Below are positions 1 through 64,000 of a stretch of 64,000 nucleotides of DNA, one piece after another. Under the pieces are notes generated by a model. It was not told where the DNA came from and searched no databases. It saw only the letters and a program-made list of their open reading frames with translations. Each line of letters starts with the position of its first letter. Positions within the stretch are counted from its first letter, which is position 1. The position numbers and the translations under genes are program-made. This DNA is from Eretmocerus hayati (Eukaryota; Arthropoda; Insecta; Hymenoptera; Aphelinidae): NCBI GenBank assembly GCA_029851415.1, contig CM056741.1, positions 72,096,282 to 72,160,281 on the forward strand. Reading direction: 5' to 3'.

Positions 1-1268
1 TCTACAAATCAGACAAGAGCATTTTCTGCGCATGCGCGTGACTTTACCAATCTGATAGTAAGTTCAATCAAAAGCCGAGAAAGCTTGAAGCACCGGCGGA
101 CTTCGATTCTGTCGACTGAAATCAAAGATGCATGGCTTTTCACAGTAAAATAATAAGCCAAATCACCAACAGCCTTGATGCAGAAAGACAGCTCGGGGCT
201 GAGGTTCAGGTATCATAAATGGGTTCTCTTGCTTTGACATTCCATATTCTTTACTCAAATTCCTATAACTATGACCTGGAGAGATGAAATCGAGATAAGC
301 ACGTGGTCGTTCTGAAGTGAATCCTTTTAGCTCCCCAGTCCAACTACACTAATTGTAACATTGGTGGAATCATGGTCAGGATGAGAAATTAGAAAATTGA
401 CGTAAAAACTCACGTCAAGAGACAATTTTCAACGAGTTTTATCGTGAAGATCATGCTTTCTGAATGGATAATCATATTCAAAGAAAATCTGAAAAGTAGC
501 TTTCTGAATGCTGGCACGAGTTCCTCGGATTTTGCCTAATTGCGGCCTGAAGTAGCTGGAGAAAAAATTTTATGAGCGAGATCAATAGGTTATCTCAAAA
601 TTTTCCGAATGGCGTGAACTACGTTCTTCTATCTTCAGCCCAACTCGTGAATATGTAATTTAATCTAAAAGAGGCCATAGTTCCATGTTCTGAAGGAATT
701 AAAAAGCGAGGCGGAGATAGCTCTTCATAGCTCGAAAACTTTGGAAATCCTCTTAGAGAATGTAAAAATTATATCGAAAACCATAGAGTTGAATAAAAAT
801 GACGAGAAACTGATTCAAGCATTACGACTTTTCTTGTGTCGTTTTCGAATGGAATTACTGATTGTATATTCCATCGGACTACATCAGATAGCTCTCTCAA
901 GTGATGAATGTGCTTAGATTTGAACAGAGAGTTAGATCCAAATAGTTGTATTGGTTTGTACACAATCAATATTTTGACGAAGGAGAAGCTAAGGTAGCCC
1001 TGAGCGATTTCTTAGTGACTTGCAATCAGTGGCTACACTGCAATAACATCTTCTGACGTGATCTATGACAGTTCAAAAAATTCCTCGAGTTTGAGTGATT
1101 TGCTCGAGTGAGGAGATTTGCGCGGAATATCAAATTAGGAACCATATTTTACGCGTTCGGCATCTTCTGCAGATTATTACTGCGATGGCTCAAGCTCAAG
1201 ATCAGGGATCGCAAAGGAAAATATACAATGGAAAGATCATAGGGTTCGTGTTACCTGGTACACAGTAA
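1..1268. other. No recognisable feature
   Basis: AT-rich sequence with only short, non-conserved reading frames on both strands. I see no repeat, RNA gene or domain here. Confidence 0.4.
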
Positions 1269-1623
1269 TTATTCAAACCTGTTATTGATGGCTTTACTAG
1301 AAAAGCCAAGAGCAAGACGTTGAATCCGTAAAATGATCTCTGTTTTATGTTTTAAACGCCTGTCAAATTCGTCCACGTTTTTAGGCAATGCAAATTCTTG
1401 TCCATATAACAGAGATCTAAGATAACGGTGAGAGCGCGTTTCAAGGGTCTTATTCTCATAAAGATATTTTATCACATCATGTGCGATCTTGGGCTCTGTG
1501 GTCATCTTTTTGGCAAGAGTCTTGAGATACTCATTGATGAGCCTCTGCCCAGGTGCCACGAAATGTTTTGTTCCAGTTGAGTAAGCTGTGGAAGTACAAT
1601 AAATCAAATATCCAACGAATTCT
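1269..1623 (-). CDS. Putative terminal coding exon, unrecognised protein
   Basis: An open frame of about 118 codons ends in TAA at 1269. It has no ATG near its 5' end; instead, reading 5'->3' on the minus strand, it is preceded by a polypyrimidine tract and CAG (about 1624-1635). That fits a 3' splice site, with the exon beginning one base before a complete codon. The residues are mixed polar and charged (for example YLYENKTLETRSHRYLRSLL), with no long hydrophobic segment, signal peptide or cysteine pattern. I do not recognise the family. It could be the last exon of a host gene transcribed leftwards, or part of a decayed transposon. Nothing ties it to the Ig-domain gene on the same strand 25 kb away. 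The exon reading rests on the acceptor-like border and on codon choice that looks coding. Confidence 0.35.
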
Positions 1624-2865
1624 CTGAAAAAAAGTCAACAAAAAAGTAAACGGCTACAATTGGAAAGATGACCGAAACCTTACCGTTGGGTAATTCTCAC
1701 GACTCGTCACCATTTCGCCAACAGAAGAATCATAATTGAAATCTCATTGTACGTGACCCAGCAATGACTCAGATGATCGTTTATTACAAAAATAGTACGA
1801 AAAATGTTGGGAGCATCTTTTTGAACGGGGTCTTTCGAGAAATAGTATTATATATTTTCGTCTACTACGATAAGAAATCGATTGTGCTGAACTTGATGCA
1901 CAGAATGGGAGGAATATGTTCCAAAGCTTTGGTCAACATTTTGTTGAAAATTTGGCTCTATTCCCATGGAAATGCAATAACCTCATAAGTTACAATCTAA
2001 TAGTTCTAGTTAATTTGAAGAGCGTTCTAATTTCACGTAGAATTGACCAGATCATATAATTTAATGAAAGTAAAATGCTTGCTATTCTTAAGACCTTGTT
2101 GACGTCAAAGACTCAAAGAAAAAAAAATAATATTAATCACCTCACAACCAAACTCCGTCTAAAAATTCGTTCGGAGAAAATGGGTAAGTTTCAAGCAGGC
2201 AGGGTAGGAATTATCATGTCACTACATTTTGCTTCAAAAAGGTGATATGAAAATCACATTTTGTAATTTTTGGATGTTTGGGTGCTTACAAATTTGCCTA
2301 AACTAGTATTTGCACCTCTTTCATGAGGTTCCCTGCTTCCGAGCGATTATTTTGACTTTCGCCTGCGGCTCAGGTTGACAAGCAATCGCTCACAAATGAG
2401 CGACAACATCACAAACTCGGTGCGAGTATGTACTATACTGTACTACAGGCTCTTGGAGCAAAAATCGATAAGTAACACTTTTTTATAAGATTTATCGTGA
2501 TCTTCTCCGAAGTTCTCGAGGGTACAAAATGAAACCTCTATTTGATTCGCAGACATGCTTCAGGTATCAATTTTTTTTGCAACTGATTCTCGCGAGAAGA
2601 TTCATCTCATCGGTGATTTATGAATCTAATCTTAAACTAAGCACGCTCGTTCGGGTTATGACATTCTGTTTTTGATTTCCAGACCTAAGTATCCGTATAT
2701 TTTCTGCGAAAAATATGGGTCTTCTTGATTTTACGGCATCTATGAGTAAAATGAAAAATTCGTTTATTCGGGTGACCACTTTGTGGTAGTCATAAATTGC
2801 GTTCGTTGACAAGCACGCGTGTCTGACAACAAAAACATGGTAGTATACATTATTCGTATGCCTTC
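1624..2865. other. No recognisable feature
   Basis: AT-rich sequence. A 74-codon plus-strand frame at 1764-1988 has no recognisable content and is probably chance. Nothing else is supported. Confidence 0.35.
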
Positions 2866-3164
2866 CCTGCTGAAAATAATCCCGTGGGACCCCATGGTGT
2901 TAGGTCCCATGGGGTCCCATGGGGTACCACAGAGCCCCATGGGGTCCCATGGAGCTTCGTGGGACCTGGCTCTGGGAAAATGTTCAATCTTGAAATTTGG
3001 CATCCGGAAACGTGCAGCATACAAATTTCGACCGAAGTCGACACTTTCCCGAGGAGTGTGGTCGAAGTTGGTATGCTGCACGTTACCAAATTCCGCAAAT
3101 TTCAAGATTGAAAATTTTCTCAGGGCCAGGTCCCATGGGATCCCACGGAATTATTTTCAGCAGG
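2866..3164. mobile_element. Short inverted-repeat element (MITE-like), about 299 bp, CCCATGGG-rich
   Basis: The two ends are inverted copies: CCTGCTGAAAATAATCCC at the left and its complement ending at 3164. The complementarity continues inwards through the GGGACC...CTGG, AAATTTTCAATCTTGAAATT and ATGCTGCACG segments, so nearly the whole element folds back. The left part carries several overlapping CCCATGGG/GGGACCCCATGG units, themselves palindromic. No transposase is encoded; long frames here on both strands are by-products of the symmetry. No convincing target-site duplication is visible, so the superfamily is left open. Confidence 0.7.
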
Positions 3165-3651
3165 ATTAGAATATTTTCTAGGAAATGACTCTTTTAGAAC
3201 GCATTCGCTACACGTGATGGATGGTATACGCCAGACGCCAAACCACGTCATACGCCAGCGCGCACACCAACCGCTCGTCTAAAAACCAAAATTTTGAAGA
3301 AAATACTGTCTCGGCAAACGCATGTCATCTCCTCGGAGGTCAGGGCGCCTCACTGGCATGTATGAACACAAAAATACTATCTAAGCAAAATAATGTTATC
3401 TCCGTGTTACCGAATAGGCATCTGGCGTACGTATAGACAAGGCCTTTTTGGAATCAAGGCTGGAAAAACCACAACCACGCGCGGGTAACTCCGCGCCGGT
3501 GGTGGTAATCCAAGCAGATGCATTTTTTTCGACCTGGTACAATCGCAGCTAGGACAAAATATATAATGTACCTAAGGGAAACTATGTCCAAAGATTTTTT
3601 TTGGTGGCCTATCGCTCCACGGAATGCGCCCAGGTCCGGCAAATCCAAATG
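3165..3651. other. No recognisable feature
   Basis: Unique-looking sequence between the CCCATGGG element and the 131-aa ORF. Only short frames and no repeat seen. Confidence 0.3.
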
Positions 3652-4047
3652 TTAACAAGTTGCGAGAATTACCCAGTTATGTTCTACTTGGAAGTTTTCA
3701 ATGAAATAACTCCTAATTCTGAGATAATACACACCTGTGAGGTCTGACTTTATCAGTTCTGAATATTTAACAAGGAAATCTTGTAGAGCCTTGATGTTCC
3801 CAGGTCTCACCCCACTTTTGTAGTGGGTACCAGCTACTTCTGTGATTTCTTTAAGGGTGCAATCTGACAATTTAAACTCTGTGTCCTTAATTCGATTTTG
3901 AAATTTTCCATACAGGCGAATGACTAAATCAACATATTTTCCATCTTCGAAGGCTAATCCTATTTTATCTTGAGAAGTAGTGGCTGGTTGACATTTTTGC
4001 TTCACATCAATCCCTTTTTGTTTCAGAAGTCGCAAAAAGTGGTCCAT
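3652..4047 (-). CDS. Unrecognised 131-aa ORF
   Basis: The frame starts at ATG (4047) in a good eukaryotic context (a purine three bases upstream and G after the ATG) and ends with a stop at 3652. The product is about 131 residues, hydrophilic, lysine-rich near the N-terminus (LLKQKGIDVKQK), with no signal peptide, membrane segment or cysteine cluster. Codon choice and length make it more credible than the surrounding frames. I recognise no domain. It may be a single-exon host gene, an exon, or a fragment of a transposon protein. No neighbour on the same strand suggests a function. Confidence 0.3.
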   Translation of the reverse strand: MDHFLRLLKQKGIDVKQKCQPATTSQDKIGLAFEDGKYVDLVIRLYGKFQNRIKDTEFKLSDCTLKEITEVAGTHYKSGVRPGNIKALQDFLVKYSELIKSDLTGVYYLRIRSYFIENFQVEHNWVILATC

Positions 4048-5822
4048 CCTTGAAACACTATATACAGACAGTAAAATATCTCATGAATTAAGTGCTAATG
4101 GGGTGCACATAGTAGCTTACATTTGAGACCCTTCTCAAGATCTGGGGATACATTCACTTACATTGTTATTAACTAAGTTTAAGTCGCTGATGAATAGAAG
4201 CTCGGTTTCAGATGCTGTAGTTTGCTATAACAAAAAAGTTGATGAAGGGCTTCTAAGTAAGAATTCAGAAGAAAGCTCCAAATTGCACTCACTCACTTGA
4301 TTCTGGAAGGGGAGATTAAAATTATCCGAATAATGTTATAGGTATTATTAACAAAGATTACTATTTTCAAGTGAATTCACATGAGAATCATTCAGAGGCG
4401 TATCTCAGATTATGGTCTAATGACAAGTACATGGAACTATTCCAACTGCTTAGTATACTCTGCGAGATGATCAAAAATTTGCGAACCAAAATTCCACTTA
4501 TCATGACAAAAGTAGCTGCTCTAGCATTTTGAGAAGGGACTAGTCAAGTGAGTATGGTGAATCAGCCCTTGTCAAGTATGGCTCTCCAAGTAATTTTCCA
4601 CAGTTTTTGCAACCAAAAGTGAGTGGGGGAAAAAGTTAGCTGGGGTCTTGAGATCACCTCCGCACTCCCCCACACACACACACACACACACACTACATGA
4701 ACACAAACACAAAAGGTAAGGAGAATGAGTTTCTCGTGGTTTATTGGTCCGAAAGAGTATGATATCCATATAGTTTGCTGAGATCGTACACAGATATATT
4801 CCAACAATAATTTGATGGAAATTTATAAAAGAATAGAGTCAACCATTGATTATATTATACGAGAGGGGTTGTGCGATTCCTTCCAATTAGTTGAGGTACC
4901 GCTCTGAGAAAGCCCTCCAAAAATCTCTTCATGCAGGGTTTTCCAGGGCGCTTTTTGGTGTTACAAACCGGGAGAAATCACATGGGGGGGGGGGCGATAC
5001 ATGTCAAAGGCCGAATCATCATGCTCACTCCCCTAGTCCCTTTGTCCATATAACAGATGAATCTAAAGAGTGTCATCTCCCCTAAGGAAACAATTGGGCC
5101 ATGGATGGGCTCAACTCAGCAACAAACGATTGAAACATCATTTGACTTGACTCTTTACTCAAATAAGCTACTCAAAGCTCCACATCAGTTGATCACTGAC
5201 ACCAGTGGAGAATGGAAATTTGCAATTGTCATTGGGAATTTATATTGTGAACAAAATCATTCAGATCTACTATTGGGTTGAGTCAGATGATGTAGCAACT
5301 CATACTGACTATTCATTTCAACTAGATGAGAGAAGGACCTAGCAAGCTAATTGAGCGATCTGGTCATCTGATCAAATGAAATGACCGAATCAAATCACCT
5401 GTACTGATTTTACAAAGGAGCCTCTTGTAAGTTTCAAGGAACAATGCTAACCATCAGCTCACTGTATGACAAAACTTGGAACAAACAACACAACAAACTT
5501 GATTTTGAAACTTGGACCAAGTGATGAGTTCATCATATCGGTGACCAGATTGGGGGTCTTTCTCCATGAGTGTTACTTTTTCCTATGTGTGTCATTGATT
5601 CTGATTACATATATTTGTATTATTCTTGTAAAAAGGTCTTCAGGCCCGTTGAAAAAATAATGATGAGAGCCTAAACATTATTTCAGGGAATCTCCTATTC
5701 ATACCTTGCGTATATCATTCGGATTAGCAAGTTTGCTTTAATAGGTGAGGACGAGATTTTTGAGTCTTATCAGAATAATTCGAGTGACCCGATCAGGTAA
5801 ACGCAGAATTTCTCGTTTCTCA
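4048..5822. other. No gene seen; short microsatellite and G-run only
   Basis: Contains a (CA)n tract at 4671-4693 and a run of ten or more G at about 4984-4994. Frames in this interval (for example 4891-5085 and 5466-5660) show no recognisable protein. Confidence 0.35.
4671..4693. repeat. (CA)n microsatellite
   Basis: Uninterrupted CA dinucleotide repeat of about 11-12 units. Confidence 0.95.
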
Positions 5823-5913
5823 TCCAAACTAGAGACCCTATCTCGAATGCATTCCAAACTAGAGACCCTATCTCGAATGCATTCCAAACTAGCGACCCTA
5901 TCTCGAAATGCAT
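5823..5913. repeat. 30-bp tandem repeat, three copies
   Basis: Three consecutive units of 30 bp (beginning TCCAAACTAGAGACCC). The first two are identical; the third has one substitution (AGAG to AGCG) and a one-base insertion near its end. It lies about 125 bp upstream of the hammerhead ribozyme, and a functional link is unknown. Confidence 0.95.
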
Positions 5914-6037
5914 GCGAGTGGGGGTACCTAATACCTCACATGCGCAATAGATAGATGACAGATCCAGCTCCTTTCCCGCAATCGACGGCAAAAGACCTCG
6001 ATTAGTATATAAGAGCGCATGAGTGCTTCATCGCCAA

Positions 6038-6120
6038 GCGTCCAGGGCACCACCTGCAACTCCAGCCCTGCTGATGAGTCCGGTTACGATGAACCAGGTT
6101 GCAGGTGGGGGACGAAACGC
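6038..6120 (+). ncRNA. Hammerhead ribozyme
   Basis: All core elements of a hammerhead self-cleaving RNA are present in order. Stem III is GCGT (6038-6041) pairing with ACGC (6117-6120). The cleavage triplet ends at C6042 (GUC). Stem I is CAGGGC (6043-6048) with GCCCTG (6065-6070). The first core strand CUGAUGA is 6071-6077. Stem II is GTCC (6078-6081) with GGAC (6110-6113). The second core strand GAA is 6114-6116, continuing into stem III as A6117. Every stem is perfectly paired and every invariant core base is present. Stem III is short (4 bp including the core-adjacent A-U pair), as in hammerheads carried by invertebrate retroelements such as Penelope-like elements and retrozymes (family knowledge). 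Loop I (6050-6060) and part of loop II (6098-6108) are perfectly complementary over 11 nt, unusually long for a tertiary loop contact. No host element could be identified around it. Confidence 0.9.
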
Positions 6121-7470
6121 ATAAGAGCCTTCTGCTCAAAGCGTGGTAGAGTTGACACCGTCAGAAGAAAAACAATTCACTGCTTGTAGATGACACTGAT
6201 TATTGACCTGTAGACTTTCCATTTTTGGATGACACTGTCCTGTACAGTTTTTATATGAGAGGAACTAAGTTCGGTTCTCAATTACGAGCAAAAAGCAATG
6301 ATTTGTTCTTCATTTCTTGATGACTAAATGACCTTCATTGTTTGAAGAGTCAAAATTATGTGCAAACCTTAAAAAAGGACCAAGGCATAGAATCCAAAAA
6401 GAATTTTGGGTGCCTTCGAAACTCGAAAAAACTGCTGCTTATGCGGGCTTATTCGGTAGCATAGCTGAACAGATGCCGCATAAATGCCGCGTGCGGTATC
6501 TATTCAGGCATAGCATCACAATTATCTCGTAGATCAGCAGCGCCAGATGCCCGCGCACGCGCACCGCATCTCCGCTATAACGCGCGATGCATCATGCACC
6601 GCTACGCTAAGTCGTGTTATGAACTACCAACCCTGTTTCCGAGTCGTGATATCGAGTTCTACACGCAATTCGTCATGGAAGTCCCCACTCGGACGGCGTG
6701 AGTTATTTCCACGTCCTGCCTCCTCGAACTCTCACCGTTTTCTACACATTCTCACCTCTGCTCAGATCAGATATTCGTCAGTACCGAACCCAGGTCACCT
6801 CTTGTCTGGCCATACTCCATGTTTGCGACATAGGACCCGGATGGGTAGTGATGTGGATTTCCGTGCCAATCAACATGTAAAATTACACAAATTTTCCTGG
6901 GCATAGCAGAGCTTGAGCAATTTTGTTGTTAACACATTCCGAACGTGCTTGAAATGCGGAACTTAGATGTATTTTTGTGATGATTATCATGAGGAGTTAT
7001 GTGCCTAATCTTAAGGGACCATCTCTCCAAAACACGGTCATATAAGGAAGTCTGCTCACTCCAAGTCGCGCACCCGTAGCCCGGGCGCGCGGGCGAGGAG
7101 TGATTCTCTACTCTGCCACCCAGAATCCAACATGGCCGGTTCGTTAGGTAGGCGCGCGCGGCCGCCAGCCGTCTGCTTGAAATGTGAATATAGCTATAAT
7201 AAAATCCAGTCGCGAATAGCCTGATAAAAATGCACGAGCAACACATTATCAGTACGCGTACTCGAGTGCGCACTAATAAAAATTGCCTTGCAAATCTAGT
7301 CCGATAAACTTGGCATTGACACAGGATCAAGCATAATACAGTCTAAGTCTGAATCATCCAAATTCCTGAATGATTGATTCAAGAATGAACTCTCCTCTTG
7401 AACTCAAATCCCAAGCTCCCCTCGAGGGCCCACGCTTTATATATGGCTTTTGGATTTGTAGTGGGAGCAA

Positions 7471-7541
7471 GCGAAGTGACCGAGTGGTTAGCGTGCTCCG
7501 ATAGCTTGTGTTTTGCCACCCCGGGTTCAGGTCCCGGGCGG
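7471..7541 (+). ncRNA. tRNA-like sequence (SINE-type Pol III head or tRNA pseudogene)
   Basis: Contains an A-box-like block (TGACCGAGTGG) and, about 40 bp on, a B-box-like GGTTCAGGTCC within a T-arm stem CCCGGG...CCCGGG. It is followed directly by a T-run of more than 20, which would terminate Pol III. The acceptor and anticodon stems do not pair well, so this is not a functional tRNA gene. It lies in the left arm of a 1.5-kb palindrome and has a mirrored partner at 7951-8025. Confidence 0.55.
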
Positions 7542-7950
7542 AATGTATTTTTTTTTTTTTTTTTTTTTTTCATTCAATGTTGATATCCATTTTTCCATAG
7601 ATTATGTGATAAGAATCAATAAACAGCCGAAAACCCATGCCCTAACTTTTTTCGTATTAGCAATGCTCGAGGTATCCAAAATACACCTAGTAATCGTGAC
7701 ATATTTTAATTCTGGAGTTTATACATCAGTCTAATACTGTTCATGGTATTGAGTATAATCGATATTGCTCATTTAGGTGTTGGATTTCAATTGAATAGAG
7801 TATATCATGGTCAGAAGTATTTTGGATATCTCCGAGCATTGCTGAAGTATGAAAAAAATTAGGGCATGGGTTTCATTCGGCTGTTTATCGATTTTCATCG
7901 CATAATCTATGGAAAAATGGATATCAGCATTGAATGAAAAAGAAAGTCAT

Positions 7951-8025
7951 TCTGACCGGGACTTGAACCCGGAGTGGCAAAACATAAGCTGCCGGAGCAC
8001 GCTAACCACTCGGCTACCGACCTCG
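7951..8025 (-). ncRNA. tRNA-like sequence, mirrored partner
   Basis: On the minus strand this unit has a consensus-quality A box TAGCCGAGTGG (8006-8016) and a B-box-like GGTTCAAGTCC within a CCGGG...CCCGG T-arm (7955-7971). The acceptor stem pairs only partly and no clean anticodon stem forms. It resembles a tRNA-derived SINE head or a decayed tRNA. It is the better preserved of the two copies. Confidence 0.55.
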
Positions 8026-8534
8026 CTCCAACTATAGATTCAAAAGCCATATATAAACCGCGGGCCCCCGAGGAGAGCTTGGAATTTGAGTTCAAGGAGA
8101 GAGTTCATTCTTGAACCCAGGAGTTTGAATGATTCAGACTTAGACTGTATCATCCTTGACCTTGTTTCAATGCCAAGTTTATCGGACTGGATTTGCAAGG
8201 CAATTTGTGTTAGTACGCGCTCAAGTACGCGTACTGATAATGTGTTTCTCGTGCGTTTTCAACTGTCTGTTCACGACTGGATATCATGGAAGAGGGCTCA
8301 AAAAAGCGAAAAGAAATCGTGTTTGAATTAGTTTTTATTATTGAAATTCGTCGCTATCGCGTGTTGTCCGATTAGCTATAGCTATATCTACATTCTAATG
8401 AGACGGCTGGCACCCGCGCCTGCCTACCTAACGGGCCGGCCATATTGGATTCTGGGTGGCAGAGTAGGGGAAATCGCTCCTAACCCGAGGTACGGGTGCG
8501 TGGTTTGGAATGAGCAGACCTTCTAATATGACCG

Positions 8535-10190
8535 AGCTCCGCAATTTTGAGAGGTTCACTCTGACTTTGGCGGGACCGAAGTCGCTTCCAAGGAGGATGA
8601 AAAAAAGATTGCAGACTGAATTCTCCATGGTGCGATCGTTTTTACTGTAAGTACAGATTTTCAAGAACAATAGCATATGTTGCTTGGTACAATTCGAGAG
8701 TCCTACGAGGTTGAGCGCGATGACAGCATTCCTTTGTATGTCTTTATAGAAAATTATATCATATCAGCTCTCTTCTTAGGGGAATCGTAACAAGTATCCA
8801 TTAACTTGAGCGAATTTCGAATCAAGTTCACACTGTCCCTTGTAAGAGCGTTGCAAGCCTTTCACTTCGAATCAAATTGAAAGATTCATCAAGAATAGAG
8901 AGCTAGTGTAACGAGTCGTATCGGCTCGTCACGACGATGTCTCGCTTCAACTCCTGTCAATCAGATACCGAGACTACGCGACTGCGGGTAAGTCTTCATC
9001 TTTCATCACAATCTGTTAGTGAGTGCAGTTGATGCACCTGATCACCAGCGATAATTTATCCTTGAGATCTAAGGCGTTCGACCTGTGTAGATCTGAACAG
9101 ACGTGTGTTCGAGCCTCCGACGTGGCACTGTATAATTTGACCAAGTTTCCTTTTTCCATAGTCAGAATGCCAAGAGCATTAACAAACCTACGTAAAATCT
9201 TATAGTAATGAGCAGTGAATAGTCTGTTTAGATAATGATCTATGATATGCCAAGGAGCATTATGGGGATTCCTACTTACAGAAAAAGTGAGAAGAGGGTA
9301 TCTTGATACTCACCTGGAAGGAAAAACAGTAAAATAGTGTGATTAGGATGACAGGTGAATCATTTTGTCTGAATCCAGGACAAGATGAGTTGTTGCTGCC
9401 ACGGAAGAATTTCTGAAACTTGACTGGGACTCTGGGACTGGAGGGAATCGAAGACGAAGGACACTTTCATTAACAGATTCTTTCTCGCATTCTTTAACCA
9501 GCCCTGGTTCGTGAGCTAAATTACCATCAAGACTGAGGTCCCTATTAGAGCTGGAATTATCTAACGAAATGAATTTCTCGGAACATCTGGAAATGGGCCC
9601 AGCTCAGCTCGGCGTGTCGATTTCCTAAAATTTGAATGAAATTCGTACGTACAGGTATGAGGTTGTACTTTGAAAGTTCTACAGAGCAGACTTCCCAGTA
9701 CAGCATTGACATGACAATCGCAACAATTTGGGAATCGCGTACTTTATTATTGAGATGAAAGTCATCACAAGTCGGCTTCGACGCACGCGAATGTGAAGCA
9801 GGGAATGTCATCCTGATGCTGCATCCTTGCCAATATAAGGGAATAACCGACAATTTAGTTCTACGAATCGGCTGTTCTAGAAGCTTCAAGGACGTTTTTT
9901 GGGGGATCGCCCAATGTCAGTATTCCGATGCGAAATCTTCTGCTATCTTGATTGCCGTGAGCAGGGTCTCTGAATCCCGCCAGAAAAGCCCTCCACATAA
10001 GAAAGATTTCTATTTTTGAGGAATTAATCAGCTACCAAAGTAGTTGAAAGAGATGACATTGCCAACATCAAGATCTGCGTGAATTCTTCTCTCTCTTGCT
10101 AAAACCGTTAATGCTGTGATTTTTGGATTCCCTCGTTCCTATGAAGTCATTGACTCACAACTTTTAAAGTCAATTTGCAAGGAATTGACC
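8535..10190. other. No gene seen
   Basis: Unique-looking sequence with short frames only. A 110-codon minus frame (9557-9889) has no recognisable motif. A GTTCGAGCCTCC block near 9108 resembles a B box, but no A box precedes it. Confidence 0.35.
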
Positions 10191-10309
10191 CACATTGAAA
10201 GATAAGAAGTTGAAATTCCACCCGGTGGAATTTTTCGATATTGCTTGTTTATCTATAATGCATGATTGTGCCATGATGCGGCACCACAATTCACTTTCAC
10301 AACCTCTCC

Positions 10310-10660
10310 GACTTTTGGAACCTCCTTTCCGATTTCTGGGAATTTTTTTTCCGATTTCTGGGACTTTTTATCGATACTTCTCCACTTTCTGGGACGTCCC
10401 GGAAAACGGCAATCTATGTATAAAAAAGTCCCGGAAATCGGAATGAGCGGCCCAGAAACCGAAATGAGCTTCCCAGAAACAGAGTTGGAAATCTGACATT
10501 TTTATACTCGAAATTTTTCCGTTTTCTGGGCCTTTTTGCAGATAAGGTTTGCTGTTTTCTGGGATTTTTTCGACGTCCCAGAAATCGATAATGTATGATT
10601 CGGGCGTACCAGAATTCGGCAAAGTATCGCGTAAATATAGCGTCCCGGAACAAGGGGCTA
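10310..10660. repeat. Array of short inverted TTTCTGGGAC-type motifs
   Basis: About a dozen copies of TTTCTGGGA(C) and its complement GTCCCAGAAA, variably spaced and in mixed orientation, so the array can fold on itself in many ways. A (TA)n tract follows at 10666-10693, and about 250 bp further on there is a Helitron-like 3' end. The motif differs from the motifs of the arrays at 36 kb, 50 kb and 53 kb, but the layout is the same. Frames across the array are artefacts. Confidence 0.7.
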
Positions 10661-10665
10661 GAGAA

Positions 10666-10693
<28 letters not shown>
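10666..10693. repeat. (TA)n microsatellite
   Basis: About 14 uninterrupted TA units. Confidence 0.95.
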
Positions 10694-10696
<3 letters not shown>

Positions 10697-10913
10697 TTCT
10701 TGCTTACGATAACATTGCTGTTTTACTGGATTGTCCATGCATCCAAAAATAATTGAACTTTTTATATAACTTAGTGTTTTTGTCAAATTTAATTCGAGCG
10801 TTACACCCTAGTCTTGAATTGAGTGAATTTTTTTTATTCTGGTCATTGAAACATTCACATTTTTATCAAGGATTTCTTCAGAAGTTGATTGCCGCGTAAT
10901 TATACCTCACAGA

Positions 10914-10948
10914 ACGGAGCGAGCGTTAGCGAGCTACGATATCGCTAG
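10914..10948 (+). mobile_element. Helitron-like 3' terminus
   Basis: The segment GGAGCGAGCGTTAGCGAGC...ATCGCTAG ends in CTAG and is followed by T, as at Helitron 3' ends (CTRR followed by T). A GC-rich stem can form just inside the end. The same terminal motif, with CTAG followed by T, occurs on the minus strand at 35586-35589 and 49552-49555. The 5' end of this copy was not located; the motif array at 10310-10660 is presumably internal to it. Confidence 0.5.
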
Positions 10949-11156
10949 TAGCGGAAGAATTCAGAAGATAGGGAGAAATAGCGGAAGACTTCAAAAATAA
11001 GGGTAAAAAAGCGGAATGGCGGAAAATGTGAGAAGCCTGTAATAAAGCCTGGATAACTCGTCGTTTATTTAAGCCCGAATTGAACAAGATTTTGAGGTTT
11101 TTGAGAGCAAACTTCAACGTGCGCACGGTGACCGCATCGCCTAGTATAAATAATTG

Positions 11157-11192
11157 ATAGAGTAGAGTAGAGTAGAGTAAAGTAGAGTAGGG
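11157..11192. repeat. (TAGAG)n pentanucleotide repeat
   Basis: Six to seven imperfect TAGAG units, with one unit reading TAAAG and one TAGGG. Confidence 0.85.
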
Positions 11193-11721
11193 TAACTACT
11201 ATAGTGTAGTTACTACTCTCAACGCGACAGGAATAAAATCGATACTCAAAGAGAGAATTTGCAGCGCAGTCGACAGTCCTTTTTATTGGCATTGATCAGC
11301 TGTTGTTGAAGGTTACTATAACTCACAACATACAGTGAAACCTGTTAAGGAGGTTCGATGGTGTCACCAGGGATCGGTGAGGGGGGAAGGCGAAAACTAA
11401 CCTAACCTGTCGCTCGGCTGCACGAAAATACACGGCGAGTATACCTATATCAGGGTGTCTACTGGACTTTCTCTAGAGGGTTCAAGGGGATTTCAAGGAC
11501 TTCTCAAGGGTCAAAAATAAAAATTTCAAGGATACATGTAATCGTAATTTTAATTGTGTTTCTAGACAGGGACGTCTTACATCAATAGTCTAAGCAATAT
11601 AAAAATGCACACGGAGATTATTATTTCCTACAAACATGAATATGAATAAGTATGGATTAGATGAAAAAAAAACTCATTCCTTGAGTAATCTTTTTAACCT
11701 TTCTTCTTCGTCTTTCAACGT

Positions 11722-13993
11722 TTACATTTCTTGTCTGTGCAATAAAGATACCTTCTCTTTCTTCATCTTTATCATTCGTAGTTCCTGTAATGCATCTTTT
11801 CTGGCTTCGATTTTCAATGTATCTTCTTTATTTTTCCTAGCAATGGCAGCGTTTCGATTGGACGAAGCACTTTTGAAGGCTGAAATAATTTTTCTGGTTA
11901 TTACTAAATTATCCATGCCACCAATAGTTGTGATAGCATCATGAACTGATCTTTGAGCAACAAGGCCTTCTTCACTGAGATTTTCTACAAGATATTGTTT
12001 GTATACTGAAAAACTACGCTCTACAGAAGCATTTCCGTGAAACATGATGAAAGCCTTAAGTAGAAATGCTTCCAACTTCTCCGAAAAGTCTTCTTTTTTG
12101 AAAGCATCTGCTAGGAAAGAGTCTAGAGTTTGAGTCTTGCGGTCAAAAATTTTAATCAAGTTTTGGAAACTCTTCCTTGTAAGAATTCTTTCAAACTCCT
12201 TGCGAATTGAGTCAGCATCAACTGGTCTCATCCTATTTTTGTTAACGAAAACTTCTAAAGCTGCTTCCAAACGGGATTTGCACAGAGATTCCCGCTGCAT
12301 CATTCTTGGAGAAAGACAACTCAGGCCTCGCACGAGCTTGTAACCAAGAGGACATTCCAAACACAGTTTCTTACATAATTCTATCATGAATACGCGACAA
12401 CCCTCTCGAAATTTCAGTATTTCAAGATCTGATACAGAGTTTTTTCCTGCTCTCGCTTTTTTCAAAGCGGCATCGGCTGCAAAACCGAGCTCAAAAGAAG
12501 GAGCCAGGATGAGATGGCTCTTTTTCTTCAAATCTATCACCACGAGTTTAGCACCAGTGTCGTTTTGAGCCAGGATCTCAGGTAAAACTACTCGAGACAT
12601 AAGAGATCGAAGTAGCTCGTGAAGATCTTCGTACATGAATGGTAATAAAGGTGAATCACTTTGATAACCTTTCAAAAAAAACTTGCAATTCCGAGGCTAT
12701 AGAGCTCATAAAACTGAGTTTGGCCGGCAAGAGCTTATCCTGTACATATTTTTTGATAGTAACAAAATACTCTGAATCTTGTTGGTTTTTGGCTACTTTA
12801 GCATCGACGTATTTGATTTAAACCTGGGATAATCTGAACTGATCGGTCCATTACTTTGGCATTTTCAGTCCATCTGGTGTCACAGAAGGGCAATGGAAAA
12901 ATATCCATCTCACCGTACACTTTGAATTCTGCTCGCCTGACAGTATGCTTGTGAAAATATCTGTTCGAGTCACCAAGAAATGAGTCGATACCCCAATTAG
13001 TAGATATTAACGCAGTTCTGTAAGCTCCATCCACTATATGGAGTGAGCACGTACCCGTCTCGAGTACCTTTGGCTCATCTGGAGAGTCATTGAGAAAAGT
13101 CTTCAGATCATTGAGAAATTTCAACATCACAGCTGGCCCATCTATTGATATTTGGAGGAGACACTTCAATACCAGCCCATTCTTTTCGAGAGCTACTCTA
13201 AAAGCTTCAAGAATGTTTAATGCTTTTGCTACTTCCAAAAAACGGAAGTTAGATATCTAGAGTGAACTTTCCCATCTTTCCAAATACGAATCATCACATC
13301 CATTTGGCTTTTTTTAACAACTTTATTGAGTGCTTCGTCTATCGAAGCAGTTTATACTTCACAACCTCTGATGTCATCAGCTAACTCATTTTGAAAAAAA
13401 GGCCCTAATCCATGAGTAATTCCATAGCTGAGCTTGCCTTTTTCCATCTGAAATTTTTCAGCAGTTTCGCTATCAGGGAACATTCTTGGGAATCGTTTAG
13501 ACGTATCTGCGAAGTCTCTAGTCGATGCTTTCACCATCACGCGCTGGATTGATCATATAATTTCAGATTCAATAGCTTGTTCTTTCGCCGTGAACCTTGT
13601 CAAGTCTTTCTGTGTCACACTACCATTTTTCGACGGAATATTCAGGTTTTTCGACGTCACATTCAAGTTGCTTGGATTAACAACTATGTTTGAATTCAAA
13701 TCCTTGTCACATTCTCTTATAGTCATACTCTGTGGTTGACTTTTAGGTGAAACTGATGAAAATAGTGGTCGTTGTTTCGTTTTGGTTGAAACATTACTTT
13801 TGTGAGTTTTCCCCTCCTCGTGAGGTCTCAAAGCAGAAATACCCATGCTTTTGAGAGAAATTTCTGTTCTACAGTAAGTGCAATAAGCCAGGCAATTAGA
13901 TTTTGCTACATCCTTAAGCCAGAAAAACTCAGGATATCGTTGAAGATCCAACCACTCTAATTTGAAATGACATTGTCCTTTTGCTGATGACAT
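11722..13993 (-). pseudogene. hAT transposase pseudogene with BED-type zinc finger
   Basis: Reading leftwards from ATG 13993: a BED-like finger (CTYC...GISALRPHEEGKTH, residues about 38-65), a linker, and the catalytic core with DGPAV and the CDTRW block (13238-12798 segment). The last segment (12675-11722) carries the C-terminal hAT dimerisation motif around ASVERSFSVYKQYL. The frame is broken: TGA near 13552, TAA near 13350, a one-base shift in a T-run near 13240 (VFLEVAKAL resumes in another frame), and at least one more shift between 12800 and 12675. These breaks show it is inactive. In function the family cuts and pastes DNA; here only the relic remains. It lies inside the CAGGGTGTCTAC-bounded element. 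Confidence 0.8.
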
Positions 13994-14131
13994 CCTGTGG
14001 AGAATTTTCGAGATCAGCCAAGCGTGGTGGATAAACTCAATTTAGAAATAAAATCAACTCACGCTGACTGAGGTGAATGTTTGCAGGATTATAATCGGTT
14101 CAACGGTTATCGATGAAAAAAGTCGATGAAA

Positions 14132-14362
14132 TCAAGATCTTTCGGCGTGCACTCTCCTCAGATGTTCTCGAGATATTTGGTGACTTTTGAGAGCAGAAAT
14201 ACCCAAACGTTTTATTGATATATCCAAGCAGCAGATACGGCAATATCCCATCGAATTAGAACGTGGCGATTCTTGCAACCAAAAAAATTCGGGGAAGTCT
14301 GTTGGATCCAGCCACTGAGTCCTAAAGGTGGACATTTCTAGAATCGTAAAAATTATGCCCAT
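14132..14362 (-). pseudogene. Second BED-type zinc-finger segment, upstream of the hAT transposase
   Basis: A 76-codon frame with the pattern FPEFFWL...YCRICC..ISIKRLGISAL..H....H. It is clearly paralogous to the N-terminal finger at 13993 (YPEFFWL...YCTYC..ISLKSMGISAL..H....H). The two lie about 370 bp apart in the same orientation, so the transposon carries a duplicated finger module, either as an alternative first exon or as a tandem duplication. The segment stops soon after the finger. Confidence 0.65.
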
Positions 14363-16057
14363 GGTATATTGTATTGAGGTCTCAAAACTATATCAAATTA
14401 TATAGATTTAGAAACTCACGAGTATATTCAGCAGATTGTTGGGAGAATCAGTTACTGATTTCAGAATTAAATCGTTGGTCATTCAGCGCTAGGCTGCTCA
14501 CAAATCGACTACCCTCAACGCCGAGCTTTAATACAAATAACATCGATTCACGGGATGTCACTTTGTCAAGATAAGATAGAGATTGTAAGAACTCACCTGT
14601 TATGTATGAGTTCAAAGGTGCTACAGCTTGGATCACGTATTAAGAATATCAGTGATTCAATGAACATCGATTCCCGGTGACGGGCTCCGAGACGAGGGTA
14701 CAGGCGTAGTTACAAGTATTTTCCTGCACAACTGAGAAATGTTCTGAACCCTGCACGTGAATCCTCGTGTCAATCACGCTGCATTCGAAGGTCATCAGTT
14801 CGACGTTATCTAAAAACAGGATGAGGTGTTTTATTTCTTTTTTAATACACGGTCATGGTGTTACTTAGTTCCGGCAGTTCAAGGAAGTGATGTCTCTCGC
14901 AGAATACTAGGAATCGCAGTCGATCGAGTGTAAGAAAGATATATACAGTGTGCTCGAGATATTGTGGGGAAATTGAGTCGTACAAGCTCGGCGAGACGGA
15001 ATTCCGAGCATTCTTCCGAGTAAACGAATGCGAATTCTCGGAAACACATGTGGAATGTGATATTTGCAATCGATAAAATGAGACACTGTACTCACAATCA
15101 ATTTATTCAGCCTCGATGATGTATGTATGCACGTAGCTAACAAAGGGGCTCAAACAGGTGTCCTCGTGCACGTCTTCGAACTTGAAAAAAAAAAATGTAA
15201 ACAAACAATTGAGGCTGACTCGTATACGACATTCAAGCCACAGCTTGTAACCTCACTCCAACGGGTGCTATTTGTTCACTTATCTCACTTTATCTCTGTG
15301 CTTTGTCCATGCAGAGAATGTTATTTTATGTGCACTGTTCAATTTTTCACGGATCGCTCATTCGAATCGACAATTTCAACTTTGCACGAATCAACGAATC
15401 CGGTGACAACGACACATCGAGCCATCCAGAGCCAACCGGTGCTCCGTTTTCAGACTGAACGCTTCTGCGGCGGCTCAGTCGATAGTACAGTCAGTTGGCG
15501 ATGGTGGCGCACCTGGCACGCGCGCATTTTGAATGAGTTGTGCGGAGTTTTCGAAATAGAAGTCCTTCATCGATGCCGTCTCGAAAAATGTTCAAGGGTC
15601 GTACAGCAATTTCAAGGACATTTCAAGTATTTGAGGATCAAAAATCGAATTCAAGGAGATTTCAAGGGTTTCAAGGGTCTGTAGACACCCTGTATATGTT
15701 GATGATTTTCGACAACAATTCGATCATATTTCCACAAAATGCATGGTGAGCTGTGATCATCAAAAGGTATTATTGTTCGCTGGGGGATTCTCTATCGTCT
15801 GAATATTTTATGAGAATTTTCTCTACATGTCAAGAGGTGCTAGGCTTGTTTTGGTGGCGCCGTCCATAAGAACCCGTGTTATTTCGAAAAATGTAAGGGC
15901 TTAGATCTCAAAAAAACGCCTGGTGAAAAATACTGAAAAAATTCACAGAGCATTTTTCTGTCTCAAAGATAATTATGTAGAAGGTTTTGTCAAGATCTCT
16001 ACATCTTCGGCAAGACCATCGAACCTCCTTAAATTGGGCACTCTATATATTGGGCAC

Positions 16058-16272
16058 CTCTGGTATTTATAGTCGTTTCTAAACCGAGGGTTAGGGTTTG
16101 ATCCGCGGTTTAAGCGCTGTGGTTGGCCAATAAATTAACTAAAGTCTCTGCATCATACCAGCGCAGCAGAACTCCAAAGATTCAGACTCATAATCTAGCC
16201 ACGACGACTACAGCGCCTAAACCGCGGATCAAACTCTAAACCTCGGTTGAGGAACGACTATGAATACCAGAG
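16058..16272. mobile_element. 215-bp inverted-repeat MITE
   Basis: The left end CTCTGGTATTTATAGTCG and the right end (its complement with minor differences) face each other. Pairing continues through AAACCGAGG and GATCCGCGGTTTA blocks to an unpaired middle of about 80 bp. It is inserted among TTGGGCAC repeats. Non-coding; superfamily unknown. Confidence 0.7.
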
Positions 16273-16403
16273 TAAATTGGGCACTCGAATATGGGACGAA
16301 GAGTGACCTTTACATGTTAATTGCCCTCCGTATATTGGGCACCTGTTTATTTTGGGCGTTTTTTCCTGGAACCGAGGGTGCCCAATTTAGACCGGATTCA
16401 CTG

Positions 16404-17800
16404 TACATAGATATGCGATCGTAGCGCTACGACCATAATACGACCGTAGGTGGCGTGACCAGTACTGCTACGCTCATTTCTCTACCAGGGCACATGTGAG
16501 ATAACATAGAATAGCAATCAGATTTTATTAACTTTATGGAAATTTTATTCAAGCACGTATAGGATGGGGCATACAAATGTATGTATTCTTAATTCGTCCT
16601 CGAGCAGCTCAAAAATCTTGGAAAAGTTATCAGTCTCGATACCGAAGGGACCCGAGGTACCTTTGAAATTTGACGAAATACTTGAGTAGTGTCACGAGAT
16701 CAATATTTGTCCAGTCGCCAAGATGAGCAGAGTTTCGAACAAGATTCGTCTTTCTGTTTTCGACGTGCTCAGTCAAGCACTCTAGGGGATACTCTACTGG
16801 CACGGGATCACTTTCGACACGACAGAATAGTTCTGTGTGGAGGATTGTAAGTGAACAAGGGCACGTCAGACGCTCAGAGGAGAGGCGAGATGGAAAGAGA
16901 CGGATTCCTCAGAATCACATAATAACGAGTTTAAAGAATCTAAGGGAAGTGAGTGCCGAGGGTGGAACGAGATAGAGAGAGAGAGAGAGAAGAAGAGGGA
17001 GAGCCAAGAGACCGGCATCGTATAGCATAATCTGTAAAGTGGCTTATGAGCAGATTTTCGTTCGTGGAAGATTGAATTCGCAACTCGACAGCAAAGTGCA
17101 CGAAAACACTGCATCCTGATCTAAATTCGATAACAAGCTCTTGAATGGCTCAAGTATTGTGTTCGCTCATTCGTGTAGTTATTGGAATTTCACGCCACAA
17201 TAATTCTCGCTCCAGTCGATGAGAGTGTGGATGGCTGCATGCACGAGATGAGGCCGAAACACGGACCACCCACCTATCCAAGGCTCTCTCACTCCTTCTC
17301 TTCGCCTCCTTGCGACATTTCGTGCCACGCTCGCGATAATCTCGGACCCTTATTGAAGCGCTATTCTCAGAAGTCTTGTTGTCAAGGGCCAGAAAATACT
17401 CATCATTACAGAGCCAAGAAATATCGAACTCTCGTCATTGTTCTTTCATTTCTCTTACAGAAATCTTCTCTGTATCGGCACACTGTAAGGCGACGATCAG
17501 AAATAATTTGAATCCGAGGGACCTTGTTCTGCTTTATTACGATCATTTCGTCACCCCCGGCGAATGAGAACACTCCCCATTGCTATTACAGCTATTTATC
17601 AACGGTTGCGAGCTTTTTTTTTGTTGGGGGAGGGGGGCGATTATTCGAGAAAAATGTCTAGTCCCCTCAATTGTGACAATTGACTTGCAATTGAAAGTGT
17701 AACGCTAACCCTGTCTCAACAAGACAGCCTATTTGTTGTGTCACGTGGGAATTCGTGGAAAGTCGATAAACTCGTGAAAAAGTAAGCGATCGGTTTTACA
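16404..17800. other. No gene seen
   Basis: Contains a short (GA)n tract near 16975-16992 and G/T runs near 17620. Frames at 16866-17114 and 17182-17511 show no recognisable protein. Confidence 0.35.
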
Positions 17801-17894
17801 TGGAAACCGCGGAGATTCGAACCCAGGACCTTCGACTTCACGATATCCATGTGACCCGGATAGCAAGCATCCGAACCACTGGACCACGACCGCC
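17801..17894 (-). ncRNA. tRNA-like sequence (probable SINE head or tRNA pseudogene)
   Basis: On the minus strand there is an A-box-like TGGTCCAGTGG followed about 60 bp later by a B box GGGTTCGAATC. The acceptor arms do not pair (GCGGTCG against CGCGGTTTCC) and the interval between boxes is long, so it is not a working tRNA gene. A tRNA-derived SINE or pseudogene is more likely; no clear tail was found. Confidence 0.5.
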
Positions 17895-18139
17895 AATTCT
17901 TCCGTCGTCTCATCGACTTACACCTCCAGAGACAGAATCCGAAAATGCCCGCGTTGCACTTATTCGAGGCTCGGCGCGTAGTGACGTACGTCACACCCGA
18001 AGGGGGTGGGGATCTACGAGTGTCCCCACTCGTGTCGGTGTCTTCCTTATCATTATGAAGGAGTGGTCAGTATGCACGGATAAGTCCCACAAACAGGGCG
18101 CGTCATTACCATACATCACTTACGCACGGTCACTCAGTC

Positions 18140-18143
18140 TCTC
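18140..18143. repeat. Target-site duplication, left copy (TCTC)
   Basis: TCTC abuts the left LTR and recurs immediately right of the other LTR (24604-24607), if the LTR is taken from TATGGG to CTACA. Taking the LTR from TG instead gives no match, so the TA is probably part of the LTR. Confidence 0.6.
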
Positions 18144-18450
18144 TATGGGCCCCTTTATGCCCGTGACTTTACTGGTCGGGCCGCGGGGCTACCATTTCCC
18201 ATTGGGGGAATTATTGATACGGACCGGGGCGATTATTGACCAACTCGTCAATAGATTTACTTGGATTTATTGATAGGTTATGTAGGTATACATTGGTATA
18301 CAAACTGCGAGCTAGTCATAGCTAGCCGCCGGTAACGTAACTGCTGAGCGCAGGCTCTCCAGCCTTGCTCCCCATGCTTCCCCTACTCTCCCGCCGGAGG
18401 GGCGGTTGTAGCTATATAGGTTATATCTATGAGGGCACTCGGTGCCTACA
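18144..18450 (-). repeat. 3' LTR
   Basis: 307-bp terminal repeat reading as identical to 24297-24603. On the minus strand it starts TGTAGGCACC and ends GGGGCCCATA. A TATA-like block (CTATATAG) lies inside on the minus strand. Confidence 0.95.
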
Positions 18451-18453
18451 ATA

Positions 18454-18462
18454 CTCCCCCCT
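18454..18462 (-). promoter_or_regulatory. Polypurine tract
   Basis: AGGGGGGAG on the minus strand, three bases before the 3' LTR. This is the RNase H-resistant primer for plus-strand DNA synthesis. Confidence 0.85.
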
Positions 18463-18910
18463 GGGGAGACGGAGTCTCGGGTTTTTGAAAAAATGAAATT
18501 ACATGATTTTGAGGTAGACTGCTTAAGTTTGAGAGAAAAATGAATGGCTTTTCGCAATATGAATGAATCAGTTGTATTAATTACTAATAGGAATTTAGTG
18601 ACGGTATTGATCGTCAATGGCATGTAGTTTTTTGGTGAAAAAAGATGCCTTTGGTAGACGCAAACGTCTTTGGTGAACGTAGAAGTCTAGATAAGAAGAT
18701 AAAGAGTTGACAGAGGGTTCTCTCGAATAGGCTGAGTTGAAATGTAGAGCTTGAGCTGAGCTTGAGCTTTTAACATTCAACGAACCTGATATTACCTTAA
18801 CCTAAGTTATTTTCTGACAGATTCATCATGATAACTTAAGAACTAGTGGTATTGGACTGTCCCTAAATTAAGGACTACGGAAGAGTTAATTGCACTTAGC
18901 ACTGTTGCAC

Positions 18911-21900
18911 TCAACACACTATTTGCACTTTCTTCTTTCTTGCATATGTCCTTAGTGGCGGTGGATTATTGTCCACGGTTGGCGATTGCGCTGTTGGCTG
19001 TACGTTCGCAGTGCTCGGTCCGTCGGACGGGTTATTGGCGTACGAATGCTCGAGTACAACGTTTTGCGCGGTCGCGGGGTCTTGGCCGTCAGAGGCCGGT
19101 CCGGGCGCGGGTACAGGAGCAGTTTCTTCGATGAAAAATGCTGGTTTGAGCCGCTCGACCGATACCGATTTTATGACGCCATCGATGTCAATTTTGAAGA
19201 CCCTGTCCGACACACGTTCGATGATTTTATGCGGGCCGGTGTACGGTTGCTCCAGGGGAGGCTTTTCCGCGTCGACGCGTAAAAATACATGTGAACAGCT
19301 GTGCAGGTCCTTAAAATAGAACGTTCGACGCTTGTATTTCTGAGTGACCGGGACGGGACGAACCTGACGCATATATTCTCGGAATTCTTCAAGGAAGATC
19401 TGCGGGTCGGCCGTGAACTCGCCTTCGGCCATGAATTCACCTGGAATACGCAGGGTTGTACCAAACAAGTATTCCGCGGGCGAGGCATTTGTGTCGAGTC
19501 GGATACGCGTGCGCAGTCCCAACAACACGGTTGACAGCTTACGGGACCATTGGGGATCATCCTCGTGACACATGAGGGCTACTTTGAAATCTCGGTGCCA
19601 TCTTTCTACTAGACCGTTCGCGGCAGGATGATACGCTGTGGTGTGTATGCGCTGTGTGCCTGTCATGGAAAGTAACGCGTCGAGTATGGTAGACTCGAAT
19701 TGGGAACCTTGATCTGTTGTGATCGTGACCGGAGCACCGTATCGCGAGATCCAGAGATCGTAGAAGGCTCGTGTGATGGTCTTGGCTGTGATGTCTCGAA
19801 GAGGAATTGCTTCTGGCCATCGTGAGAATCTGTCAACAATGGTCAGACAATAGCGATATCCTTCGGAGTCGCGCCAGGGACCGACTATATCCATGTGGAT
19901 GTGTTTGAATCGAGCATCGGGCTCTGTGAAGGGTTGCGGTAGCTTTTTCACATGGCGTGATACTTTTGATCTTTGGCACTGGAGACAGTTTTTAGCGAAA
20001 CGAGCGACGTCTCGAGAGATCGTTGGCCAGAAATAATTCCGTCGGATCAGGCGATCTGTAACGCGATTATTGGGGTGGGCCGGCTCGTGTATAAGCTTGA
20101 AAACTTGTTCTCGTAGTGGAGCTGGTATGTACGGACGGATGGACTCGCCATGTACATCAAAAAATAGAGACACGTTATTCCACGTCATTTGTTTATAACG
20201 ATTATGGAAGTTCGGTGCTTCACGTATCAGAGCAAACTCCTGATCGGCGAGCTGTGCATCGGCGAGCTCTTTCAGATCAAGACTTGGCTCCAAGACGATA
20301 GAGTCGATCCGTGAAAGCGCATCAGCGACAACGTTACTCGAGCCCGGAATATACTCAATATCTGTAGTAAATTGGCTGATGTAGTTGAGCTGACGAAGGC
20401 GCCGTGGATCGGCTTTATCGTGTGTTTGCTGAAAGACGTACATTAACGGCTTGTGATCGGTGACAGCTTTAAAAGCGCGCCCCTCCAAGAAATATTTGAA
20501 GTAACGTATACTTTCGAAGATAGCTGTGAGTTCGCGATCGTAAGTTGAATAGTTTCTTTGAGCAGAGTTGAATTTGGACGAATAGAAAGCAAGCGGTTGC
20601 CAACGGCCGTCGAGGAATTGTTCGAGCACGCCTCCCATGGCCTTGTCCGAAGCATCCGTGACTATGCGCGTCTTTGCGTCACCTGAAGGATGCGCGAGGA
20701 GGGCAGCGTTTGCGAGGTCCGATAGAGTCTGTGTAAAGGCTTTTTCAGCTTCTTCAGTCCAGACGAGCTCTCTTTTGTCGTTTTTCTTTGGTTCAGGAAG
20801 AATCGCGTGCAATGGAGCTTGAGTCTCAGCGGCGTGTGGTATACAGCGGCGGTAGAAGTTGACCATGCCTAGGAAGCGGCGAAGTTCACATACGGTCGAG
20901 GGTTTTGGCATTTTTGAAATTGCCTCAACTCTCTCGGGTACGGGCTTAACGCCTTCCGAGTTAACCAGATAGCCGAGAAAGACGACTTCAGATGCGCCGA
21001 ACGTGCATTTATCAACGTTAATCTGAAGGTTGAAATCCCTGAGTCGTTTGAAAACTTCGCGTAGATGCTCTTCGTGCTCTTCGGGGGACGATGAGAAGAT
21101 CAGAATATCATCCGCGTAGATAAAAACGTAGTCAAGGTCGCGAAAGATGTGATTTAGCCATCTTTGCAGGGTAGCAGAAGCATTTTTTAGCCCAAATGGC
21201 ATAAACAAATACTCGAATAGCCCGAATGGTGTTATTACTGCTGTCTTGTGTATATCCTCTTTTGCAACGGGAATTTGGTAAAAGGCTTTACGTAAGTCCA
21301 GCGTAGTAAAGATCTTGGCGCCACGTAAATTGTTGGCGAAATCCAGAACGTGTGTAGGTGGATAGCGGTCGGGGATTGTGACGGAGTTGACCCCTCTGTA
21401 ATCACCGCAGACCCTCCATGTCCCGTCTTTCTTTCCAACCATGTGTATGGGACTGGCCCATGAGCTGCTGGAAGGTCTGAGGGCGCCATATCCAAGAAGT
21501 TCGTTAAAGTCTTTCTTGGCCGCAGCGAGCTTGTCCGGCGGAAGACGGCGAGCTTTGGCTGGTTTGGGTACTCCTTTCGAAACGATATGATGGAAGATTT
21601 GATTGTGAATCTCATCACGAATTTCGGGGAGTTTTTGGCGCGGGTTGACGGTCTCTGGAAATTCGATTAACATTTTCCTGTATTTGCAGGCGGTGCTGAT
21701 TGTTTTGATCCCTAAGTATTTGACTCTTTTGATGGTACCTTGTGTCACGAGACATGTTAAGTTGTCGGCGAGAAGCTTATTGCGGAGGTCGACCGTAAGA
21801 CCGAAGTGGACTAAAAGGTCTGCTCCGATAATAGCGTAAGGTACATCGGCTACAACGAAGTTCCACGTGAAATCGCGGCGTAGACCTAGATTCAAAACGC

Positions 21901-22111
21901 GTCTTTCTTCGCCGTAGGTCTTGATTACGGTATCGTTGGCTGCGTAAAGCACGCGATCCGTGGGTTTCTTGTGAATCGCAGTACGGGGAATGACTGATAT
22001 CTCAGCGCCTGTATCGATTAGGAAAGTTGTTTGCGAATTCCGATCGAGTAAGTGGAGACGTTTGGAAACACGATGTTCTACCCCCGCCTCCGACGAGGCA
22101 GAGACTCTCAG
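18911..22111 (-). CDS. Pol polyprotein (protease, RT, RNase H, integrase)
   Basis: The pol frame is open from the frameshift site (first pol codon at 22111) to the stop at 18911, 1066 codons. A GTG at 21952 is not a true start: the frame continues upstream and includes the aspartic protease motif LIDTGAEISVIP (about 22040-22005). Counting from codon 21952: RT at about residues 100-300 with FTTLDLRKAF (D219) and YADDILIF (about 279); RNase H with TDASD (432) and YDRELTAI (about 471). Integrase has a zinc domain H622/H626/C656/C659 and a catalytic triad D688 (HMDIVGP), D747 (TDQGSQF), E783 (NGLVERW). All key residues are present and no stop or shift is seen. The product would be made only as a Gag-Pol fusion. 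After integrase comes a short Pro-rich tail. Confidence 0.95.
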   Translation of the reverse strand: MRVSASSEAGVEHRVSKRLHLLDRNSQTTFLIDTGAEISVIPRTAIHKKPTDRVLYAANDTVIKTYGEERRVLNLGLRRDFTWNFVVADVPYAIIGADLLVHFGLTVDLRNKLLADNLTCLVTQGTIKRVKYLGIKTISTACKYRKMLIEFPETVNPRQKLPEIRDEIHNQIFHHIVSKGVPKPAKARRLPPDKLAAAKKDFNELLGYGALRPSSSSWASPIHMVGKKDGTWRVCGDYRGVNSVTIPDRYPPTHVLDFANNLRGAKIFTTLDLRKAFYQIPVAKEDIHKTAVITPFGLFEYLFMPFGLKNASATLQRWLNHIFRDLDYVFIYADDILIFSSSPEEHEEHLREVFKRLRDFNLQINVDKCTFGASEVVFLGYLVNSEGVKPVPERVEAISKMPKPSTVCELRRFLGMVNFYRRCIPHAAETQAPLHAILPEPKKNDKRELVWTEEAEKAFTQTLSDLANAALLAHPSGDAKTRIVTDASDKAMGGVLEQFLDGRWQPLAFYSSKFNSAQRNYSTYDRELTAIFESIRYFKYFLEGRAFKAVTDHKPLMYVFQQTHDKADPRRLRQLNYISQFTTDIEYIPGSSNVVADALSRIDSIVLEPSLDLKELADAQLADQEFALIREAPNFHNRYKQMTWNNVSLFFDVHGESIRPYIPAPLREQVFKLIHEPAHPNNRVTDRLIRRNYFWPTISRDVARFAKNCLQCQRSKVSRHVKKLPQPFTEPDARFKHIHMDIVGPWRDSEGYRYCLTIVDRFSRWPEAIPLRDITAKTITRAFYDLWISRYGAPVTITTDQGSQFESTILDALLSMTGTQRIHTTAYHPAANGLVERWHRDFKVALMCHEDDPQWSRKLSTVLLGLRTRIRLDTNASPAEYLFGTTLRIPGEFMAEGEFTADPQIFLEEFREYMRQVRPVPVTQKYKRRTFYFKDLHSCSHVFLRVDAEKPPLEQPYTGPHKIIERVSDRVFKIDIDGVIKSVSVERLKPAFFIEETAPVPAPGPASDGQDPATAQNVVLEHSYANNPSDGPSTANVQPTAQSPTVDNNPPPLRTYARKKKVQIVC

Positions 22112-23370
22112 TTTTTTGTCTTCTTGAAGTTACATTTTTCCGGATCTCTACATTTTTCTGCTCTACCTTTCAAGGTACGGTGGTACCAGCAAATCCACGT
22201 GTCCGGGTCGCGGCGGTTTGCGGGCGTATGCTCGCGAGACTTGCTGCCATTGTTGGAGCGGTTGGTAGGGCGAGAGCGGTTCGAAAGTTGGGACTTGAGT
22301 GTTTTTACCTCGTTCGACAATGCTGCGATTGACTCGGTTAGAGACTGCACAGCGGAGGCCTCTGAACCCGTTGAGTCGCTCAATGCTGCTACGTATGACG
22401 CCGCGGAATTGCCGCGCTGGGTCTCAGCCCAAGAGTCGGCATAGTCTCCTAGAGTCTCGAGTGGTGCGGTCTTGAATGGGAGAAGAGCGCTCTGGCACGC
22501 CGGAGGGAGTTTTTCTAGGAAAATTGATCTGAGGAAAGATTCGTCGACATTACGGGGGGCCAAGCTGCGCAGACGGTATAGGATCTGCGAAGGCTTGCCT
22601 TCTGATTTCACCTTGCCTTTCAGAAAGTCGCGCAAGCGGATTTCTTCCGACACGGTGGTTGTTTTTAAGATCCTTGTCTTCAGCTGCTCGTAATAATCGG
22701 TCGCGGGGCGCTTTGCAATCAGGTCCTCGACCGTGATAATCGTTTCCGTGTCGAGCGCCATGACGACAAAATCTCCCTTTTCGCGAGAATCCGTCACCCA
22801 GTGAGCTCTGAACGACGCCTCGGCTTGCAGAAACCAGGCTCTGGCATCCTCACTTTTAAAATCCTTCAAGCGGTTCAAGGGTTTAGGTTGCCGCGGAGAG
22901 TGGGACGGCGTAAAAACAGGTGCCAGCGGGTCGAAGGCGGCGGTTACCCGAGCTTGGAGCACCTTAGGTTCCGATTCAATTTCTTGTGGCATTTGTGACG
23001 GGGGTGTAGCTTGGGTACCGTCTGGCGCGGTTGTTGACTGGGTTTCTTCCACGTGGGTTTCGAGACCATCTGTGAGAAGATCCCCAATGGGCGCCGATGA
23101 CTGCACCGGGTTTGACTGAGACTGCGTTTTCAGAGCCGACTGTACCGACTTTTCGACATGCTCCGCGATTTGCGCGTTCATAGTTTGCATCAGCGAGGCG
23201 ATAATGGTGTCTAAGGATTCTTGCGCCAAGATCACGGGATTAGCCGCGGTACTTGGTGGTGGGCCACCGGAAGCCTCGTCCTTTTTTTCCGTCCCCGTCA
23301 TGTTTTCCCCTTGTCGAAATGGCTTATTATTCCTCAGGCGAGACACTTGAGGAGAGTGCTCAACTGGCAT
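22108..23370 (-). CDS. Gag protein
   Basis: 420 codons from ATG 23370 to TGA 22108. The first ~140 residues are Pro/Thr/Gln-rich and low in complexity. Residues about 150-330 form the capsid-like helical region (FDPLAPVF...AWFLQAEASFRAHWV...GDYADSW). A basic stretch near 370-390 precedes a Cys-His box (C-x2-H-x9-C-x5-C, CWYH...KC...C) at about residues 393-413. This box type rather than CCHC is typical of CsRn1-like elements. Gag forms the particle and binds the element RNA. Its stop lies directly after the slippery site that gives access to pol. Confidence 0.92.
   Translation of the reverse strand: MPVEHSPQVSRLRNNKPFRQGENMTGTEKKDEASGGPPPSTAANPVILAQESLDTIIASLMQTMNAQIAEHVEKSVQSALKTQSQSNPVQSSAPIGDLLTDGLETHVEETQSTTAPDGTQATPPSQMPQEIESEPKVLQARVTAAFDPLAPVFTPSHSPRQPKPLNRLKDFKSEDARAWFLQAEASFRAHWVTDSREKGDFVVMALDTETIITVEDLIAKRPATDYYEQLKTRILKTTTVSEEIRLRDFLKGKVKSEGKPSQILYRLRSLAPRNVDESFLRSIFLEKLPPACQSALLPFKTAPLETLGDYADSWAETQRGNSAASYVAALSDSTGSEASAVQSLTESIAALSNEVKTLKSQLSNRSRPTNRSNNGSKSREHTPANRRDPDTWICWYHRTLKGRAEKCRDPEKCNFKKTKN
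22111..22117 (-). promoter_or_regulatory. -1 ribosomal frameshift site A-AAA-AAC
   Basis: In the gag frame the last codons are ACA AAA AAC TGA, giving the slippery heptamer A AAA AAC with the gag stop immediately after it. A -1 slip leads into a frame that stays open through protease and the rest of pol. The heptamer is one of the strongest known eukaryotic/retroviral -1 sites (established knowledge). Downstream sequence (22060-22105) is GC-rich and could form the stimulatory structure. Confidence 0.9.
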
Positions 23371-24283
23371 TAGACGAACGCGATCACACGGGCTTACACG
23401 TCGTAAGAGTTAGCTGTGCACACGCAGGTGCCTCACAGATTAAAATGCCACGTGTGACGTCAGTTGACGCTGACTTTGCGATAAGCTGGCTGAACCTGTA
23501 TGTAACCGGGTCATCGTTGACGCGTGCGTGTGACTTGGACGCGCGCGAGTCAGAATGTGGTTATCCGCGAGTGATCTGGGCGCGCGCGAGTTAGCATTCA
23601 GTTGCGCGTGGGTCAACTGGGCGCGCGCGAGTCAGCATCTAGTTGCGCGCGAGTGAATTGTACTGTACGCGAGTGAGCTGAGCGCGCAAGCAGACGGGTC
23701 GCGCATCGCAGAGCGCCACTCGCGAGGATTCAAAATGGCCGCAAGAGGCGAGCGCGCGGTGGATCGACGAGCAGACTACAGGGAGAGAGGCGCGCGGCTA
23801 AATCGAGCGACTGCGCGGATGATCGTGCGCGCGCGGGACCGAGCACGCGAGAACGAAGATACGTATATATGTATACGACGCGCGCTGTAGTACTTGCGCT
23901 TCGATGATGCTGCTGATGATGCCTCGATGATGATGATGGTGCTGCTACTCGTAGTTGTCCCGGGTGCGTGGGCGTTGGCAGGGTTGCGGGGCTTGCCGCA
24001 TTGGCAAGTCTAGGCCCGCGGCGTGGTCCAGGTGATAGACGAGGTTGAGGTTAGGTTACCTCGTGCTGCATGGGGTCAGCGAGGTTATGTTGACCGGTGC
24101 AGCATGCGGTCGGCGAGGTCATGTACACCTTCTGCACGTGGGCGATGTAGGACACACTCTCATACCTTGTCTGGTGTTTGTGAGGCTGTCCACATGTACT
24201 AGGGCAGATGTGGCCCTTTCCGTGAAAGAGGGCCTCGACCTGCGCAATGCCCGCCGTTATGTTCGTACTCCGAAAATTGGAGC
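23371..24283 (-). other. Retrotransposon 5' leader
   Basis: About 0.9 kb between the PBS and gag. It is GC-rich with repeated GCGCGCGAGTCAGC-like and GTGAGC units at 23530-23700 and GATGAT runs near 23900-23940. It probably holds the packaging signal and 5' UTR. Short frames here are not conserved. Confidence 0.7.
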
Positions 24284-24295
24284 TCGGGGTCACCA
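24284..24295 (-). promoter_or_regulatory. Primer-binding site, tRNA-Trp type
   Basis: TGGTGACCCCGA on the minus strand, one base inside the 5' LTR. It is complementary to the conserved 3' end of eukaryotic tRNA-Trp (TCGGGGTCACCA). Confidence 0.85.
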
Positions 24296-24296
24296 A

Positions 24297-24603
24297 TATG
24301 GGCCCCTTTATGCCCGTGACTTTACTGGTCGGGCCGCGGGGCTACCATTTCCCATTGGGGGAATTATTGATACGGACCGGGGCGATTATTGACCAACTCG
24401 TCAATAGATTTACTTGGATTTATTGATAGGTTATGTAGGTATACATTGGTATACAAACTGCGAGCTAGTCATAGCTAGCCGCCGGTAACGTAACTGCTGA
24501 GCGCAGGCTCTCCAGCCTTGCTCCCCATGCTTCCCCTACTCTCCCGCCGGAGGGGCGGTTGTAGCTATATAGGTTATATCTATGAGGGCACTCGGTGCCT
24601 ACA
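24297..24603 (-). repeat. 5' LTR
   Basis: 307 bp, reading as identical to 18144-18450. Minus-strand ends TGTAGG and CCCATA. Drives transcription leftwards. Confidence 0.95.
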
Positions 24604-24607
24604 TCTC
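24604..24607. repeat. Target-site duplication, right copy (TCTC)
   Basis: Matches 18140-18143. Confidence 0.6.
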
Positions 24608-24683
24608 ACGGAGCTGGTCTGCCATCTATTGCGACAGTTGAAAGAATTATTATCTTATCTTAAATCATGGTTCTATACCGAAA

Positions 24684-25069
24684 TAGTATATTACGCAACA
24701 AGTGCGAGAAGGTCAATTTCCGCAAAAGTTGCCAAACGAGTGCGGAAACTTCTCGCACGTGTTGCGTATACTATTTTTTGCAACTGTGCGCGAAGTTGTA
24801 ATTAAATGCACCACTGCCCGAGCAAGATCATCTTGAGAAAGAAGTTTTCAAGAAAGGCCAAATTCAGAGGGATGACGTGACATCATATTATGGAACCTTG
24901 CGTGGATGAGAATGCATTAGAGCGAGAAGTTACATTTACGTACACTTCACCAGTGCGTAAATGTAAAACTGTGCGAGAAATCATTCACGCATTACTTCTC
25001 GCACTGTAAATAATGAAGAGAAGTCTCATTTTTTTACAACTTCGCGCACACAGTTGCAAAAAATTATAA
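24684..25069. mobile_element. Nested inverted repeats with GCGAGAAGT units
   Basis: An outer hairpin at 24684-24774 pairs TACGCAACA-GTGCGAGAAG with its complement. Next to it, a TIR-like pair ATTTTTTGCAACTGTGCGCG (about 24773) and its complement (ending about 25069) bounds a 297-bp MITE-like unit. Inside, GCGAGAAGT/ACTTCTCGC recurs in both orientations (24925, 24995, 25003). Non-coding. Confidence 0.6.
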
Positions 25070-26367
25070 ATTGGCGTCTTGTGGATTGATTTTTTCGTGA
25101 TACTTTTGGGAAGCATTTGATAGCCTCGTATTATCGATTCAAGATCAATGATTATCACAAGATCCGAAGAGCCTTGATATAAAATGACACCAAGTTCAAA
25201 TTGAATTTTGTGTAGAACTCTGGTGCTAGAAAGAAGAACTCATCGATGACGAACGAAACGAGATGGGGAGGCGAAACTGGGATCACTAGAATGTTGATCC
25301 AGAAATTTTTTTTATACTTTCGTTGCTAATTCAAGATTAAATCTTTCGACTCATGTAGGTACCTATCAAACCTTACTGTGATTTATGCTACCCAAACATC
25401 AAATTGATTGTGAGAACGGATCATGTAAATCTTCAAATATCAAACGAAAGTTTAATTTTTCTTCGGCAACATTTTATCAGTAATGATAGATAAATTGGTT
25501 TACGAGAAGGAATAAGATATGGGAACGACTGAAATACTGCTCAAGATCCTCAAAAAATCGCAATTATGTCAACATCTGACATAGTTGGAATGAATGGGAA
25601 TAGCGGGAAGAGCAGAAAAGAAAAAGAGGAGGAGAATTGTTGAGAGCTGGATTTGCACACGTTAGAATTCTTCGAATGCGAGGAATCAGTGGTCTGGATC
25701 GCGAGTGAGCTCTGCCCCGCCTCCATCTCCGCTCGCTGTTCCTCTTTCTTTCTCACTCCATACTGCGACAGCACACACGGCAAGATTATTTTTTTGCAAG
25801 GCTGCGGACTCTTGCAATGCCGCACATTATACTCGTAATAGTATACACGCCACGGAGGACAGAATGTGCTCGCTTCTCGTATCTTCCGTTCCTTATTTAT
25901 ACTCCTTCGACCGCTCTTTCTCAAACTTCGGTAATGATTATCTCTTTCTCTTTTTGTCCTGAATTTTGGTGCAAATCCCCATAGAATTGTGATTCGTGCT
26001 CTTGTATCATCATGTATTGTTTTGCAACTAGACCTCTGAACTTTTGAGCCGAGCGTCCCTAAATTGCAGTTCTTCGTAGAAGATAAATTCGTCGTTCAGA
26101 AAACCCATTCCTCAAAAGTAGGTGGAAATAACAGCCATTGTCATTTTTAAACTCGTCTAGTCTATTCTGGATCTCGTTACTTATCAAGGCTCCTTCCATC
26201 TTCATCTCTGTCTCCGTAAAATATCAAACCACGATAAAATGCAGCGAGAAAGCCATGTGACTATCGAACATCGAAGACCGCACTAACTTGCACCATGTTT
26301 TTATTTAAGTGATCTCGGAAGATTGAGGTACACTCGGGAACAAGGTGAATCATTCCGTCGTGAGGTG
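25070..26367. other. No gene seen
   Basis: Frames at 25550-25962 on both strands are Ser-rich and show no recognisable content. No exon with an Ig or TIR signature could be found here. Confidence 0.35.
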
Positions 26368-26495
26368 AACTGCATTGGTTGTGACGGTCAGTGACCATTC
26401 GAGATCCGCCGTCTCACTTGCACCTAATGGGTTATCCCACGAGTGCGAGGGAGACTAAAGAGGTCGCTTAGCTGACCGTCACAACCAATGCAGTT
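26368..26495. repeat. Perfect 24-bp inverted repeat around an 80-bp spacer
   Basis: AACTGCATTGGTTGTGACGG plus CAG (26368-26391) and its exact complement (26472-26495). The spacer contains CACTTGCACC and CGAGTGCGAGGG. It could be a small MITE or an extruding hairpin. Confidence 0.85.
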
Positions 26496-27472
26496 GACTC
26501 TGTTCAAGGGTGTATGTCTCCTGGGACCGTCCTGGGACCTGTAATTCCGAGCTCGGTGACTCCTGGCACAGCGGTCGCGTGATTCACATCACTCATCGCC
26601 ATGTATAAAGAACATGGAACTAGGCGGGCCACCAAGTGAAGAAACCTCGGAAGAAACCATGGAAGAAACATTACACGACACTAGTCGTGTCTCTGCGACA
26701 GGAATCACCGACTGAGTGAGCCATGTTGTTTCTGAATCAACGTGACCTCACTGCCCAAAAGCTGTTTTGTGTGCACTCGCGCACATACTCTCTCCGGCGC
26801 GTAGCAGAAAATCAAAATTGCGCGCGATGAAACATCGCGAAAATTCGAGCACTGACTCTTATAGCAAAATAAATCGTCACGAGTCCGTATTTTCGACAAG
26901 GATTTCGATAAAACTTGGATGAATCCCATGTCAATTTTTCAGCAACTTCTTAGAAAAATCCTTAGAGCACTCACAAGAACCATCCACTGAAACCGCTTGC
27001 TGCTCCACCGCTCCTATCATTCACGTGTTACGAGCTCGAAGTCTAGAAATTAAAATTCCGAAAACAAAACGGACAAGCTCCTCCAAATTCTACCAGAACG
27101 TGTGTAATGGATAATTGATACAGCAGGAAAAATCTTCGAAACTTTCTTGGAAAATCGAAGAATCCCGAGACATACCTCAACAAGTCAATGATCAAATTTA
27201 GTGTCTATCAAAAATCTACGCGTTGTATAGGCTCACACAAACTCGCAAGCCCAGCCGAACTTTTGAGGCTAAAATACACAATATGTCGGAAATTTCCGTA
27301 CAAGTCCTCTGTCGGGCCGAGGCAGCAAATGATGATGATGGTGTTGGTAATTAGCGGTGGTGGTAGTGAGGGTAACGGTTATGATGGAGGGATATCAAAA
27401 GAATTATAGAAGCATCTCCACAACACTGGTAGATAAGGAACAGTCTAATAATAAGAAGAACGTGATACCGAC
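26496..27472. other. Probable downstream intron; nothing else seen
   Basis: Would be intron if the Ig-domain gene continues leftwards. I searched the minus strand for a D-x-G-x-Y-x-C half-Ig exon and did not find one. A GATGATG/GGTGG-rich patch lies near 27325-27375. Confidence 0.3.
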
Positions 27473-27686
27473 CTTGATACTTTGTACTGTGAAACTCGTC
27501 CGTTATTGGGAAGGGTCTTATTACTGCTGGATTTTCTCCACGTAACTGAAATTCGAGCATCTGGGACGTAGACTCGGCCAATATACGCTTCGCAGAAAAG
27601 TCTGGCAGTACCTCCAATCGGTACCAATTGGGAGGATGGCCTGTAGGTTGGTAATGGCCGACCCTTGTAACCACTTGAATGTTCAC
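27473..27686 (-). CDS. Ig-domain receptor exon 3 (first half of second Ig domain)
   Basis: The exon is bounded by an AG acceptor (polypyrimidine-poor TTGTAATTGCAG) and an AG|GTCGGT donor. Joined to the previous exon it reads ...VIG|EHSSGYKGRPLP..., then QLVPIGGTARLFCEAYIGRVYVP and ISVTWRK: an Ig strand-B cysteine and strand-C tryptophan at normal spacing. The matching D-x-G-x-Y-x-C half must lie on a further exon, not found. The layout (GGTARLFC.AY.G...V.W.K, then an NGRV block) resembles the membrane-proximal Ig domain of IL-1R/IL1RAPL-type receptors; this is inference from memory of the family. Phases: enters after one base, leaves after two. Confidence 0.65.
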
Positions 27687-28186
27687 CTGCAATTACAATG
27701 ATCTCTCATGAACGCTGTGGATTAATAAGTAAGTGTATTTTTCAGTAATTAATGAACGCTCGATGTTTACGCGAGGGACAAGTTAGTTATGTCGGTGTTC
27801 TTCACGGAAAATGGATTGAAATCCGTTAAAAAAGCGAACTCTCGGAAGGTCTCTTTAAAAGTGAAGAAGTTCAAATGAAACTCAGTTCATATATTATCCT
27901 TGGGATATTGGTAAAATTGAGAAGATTCCTCAGTCAAATACTGAATTTTAACATCCTCAAATCTTGAAAAAAGGGATAATCTATATACAAATATGAGTCC
28001 CACTTTTACAAGTTACCGCGGGTTGGCTTTTTCACAAGGGTCCGGAAAATACTGGGCTATTTTTGGGGCCAAAAAGCATTTACAAACAATAAAAACCAAT
28101 GCCAAAAACACCATTCATCGCAGGTCTGATCGTATAACTATATCAACTCTCTATCCAACTCTTGTTCAAATGTTTCGATATCTCAC

Positions 28187-28368
28187 CTATGACACCTAAA
28201 GTGATTTCACTCTCAAGGATGCTTGTATCATTGCGCGCCCGGCACGCGTAACGTCCAGCATCGGATGTCCTTACAGACTGTGTGTAAATTGTTTGATTAG
28301 CACTTTCTGGATACAGAATGAAGCTGCTTTCGCCTTTTGGCCACGGATAGGGCCTACCATCTTTGTAC
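28187..28368 (-). CDS. Ig-domain receptor exon 2 (second half of first Ig domain)
   Basis: 182 bp with acceptor TTTGGTTCCAG and donor ATAG|GTGAGA. It encodes YKDGRPYPWPKGES... then SVRTSDAGRYACRARN, the strand-C follow-up and the D-x-G-x-Y-x-C signature of an Ig domain. The first base completes a TGG codon begun at the end of exon 1 (44881), giving the canonical W-YKDG. One base remains at the 3' end, continued by exon 3. The open frame to the right of 28368 is intron read-through. Confidence 0.75.
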
Positions 28369-29024
28369 CTGGAACCAAAAGATGATCGATATGAGAATGG
28401 ATTGTACGTGACATGGTTGGATTCTCCCCTGAGGGTTAATGGGAGGCCAAACTCCCTCTGCATGCGGGACTACTCAACATGCCGAAAGAGATTTGCAGAA
28501 CTTGCCAGGGTGTAAGGTAAGGGAGGTCAGTCTTGGTAGATCGGCGGGACTCAGCTGCAAAAGAATTGCACACGGTGTGCAGGGACGCGACGCTCGGAGG
28601 CGAATATCTCTTATTCGAATATGGCACCGAAACAGACGATGAGCAATCGCATCGATATCGCGCAGTATGATGGTAAAATACCTCTCAACAATCATTTGAT
28701 ATTGCGGCTATTGGGTTCTATAATTTATAGAGAAGAGGAGCAGTTTGGAACAGAAGTTTGAAATCGTAGAAAACTGGCCTGTAAAGTGAGGTGGATCGCT
28801 TCCACAGTCCCCATGAACTACTTCTTTCGCTTGATTCCTCGTCCTGAGGTTATGAGGGAAGCGAGAGCTATTGCGTCCAAGGTCACCTCTCTTTCATATG
28901 GCACCCTCGAAACTCCCTAAACCGGTAGAAATTTATGGTTGATTAATGACGGCTTTTTTTATCATTCTCAAGTCTCAGTTTCATCTACTTGGTGAAAAAT
29001 TATGTTTTCTTCAACCGCTTCACA

Positions 29025-29660
29025 TAGTGGGGCCAAAAGTCGGTTTCGGGACAAGATTCAGCGCCACGCGAATCCTCAACCGATCGGCATGATTCGAACG
29101 GGGTTCTCTTCGTCTTTCCTTACTCTACAAGATGAGTTCCAGGAGAATTTGATTTGGGCAGCTCTGGGGGCACAGGGTCGTGTTAAAGGGCAATCATGAT
29201 AAAAGCAGAATACTGTGTTGTCGTGTCGAGTCATGATTGACCCCTAATTCCGGGTTTCTGAAATGATATGAGTATTTGTGGTACCAAGAAGAACTCAGGA
29301 TACATTTTTTTGGCCTATCCAGGAGTGTTTGGATTGCCGCGAAGACCGAGGAGACAGAATTTACATGACTTTTGGTTGGTTGATGATGAATTTCACGCTG
29401 GAATTATTATTCAAAGCTCGGTTCCCAGAGTTCTGTAGTGAAGAGAGTATTTGTGGTACTAGGTGAAACCCAGATACGTCTTTTGGACCCACCTAGGAGT
29501 GTTATTGGATAGCCGCCAAGACCGATGAGGGTCAAATATTAACAGTATGGAGTAATTTCATTGCATCAATAGGTTCTTGATGCAATGGCTTCATAAAAAC
29601 TCTCGGATTCCCTCATCTTAGAATCATCACCACAAGTCTCAGTATAATTGGGCGCCTTGA
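29025..29660. repeat. Left arm of a 6.4-kb inverted repeat
   Basis: Inverted match to 34094-35450: shared blocks include GGGGCCAAAA, TCAGCGCCACGCGAATCCTC, CTTTCCTTACTCTA, GGTACCAAGAAGAACTC and ATACTGAGACTTGT. It carries no insertion where the right arm holds a TTAA MITE, so it preserves the empty site. The arms may be terminal repeats of a large element or an inverted segmental duplication. Confidence 0.75.
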
Positions 29661-30886
29661 GTGATGAGCCACAAGAGTGCAATACTGAGGAGCCGAAGAG
29701 AGCTCGCTGAGCACACAGCAGATGCTGTGACCGAAAATTGTCTAACGAAGATATACTCCATCGTGTACTGATTGCATCTGACCCGTGGATCCCGAGTCTC
29801 GGGCTCAATGAGAAGAAGAGCAAACAAGAACTCTCACCTAAGGCTAGATCACTATTGTTCATCCCAGAAGATTTAATGGGTGCGTATAAATCGACAACAA
29901 CTGAGTCAACGGGGGTCCAAAGTGTATCACTTGTTTCATGATTTTATAATTCCATTGCAGGGATCGTTGTTCAACACTTCACTCATTCTGTAATCTTTCA
30001 GGAACTATCATGGAGATTTCCACATTGAATTCGTTATGTTTCTATCGATTGTCAAGAAATTGATAGCAATAAATTGTATATTCTGCTGCAACAATTACAA
30101 ACAGACTGGGGATATTACAAATGATGTGTGAATGTATCTTGAAGTTATTTCTGTGAGCGAAGAAATCACAAATATCTATAAAACAAGCAAGGTAGCAAAA
30201 TCGTTCGAGACAATTGTAGATGATGGATCTTGAAATCATTACCGGTCGGTTATTTATCATCATATCGGTAGTGCAGTGATAGAACTACCTCAAGACACAG
30301 ATTTACGGTTTTCGATCATTTTCAACAATCTATAAATCATGAGTCTGGAAGTTACGAATGTTTGGTATGGGAAGAGATGTATAACAGCTGGAGCGGTGAA
30401 AAAGTTTGATGGAATGGAACTCCTAGTCGTTTTAAGCTAGAACAGTGTGACTCAAAGAGTGTTTTTTTTCCACGGATAGAGCATTAAATGATTCTGGACT
30501 TTCATACTCGCGATCAATTAATCAGATTGGGCCGTGAGGCCGGATATTTTAGGTCTCTCCAGACTTGGTTGTCCACAATCTTCTCACATCTTAAAAAAAC
30601 ACGTTCCTAGAGAAATATATTCCCGTCTATCAACTATTCGAACGAAAATTCACTTCCCAGCATATGTTACTGATCGGCGAAACGTGTAAGATCATGGGAC
30701 ATTTTTGTGAGATCTACTGGTCGGAATTCTCATTAACAGAAGTGCCTCGGACTGAATGAACAAGTGATTCTTTTGGATTTCGTACACGATTGACCAGATC
30801 AAGTTCAACGATAAGAGGGTGTGTAAGGAGAGCCTCGGATCAATTGACCGATTTGTGGACTGAAAAATTGACATCTTCAACAGATA

Positions 30887-31856
30887 CAGTACTCCCTCGT
30901 TAATACGAAGCTGAAGGGACCGGGAATTTACTTCATATTAACGAGGGTTCGTACTAAAAGGGGATTCTACGCCCTCGATAGTACGAACTATTTCGTATTA
31001 AACGAGCCCTCGATCGAATTTCAGTCTTTTTGTTGCCTTCATCATTGAGTATTGTGTCTTGTGATGCGGAGTTGGACATAAATTTCAAACACATTTTATC
31101 AGAATATAAAAATTATAATTATCCTCGTCAACCTGATTAATATTATTATACTAATAAAAATACGAAAATTCATTGGATACAGAATAACACTTCACTTTTC
31201 AATCAGGTGATTTGCAATGCTGACTTGCTCACACCTCGCTTCAAGCTGCGATAAATACCACTAAACTGACACCAAAATCCACCTATGAGGTGTTTTTCAT
31301 GAGATCCTACACAGTAAGGATCCGTTTTGACCTAAATCACACCAGTTCACGCCTCAAAATGGCGAGTAAAATCATCTTTCCCGTGTATAAGTATATCAAG
31401 ATCCATTTTGAAAAATTTGCAATCTGGCTATTTTTCCTCATTAATCTTTTGATAACTCAAAAACTGCTCGTTTTATCGAAAAATGTGTGGAGGTACTTCT
31501 TGTAGAGCTTTCAAAAATCCGAAATTAAATCACAATGAAGCCTAAAACACAAGTATCGTCTAACACTGTCACTAGAGTTAGCTGATATGTAAATACAAAT
31601 CGGTTCTCGGCAGACGATCTCGTCATACTGATACGAAAACTGCTCGCATATGCTTGCGACTCTCGAAGTAATTCGTATTAACCGGGTCGATGGTGAGGTA
31701 GGAACCCAAAATCACTTCGTACTTCGTTTTAACGAGGATTCTGATTAATGAGGTAGACTCCCGTATGAGCCAATGTAATTTTGGCGGGGACCTCGAATGA
31801 CTTCGTAATAACGAGGAATTCGGATTAACGAGGTTCGTATTAACGAGGGAACACTG
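30887..31856. mobile_element. Non-autonomous pogo/mariner-like element, 970 bp
   Basis: Ends CAGTACTCCCTCGTTAATAC (left) and the complement of CAGTGTTCCCTCGTTAATAC (right), each flanked by TA. Further CGTATTAACGAGG/CTCGTTAATACG units recur within about 150 bp of each end. This terminus is typical of pogo/Tigger-like members of Tc1/mariner. No transposase frame inside. Confidence 0.8.
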
Positions 31857-31898
31857 TACTGCAATAATCGGGAGGACTATATATATATATATATATTA

Positions 31899-33385
31899 GG
31901 GTGGGCCGAAAAACCACTTTTTTTCGATATCGATACGCTTGGGGTCGGAAAAGTTGGGTTTCAACTAGTACATGTGGAAATTTTTTCGCTGAGCGCTGAG
32001 AAACCACATCTTTAGTTGCAGCAAGAGCCGTGAAGGTTTTTTCCGAATTAACATAGGTTTAAATGGGAAAGTACCGTTTTTGCTAATTTTTTCTTCACTA
32101 TTTAGCACGTATTTCTGACGCGTTTTGACATTTTTCGACGTACTTTAGCTCATTTTGAAGCTTGTTTCAAACACTTTAGAATGAGCTGAAGTACGTTCAA
32201 TTTCGTGTCATTAAAGCCGAGCTATCTCAATTTTTCTAAAAGTTGAGTTATAACGAAAAAAATCGAAAATTGCGATTTTGACCTTGTGAAGCTTACTGAA
32301 CGATCGAAGCTCCGACTGATTGGACAGCACATGAAGTGTTATGTTCGAATGTTCCCTCAGATCGTCTGCCACAGACCTCTCAGGCTATATCTGATATCAT
32401 AACAACCCTTCCTCTTTTCTCGTACGAACTTGAGACCGACAATGGCAGAGTTACGTTTTTTTTTATTTTTCATCTTTCTTTCTGGATTTTGTATTTTCTG
32501 CTTTATTTTGTACTTTTCTAACTTTCATTTTCTTGTCTTTTCTGATTCTTTCATCTTCTAGTTATCTTGATTTCATTCTCATGTTATATTTTCGATTATT
32601 CCCCTACCTCTTCGAAAGATATTCCATACTTTCAATAGATTTTGGAATCATCTCACAGAGGATTGAAATCTTTCTTCGAATCGAACTTCGGCAACGAATG
32701 CCTAGATCGAAGGGTTGATAATATATAGTTTTCTCTATTATCCTCACCAAAAACTTTAGAAAATGCCTCCGTTATCAGTTTCAGTAGCGGTTCACTGAAG
32801 ACCGGCATCCACCTAGTGGTGGCGTGCCGAACTAGCGGAGGAGGTGCTACGACGAAGCCCGTATAAGAAAAGAGGAGGGGTTGTTATGATATCAGATATA
32901 GCCTGAGAGGTCTGTGACAGACGATCTGAGGGAACTTTTGAACATAACACTTCATGTGCTGTCCAATCAGTCGGAGCTTTGATCGTTCAGCAAGCTACAC
33001 AAGGTCAAAATCGCAATTTTCGGTTTTTTTCGTTAAAACTCAACTTTTAGAAAAATTGAGATAGCTTGGCTTTAATGACACAAAATTGAACGTCGTTCAG
33101 CTCATTTTAAAGTGTTTGAAACAAGCTTCAAAATGAGTTAAGGTACGTCGAAAAATGTCAAAATGCGTCAGAAGTACGTGCTAAATAGTGAAGAAAAAAT
33201 GAGCAAAAAAGGTACTTTCCCATTTAAACCTGTGTTAATTCGGAAAAAAACTTCACGGCTCTTGCTGCAACTGAAGATGTGGTTTCTCAGCGCTTAGCGA
33301 AAAAATTTCCACATGTACTAGTTGAAACCCAACTTTTCCGACCCCAAGCGTATCGATATCGAAAAGAGTGGTTTTTCGGCCCACC

Positions 33386-33386
<1 letters not shown>
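31899..33386. mobile_element. Foldback element with about 530-bp inverted arms
   Basis: Termini GGGTGGGCCGAAAAACC and its complement, flanked by TA and sitting within (TA)n. The arms 31899-32430 and 32855-33386 are highly similar inverted copies; an unpaired middle of about 425 bp contains T-rich sequence and a CACCTAGTGGTGG palindrome. No coding content. The TA-rich target suggests a TA duplication. Confidence 0.85.
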
Positions 33387-33433
<47 letters not shown>

Positions 33434-33477
33434 GTGGAGGCTGTCCTTTTTTCCGATAGGATTGGCTAGTACATTAA

Positions 33478-34025
33478 GGTAGTTGTACACCAAAATTATT
33501 CATCAACAGAATTTCTCGAGATTCTGCAGAGAGATAGTTCTAATATCGAAGAGTACGTGTGCGAAATTCCAGAACGGCTGACCATTCCGTTTTAGAGTAT
33601 CGATCGTCACAATTTGACCAGTTTTGCACATTTTTAACATTGCGCTTATGGGGGCGGGCCCCAAAAACAGCACAAAAATGGGTCCAGCGCAAAACCTGAT
33701 CAACAGAAAATGGTGGGACTGCGAGAGATCCGAGTTTATATATCAATGAATCATATGGCCAAGTCTGGAGATGATGGACCACGTCGTTTTTCAGTAATTG
33801 TACAAAGCGTAGAATGCAAAAAATGCGACACGTGATTTCGATTTTAGGGTAGATAACTTTGGAAACCATGCCTGATTCTGTTCAGGGAGGCTTAGATGAC
33901 CGTTTTCGTTTGTTGTTTGTTGGAAAAAGTGCAGTTATTAACAATAATAATAATTTCGAATATTTTGATGTGGGCAAAAAGTGAGGTTAAGTCTCTTTGA
34001 CTCACGTAGTTGGTGTACAACTACC
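33478..34025. mobile_element. TTAA-flanked MITE, copy 1
   Basis: 548 bp between TTAA at 33474-33477 and 34026-34029. Terminal inverted repeats GGTAGTTGTACACCAA and its complement. Closely similar to the copy at 34166-34718 throughout. TTAA duplication is characteristic of piggyBac and Kolobok superfamilies; the end sequence does not decide between them. Confidence 0.85.
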
Positions 34026-34093
34026 TTAATATCCTGAGTGGAAGAACCTTTTGTTCGATGGAATTGTTTCTGGTTGAAGCATCATTCGTATAA

Positions 34094-35450
34094 TTATACT
34101 GAGACTTGTAGTGATGATTCTAAGCCGAGGGAATCCGAAGTTTTCATGGAGCCATTGCAACTTAAGGTAGTTGTACACCAAAATTATTCATCAACAGAAT
34201 TTCTCGAGATTCTGCAGAGAGATAGTTCTAATATCGAAGAGTACGTGTGCAAAATTCCAGAACGGCTGACCATCCCGGTTTAGAGTATCGATCGTCACAA
34301 TTTGACCAGTTTTGCACATTTTTAACATTGCGCTTATGGGAGCGGGCCCCAAAAACAGCACAAAAATGGGTTCAGCGCAAAACCTGATCAACAGAAAATG
34401 GTGGGACTGCGAGAAATCCGAGTTTATGTATCAATGAATCATATGGCCAAGCCTGGAGATGATGGACCACGTCGTTTTTTAGTAATTGTTCATACAAAGC
34501 GTAGAATGCAAAAAATGCGACACGTGATTTCGATTTTAGGGTAGATAACTTTGGAAACCATGCCTGATCCTGTTCAGGAAGGCTTAGATGATCGTTTTTG
34601 TTTGTTGTTTGATGGGAAAAGGACAGTTATTAACAATAATAATAATTTCGAATATTTTGATGTGGGCAAAAAAGTGAGGTTAAGTCTCTCTGACTCACGT
34701 AGTTGGTGTACAACTACCTTAAACCTATGGATGGGATGAAATTACTTCATATTGTTCATATTTGACCCTCCTCCGTGTTTGCGGCAATCCAAGAACTCCG
34801 AGGTGGGTCCATAAGACGTCTCTGGGTCTCATCTAGTACCACGGATACTCTCATTATCGCAGAACTCCGGGAATCGAGCTTCAAATTATGATTTGACGTC
34901 AATCGCATCATCAATCAATCAAAAATCATCTAAAATCCGATCCTCTTCGTCTTCGCCGCAACCCCCGCGCTCCTGGGTGGACCCAAAAGACGTATTTTGG
35001 GTCTCTTTTGGTACCACAAATAATCTCATTGTTGCAGAACTCCAGAAACTGAGCTTCAACTCGTCATGAATTCAGCGTGAATCGCATCATCGATCAACCG
35101 AAAATCATCAAAATCCAGTCTCCTCGGTCTTCGTGGCAATCCAAACGCTCCTGGGTGGGCCCAAAACACGTATTCTGAGTTCTTCTTGGTACCACAATTA
35201 CTCATATTATATCAGAACCCCGGAATCAGGGGTCAATCATGACTCGACACGACAGCACAGTATTCTGCTCTTATCTTGATTGCCCTTTAACACGACCCTG
35301 TGCCCCCAGAGCTGCCCAGATTATATTCCCCGGGAACTCATCTTATAGAGTAAGGAAAGACCAAGAGAATCCCGTTCGATAATGCGGATCGGTTGAGGAT
35401 TCGCGTGGCGCTGAATCTCGCCCCGAAATCGATTTTTGGCCCCATTGTGC
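34094..35450. repeat. Right arm of the 6.4-kb inverted repeat
   Basis: Inverted counterpart of 29025-29660, split by a TTAA MITE (34162-34722). Divergence between arms includes several small indels and substitutions, so the duplication is older than the MITE insertion. Confidence 0.75.
34166..34718. mobile_element. TTAA-flanked MITE, copy 2
   Basis: 553 bp between TTAA at 34162-34165 and 34719-34722, with the same termini as copy 1. It lies inside the right arm of an inverted repeat. The other arm at about 29570 shows an uninterrupted sequence at the equivalent position, confirming insertion with TTAA duplication. Confidence 0.88.
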
Positions 35451-35585
35451 GCTCTAACGCATATTGATGGAGTTCTTAACAATTTCCTCTGCACTTGTTC
35501 AGAACTGCAAGAATTAGTGGAAAAATATATCCACGCGTACAACTTCTAATTTCAATCTCAAAAAATTCTCTGAAAATTATAACAA

Positions 35586-36870
35586 CTAGCGTTATTGCCT
35601 ACCTCGCTAACGCTCGTCCGGCTTGGAAGTGTCTCTGATATGTTATGAGCCCCTGAAATGCTTCTGTAGTTCAACAATGTAACGTTGAGATTTCATAATA
35701 CAGTGGTTTCGGAAAAAATAATTTCCTTGATGTAACGTAGTAACTTTGATTGAGAACTATTGAATTGGTGTAATGTTGCGCATAGTGAGGTTCCTGAATC
35801 TCCAGTAAGAATCTGGAAATTTCGCTGAATTAATTTAATTTGTTGGAAGGATATTGCGAAATCTACGATTATTCAATCCTATCCCACTCATGATTTGTAC
35901 CTAGATGAAAAACTAATCACGAAGGATATTTCTCTCTTCAGCAATGAATAACATGTATACCCTTATTGCCCATCTCGTTTGACTCAATCAATACACTAAT
36001 TTCGAAATAGTCATTTACATCCGATGATGCAATTATACTGAAATAAACAACTATTCGAATCTAATAGACGGTGGAAACCACGGTGGAAACTTAAGCGATT
36101 TTCACTGAAATTTCATTGGAAGTTTCACTGAAATTCTAGAAATTTCCACGGGAATTTCAGTGAAAGTTTCACCGAATCTTGAACGATTTTCAACGATTTC
36201 CAACGATTTTCATTGAAATCTCAGTAGAACTTCCACTAAAGTTAAAGCGATTTTCACTGAAATATTAGTGAAATTCCCCCTGGGATTTTAGTGAAATTTT
36301 AGTGAAATTTTCACTGATTCTTTAGTGAAATTTTCAGTGGATATTTAGTGATATTTTTACTGATTTGTTAGTGAAATTTTCACCGATATTTTAGTGAAAC
36401 TTTCACTGATTTTTCAGTGAAATTTTCACTGATTCTGCAGTGAATTTTTCACTGATTTCTTAGTGAGATTTTCACTGATTTCTTAGTGAAATTCTCACTG
36501 GTTTTTTTAGCGAGATTTTCACTGATTTTTTATTGAAATTTTCACTGATTCTTCAGTGAAATGTTCACTGATTTTTTAGTGAAATTTTCACTGATTTTCA
36601 GTGAAATGTTCACCGACTTTTTAGTGAAATTCTCACTGAAATTTTAGTGGCATTTTCATTGAAATTCAGTGAAACGTATCACTTGAACTTTAGTGATTTC
36701 CACTCCATCCATCCACCAACCAACCCACCTGACCACTCACCCCCCAACCCACCCATGACCCAACCATGACCCACACGGCCACCCATCGCCCTTCACCCCC
36801 TCCCGATAGGCAACCGGAGACGCGAGGTGCTGACGGACTAATTTTGGCTGGGCTTTTAATTATTTTAATT
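35586..36870 (-). mobile_element. Helitron-like repeat, copy 1
   Basis: About 1.29 kb, collinear with 49552-50729. On the minus strand it ends GCGTTAGCGAGG...TAACGCTAG followed by T, i.e. a GCGTTA/TAACGC hairpin at a CTAG end, as in Helitrons. The other end (minus-strand 5') is AATTAAAATAATTAAAAGCCC without the expected TC. Between them: about 500 bp of unique sequence, an array of TTTTCACTGA/TTTAGTGAAA motifs, then a CCATCCACC/CCCACC-rich tract. No Rep/helicase frame: non-autonomous. Confidence 0.6.
36090..36690. repeat. Array of TTTTCACTGA / TCAGTGAAAA motifs
   Basis: Roughly thirty short units with variable spacing alternate GAAATTTTCACTGATTTT and TTAGTGAAATT. The motif and its complement overlap, so each unit can pair with any other. 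Confidence 0.85.
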
Positions 36871-37370
36871 ACTTTTCACGCAAAAAAGGCCGGCGGGCAG
36901 CGGGAGATATACTTCCATATGTTTGCTGGCAAGTTTCTAATGAAATGTGTAGTCCTCGGTCATTGTTCCTATTAGGAGCGAAGTTCTTAAAATTGTAATA
37001 AAATCAACTTTGATGCAGTATAACTAGTGTTCTTGCCTCATGCTGCGTCTCTGGACGTGTTTTTAAGCATATTATCAAGATCGCCCGGGAGAAAATGAGC
37101 CAGGGTTGCAGGTTTTTCTGTGGTGGGGCCCCGTTGCCCAATAAAGGTGAAATATTGATATATTCAATCAATCTTCCACTGTTTTCGTCGTGGACGCGTG
37201 GAGAGGCCCTTATATTAGAAAACCCCGGCTTCCCGGGCTCATCTTTCCTCAGGCTATCTTGATTGTAATTTTTAAGCGGAGCTCACGACTCAGCGTGATT
37301 TCTTTCAAAATCACCATTTGAGAATGTCAGTTTCATGCAGTAAGCTCAGGCAACATGGCTGCTCCTAAAA

Positions 37371-38037
37371 ATAAAATAATAAAAAAAAGGTTAGTAAAAA
37401 ATTGAGTTCTTACGATACGCTTTTATTCACGAATCTAATATTCTTCTCAACAACTAAAAAGCATAAAATAATCTGAAATTTTATCGGCTAGCCCAGTTCA
37501 TTTTGAGTAAAATCGTATGCTATGCAGTTGCCCATATCTCTTATCGTGAAAAATAGTTTTTGATCCTAGTCTTTATCTATCTCTTGGGAACTCTCTCGAC
37601 CAATTATGATGAGGGTTAGAAAACATCTACTATACCATAGTTATAGACGATGAAAGCGTGGTGTGCCATTGTCCCGGACTTGAAATTCACGCGATTGCCA
37701 ATGAGGAAATATCCATGGACCACGCAATTTTTCACAATTCTTGCCCGGAAGCTCAGCACACCACGCTTTCATCGTCTATAACTATGGTATAGTAGATGTT
37801 TTCTAACCTTCATCATAATTGGTCGAGAGAGTTCCCCAAGAGATAGATAAAGACTATTTTTCACGATAAGAGATATGAGCAACTGCATAGCATACGATTT
37901 TACTCAAGATGAACTGGGCTAGCCGATAAAATTTCAGATTATTTTATGCTTTTTAGTTGTTGAGAAGAATATTAGATTCGTGAATAAGAGCGTATCGTAA
38001 AAACTCAATTTTTTACTAACCTTTTTTTATTTTATAC
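37371..38037. mobile_element. 667-bp palindrome with about 290-bp arms
   Basis: The left arm (AATAAAAAAAAGGTTAG...GAAAGCGTGGTGTGC) and the right arm (GCACACCACGCTTTC...CTAACCTTTTTTTATTTT) are nearly identical inverted copies with few mismatches and small indels. The spacer is about 75 bp. No coding content; probably a young foldback or MITE-type element. A further short IR (TTTTTAGTGAGATG) abuts its right end at 38039-38087. Confidence 0.85.
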
Positions 38038-38519
38038 TTTTTAGTGAGATGGGTTAGCGCAAAGCATATTCATCTCACTAAAAAATATAAAATCGTGAAA
38101 ACCGTGGTCATCTCTTATTCAGACAGCCTGCGTGTGCGCGCGCCGCCAGCTGCCGGCCAAAATGCATCGACCATTCGACCCATACCGCCCTGTTTCACCA
38201 AATGTTTGGTGGACTTCGGTTTAGTTTAGTTGTTCAGTCAATCCTGGTCCTGTTTCAGTATTCTGCTGCATGAATGGGTGTTCAATAATTCATCGCGAGA
38301 ATGACGAGCGTCGATAAACACTGTTATAGGTTATGCATACCAATACAGATAGTGTGAGAGCGCGCTAATCCTATCCATGTGTAAGAGAGAAACACAATTA
38401 GATCGTCGTCTTCGTCGCCCTCATCGCCGGTAAGGGCGTGTTCAAACTTGCCGCTGGTTCTCGAGTCTGAAGCCTACAAGCGCGCGAAATTAATTTCGAA
38501 AGCGAGGCGCACTCAGGCC

Positions 38520-38647
38520 GCGATTACATGTTGGCGGGAAGGCCCATACTAGCCGTGAGTGCGACAAGGATGTAGCACTCTAACCTCTTTGTCGCACTCA
38601 CGGCTAGTATGGGCGTTCCCGCCAATCGTCTTGCTCATGTAATCGCA
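38520..38647. repeat. Hairpin-forming inverted repeat
   Basis: CCCATACTAGCCGTGAGTGC-GACAAGG pairs with its complement after about 20 bp, extended outwards by TTGGCGGGAA and GCGATTACATG with small bulges. Likely a small MITE. Confidence 0.8.
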
Positions 38648-39402
38648 CCCTCATTGACTAACTCGGTACCGCGGACGACACGAAGGTTCTCTCTTGCTCT
38701 CACAGCGAGAGTAGTGGCTGCCGTGCTGCTGACTAGCTAAGTACCGGAAACGCACCACCGTCCAAGATGGCTGAAGTGAAGTAGAATAAAAGCGTATAAT
38801 AAAAAGTCTGCGGTACTAAATCGGTGAGCTCGTGGGACTCTTTTGAAACGCAATCTACGAGGCGATCAAATAGGATGTCCGAAACGAGAAAGTATGCGTT
38901 TCTCAAAAAATTTCTTACATTGATATGGAATCTATAGTAAACACCCTTCACCTTCAGAACTTAATTATAGACTCCAAAATAATCGCATTCTTCGAGATCA
39001 TTGAAAAAGACCGAGGTTCACGGATTCGGCACGTTGGATTTTCTTCGTGTTTGAAAATATAGTCTGATCCCCATTAACTTTTTGTCGGTCAGTCGTGCGA
39101 ATGAGGTGAGAATTGAAACCATAATAACATAGCCGAGCCGAAAATGATGCGAACGTAGGTGGGGGGGGGGGGTGTTTTGTCTGTTAATTTTCGATGTGAA
39201 TGAATATTGATTGATCTTCCAATGCCACGGGTCGGTTAACACCAAGAGCCTAAGTTCCCTTATCTCGCTTGTATTCGAACGAAAAAAGGTCGTTTGAAGT
39301 GTGAGGATTTTGGGTCAAAAACGGGTTAAACCGAGTTTTTCCCATGGAACTCTCAAACTTCACGTATGGTCAACATTTCGTACACGACTTTCGCGATTAA
39401 AG

Positions 39403-40905
39403 ACTTGGCCATGCCGTTGCAAATGACTTGGAATTGCTTCAGAAATGTGCCTCTGGTACGAGGTTATGGGTTATGGGTTATGGGCACGGTCGTATAAACG
39501 TAATGGCCGAGTGTACATAAGGGTGTGTCCACAAATAAAGCGTACGCACTGCTCACGGCTCACAGCGCATACCCACGGCTCACGTGCGCCATGCGCTACT
39601 CATCGGATTTCAGCCGGCGAGTGACATGGATTTCCCGGGAGATCGTCACCCATTGTCGGTCACTAACCTCAAGTTTTGTATTGGATAAAGCCGGTAATAC
39701 GGGAAATCCATATCACTCGTAAGCTAAGATCCGATGAGCAGCGCATGGCGCACGTGAGCCGTGGGTATGCGCCGTGAGCCGTGGGTATGCGCCGTGAGCC
39801 ATGAGCAGTGCGTACGCTTCATTTGTGGACACACCCAAGAGCGCGAGCGGGGACCAAGAGCGCTCTCGCGGGGTGCATTCGCTCTCGCCACTCAATAGCG
39901 CAGGTTTTTCATGTTTTGAAATATTGAGCGAAGGCGGACAGGGGAGTCTCGTACTACAGAATCACAATTCTAACATCAAAGACAAGAATTATCACAGGGA
40001 AAGGGGGAGGGGGGACATGAATCCCGAAACCCAAGAAGCCTCTAAAACTGAAAATTCTCAGAAACTGAGCCTGAGGAATCTGTTCAAGGAAAAATCATTC
40101 CCAAAACCTAAAGAAGCAACCAAACTTGCGGAAAACCGGATGCTTCGATCGGGAATCCTGCCGAAACCAAGATCCGATCAAGACTCAGTAAGGTAATCAA
40201 AATTGCTAATACTCGGATACTAGAACCGAGAATTCTGTCCGGGGAAAAATCAACCTCAAAACCCAGAATAACAAATAAACCTGCAATAAAACCTGGATGA
40301 TCATGTCAAAATTCTTTGCTTGGGAGGAAAATTGATCGCAATACCCCGGAAAAAAAGTGTGAATCAAAAATTCGATCGGAGAAATAACCGATCCCCGACT
40401 CTCATTCGAGCTCTCGGTTGAATTTTCAGACTGAGCTTTCGCGTGTTTGCGGTTTTCGGGGGCTTTTTGAGTTTTGGGATCAATCTCTTTCCGTGATAAT
40501 TTCCAATTTGAACGTTTGAGCACTATGTTTGTGAAGCGCGAGACTGTGGTTTCAGGTCGCTGCGCAATGTTCCAAGACACGAATGATATAAACATGCGAT
40601 GCTGCATGAGCGACGAGAGCGGTTGCTCAAATTTCTCACGGAGGAGAGCGCTCTCGCCACGCACTCGCGCTCTCATGTAGACTCGGCCATAGGGTTATTA
40701 CGATCAGTGAGGACATACGTATCTATTTCCCTCAAAACTCGATGTAAGGTGCAAGGTCGCCCTGTTCGAGAACCAGAATCGGTATAATCTCGCAATTCTT
40801 CGATTCTTCCTGTAAAGTAAGAGACGCTCACCCTCACAGATTGTACCAGAGGCATATTTCTGAAGCAATTCCGAGTCATTTGCGACCATTCCCGTCTCAA
40901 TCTGT
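39403..40905. mobile_element. Diverged palindromic element carrying a nested MITE
   Basis: The left arm (39403 to about 40230, minus the MITE at 39521-39836) and right arm (about 40230-40905) match in inverted orientation: CAAATGACTTGGAATTGC, TGCCTCTGGTAC, AATGGCCGAGT, AGCGCGAG, AGAGCGCTCTCGC and TTATCACGG blocks. The arms are diverged. Minus frames at 40206-40676 and 40673-40916 run through the right arm and show no recognised domain. Confidence 0.6.
39521..39836. mobile_element. 316-bp MITE nested in the left arm
   Basis: Termini GGGTGTGTCCACAAATAAAG and its near-complement; paired further through CGTACGCACTGCTCACGGC and CGCATACCCACGGC (three direct copies of CCGTGGGTATGCG on the right side). 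Comparison with the uninterrupted right arm (ACATGAGAGCGCGAG) suggests an AA duplication at the insertion point. Confidence 0.75.
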
Positions 40906-41704
40906 GTAGAAACCATAGCGCGAGTTGTCCCCGATTTTGCCGCGAGACTCCGACATAGTCTTAAACAAGATTTTTAATATCGATGGGAAAGGTTTTTTCT
41001 CAAGGATGCACCTTTTTTGTGTCATCCGTATCTGAATCTCCCTGCAATGATTCTGAAAGCCAGTATTTCGCACATAACTCGAAAACTTCAGAGTATGATT
41101 TCGAATTTTACCATGGGCTCCCTTCAAAGATAAGAACGAGACCTACAATGCTGATGGTTTTTACAGTGTGCCCAGTTTTTGAGGTATTTGCATCCGGAAC
41201 TCTCACCGGAAATTTTGGGAAGCCCAGTTTTTCGCAGATAATTCGGAATTCCCGCTTCCATTCAGAATTTTCCACAGACACACTTCTGAATATCTCAGCA
41301 AGGCCTACACCTATTTATTCGATAGAGCTTTTTCCAGAAGTGCGACTTTTCTGAGGTATTCGCATGCGTGAGTCTCGGACAATTATCAAATACTATCTCG
41401 AGCATACGGCACCAAAGTATGCATGGCATACGTTTTCCACGAGCAATGTATATCTGAAGGATTTTGATGGGATTGGGAAGTGTCCTCCTCCATGCAGAAA
41501 GGCAACATTATACTGCGTCTCCGCATCCAAAATCGCTGACTTTTACGAGGCATCTGGGGTGAAAAAACCATAGAAAAAAAGGAAGTTCCCTGTGAAAATT
41601 CACTACCCAAGCTTGCTGTGAGTCTTTTTCTTCGTCTTCTTTTTCAGAAATTTCGTCGTTATCTATGATTTAAGCTTCAATACTTCCCATATCAAAGTAA
41701 CTTA

Positions 41705-42036
41705 CAAGGGGGACCCACGGAGTGCGAGTCACCAAAGCTCACCAGACTTCTCTCACAGTTTTGTATCATCTAAAATATGAATAATCCAGAGTAACTCCGT
41801 CAAACCGACGCTCTGTCCGAAGTTACAGCCTATGACATTAGCATTGCCCATATAGGCCCATATAAAGAAGTGATATATATAGATATACTGACAATGCTAA
41901 CATTTTTACTTGATGTAGCTCTGAACAGGAAGCCCATTTGACGGAGTTACTCTGGATTCTTCATATTCTAGGTGGTACGAGACTGTGAAAAAACTTTGGT
42001 GAGATTTGGTGACCCGCACTTCGTGGGTCCCCCTTG
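41705..42036. mobile_element. 332-bp inverted-repeat MITE
   Basis: Ends CAAGGGGGACCCACGG and the near-complement. Arms pair through GAGTCACCAAA, CTCACCA, AATCCAGAGTAACTCCGTC. The unpaired middle contains ATATATAGATATA. No transposase. Confidence 0.8.
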
Positions 42037-44880
42037 TTGGTTGGATAGAGAATGATTGATCCTCATGGGATAGTGAAAGGCTCTTGTCTACAAGTTGTAA
42101 CTCGCAACTCAACTAGCTTTACGCGTTTGAAAGAGTCAGAAACAGGTAGAAAAATGTTTAACTTGATAGAAGTCTCACATACTCATGACGCTGGAATTGT
42201 GTTTGCAACAGATATGAGCTCTTTCAAATTTGGCTCCGCTTTTAAGTCGTATGACCAAAAAAAGAAACCGATCGCAAGAGTAACACCAGTATCACACTAG
42301 CTCCACCCTGTTTTATGAGATTCTCCAAAGGTCAGCCGTTCTCGAGTATTAAAGTTGACAATAAAAACAGATGACAATAGAAACAGATCCTTGATCGCAC
42401 ATGATAGAATCCATACCCTCAGCAGAGTCATCACATACATGTACCAAAATGTATGCGATAACTAATGTGAGTAATGAAGTCTCACATTCATCGTTTCGTA
42501 CGAGGTTTTGTGCATAGATTTTCAGCTGTAGCGGTGTGGCAGTATGATATGCAGCAACACGTAATTGCAGAGGTTTGCGATTAAATTGTTTTATTGTGAA
42601 GTTGATACCGACGAAGCTTCACTGACAGCATAGCATTAATGTGAAGTACAATATTACAAAAAAAAAAAAAGATGACTCATCGCCTTAGCAACTTGTTCAC
42701 TTCTCTGGGACATGATAATGCCACCCAGTAGTGGAATGTCAATATGTCAATTGATGTTACAAGCGCAAAATTATCAAGAAAATAGTCCAAGCTCGAAGAT
42801 ATCAATGACTCGCCTACAGAAAATCCTATGTTCGTATCAATGAGTTTCTCTATTCTAGGTAATACTAATGAAAAGTAAGCGAGTTTCATTATTGAGTCGA
42901 GACATCTAACGCCTGAGCGATACACACGGCGCGGCGGCGATATAAATCTATGCTATGTATATAGCATAATACATTTTGTTGCTCACTTGTATAGAGATAC
43001 GTGCCACCGGATGATAGTGTTGTAGTTGGCAACGAGACTTGACAGGTATGGAGTACTGCATCATCATCATTCTCCGTAATGTGAGCGATATGAAAATAAA
43101 TCGACATAGCATTGAAGAAATATCTCCTGAAGTTGGGAACTTTTATTCTTTGGATCTTTCTCACGGGACAAAGAGACTGATGAAAATAACTCGAAATCCC
43201 ATTGACTGAATAGCATTGCCCGTAAACGACTCAATTTTGTCTATACTTTCAAAAAGATGAGGAGTTCTGAACAGTCGTCTGAATAGAAATTTGACTGTCG
43301 AGGAGAAGAATGATTATTTGTAATTGACGCATTCTGAATACGTTCAAGAAGCCCCTCCAACAAACTATTCAATTTCTTATGAGAACTCTTCGTGATAAGA
43401 TCGATCAGATGCAAGCTTTCAAGTCCAAATGACGCAGGCATCCTCGCTTGCTGATTTTGGATGGGTTACTATGACGTCGCTGTCGATCCCTGTGGATCTT
43501 TACCAACTTTACCATTCTCTATCTAATTTGAATGTATTTCTCAGGAGTTGTGCAAGCTCCTGTTCAGATTCTATGTGTACGAGGGGGGGGGGGGGGGTCT
43601 CGCTGCAAGGAACACTGCATAAGGCGAGCTTCAATGAAAAGGAGAGATTCCATCAATAAATACTTACTCTTACTCATTCCCGAACATGAATTTGGATTTC
43701 CTTTGCCTAGGTATCCCACAATTTTCGTGGTATAGAATGCCAATGACTCGCAGAGGGCTTCTATCAAATCCATTTTGAAATCATTTGAGAACTATAATTT
43801 TGAGAACCCCACTAGTGAAAGAGACTAATTTGAGTAACCAAGGTTTTACAAAAATCCTCTTTGAAGAGAAAGTAAGCAGGAAAGTTGAGAGAGATGATAG
43901 ATGGAAAACGACACCTGCCGAATGGTGTACACCGGTGGCGGTGAAATTGAATAAACAAAAGGCAGGGCTTCCTTCGAACATCGATTGCTAAATTCATTTT
44001 GTATTATCGACAGAATTGGAACTTGGATAATGTGAAGAGACTTTTGGACAAACTCATATTTTGTGTATTTTCGTTCAAAATGCGGACTTATGTTGTGAAT
44101 CTATCTGAGAAAGACCTCGCACGTGAGTGTTTCTCGGATATCAGACAGTACGTGGAAATCCAAGCATGAGTCATGTGTGAGCGATGTCAAACAAACGTGT
44201 AATCCAAGTCTAAAAGAGACACAAGTAAAATGCAAGGCTTGGCATGTATTTTCATCCAGATTGGCTCTGTGGTGGAGTGACTGTTCATGATAAATCTGCT
44301 TGATATAGGAAGTCATGAGTTTGTCTAAGTGTACGTGACCGTCATGTAGAGTCCGCTTGGTCAAGCACGATCGAGCGATGAATTAAAAAATTTTTCTGCT
44401 TTTTCTCGTGATACTTGAAAACTGAACATTTCAAGGTTGATTTATTCGTCGTACTGTTGGGCACGCGTGATGTTAATACCGTTTCTTGATCAATTGTCAC
44501 CGCCGACTCACTTGACAAGTCTACAAATTTCTCTCCGGCATATCAAGAATTCACTTTTTTTGAATTTCAAATTTTGCTCAAGTCCTACAAAAAAATAGTG
44601 CCAAGCCGATGCAACATTTCCAGTGCGTCGACGAATCGAGCGAAATTTTGAGTCCATGGATCATCGCGCGACAACCGCGTATCAACAGGTGTTTCGCGAA
44701 CGGATCCGGCACACTGACCTCACTCTATTTGTTCGGCGTTTCGATAAAGTAAACAATCCAAGCGCGGAATGTTTTGATAGCCGCATAGTAAGCTCGCGAG
44801 TGTCAACGTAGTGATTTTGGCGTAAACTCGATTGAATCGAGCGCGGGCCCGGTGGGAAGTGAATGAAATTCGCAACGCAC
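42037..44880. other. Intron 1 of the Ig gene, 5' part; no clear feature
   Basis: Contains an A-run near 42658 and a G-run of about 13 at 43587. A minus frame beginning ATG at 43771 (MDLIEALCESLAFYTT...) runs into a strong donor-like A|GTAAGT near 43747, and a 66-aa minus frame at 43241-43441 (LHLIDLITKSSHKKLNSLLEG) looks protein-like. Neither is recognised, and they do not join in an evident way. Confidence 0.3.
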
Positions 44881-45092
44881 CACTCGATACTGCGATAGCC
44901 TCGGAGACAGCAGTGCATCGCCTTGAAAGAGTCTACGTCGGCGTACTCGGTGCCGACGACCTCCTTGGTGAAGCCAAGACCTCCGGGCAGGTTGTCAAAC
45001 CTGTGCGCCGTGCAATAATCTCGTAGCTCGCTGCCCTCGGCCAAACTCAGCGCGACGACGAGCAGCCCGAGCATCGCCTGACCCGCTCGCAT
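44881..45092 (-). CDS. Ig-domain receptor exon 1 (signal peptide, first half of first Ig domain)
   Basis: From ATG 45092 the protein begins MRAGQAMLGLLVVALSLAEGS, a typical signal peptide with a probable cut before ELRDYC. Residues 20-70 lead to the Ig strand-B cysteine and GYRSIEW. The exon ends GAGTG|GTGCGT, leaving two bases (TG) that the first base of 28368 completes to Trp, giving W-YKDG. A second in-frame ATG at 45161 would add LQLVLIAACFYLMQC; I prefer 45092 because of the cleaner signal peptide and its ATG context, but this is not certain. The intron to exon 2 is 16.5 kb. The protein would be secreted or a type I membrane receptor. Confidence 0.7.
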
Positions 45093-46631
45093 CGCTGCCG
45101 GCCGCAATCGTTCACATTGCATCAGGTAAAAACATGCGGCAATTAACACTAATTGCAGCACTGCACTCGACTTGGAATAACTGCACTCACGATGTGTGTT
45201 TTATCCCGCACTGCACGACCTGCTCGACTCCGCGCTCCGCAGCAAACTGCAAGCGCTTGCCAGCGACCCATCTAGCAGAGCAGAAGCAGGACGAGATCGC
45301 GCGCGGCGCCTTTCAAAGGGAGCCCGTTGGCAGCGACGCGGTTCTGTTCTCTGCCTTTTCTTTTCCGCGTAGGTGTGTGGCCGCGCGCGACTGGCTTCCG
45401 CGAATTCGATTCGACACGATTTCCTGCAGCCGCACGACCTGCGATCGGACTCCCTTTCCTCGCTGGTCTTCTGTCCTCTTCTCGCTCCCACGATGATACG
45501 AGGGCGGGCGGGCCCGTGCAGGTGAGGTATGCGTCGCTTTGGCCGCGTATAGTTATACAAGTAAAAGTACACCCCACTGTGCGAGAACCGCTGTGCCACC
45601 GTTGACGCTTTTGTCCTGGCTCTGGGGCTCCTCCCTCGCCGAGGAGGCAAACTGGCTGGCTCCTGTCCGCACAGGACATCACCCTCACTCTCTTCATCAG
45701 CGCCTCTCGCAAGTATCTAGACCGCGCGTGAATATATTTTGCTCGCTTAGCGCGTCCTGTCAGCCAGCGTTCCACGCCGTCGCTGGTTCCGGCGAGCATC
45801 CGCGGCTCGCGCACCGACATACCGATCACCGCGGTTGGCAGCTCCACAGGAATGAATGGACGCCGAGTGCGATCTAAATCACCCTTTTGCAGCGATCAAA
45901 ATAATGCATCGCTCTGCGCTGCTATATTGCCCAATGCGCCATCGGGACGTTTGAGGAGGCTCGCCGAAATTGGATACCGGCAAAAAGCGTCCTCGCGCAA
46001 AAGAGTTACCGAGATAGAAGGAGTTGGATGCGGGATCGTTTCGAGTCTCATCTGGTATCATTCGTCGAAAACGCCGCCCATAGCCGATTCGCGCTCGATT
46101 CTCCGTGCGATGCTAAGCTCTCGAGTGTCACGATGCGACGCTCAATTCCAGATCATGTATTATAATACCTACGTGAGCATGCGGAGCCCCTCCGTTCTGC
46201 CCTTTCCTCCTCGCTTCTCAAATCATTATCGGGAAGAAGTCGGATGAGTTGGATAGAGCGCGCGACGAAAATTAGTTATGAGTCCTTTCATTTCTCACGT
46301 AATTACCACTCGAAGAGTGAATGGCAACATTATTATTCTCCGCGCTCCCGCAATTGCTTCCCAGAATTACCTGGAATGAGTATATTATCTCCTGCCCGTC
46401 CAACTAATAATTTCACAGTATACCCACTTCCGAGAAGCTTTTGCAACTCGCTGCGGGCTCGACATCTGTGCTTGGAGCACACATGTATACAATTGGACGC
46501 ACACGCCGATGCATTGCCGAGCGCGATTGAGAGTGATTCAAAGAGGAGCGAGTTTTGCTGGCTCTGATTATTATGTGCGTTCATTCTGCATCGCCTCTCG
46601 AGAATGAACAGAAATTTGAACATTATACTAT
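45093..46631. other. CpG-rich upstream region, probable promoter of the Ig gene
   Basis: GC- and CpG-richer than its surroundings, directly upstream of exon 1. Overlapping frames of 100-190 codons on both strands (45134-45877) follow from the base composition and show no recognisable protein. No TATA box is assigned. Confidence 0.4.
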
Positions 46632-47375
46632 CCCCCCCCCTCATTCACTTTTTTTCAAAAGTAAAACTAGGCGAGTATGAGGTTCATCTCCAGGACATCA
46701 AAACTTCAAATTTTATACGATGGTTTAAACTCTTGGAAGGAATGAGATCTAAAAAAACCATGTCGAGTATCTTTGAGCCGATTTGTCACGATCAACATAT
46801 CATCACTGATAGAGACTAGGGCCACTTTCCTCCAATCAAATCTTTCTTTCAATTCATCCCAATGGTGGTGGTTTGACGATTTCTTACTAGCTAATTGTCG
46901 CTGAAATGACCCCAAGTTTAGGCGAGTAGAAGAGGTACAGGGGAATATCGAGATAGAGAAAATATAACTGAGTTTAATTTGGTGTTCATGATGATTCACT
47001 AAAATCTCATATCATACCCAGTTATATTTTCTCTATTCCGATATTCCCCTGTACCTCTTCTACTCACCTAAACTTCGGGTCATTTCAGCGACAATTAGCT
47101 AGTAAGAAATTGTCAAACCACCACCATTAGGATGAATTGAAAGAAAGATTTGATTGGAGGAAAGTGGCTCTAGTCTCTATCAGTGATGATATGTTGATCG
47201 TGACAAATCGGCTCAAAGATACTCGACATGGTTTTTTTAGATCTCATTCCTTCCAAGAGTTTAAACCATCGTATAAAATTTGAAGTTTTGATGTCCTGGA
47301 GATGAATGGGTCTTTTCTGAACCTCACACTCGCCTAGTTTTACTTTTGAAAAAAAGTGAATGAGGGGGGGGGGGG
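46632..47375. mobile_element. 744-bp palindromic element with about 340-bp arms
   Basis: Begins with a C-run then TCATTCACTTTTTTTCAAAA and ends with the complement and a G-run. The arms are near-identical inverted copies meeting around 46965-47020. The right arm has a short insertion (TGGGTCTTTTCTG). Identical 'proteins' in both orientations come from the symmetry. Confidence 0.85.
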
Positions 47376-47618
47376 ATCTCACTCTTTGGTTATAAAAATC
47401 CAAGGGTAACCACAAATTTCCCAAGCACTTGTCCCCACCGCACTTGAGAATTTCTTACACACTGCTCCGTCATATTTTACATAAAAAATACACTACTATC
47501 AGTGTATATTTTGTTCAGTTCAATCTGGAGAGCCATGCAGTCACAGGCAAGAGCAATATTGCGGAGCCGCGACGAACACACAAAACACAACAAAGCAGAC
47601 GAATCTCTCCTCCTAGCG

Positions 47619-48624
47619 TAGGCGAAACTACCGCCATCATGTGCAAAAATAGTGCAATGGAAATTTTTTGTGGGATACTCGCCGCAAGACCTCCCTGATC
47701 CTTAAGTCGTATGTTCCTAAGCCGTATCTGGGTGCAAAATTGTTTAAACCGAAATTGTTTAAACAATTGAATAAAATTGTTTATTTTGGATTCAAAAGAT
47801 GTTTTTTAGGTAAATTGGAGCATTTTAAACAGAAAGTTACTCTTGTCATTTTTCTCTAGGATCCATTGTTTTTGCGCTATGAGCATTTTGAAGTTGAAAA
47901 AACTCGAAAATCGCGATTTTGAGGCCCGGATTAAAGTGTCATAATGGTGAAAATGTTATGCTCTCACTAGGGAAATTTGTCAATTGGGATCTCCTCTACA
48001 AGTTGTGATAGCAAAAACCCATGTTCCTCGTCGATTTACCTTCGTTTTTTGAATGTTAATAACGCGTCGTATGGCGCCAGTTCACTGGTGATCGCAATGC
48101 GCCGCGATATAGCAACGTTGCGTCGTCTGCACGCACGAGGTGGGAGCCCGCGAGCACGCAAACGAGCGCCATACGACGCGTTATTAACATTCAAAAAACG
48201 AAGGTAAATCGACGAGGAACATGGGTTTTTGCTATCACAACTTGTAGAGGAGATCCCAATTGACAAATTTCCTTAGTGAGAGCATAACATTTTCACCATT
48301 ATGACACTTTAATCCGGGCCTCAAAATCGCGATTTTCGAGTTTTTTCAACTTTAAAATGCTCATAGCGCAAAAACAATGGATCCTAGAGAAAAATGACAA
48401 GAGTAACTTTCTGTTTAAAATGCTCCAATTTACCTAAAAAACATCTTTTGAATCCAAAATAAACAATTTTATTCAATTGTTTAAACAATTTCGGTTTAAA
48501 CAATTTTGCACCCAGATACGGCTTAGGAACATATGACTTAAGGATCAGGGAGGTCTTGCGGTGAGTATCCCACAAAAAATTTCCATTGCACTATTTTTGC
48601 ACACGATGGCGGTAGTTTCGCCTA
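47619..48624. mobile_element. 1.0-kb palindromic element with about 470-bp arms
   Basis: Ends TAGGCGAAACTACCGCC and its exact complement; TA at each border. The arms are nearly identical, meeting around a GC-rich 80-bp centre (48080-48163), which itself is framed by AACGCGTCGTATGGCGC. No coding content. High arm identity suggests recent origin or conversion between arms. Confidence 0.88.
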
Positions 48625-48862
48625 CTCTATCCCTGTCCTTCTCGCATAGCGCTTTGATCTTTACGTCACCTCTAGTCGTGGCTAGTTTCGAGTATCCACA
48701 TCTGATGCAATAATTATAGAATCGAGAAATTCAGATAATTCGAAAATTCATTTATCCGCGATAACAAACCAGCTGGTCGGTGCCCGCGTTATACCCGGTA
48801 CGCAACAGACAGCCTCATTGCAGACTGCCGTCAACCGGACAAAAAGATCTTGCGCACGCGCT

Positions 48863-48922
<60 letters not shown>

Positions 48923-49551
48923 TCTTCCTCGACCATCTTACATACCCAACACATGTGTAGCAGAGACGTTTCGATATTTCTCGAGTCGAAGCCCGGGGCT
49001 GAAGAAATCGAACTGAGATGTAAAACGAAGGCATGAATTTTGCGGTGTTGAATAAAACGCGTCCAGTGCTCGGATTGAGAAAATAATTGTACAGAACTCT
49101 GAATCGCTTTAGAAAGGCTTTGCTAGAGCATTGCAGAGCTCTATGAGCAACGTTAAGAGGTTAATAATCCAAGTAGAAAAAAAGTGTGAGGTTAAAAAAC
49201 CCCAATTCAAAGTATAGATAGGCACAGCGCCTCGCTCGATTTTTCGTCTGCTCATACTCGCCAGCGAGGCGCTACCGCGCCTCTTGATAAGTCAGCCGTT
49301 CTAATAAACAGCTTTTCCGAAACTAAAAAAATCATTCATGGATTCAATGCAGAGTATTGGAAACGAGTTGAAGTCCATAATTGCGTCATCAATATTATTG
49401 ATCCTTGAAGACAAGGTAAACGATTAATCATATGACAAGTTACTGTTATTTAGAAAATAGTTTTTACGATGACCATTTATTGCGAATTGAAGTGATACGG
49501 CTAAGGTATTGATCATGTATCATCAATAATGTCAGGTAGATTACATAGGAA
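48625..49551. other. No gene seen; contains a (CT)n tract
   Basis: Apart from the microsatellite at 48867-48919 I see nothing recognisable. Confidence 0.35.
48867..48919. repeat. (CT)n microsatellite
   Basis: About 26 uninterrupted TC units. Confidence 0.95.
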
Positions 49552-50729
49552 CTAGCGTTATTGCCTACCTCGCTAACGCTCGTCCGGCTTGGAAGTGTCT
49601 CTGATATGGTATGAGCCCCTGAAATGCTTCTGTAGTTCAACAATGTAACGTTGAGATTTCATAATACAGTGGATTCGGAAAAAATAATCTCCTTGATGTA
49701 ACCTAGTAACTGTGATTGAGAACTATTGAGTTGGTGTAATGTTGCGCATAGTGAGGTTCCTGAATCTCCAGTAAGGATCTGGAAATTTCGCTTAATTAAT
49801 TTAATTTGTTGGGAGGATATTGCGAAATCTACGATTATTCGCCTTATGAATCCTATCCCACTTATGATTTGTACCTAGATGAAAAACTAATCACGGAGGA
49901 TATTTCTCTCTTCGGCAATGAATAACATGTATACCCTTATTGCCCATCTCGTTTGACTCAATCAATACACTAATTTCGAAATAGTTATTTACATCCGATG
50001 ATGCAATTATACTGAAATAGACAACTATTCGAATCTAATAGACGGTGGAAACTTGAGCGATTTTCACTGAAATTTCATTGGAAGTTCCACTGGAACTCTA
50101 GAAATTTCCACTGAAATTTCAGTGAGAGTTCCACTGAAACTCTGAAAATTTCCCGGGAATTTCAATGAAAGTTTCACTGAAACTTGAACGATTTTCAACG
50201 GTTTTCAACGATTTTCATTGAAATCTCAGTAGAACTTCCACTAGAATTCAAGCGATTTTCACTGAAATATCAGTGAAATTTCCACTGGGATTTTAATGAA
50301 ATTTCCACTGAAATTTTAGTGAAATCTTTACTGATTTTTCGGTGAGATTTTCACTGAAATTTTAGTGGAATTTTTACTGATTTTTAATGAAATTTTCACT
50401 GATTTTTCAATGAAATTTTCACTGATTTTTTAGTGGAATTTTCACTGATTCTTTAGTGGAATTTTCACTGATTTTTTAGTGAAGTTCTCACTGAATTTTT
50501 AGTGAAATTTTCACTGAAATTCAGTGAAACGTATCACTTGAATTTTAGTGATTTTCACTTCATCCATCCACCAACCAACCCACCTGACCACTCACTCACC
50601 AACCCAACCACCCATGACCCAACCATGACCCATACGGCCACCCATCACCCTTCACCTCTTCCCGATAGGCAACCCGAGACGCGAGATGCTAACGGACAAA
50701 TTTTGGCTGGGCTTTTAATTATTTTAATT
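49552..50729 (-). mobile_element. Helitron-like repeat, copy 2
   Basis: Collinear with 35586-36870, about 1.18 kb, with few substitutions in the unique part but a different number and order of array units. Minus-strand 3' end CTAG followed by T, with the same GCGTTA/TAACGC hairpin. The other end is AATTAAAATAATTAAAAGCCC. Confidence 0.6.
50056..50550. repeat. Array of TTTTCACTGA / TCAGTGAAAA motifs, second copy
   Basis: About twenty-five units like those at 36090-36690, but with more ATTTCCACTG and TAGTGGAATT variants. Boundaries shared with copy 1, internal order not. Confidence 0.85.
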
Positions 50730-51232
50730 CACTGTGCGTGCGAATATAGTCAGCATTTGAAGATGGAGAGGACAGTTTTTGGATATTTTATCATCGTCCA
50801 GGTGGATCCATCATAGACAACAATCTTGCAAACATCATCTATACTCCCCAATCTTCCTGGCTCAATATGTTAAGTCGTTGGGCCCGAGGTTGGGCCCAAT
50901 ATTGTCTCTCTGAGCTCGCTTGAGTGAAATGTGAATATTCAGTCTTAGGATTGGAAGAAATAGTTCAGAATCAAACCAATGAATACGAGAATGAGTACAT
51001 CACGAGGTACATCAACAAGATTGCCGATCGATATTCTCAAAAGTTATCTCGTTTCTTTCGATGATGAAACAAGGTAGGCCCCTGATTCAAATCTAGAACA
51101 GGATTCAAATCAGATGTCTTTCAGGAAAAGATAAACTACGAGGCAAGCATACATCCTCCAAAAACAACAAAAATTTTCATGATAGACCATTAATGGTGGA
51201 TCAAGAAATGTGACTCTATCGTTCATCCGAAC
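50730..51232. other. No recognisable feature
   Basis: Only short frames; no repeat seen. Confidence 0.3.
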
Positions 51233-51371
51233 CCATCGGACTGTGCCGATGGACACACCGAGGCTTGATTCAAATATCACGGTTATTAACCTTCATGGTA
51301 CCACTTTTTCTATGGTCCCTAAATGAAGGACCAATTCAAGCCATGGCGTATCCATCGACACAGTCCGATGG
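51233..51371. repeat. 139-bp inverted-repeat unit
   Basis: CCATCGGACTGTG-CGATGGA at the left and its complement at the right, with GCTTGA/TCAAGC and CCTTCAT/ATGAAGG pairing inside. Probable small MITE. Confidence 0.7.
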
Positions 51372-51465
51372 TAAGCTCGAATAAACGACAGAGTCCCATT
51401 ACTTGATCGTAAAATTCCCATTGAGCGATGGACTCAAAATATACATTGATGGCATATTTGGACCA

Positions 51466-51654
51466 GGGTTTTTAACGAAATCCATTTTGAATTTCGTTGA
51501 GTTCTATTAAATCACCAATTCCATAACGAAATCCCGCTCTAAAAACCATAATCATCATATCATGACCGTTATGATTTTTAGTGTGGGATTTTGTTATGAA
51601 AGTGGCCATTGAATAGAACTCAACGAAAGTTAAAATGGATTTCGTTCAAAACCC
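51466..51654. mobile_element. 189-bp inverted-repeat MITE
   Basis: GGGTTTTTAACGAAATCCAT at the left and its near-complement at the right; pairing continues through CAACGAAA, GAGTTCTAT and AAAACCATAA almost to the centre. Confidence 0.75.
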
Positions 51655-52636
51655 TGATTTGAACCCAAAAGAGTGCTCGAATACTGAAGATAGAGACAAG
51701 CATTCGGTTTGACGCACATAAGTTAATTGTTTGTTGATGAGTTGATTGTTCGATCTCACTCCTCAATTTCTCACAACCTAATTCATGCCAGCTCAAATGC
51801 TATTTTTGTTGCATACATAAAGATGGAGCAGGGAGTGGGTATTTTCTACGAAGTGAGTTACACTTTTCATGGAAGCACGACTTCGACTAGGCGTCTAAGT
51901 CGCTATTATCACAAATCCGTTATGATTACATGAGGTTTGAAGAATCAGATGTAATTTCCTCAGATTTTTTGGGACAATTTCATTTTCTCCACAGCCTGAA
52001 GAATTTCGAGAGGTCGGGTCAGTTACACTGAAAAAGTGTGAAATTCGACGATACTTCAACTTTTATCAAAAACACTATCCACAAGTCATCAAAAGTCGGT
52101 AGAGTACCATCTTGGGATCTATAGAAACTACCAGAACAACAACCATCCAGGACATGAAAGTCCCGATCTCATTCATTACTGTGTGGTACAACAAAATTCG
52201 ATGGTTCTGCAGATTCCTTCATGTATTCTATCTAGCTTCTGCATAACAACAATATCAACTCGAATGTATAATCGCCAATTTTGCCATTCCATCGAAGACA
52301 ACTCATTCAAAGTTCTGAACAGTTTATTCTTGAAAAATGTATCCTTGCTTCTCAACCTCGATTTTATTGTATTGAAGTCAACTTTGCTCTATGGCTCAGA
52401 GGAATCGACGAAGTTCTGGATTAAGATTGGAATATTGTTACCAATAATGATAACCGGCAAGGCGCCTTATGACCATCCGGAATCCCTATATTAGGTTTGC
52501 CGACATAAAATCATAATCAGGGTTGCCAACTTGACGAAACAAATATTTCTAGGCGATTGTAAAAGTCCCTAGATTTGTTTCGATTGCGCGTATCGGCTTG
52601 GTGGATGGGTCGGTGGGTTAGTGGGTCGATGGATCG
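51655..52636. other. No recognisable feature
   Basis: Frames at 51727-51933 and 52183-52494 show no known motif. Confidence 0.3.
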
Positions 52637-52668
52637 GTGTGTGTGTGTGTGTGTGTTTGTGTGTGTAT
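52637..52668. repeat. (GT)n microsatellite
   Basis: About 14 GT units, one TTTG interruption. A related GT tract occurs at 54138-54185 with the same 3' flank (TTTTGTGAGG / TTTATGAGG, then ACACGTACAC). Confidence 0.9.
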
Positions 52669-52789
52669 GTGAGTTCGTGGAATCCTCTTTTGTGAGGTAG
52701 TCCAATACACGTACACTCACTAGGCGAGTATAATGAATATATTCACATTTGAGGGCGTTCTGTCACCATCTCGAGGATACTCTCTCAGC

Positions 52790-53105
52790 ATCAATCAGCT
52801 AATATATAGCTGAAATATCAGCTATTACTGCTATGGGTCGTCAAACTGCTGATCAAATCAGCAAACACAAAAATCACGCTTAAATCGATAATTCTGATGA
52901 AATAACTCCACAAATCCGGGTTCTAATATCGACATGAATAAATTAACGACTTTTTCAGACCAAGTCACGACGAACTAAGGCGTATTCGTTCGATATCTAC
53001 TCATTTTGTGCCACGGGAGGCCCTATATGGCTGATTATAATCAGCTATAAATCAGTGATTGTAGCTGAAAATCAGCTAATGTAGCTGAAATTCAGCTACA
53101 TCGAG
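52790..53105. repeat. Array of AGCTGATTT / AAATCAGCT motifs, left part
   Basis: Scattered copies of TAGCTGAAATCAGCT-type palindromes (52797-52835 and 53031-53103). Continued at 54028-54125. Same architectural position as the TTTTCACTGA arrays but a different motif. Confidence 0.7.
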
Positions 53106-53549
53106 ATCGAGAGATCTTCATTTCATACTCGGAAAGTGAGGTTGTGGCGTGTAACGTGCTATGGGAAGTATGAGTTTCAGCGCCTCCGAGCGGTGGAAAG
53201 TGGCATGGCACGCCGCGCGGGAGGGAGCAGTCGAACGGGTTTATAGTGCGGGTTTCGGTCTTCTTATGCTTGATGCAATTACTCAAACTTTTCCAGGGCT
53301 AGTTTCGCCTTATATTTTCGTTACGCAATAAAAATCAACTTGAAACATTAAAAATTCGCAAATGAACCTCATTTCATTCATACTTCTTTCTAAATCATTA
53401 ATGAAGCTTCTTCATTGCTCAGCATGGAATAAATTAGAGTTCAAAAGAACTTTTGGAGAACACTTTTGTACGCTGGCCGCGAAAATTTGCAGAATTTGCG
53501 ATAAAATTCAGCACGGCGTAAGAGCTATATATGCGCAATCCACCCATTA

Positions 53550-53695
53550 CCCATCATCCATCCATCCACCCATTCCCATCCACCCATATGACCACCTATC
53601 ACATTATGTTCCTTTTACATAGGTAACCCGATATACGGGAACCGCACAGACAGATTGTGGCTGGGCATTCAACTGTTATTTTCATAATCCACAGA
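53550..53695 (-). mobile_element. Helitron-like end fragment, third relative
   Basis: CCATCCATCCACCC tract, GATAGGTAACCCGA-type block (here CATAGGTAACCCGATATACG), and GGCTGGGCATTCAACTG match in order the 5' (minus-strand) part of the repeats at 36.8 kb and 50.7 kb, but are diverged. Confidence 0.5.
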
Positions 53696-53770
53696 TAGAA
53701 CCAGTTAGACTGGTTGAAGTTTCCATTCAACCAGATGGCTGAAGTTTTTCGGAGAAATTTTTTACAGCGC

Positions 53771-53868
53771 GCAGATGGCCCACTTTTGATCCAGGTGGCC
53801 CACTTTCGATCCAGGTGGCTCACTTACGATACAGGTGGCCCACTTTCGATCCAGGTGGCCCACTATTG
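53771..53868. repeat. 20-bp tandem repeat, about five copies
   Basis: Units of GGCCCACTTTCGATCCAGGT with scattered substitutions. Confidence 0.9.
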
Positions 53869-54027
53869 ACGCACTACTTGGGACTTAGAAATCGTGTAAT
53901 CAAATGGATCCCAGTGCACTGCACGAACGATTCTAGAATACCAGAGCCAAAAATTCATCACGTGACACCCAGTGCGCAGGGAAAAACATTCCCGAACGGT
54001 GTATATCATCGTTCATAACCCTGTGTA

Positions 54028-54125
54028 TTAGCTGATTCAATCAGTGAAAATCCGTTCACGTTAGCTGACGAAATCAGCTATCAATAGCTGATTTTCAGCT
54101 ACCCCAGCTGATTCGCGCTGAGAGA
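54028..54125. repeat. Array of AGCTGATTT / AAATCAGCT motifs, right part
   Basis: Seven or so copies in both orientations (TTAGCTGACGAAATCAGCT and CAATAGCTGATTTTCAGCT), just before a GT tract. Confidence 0.75.
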
Positions 54126-54332
54126 GTACGGATTTGTGTTCGTGTGTGTGTGTCTATTTGTGTGTCTCGTGTTTTTGAGTGTGTGTAAAATTCTGTTTTA
54201 TGAGGCAGCTCGCTACACGTACACAAACTGGATGGATATAATATATATCCACAGTTACGGCGTGCTAGTATAGGCTCGAGGATAAGGATATGATTTATTT
54301 ATTTTAAACAATATACGGGCAATATGCCCTTT

Positions 54333-56640
54333 TACTGGTGTGTTTGGAATAGAGTGTAGATCGCCTGTGAATTTTAATAACTCAAATGAATGGCATAGAA
54401 AGAGTTATTTTTCAATTCTTCGTTGTTATAAGGTATTTTTTCCTGGTCGTTTAGTTACCCTGAAAGTTCTCCGGGACTTTCCAAATATACATCTTGATCG
54501 TAGTCCTCTACGATTAGACATTTGAAACGAATTTCTATGAGCTGGAATACATCATCCCTGATCATTCTGATCTGTTATTGTGTATATTTTGTCATCAATT
54601 CGATTATTCAGAAGTGTTTTTCGTAGAGGTGTGTCTTCACCTCACAGGGATCGAGAGAGCCATGATCAGGTGGAACTGATACGTATTGGTTACCTTCACG
54701 GACCAAGGGATGATGTTCAGATCAAAGGAAATCCAACAATTTGATTCCGTGAAATTGTGTCAGTGTGGAATGTTGGACCATGAGATATGTCCATGAGCTA
54801 CGATCAACTTACATCAACAGTAGCTCAGCAACATACATTTGTGATCTGTCGTACTCGGAGATGAAAGTCTCGATCTCTATGTGAGCCAAAGCATCATACA
54901 AAGCTGTTTCAACTCGTCAATGTATTCGGTCGCAGTCATTGATATCGCTAGTATTAAGAGTGATTTGTGTATTTGTTCCATTCTTGGGGATTATGTAATT
55001 GAGAGGATGAGTTTATATAATTGGTGGAAAATGATTGGATTTTCTTAGGAATTTTGAAATGGCGGTATCCTGGAATTTCTCGAAGATAACCCGTGAATCT
55101 TAAATGATTCCCGTCCTTTTTCACGAATCGATTTTCACGAACGACCTTTTTCACGAAATTCGTGAGAAACGCTTTCGTGGAATTAGCTCTTCGTGAAAAA
55201 GTCATTCGTGAAAAAGGTCATTCGTGAAAACGGCCATTCGTGAAAAACCATCCGTGAAATAGGTCGGATACCTCTTAAATACTAGAATTAGTGGGACAGA
55301 GGAAGTTATTTTTCAGTTATTCGTTGTTGTGGAAATTTTCATTTTTCGTTGTTCCGGTACACTGAAAATTCCCCGAGAATTTAAAAATATAGTCTTCTAT
55401 GATTTGAAATTTGTAACGTATTTCCATGAGTTGAAACACATCATCCCTGATCTCTGTTTTTGTATTTACCTTGTCAGTTTTAAAACGCGATCATTTCGAA
55501 GAAATCTTAACATGGATATATGTTCATGTGAGCGTGTTTGGAATAGAATTTAGACCGCCTGTGAATTGTAAGAACTAGAATTAATGGAATAGAGAGAGCT
55601 ATTTTTGAATTCTTCATTGTTGTGGAATACATTCCTTCTCGTTGTTTAGGTGAATTGAAAATTCTCCGAGAATTTCCAAATATAGGCCTCTATGATTTGA
55701 AATTTGAAACGAATTTTTATGAGTTAGGACACATCATCTCTGATCTATGTTATTCTGTATATCTTGTCAGTAGTTTGATTACTGAGAAGTGTTTCTCGTA
55801 AGGGTGTCTCTTTACGTCATAGCGATCGAAGGAGACATGATCAGATGAAACTGACACGTATTGGTTACCGCCACGGACCAAGGGACGATGTCCAGATCAG
55901 AGAAAATCCAACGATTTGGTTCCGTGGAGTTGTGTCAGTGTGGAACGTTGGATCATGAGATATCTTTATGAGCTACGATCAACTCACACCTACAGTAGCT
56001 CGGCAACATACATTTGTAATCCGTCGTACTCAGAGATGAAAGTCTCGATCTCTATGTGAGCCAGGGCATCATACAAAGCTGTCGCAACTCGTAAATGTAT
56101 TCGGTCGCAGTCATTGATATCGCTAGTATTATGAGTGATTTGTGTATGTGTTTCATTCTTGGGGATTATGGAATCGAGACGATAAGTTTATACAATTGGT
56201 GGGGAATTAATTCATTTTCTTAGGAATTCTGAAATGGTGGTATTTTGGAATTCCTCGAAGATCACCTGTGAATCTTGAATACTAAAATTGATGGGACAGA
56301 GAGGTTATTTTTGAACTATTCGTTGATGTGAATATTTACGTTTTCCGTTGTTTAGGTACACTGTAAATTCCCCGAGAATTTTCAAATAGTCATCTATGAT
56401 TTGAAATTTGTGACGAATTCTCACGAGTTGCAACAAATCGTCCCTGATCTCGGTTGTTGTGCACACCTTGTTTCGAAACACGATCATTTCGTAGAAATCT
56501 TAACAGGATGGGAATTGAAAATTCTCAACGACTTCCCAGGATTCTTAATTCTAAGGTTTTGGGGCTCAAAGTGGACGTTCATATGTACTCATATAAATTT
56601 TGAGAGGATTCTCATGTTCAACGAGAATATTTCACTAACC
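54333..56640. repeat. Two-copy tandem duplication, period about 1.2 kb
   Basis: TGTTTGGAATAGAGT...CGCCTGTGAATT at 54338 recurs at about 55538. CATGATCAGGTGGAACTGA at about 54660 recurs at about 55837, followed by long collinear stretches (CACGGACCAAGGGA, GTTGGACCATGAGATAT). The copies are diverged, with different minisatellite content. No coding frame survives in both. Confidence 0.8.
55115..55265. repeat. Inverted minisatellite of TTTTTCACGAA / TTCGTGAAAAA units
   Basis: Three units in one orientation (CTTTTTCACGAA) then five in the other (GTCATTCGTGAAAAAG), so the segment folds into a hairpin. Present in the first copy of the 1.2-kb duplication only. Confidence 0.85.
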
Positions 56641-57301
56641 TGTTGTTCCCCATGAGATCCTTTATTGATCCTCTGCAAATTCTCGTCAATACTCGATTCA
56701 GACCATAAATAATGAAATAACGAAGGATGGAGCGAGATGTCGAGATAAGATATAGGATATGTCGGTTTTAATCTGTTAATTTACAGTTGATAATACATGT
56801 ACAACCTGTTTCAGAATTCGCGTACACCCCGATAAAATTAGGTAGCGGTGATTTTGTTATTTCGATTGGTGAGATCGAGAGATTTTGTTACGGTTTCCTG
56901 AGTTTGTAACTGTCGTGTGAAAAAACGTATTTTTTAGCTTTATGTCAGTAACGCTTGGTGTGTAATGCTTAACGGCTAGCATTACACTAAAGCGTTACAT
57001 TGTGTATTCTGCTTGGTTATGGCTCGGAGGGGTGTGTTTTTCGGCTGCTCTTGTGTTGATTTTGGACCGTGATCTTTTTGTGCGAGCTGTTGGTGTCGGG
57101 AAATTAAAAATTAATTAGGTGTGCTGTGCGTGTTGGGGCGTTCGCGTTTTTGTGAGAGCCGTGTCTTCGGCGGGTGCGGTGGCAGCGGCATTGCATAATT
57201 CCATGCGCGCTTCTGCAGAGGCAACGACGCAGTGCTTTTCGCGTTCGAGATTGAATTTTTGTGTTGTGGGAGTCGCGGAGAGTGTTGTTGAATAATAAGG
57301 T

Positions 57302-57769
57302 GTGTGGAATAATGTTGTGTGGCATGCGTGTCGAGAGCCGACAAACAGACAACCGTGGCCTTGGCCTTGGCCACTGCAGCAGAAGGTGGGCATGCCGTAT
57401 CGTAGCAGAAATCTCGTAGCAGATAACGCGGTACAGATGATGCGATGTGTCTGCTGCGGGCCATGTTTTCGGTGCACCAATTGCATGGCCCGCGACCGGC
57501 TTATGCTAGATGATGCCACGTGCTTGTGTTGTGTTTAATGTTTTTCGTCGTTCGAGGAGCATTCCTGTCGAATTGCCTCGTTGGGAATGTTTATTTTCTG
57601 CTGTGATGCGTGGCTTGAGCTGTCGTCCGCGGAGGCTCAGTGTGGACAAGGTAGCGGACCCAATGCGGATCGAGCTATTTTAAGTTCTCCGAGTGACCCT
57701 TTTGCTCGCAAGAGGTCATACCTCATTTCTTCACTTAGGCTAGGGGATTATCTGATTCAATCGACCTGA
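57302..57769 (+). pseudogene. Cys-rich ORF, left-arm copy, one nonsense codon
   Basis: Starts MWNNVVWHACREP and runs through CVCCGPCFRCTNCMARD and ATCLCCV to TAA at 57536-57538. The same frame continues beyond the stop (CFSSFEEHSC...LGDYLIQST) to 57769. The right-arm copy has CAA at the stop position, so the left copy is one substitution from the full frame. No known domain. The Cys spacing (C-x-C-C-x2-C-x2-C-x2-C, then C-x-C-C) suggests metal binding. Confidence 0.5.
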
Positions 57770-58189
57770 TTTGGAGTTTCGTCAGTGATCCTCTACTTAA
57801 GTACCAGAGATTACTGCTGTTGAGGTGAGTCAATGGAGTTGGGTTTCGTGTACGCGATAAACCGTATGATACGTCACATCATTTTTTGCGCGCGCTCAAT
57901 TACTGAATCATCGCGTTTGTAAGAAATTGTACTGATCCCGTTTTTCTTCTTTCCTTTCCAACATGAGCCTCGCGTACGCTATGGTCTAACTCGCTCATGC
58001 ACGACAGCGATTTCAGCGTCAACCAGAATATTTTAGTTCATACTCGCGTATGCTAATTTCGACAATTTATCAGGTGTTCCTTTTCCCTTTCCGCAGTGCA
58101 GATCATCTTTTGGGTAATTCGCATGAACGGAGATGATGGTTCACGCTATGATTTTACCTATGTAAACAACGTGAAATGACTCTTTCACT

Positions 58190-58822
58190 TTATCTCTTGA
58201 TAAACTTCGGGGCTTTTTCTCCAACACAAAGTATCGTATTGTGAACTTGAGAGATTCGTCGCCCTGTGGAATATCGATGATTGTTACTCCACGCGTAACG
58301 ATGTCCACTGTAGCGCCCGCGAGAAGCTTCTTTCGCGGACGCTGAATTTCCCAGATAGGAAGAAAGAGACCTTTCTCTCGTAATCGTATAATTGAGAAGC
58401 TGACAAAGTATCTGGAGAAGGTGGGAAATTTCCGTGTGCGCGGGCGACTTTCCTCTTCGCGCATGCGACAGTTTCCATTCTCTAACTTGTCTGTCGAGGT
58501 AATTCCGAATTTCGCGCGCGCTATGTGAGTAATTTTCGCGTACGCGAAAGATATCAATCCAAGCTCGACCGCCACGAGTTTCGAACTTTTGCGTGCTGAA
58601 GTGAAAAATCTTTGCGAACACGAAATTTTCCCAACCTGAACTCGTTTGGGCCGAATTTTGGATTACCGCGCACGCGAAAAATTTTCCGGCCTCAAGTGAC
58701 CTGGTCCGAGTTTCGAATCTTCGAGGGCAAATAGCGATCGCACACGAAAATTCAACACTTTCCCGGATCTCTGAACTTTCTCCAATACCACTGTAAAATT
58801 CGTCATTGCCAGTCATAATCAA
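58190..58822 (-). other. Outward-facing 210-codon frame, left arm
   Basis: Overlaps a 144-codon frame (58141-58575, product ending KVKESFHVVYIGKIIA) in another phase. Both are mirrored in the right arm. Five residue changes separate the 210-codon copies and three the 144-codon copies, too few to decide which frame, if either, is coding. No domain recognised. Confidence 0.3.
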
Positions 58823-59107
58823 CTATCACGATGCTTCGCTATCTATGAGACTGAGTATTACAACAATAGGGAACCAACATTCCTGATGCACAAAAATTGT
58901 TGTCTAACAATCATTCGAATTGATTAGTAATTATTGAGGCATATGCTCAGCTCCTCGTCGGACAGCCAAACCCGATGGGGAGAGCCTCCGACCCTGCAGC
59001 GGCTGCGCATGTTTTGCATTTGAGTTGCACGGTCTTCATTCTGCCGTTGCGATGAGTGAGCCTCTAGAACCACAGGAAAATTGGGAGATCGAGATTTCCC
59101 AGGCCTA

Positions 59108-59940
59108 AAAATACCCTCGTACTTCGGATTGGGGATAGAGCGAATCCCCCGCCACTGTCGCGTACGCGGAATCAGAAGTGCTTCGCGTACACGAACGTGT
59201 CTTCTCCTCGCTCGCGCGAAATTCTCGGCAGGGTGCCTTGCAATGTTATTGCGTACGCGAAATTTTTCGCGCACGCGTATTAGTGTTTCGTGCACCCAAT
59301 AATTGAGTATTCTGCTTCTCATGTCATCGTTACCGATTGCGGTCTACGCAGACTCACTAGTTGTTCGCGCACGCGAGGTGTACCCCCGTACTTCGGAATG
59401 AGGATAGAGCGGATCCCACGCCACTGTCGCGTACGCGAGAACAGAAGTGCTTCGCGTACGCGAACGTGTCTTCTCCTCGCTCGCGCGAAATTGACGGCAG
59501 GTTGCCTTGCAACGTTATCGCGTACGCGGAATTTTTCGCGCACGCGTATTAGTGTTTCGTGCACCCAACAATTGAGAATTTTGCTTTTCGTGTCATCGTC
59601 AGCGAATGCGGTCTACGCAGACCCGTTAGCCATTCGCGCACGCGAAAGGTACCCTCGTACTTCGGATTGAGGATAGAGCGAATCTCACGCCACCGTCGCG
59701 TACACGAAAACAGAAGTTATTCGCGTACGCGAAATTGTCTTCTCCTCACTCACGCGAAATTCTCGGCAGGTTGCCTTGCAACGATATGGTGTACGCGAAA
59801 TTCTCCGCGCACGCGTATTAGTGTTTCGTGCACCCATCGTTCGAGTATTTTGCTCTCCGAGTTAGCGTAAGCAAATGCGGTCCACGCAGACCCGCTAGAT
59901 GTTCGCGCACGCGGAAGGTACCCTCGTACTTTGGATTGGG
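59108..59940. repeat. About 270-bp tandem repeat, three to four copies
   Basis: The block beginning CCTCGTACTTCGGATTG recurs at about 59107, 59386, 59654 and 59924. Each full unit contains several TTCGCGTACGCGAA- or TCGCGCACGCG-type palindromes. Non-symmetric with the second array, so the centre is not palindromic. Confidence 0.85.
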
Positions 59941-59984
59941 GATAGAGCTCATACGTTATCAATGTGAAAATCAACTTTCCGTCC

Positions 59985-60650
59985 GATGCCAGTTTTTGTG
60001 CTTCAGAAATCTTGATCGCCTAGATTTCCTGCGGTTGTACAAGCTCACTCATCGCAACGGCAGAATAAAGTCAAATTTTCCTTGTCGTTTCGGAGACATA
60101 GAGACCAAAGGTAGAATAATCTTGAAAATATGTCGAATGTTCAGAACCACAACCTTCGATCGTATTCAGAACGAAACCAGTAGAACGCTCCAGAAGAGCT
60201 TGGGCAAGTGTCATGCAAAACATGCGCAGACGCTGCAGGGTTTGAGGAGCTGAGCTCATGCGTTATCAATGTGAAAATCGACTTTCTGTCCGATGCCGTT
60301 CTTTGTGCTACAGGAATTTTGATCGCCTATAGTTTTCCTGTGGTTCTATAAGCTTACTCAAAGCAACAGCAGAATAATGTCGAATTTTTCTTGTCGTATT
60401 GGAGCCATAGAGACCAAAGGTAGAATAATCTTGAAAATATGTCGAATGTTCAGAACCACAACCTTCGATCAAATTCAGAACGAAACCAGGAGAACGCTCC
60501 AGAAGAGCTTGGGCAAGTGTCATGCAAAACATGCGCAGCCGCTGCAGGGTGTAAACCCGAAGCGCATCGTGTTGACCTGTGCGACGACGAGCTGAGCTCA
60601 TGCGTTATCAACGCGAAATTCGAATCTCCGTCTGATGTCATTTCCAGGCC
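59985..60650. repeat. About 306-bp tandem repeat, two copies plus a partial
   Basis: TTGTGCTTCAGAAATCTTG (about 59996) recurs as TTGTGCTACAGGAATTTTG (about 60302). The unit includes GAATGTTCAGAACCACAACC and GCAAAACATGCGCAG, and its end blends into the right arm sequence. Confidence 0.8.
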
Positions 60651-60929
60651 TGAGAAATCTCGATCTCCCAATTTTCCTGTAGTTCTAGAGGCTCACTCAT
60701 CGCAACGGCAGAATGAAGACCGTGCAACTCAAATGCAAAACATGCGCAGCCGCTGCAGGGTCGGAGGCTCTCCCCATCGGGTTTGGCTGTCCGACGAGGA
60801 GCTGAGCATATGCTTCAATAATTACTAATCAATTCGAATGATTGTTAGACAACAATTTTTGTGCATCAGGAATGTTGGTTCCCTATTGTTGTAATACTCA
60901 GTCTCATAGATAGCGAAGCATCGTGATAG

Positions 60930-61562
60930 TTGATTATGACTGGCAATGACGAATTTTACAGTGGTATTGGAGAAAGTTCAGAGAACCGGGAAAGTGTTGA
61001 ATTTTCGTGTGCGATCGCTATTTGCCCCCGAAGATCCGAAACTCGGACCAGGTCACTTGAGGCCGGAAAATTTTCCGCGTGCGCGGTAATCCAAAATTCG
61101 GCCCAAACGAGTTCAGGTTGGGAAAATTTCGTGTTCGCAAAGATTTTTCACTTCAGCACGCAAAAGTTCGAAACTCGTGGCGGTCGAGCTTGGATTGATA
61201 TCTTTCGCGTACGCGAAATTTACTCACATAGCGCGCGCGAAATTCGAAATTACCTCGACAGACAAGTTAGAGAATGGAAACTTTCGCATGCGCGAAGAGG
61301 AAAGTCGCCCGCGCACACGGAAATTTCCCACCTTCTCCAGATACTTTGTCAGCTTCTCAATTATACGATTACGAGAAAAAGGTCTCTTTCTTCCTATCTG
61401 GGAAATTCAGCGTCCGCGAAAGAAGCTTCTCGCGGGCGCTACAGTGGACATCGTTACGCGTGGAGTAACAATCATCGATATTCCACAGGGCGACGAATCT
61501 CTCAAGTTCACAATACGATACTTTGTGTTGGAGAAAAAGCCCCGAAGTTTATCAAGAGATAA
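60930..61562 (+). other. Outward-facing 210-codon frame, right arm
   Basis: Mirror of 58190-58822; overlapped by the 144-codon frame 61177-61611. Coding status unknown. Confidence 0.3.
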
Positions 61563-61982
61563 AGTGAAAGAGTCATTTCACGTTGTTTACATAGGTAAAA
61601 TCATAGCGTGAACCATCATCTCCGTTCATGCGAATTACCCAAAAGATGATCTGCACTGCGGGAAGGGAAAAGGAACACCTGATAAATTGTCGAAATTAGC
61701 ATACGCGAGTATGAACTAAAATATTCTGGTTGACGCTGAAATCGCTGTCGTGCATGAGCGAGTTAGACCATAGCGTACGCGAGGCTCATGTTGGAAAGGA
61801 AAGAAAAAAAACGGGATCAGTACAATTTCTTACAAACGCGATGTTTCAGTGATTGAGCGCGCGCAAAACATGATGTGACGTATCATACGATTTATCGCGT
61901 ACGCGAAACCCAACTCTATTGACTCACCTCAACAGCAGTAATCTCTGGTACTTAAGTAGAGGATCACTGACGAAACTCCAAA

Positions 61983-62366
61983 TCAGGTCGATTGAATCAG
62001 ATAATCCCCTAGCCTAAGTGAAGTAATGAGGCATGACCTCTTGCGAGCAAAAGGGTCACTCGGAGAACTTAAAATAGCTCGATCCGCATTGGGTCCGCTA
62101 CCTTGTCTACACTGAGCCTCCGCGGACGACAGCTCAAGCCACGCATCACAGCAGAAAATAAACATTCCCAACGAGGCTATTCGACAGGAATGCTCCTCGA
62201 ACGACGAAAAAAATTGAACACAACACAAGCACGTGGCATCATCTCGCATAAGCCGGTCGCGGGCCATGCAATTGGTGCACCAAAAACATGGCCCGCAGCA
62301 GACACATTGCATCATCTGTACCGCGTTATCTGCTACGAGATTTCTGCTACGATACGGCATGCCCAC
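61983..62366 (-). CDS. Cys-rich ORF, right-arm copy, intact
   Basis: 127 codons from ATG: MGMPYRSRNLVADN, CVCCGPCFWCTNCMARD, ATCLCCV, then FSSFEEHSCRIASLG and a C-terminus LRLGDYLIQST. Inward-facing, as in the left arm. Not recognised. The cysteine cluster could bind zinc. It may be a protein of the palindromic element or a captured gene fragment. Confidence 0.4.
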   Translation of the reverse strand: MGMPYRSRNLVADNAVQMMQCVCCGPCFWCTNCMARDRLMRDDATCLCCVQFFSSFEEHSCRIASLGMFIFCCDAWLELSSAEAQCRQGSGPNADRAILSSPSDPFARKRSCLITSLRLGDYLIQST

Positions 62367-63148
62367 CTTCTGCTGCAGCGGCCAAGGCCAAGGCTACGGT
62401 TGTCTGTTTGTCGGCTCTCGACACGCATGCCACACAACATTATTCCACACACCTTATTATTCAACAACACTCTCCGCGACTCCCACAACACAAAAATTCA
62501 ATCTCGAACGCGAAAAGCACTGCGTCGTTGCCTCTGCAGAAGCGCGCATGGAATTATGCAATGCCGCTGCCACCGCACCCGCCGAAGACACGGCTCTCAC
62601 AAAAACGCGAACGCCCCAACACGCACAGCACACCTAATTAATTTTTAATTTCCCGACACCAACAGCTCGCACAAAAAGATCACGGTTCACAATCAACACA
62701 AGAGCAGCCGAAAAACACACCCCTCCGAGCCATAACCAAGCAGAATACACAATGTAACGCTTTAGTGTAATGCTAGCCGTTAAGCATTACACACCAAGCG
62801 TTACTGACGTAAAGCTAAAAAATACGTTTTTTCACACGACAGTTACAAACTCAGGAAACCGTAACAAAATCTCTCGACCTCACCAATCGAAATAACAAAA
62901 TCACCGCTACCTAATTTTATCGGGGTGTACGCGAATTCTGAAACAGGTTGTATACTAGGGTGACAGTTATTTCCCAATTTCTGAATTTCCCACCGGCACG
63001 CGCGGATATCTAAAATTCAGGGTAAAGAAAGACGAAAGCAATTTTTTGGGATTTCTAGAGATAGCCCTTATACTGCCCATCTTGACCTACTTTTCTGATT
63101 TTAAACCTTTAACGACCAAAAAATACACTCATGTCATCTTCTTCAGCT

Positions 63149-64000
63149 CGTCTTTGAGTACAAAGAAATTCTCGGAAAAATTTTTCGATGCATTGAAAAA
63201 ATCGACGTGACATTGTCTGAACTTTCAAAATATGTGATGGAAAATACCGTTCTAGACGATCCTGAAGGGCTACATTCAATTTTTTGCGAAAAAAGACTAA
63301 TTTTTTTCACTAAAATCGTGTTGAAGTGGCATTTTGACACACAAAATCGACGAGTACGGCTCCGGAATGTCAGAAAAACGTTCCATTGTGTCCTCAACTA
63401 CAGAATTCATGGGTCTGGGGAATTTTGAGAGACGAATCTGGGACCAAGGTATCGACCAAAACAAAATTAAGTTGGCGTAACGGCTTTTCATCGTCTCTAA
63501 GACCTCTCGCCACGTTCGATCCCAATTCTGAGCATCAAAAAGCTTCTGAGAGAATATCATATGACATAAATTCCACGAGAAATTGGCTAATCTTTCAGAT
63601 TCCGTGATCAGAATTGGGATCGGATGGCGATTGAAGTGAGAAAATCCGAATGTGTATTAGAACATACCTTCCTTGAATGAACTCTTCATCTCAAATCGCG
63701 GTCTTCTCGGTCCGAGATTCGTCTTTTAAAATTCCCTTGACCCATCGATTTTGTAGTTTGAGACCCAATAAAATGATTTTTCTAGCTCTTAGAGTCGTAT
63801 CTATCGATGTTGTGTATCAAAATGCCTTTTAAGCGCGATTTTAAATGGAAAAATCGTCTTTTCCTGCGAAAAATATAATCTATCTCTCCGCGATCGCCTC
63901 AATCGGAATATTTATCTTATATTCTGGAAGTTCAGACAATTTTACGTCGATTACACGTATCGAACATTTTTCCCGAGGGCTTTTTGTACTCAAAAATGAG
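63149..64000. mobile_element. Palindromic element, right side at or beyond the window end
   Basis: The left arm (63155-63480: GAGTACAAAGAAATTCTCGG, CATTGTCTGAACTT, CATTTTGACACACAAAATCG, GACGAATCTGGGACC) is matched in inverted order by 63660-64000 (GTACTCAAAAATGAG at the very end). The centre is near 63570. The right terminus is at or beyond position 64000. Confidence 0.75.

Follow-up and report, generated by a model that had tools for sequence, protein, structure and literature searches.

A type III hammerhead ribozyme in a truncated solo LTR of a probable LTR retrozyme family in the genome of Eretmocerus hayati

Results

The stretch of DNA analyzed here (the window) comprises 64 kb of an Eretmocerus hayati contig (C1:72096282-72160281, forward strand); whole-genome searches covered the 692-Mb assembly of 17 contigs. 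A hammerhead ribozyme motif lies inside a solo long terminal repeat (LTR) that is truncated at its 3' end, the last 40 bp of the LTR being missing (Table 1). The original prediction had found neither an LTR nor a reverse transcriptase nearby. Both statements have to be given up, the first because the motif itself is part of an LTR fragment, the second because a young Ty3/Gypsy element with a reverse transcriptase is located 12 kb from it. The solo LTR and its flanks, at least 5 kb in all (window 3735-8737), are also present on another chromosome (L183, C3:21100000-21105000) with 99.94% identity; the duplication or insertion behind this is large and recent, and its borders lie beyond the stretch compared. 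Three 30-bp tandem repeats (5823-5913) stand just upstream of the solo LTR, and a palindrome-like fold-back element occupies 7035-8534, its arm pieces matching inverted at 78-84%. Elsewhere in the window, near-identical open reading frames (ORFs) were seen by eye on opposite strands (57115-59322 and 60439-62637), forming a large inverted duplication near 269- and 309-bp tandem repeats. Adjacent ORFs on the minus strand (11722-13993) look by eye like a broken hAT-type transposase and have one distant database relative (28%) besides the window's own protein.

Table 1. Coordinates of the features in the window
Feature	Position	Strand	Remarks
Solo-LTR fragment, retrozyme family A	5921-6152	+	LTR positions 4-234 of 274; 97% identity to the L165 LTR
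TATA-box-like TATATAAG	6006-6013	+	32 bp upstream of ribozyme; putative promoter element
Type III hammerhead ribozyme	6038-6120	+	GUC triplet; predicted cut after C6042, between C6042 and C6043
Stem III	6038-6041 / 6117-6120	+	GCGU paired with ACGC
Stem I	6043-6048 / 6065-6070	+	CAGGGC paired with GCCCUG
Core boxes	6071-6077; 6114-6117	+	CUGAUGA; GAAA
Stem II	6078-6081 / 6110-6113	+	GUCC paired with GGAC
Loop 1 strand of 11-bp loop-loop helix	6050-6060	+	CCACCUGCAAC
Loop 2 strand of 11-bp loop-loop helix	6098-6108	+	GUUGCAGGUGG; 3' part of loop 2
Extra hairpin within loop 2	6082-6095	+	GGUU-ACGAUG-AACC; GGGU/ACCC in most family B rows
Young Ty3/Gypsy element	18144-24603	-	LTRs 18144-18450 and 24297-24603, 307 bp, 100% identical
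Pol ORF of the Gypsy (RT, RNase H, integrase)	18911-21952	-	Pfam RVT_1, RT_RNaseH, Integrase_H2C2, rve

The motif runs in the order helix III, GUC, helix I, CUGAUGA, helix II, GAAA and helix III. With the invariant core, three stems and an open helix III, its topology is type III (RF00008), and Rfam is in agreement. All core bases and the three paired stems that had been predicted are present, by letters and by descriptors; the type, which had been left unnamed, is that of plants and viroids and not the type I usual in animals. Of the description as a canonical hammerhead, the core fits and the loops do not, loop 1 having 16 nt and loop 2 having 28 nt. A full descriptor (core, GUC and three stems) fits once in the 64 kb, as does a looser one, and the full descriptor had no fit in 100 first-order Markov surrogates of the same length. 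Across the genome, the pattern CGTC-N{24,32}-CTGATGA-N{32,40}-GAAACG occurs at 194 places versus 1 for the reversed pattern. The covariance search gave a more divided answer: RF00008 (Hammerhead_3) matches a stretch of 601 bases at 33.5 bits (E = 2.2e-5) but falls short of its gathering score of 48.5, so that a default Rfam scan of the window lists nothing. We attribute this shortfall to the long loops. In a scan of six loci with 15 ribozyme copies, 9 were listed at an E of ≤0.01, all at 33.5 bits, while both copies at L181, both at L232 (family B, below) and two old LTRs at L182 did not appear at this threshold; six rows of miRNA families, all under their own gathering scores, were taken as chance. 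A covariance model of our own (R1) scores the window motif at 116.6 bits, which is no evidence because the window row belongs to the model, and also matches the opposite strand (19 bits, E = 0.0055), in our reading because the motif is near-palindromic. The hammerhead is, as a sequence motif, real, and self-cleavage at the GUC triplet is predicted.

The long loops have a further property. CCACCUGCAAC in loop 1 and GUUGCAGGUGG in loop 2 could form 11 Watson-Crick pairs, whereas among 20,000 shuffles of the window's two loops none reached 11, the best value being 10 (15 times). The longest loop-loop run was 4 in at least 52 other type III-like hammerheads from viral and prokaryote contigs, a comparison that says little on rarity because most of these have short loops. 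Covariation was assessed on 39 aligned rows (42 distinct stretches fitting a loose pattern, less two chance matches and one overlapping duplicate). These are a sample of the 194 pattern places, the rows are not independent, and copies with a broken core (e.g., CTGAAGA in L179) are missing from them because the pattern demands an intact core. The named structure, including the loop-loop helix, had 96.2% of its cells paired (96.7% in the 11-bp helix), a value reached by none of 500 shuffles, as against 33.8-49.4% for slid versions of the structure. Cells with both-sided changes numbered 8, against a mean of 2.0 in the shuffles, none of which reached 8, and the covariation score was 0.073 (1 of 500 as high). 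Other measures were less telling: both-sided changes occur at 3 pairs, a number that 103 of the 500 shuffles attain and that the structure slid by -1 exceeds with 5; the 17 further pair types were reached by 233 of 500. The original prediction had called for other copies that carry compensatory changes, and this is borne out in part. Copies are many, and both-sided changes fall on two of the 11 pairs of the loop-loop helix and on one pair of the extra hairpin within loop 2, but none of the 39 rows has a both-sided change in stems I, II or III, where variation is one-sided or nil. One A-U pair of the loop-loop helix is G-C in all six family B rows, and because it is common to all six this change is probably one event by descent; a C-G pair has become U.G in three family B copies and U-A in one.

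Covariation speaks for an RNA helix that joins the two loops, and the evidence would fit a pseudoknot and an inactive hairpin equally. The unconstrained minimum-free-energy fold of the ribozyme stretch is a long hairpin and not the hammerhead (-34.3 kcal/mol; z-score, only -1.22), and the nested hammerhead without the loop-loop helix reaches -18.0 kcal/mol. The long hairpin likewise has the 11-bp helix at its core; since this helix would be worth -19.6 kcal/mol as a free duplex, the two states may be close in energy.

A search of the genome with window 6020-6180 gave at least 41 matches (best 40 of 395 candidates scored). Among the matches listed, two, namely the window itself and C3:21102284, agree in 161 of 161 letters, 38 have 98-99% identity over 6022-6152 or nearly so, and one has 91%. 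Many ribozyme copies are paired about 605 bp apart. Among the 100 pattern places listed of the 194, 5 are chance-like and 10 can be assigned by sequence to family B; all these copy counts are lower bounds or pattern counts. The pairs belong to elements of about 880 bp, here called family A, with two 274-bp LTRs, each with a hammerhead, and about 330 bp between them. Twenty places were fetched: nine full elements, eight solo LTRs, one locus with three LTRs (L173), the copy of the window's stretch (L183) and a disrupted element (L184). In the nine full copies the LTRs are 274-275 bp long with TG...CA borders, starting with TGTGGGG or nearly so and ending in TTCCTACA, and the internal region has 322-334 bp. 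The primer-binding site (PBS) follows one base after the LTR and begins with TGGTGACCCCGACGTGATT in four copies and with TGGTAACCCGCGACGTGATT or near variants in five; the polypurine tract (PPT) GCGGGGGGAGTGGC precedes the 3' LTR, with single changes in L166 and L180. All nine have a perfect 4-bp target site duplication (TSD) and, by pattern, two ribozymes with an intact core, and their LTR pairs differ at 1, 0, 0, 0, 2, 0, 1, 0 and 0 positions. No gag or pol was found in these copies, the longest ATG frames having 50-92 aa. A perfect TSD flanks six of the eight solo LTRs and fails in two. From 20 more divergent places, the TSD could be tested in eight older full copies with two whole LTRs and placeable ends; it is perfect in four (L217, L229, L230 and L231) and not perfect in four (L218, L219, L225 and L227). 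The supposition that the hammerhead marks a reduced retroelement was correct, and family A is, by its letters, a repeated, non-autonomous and presumably recently mobile LTR retrotransposon.

In L165, whose G+C content is 0.49, the predicted cuts are 606 nt apart, and the internal region has at least 40 genome matches at 78-100% identity (best 40 of 102 candidates scored). Folded as a circle, the 606-nt unit reaches -193.5 kcal/mol versus a mean of -175.5 for shuffles; none of 30 mononucleotide shuffles, a weak control, was as low. Set against L165, 12 divergent copies show 0-8 differences in the ribozyme (83-88 aligned positions) and 7-77 in the rest of the LTR, the highest value coming from L189a, which has a rearranged 5' part. 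In 10 of these 12 rows, which are not independent, conservation is relatively higher in the ribozyme than in the rest; in L217b and L230b the ribozyme is not better conserved than its surroundings.

A second family (B) has the same ribozyme in a different LTR, whose likeness to that of family A is confined to the ribozyme stretch and the end boxes. Its 250-bp LTR, as seen in L232, starts with TGTGGGGATTC and ends with GCCCCACA, and TATATAAG again precedes the ribozyme. L232 has the PBS TTGGTGACCCCGACGTGAT, the PPT GGGGGGGAGTCT, a TTTG/TTTG TSD, an internal region of 267 bp, two ribozymes with a cut-to-cut distance of 517 nt and a longest ATG frame of 116 aa. BLAST of L165 against L232 gave one long match (LTR 121-221, 86.5%), which is the ribozyme with about 18 bases after it; a second likeness covers the first 19 bases of the internal region, where the PBS starts, and the remainder of LTR and internal region gave just matches of 7-18 bases with an E of 0.2 or worse. 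Concatemers occur in both families. L255 consists of five B LTRs and four internal regions, (LTR-internal)x4-LTR, in units of 516, 516, 516 and 517 bp of which the first three are identical, and the whole array is flanked by an ATTT/ATTT TSD. In L173, with three A LTRs, the internal regions agree at 323 of 328 positions and the outer LTRs at 274 of 274, and the TSD of the array is imperfect (3 of 4 letters). Unequal recombination between LTRs is another way in which such concatemers can form.

The Gypsy element of the window carries gag- and pol-like ORFs, identical LTRs starting with TGTAGG, the PBS TTGGTGACCCCGA, the PPT GGGGGGAGTAT and a GAGA/GAGA TSD, and looks freshly inserted. Its PBS, PPT and LTR-end boxes are common to the retrozymes, which makes it a likely type of helper, and such a Gypsy may move them; the rest of the sequence seems not to be shared. 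Plant retrozymes, too, have end boxes in common with Ty3/Gypsy and not the rest, according to PMC4918200. Another Gypsy family (L207) has a longer PBS, TTGGTGACCCCGACGTGATT, and an LTR start, TGTAGGGTAC, close to the TGTGGGGTAC of family A; no TSD was found at the ends of the L207 copy. L199 was rejected as a helper element: it has about 200 bp in common with the internal start of family A and no retrozyme LTR upstream of the PBS, and in the 8.7-kb stretch L243 there is no LTR pair and no pol-sized ORF. The retrozyme-type PBS and first internal letters also stand beside the LTR of an L190-type Gypsy in L198 and beside other sequence in L199. The same PBS is found in L209 (C1:196922000-196931999), an LTR element of about 6.7 kb whose LTRs measure at least 630 bp and are 99.8% identical; with no stop-to-stop frame of ≥150 aa in the 10-kb stretch, it is a large non-autonomous relative.

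Several LTR families seem to use one primer, presumably tRNA-Trp. ARAGORN called no tRNA gene matching the PBS at 16 PBS loci, 4 further loci and 20 of 56 sites with the tRNA-end pattern. That pattern, ATCACGTCGGGGTCA, occurs at 56 genome places, and in 22 of 24 contexts read (the exceptions being L261 and L275) it is followed by CCA, as in the PBS read backwards; none of these contexts was called a tRNA gene. The assignment to tRNA-Trp is tentative and draws on the mention of this tRNA for some hymenopteran Helenus families and for Gypsy-32_NVi in PMC10886601, and not on a gene from the E. hayati assembly.

The described LTR retrozymes have plant hosts, and the indirect evidence here points away from a plant. 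COX1-like pieces on C1, C2 and C3 carry in-frame TGA (10 TGA and 1 TAA in the best), which would fit copies of a mitochondrial gene in which TGA encodes Trp. The repeat (TTATGGG)n stands at three of seven chromosome ends fetched (both ends of C1 and the start of C4; L244, L247 and L248) and was not seen at the ends of C2 and C3. This telomere repeat is near the (TTATTGGG)n of chalcid wasps given in PMC8977481, and its 7-bp unit differs from the units of 5, 8 and 9 bp given for Hymenoptera in that insect survey. Organism names accompany ten of the best 120 of 5,534 relatives of the window Gypsy Pol; all ten are animals, five of them Hymenoptera.

Discussion

Our results suggest, with a probability that we put at roughly 85%, that the hammerhead lies in a truncated solo LTR of a young family of animal LTR retrozymes. 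The elements have LTRs, PBS, PPT and 4-bp TSDs, they form concatemers, a type III hammerhead stands in both LTRs, gag and pol are missing, and the end boxes are, by eye, those common to retrozymes and Ty3/Gypsy. In the cycle that we propose, a Pol II transcript would start shortly before the ribozyme of the 5' LTR, as TATATAAG suggests, and the hammerhead of each LTR would cut it. By analogy with published retrozymes, a host ligase would then circularize the cut-to-cut piece of 606 nt (517 nt in family B). A Gypsy reverse transcriptase, primed at the PBS, may copy the circle once or several times, and a Gypsy integrase may insert the resulting LTR-flanked monomers or concatemers with 4-bp target duplications. 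A probable role of the 11-bp helix between the loops is to keep stems I and II together; in addition, it may enable a switch of the RNA to an inactive hairpin. The window copy itself would be a dead end, a truncated solo LTR that retains an intact ribozyme and could not alone yield a circle. A more far-reaching proposal, that this animal lineage runs or recently ran the complete cycle, with 606- and 517-nt circles, multi-round copying by Gypsy reverse transcriptase and a two-state switch of the loop helix between a cutting and a closed form, is tentative, and we would sooner bet against it than for it as a whole.

Part of the same evidence could be read without any role for the ribozyme. LTR, PBS, PPT and TSD are as in any terminal-repeat retrotransposon in miniature (TRIM), the minimum-energy fold is a hairpin, and Hymenoptera are stated to have TRIMs with tRNA-like sequence in their LTRs (Helenus; PMC10886601). 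The element might be an ordinary TRIM whose LTR RNA ends as a long hairpin and whose hammerhead has no part in transposition. We consider this unlikely, because the core and stems are kept in two families with otherwise unlike LTRs, pattern matches outnumber those of the reversed pattern by 194 to 1, and the ribozyme is better kept than the surrounding LTR in 10 of 12 copies. Much less probable still is a known animal hammerhead element, such as a non-LTR type I retrozyme, a Penelope-like element or a Terminon. Most described animal hammerheads sit in such elements (PMC7229834; PMC7761336), but here the topology is type III, LTRs, PBS, PPT and 4-bp TSDs are present, and the element has neither room for nor a frame of a reverse transcriptase; an origin from a type I retrozyme or Penelope is ruled out by topology and anatomy together. 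Termite genomes contain type III hammerheads akin to those of termite HDV-like agents, with loop 1-loop 2 pairing (PMC7936874), yet a remnant of an HDV-like or viroid-like agent is hardly to be expected in an interspersed LTR element with TSDs, and the long loops here differ from the layout there, in which a long helix I contains an internal GCCR loop. Use of the ribozyme by a host gene at the window locus, which its intactness in a truncated LTR might suggest, is improbable given that it is letter-identical to the ribozymes of young mobile copies, the gene content around it being judged from an ORF list.

The reading as an animal LTR retrozyme family joins an animal host to the plant design of LTR retrozyme, and such an element has probably not yet been described from animals, in keeping with the suggestion in the original prediction that the host element might be new. 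In the literature as available to us, type III ribozymes belong to LTR elements of plants and type I ribozymes to non-LTR elements of animals: metazoan retrozymes are presented as type I and without LTR, PBS or PPT in PMC7761336 and PMC7229834 and were still called non-LTR with type I in 2024 (PMC11722881). Among the open-licence papers listed for ribozymes and retrozymes, none was found to report an animal LTR retrozyme. Priority is not settled by this, because the search covered open-licence texts only and because PMC7936874 refers to a study in preparation on fly ribozymes of type III; the elements may also stand in Repbase as TRIMs with no ribozyme noted. If our reading is true, LTR retrozymes are not a plant specialty, and the animal gains a second, LTR-based route to small circular RNAs. 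The combination of animal host and plant design raises the question of horizontal transfer or two origins of the design. Insects have been named in a review as a possible source of the plant elements (PMC7761336), and the E. hayati copies make this question testable.

Among known systems, the plant LTR retrozymes are the most similar in design, with a type III hammerhead in both LTRs, PBS, PPT, 4-bp TSD, solo LTRs and multimers; their LTRs of about 300-400 bp enclose a non-coding middle of 300-700 bp, and distant plant families, like the families here, are hardly alike except for the ribozyme and two Ty3/Gypsy end boxes (PMC4918200; PMC7761336). In the E. hayati families the host is apparently an animal, the LTRs are somewhat shorter (250-275 bp), and the G+C content (0.49 in L165) is below the value of over 55% reported for plants. 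The primer is tRNA-Met in the plant elements and, we presume, tRNA-Trp here. The loops, of 6-8 nt and 4 nt in most plant hammerheads (PMC7936874), are long here and could form the 11-bp helix. Metazoan non-LTR retrozymes are likewise animal, non-coding hammerhead repeats that pass through circular RNA, as was demonstrated for them and would hold here by analogy, but they are tandem type I units of about 170-400 nt that lack LTR, PBS and PPT, whereas the elements here are type III and have all three (PMC7229834). TRIMs such as Helenus and Ajax are also small, protein-less animal LTR elements, and animal Helenus has 4-bp TSDs and a Gypsy-type PBS; the Helenus LTR contains tRNA-like and the Ajax LTR 5S-like sequence, in the place of which we find a hammerhead (PMC10886601). 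Type III hammerheads with a loop-loop pseudoknot are reported from toad and termite HDV-like agents, termite genomes, Drosophila pseudoobscura and other flies and satCYDV-RPV (PMC7936874; PMC3088659). They resemble the present ribozyme in the Watson-Crick pairing of loops 1 and 2, and several stand in insect genomes. The termite genomic hammerheads are isolated motifs and those described here lie inside LTRs; in the toad and termite ribozymes about 4 bases (GCCR/YGGC) are paired, starting from an internal loop within a long helix I (PMC7936874), while here a terminal loop 1 could form 11 bp with the 3' portion of loop 2, more than the 4 to 6 bp given for loop-loop helices in PMC3088659 and PMC7936874.
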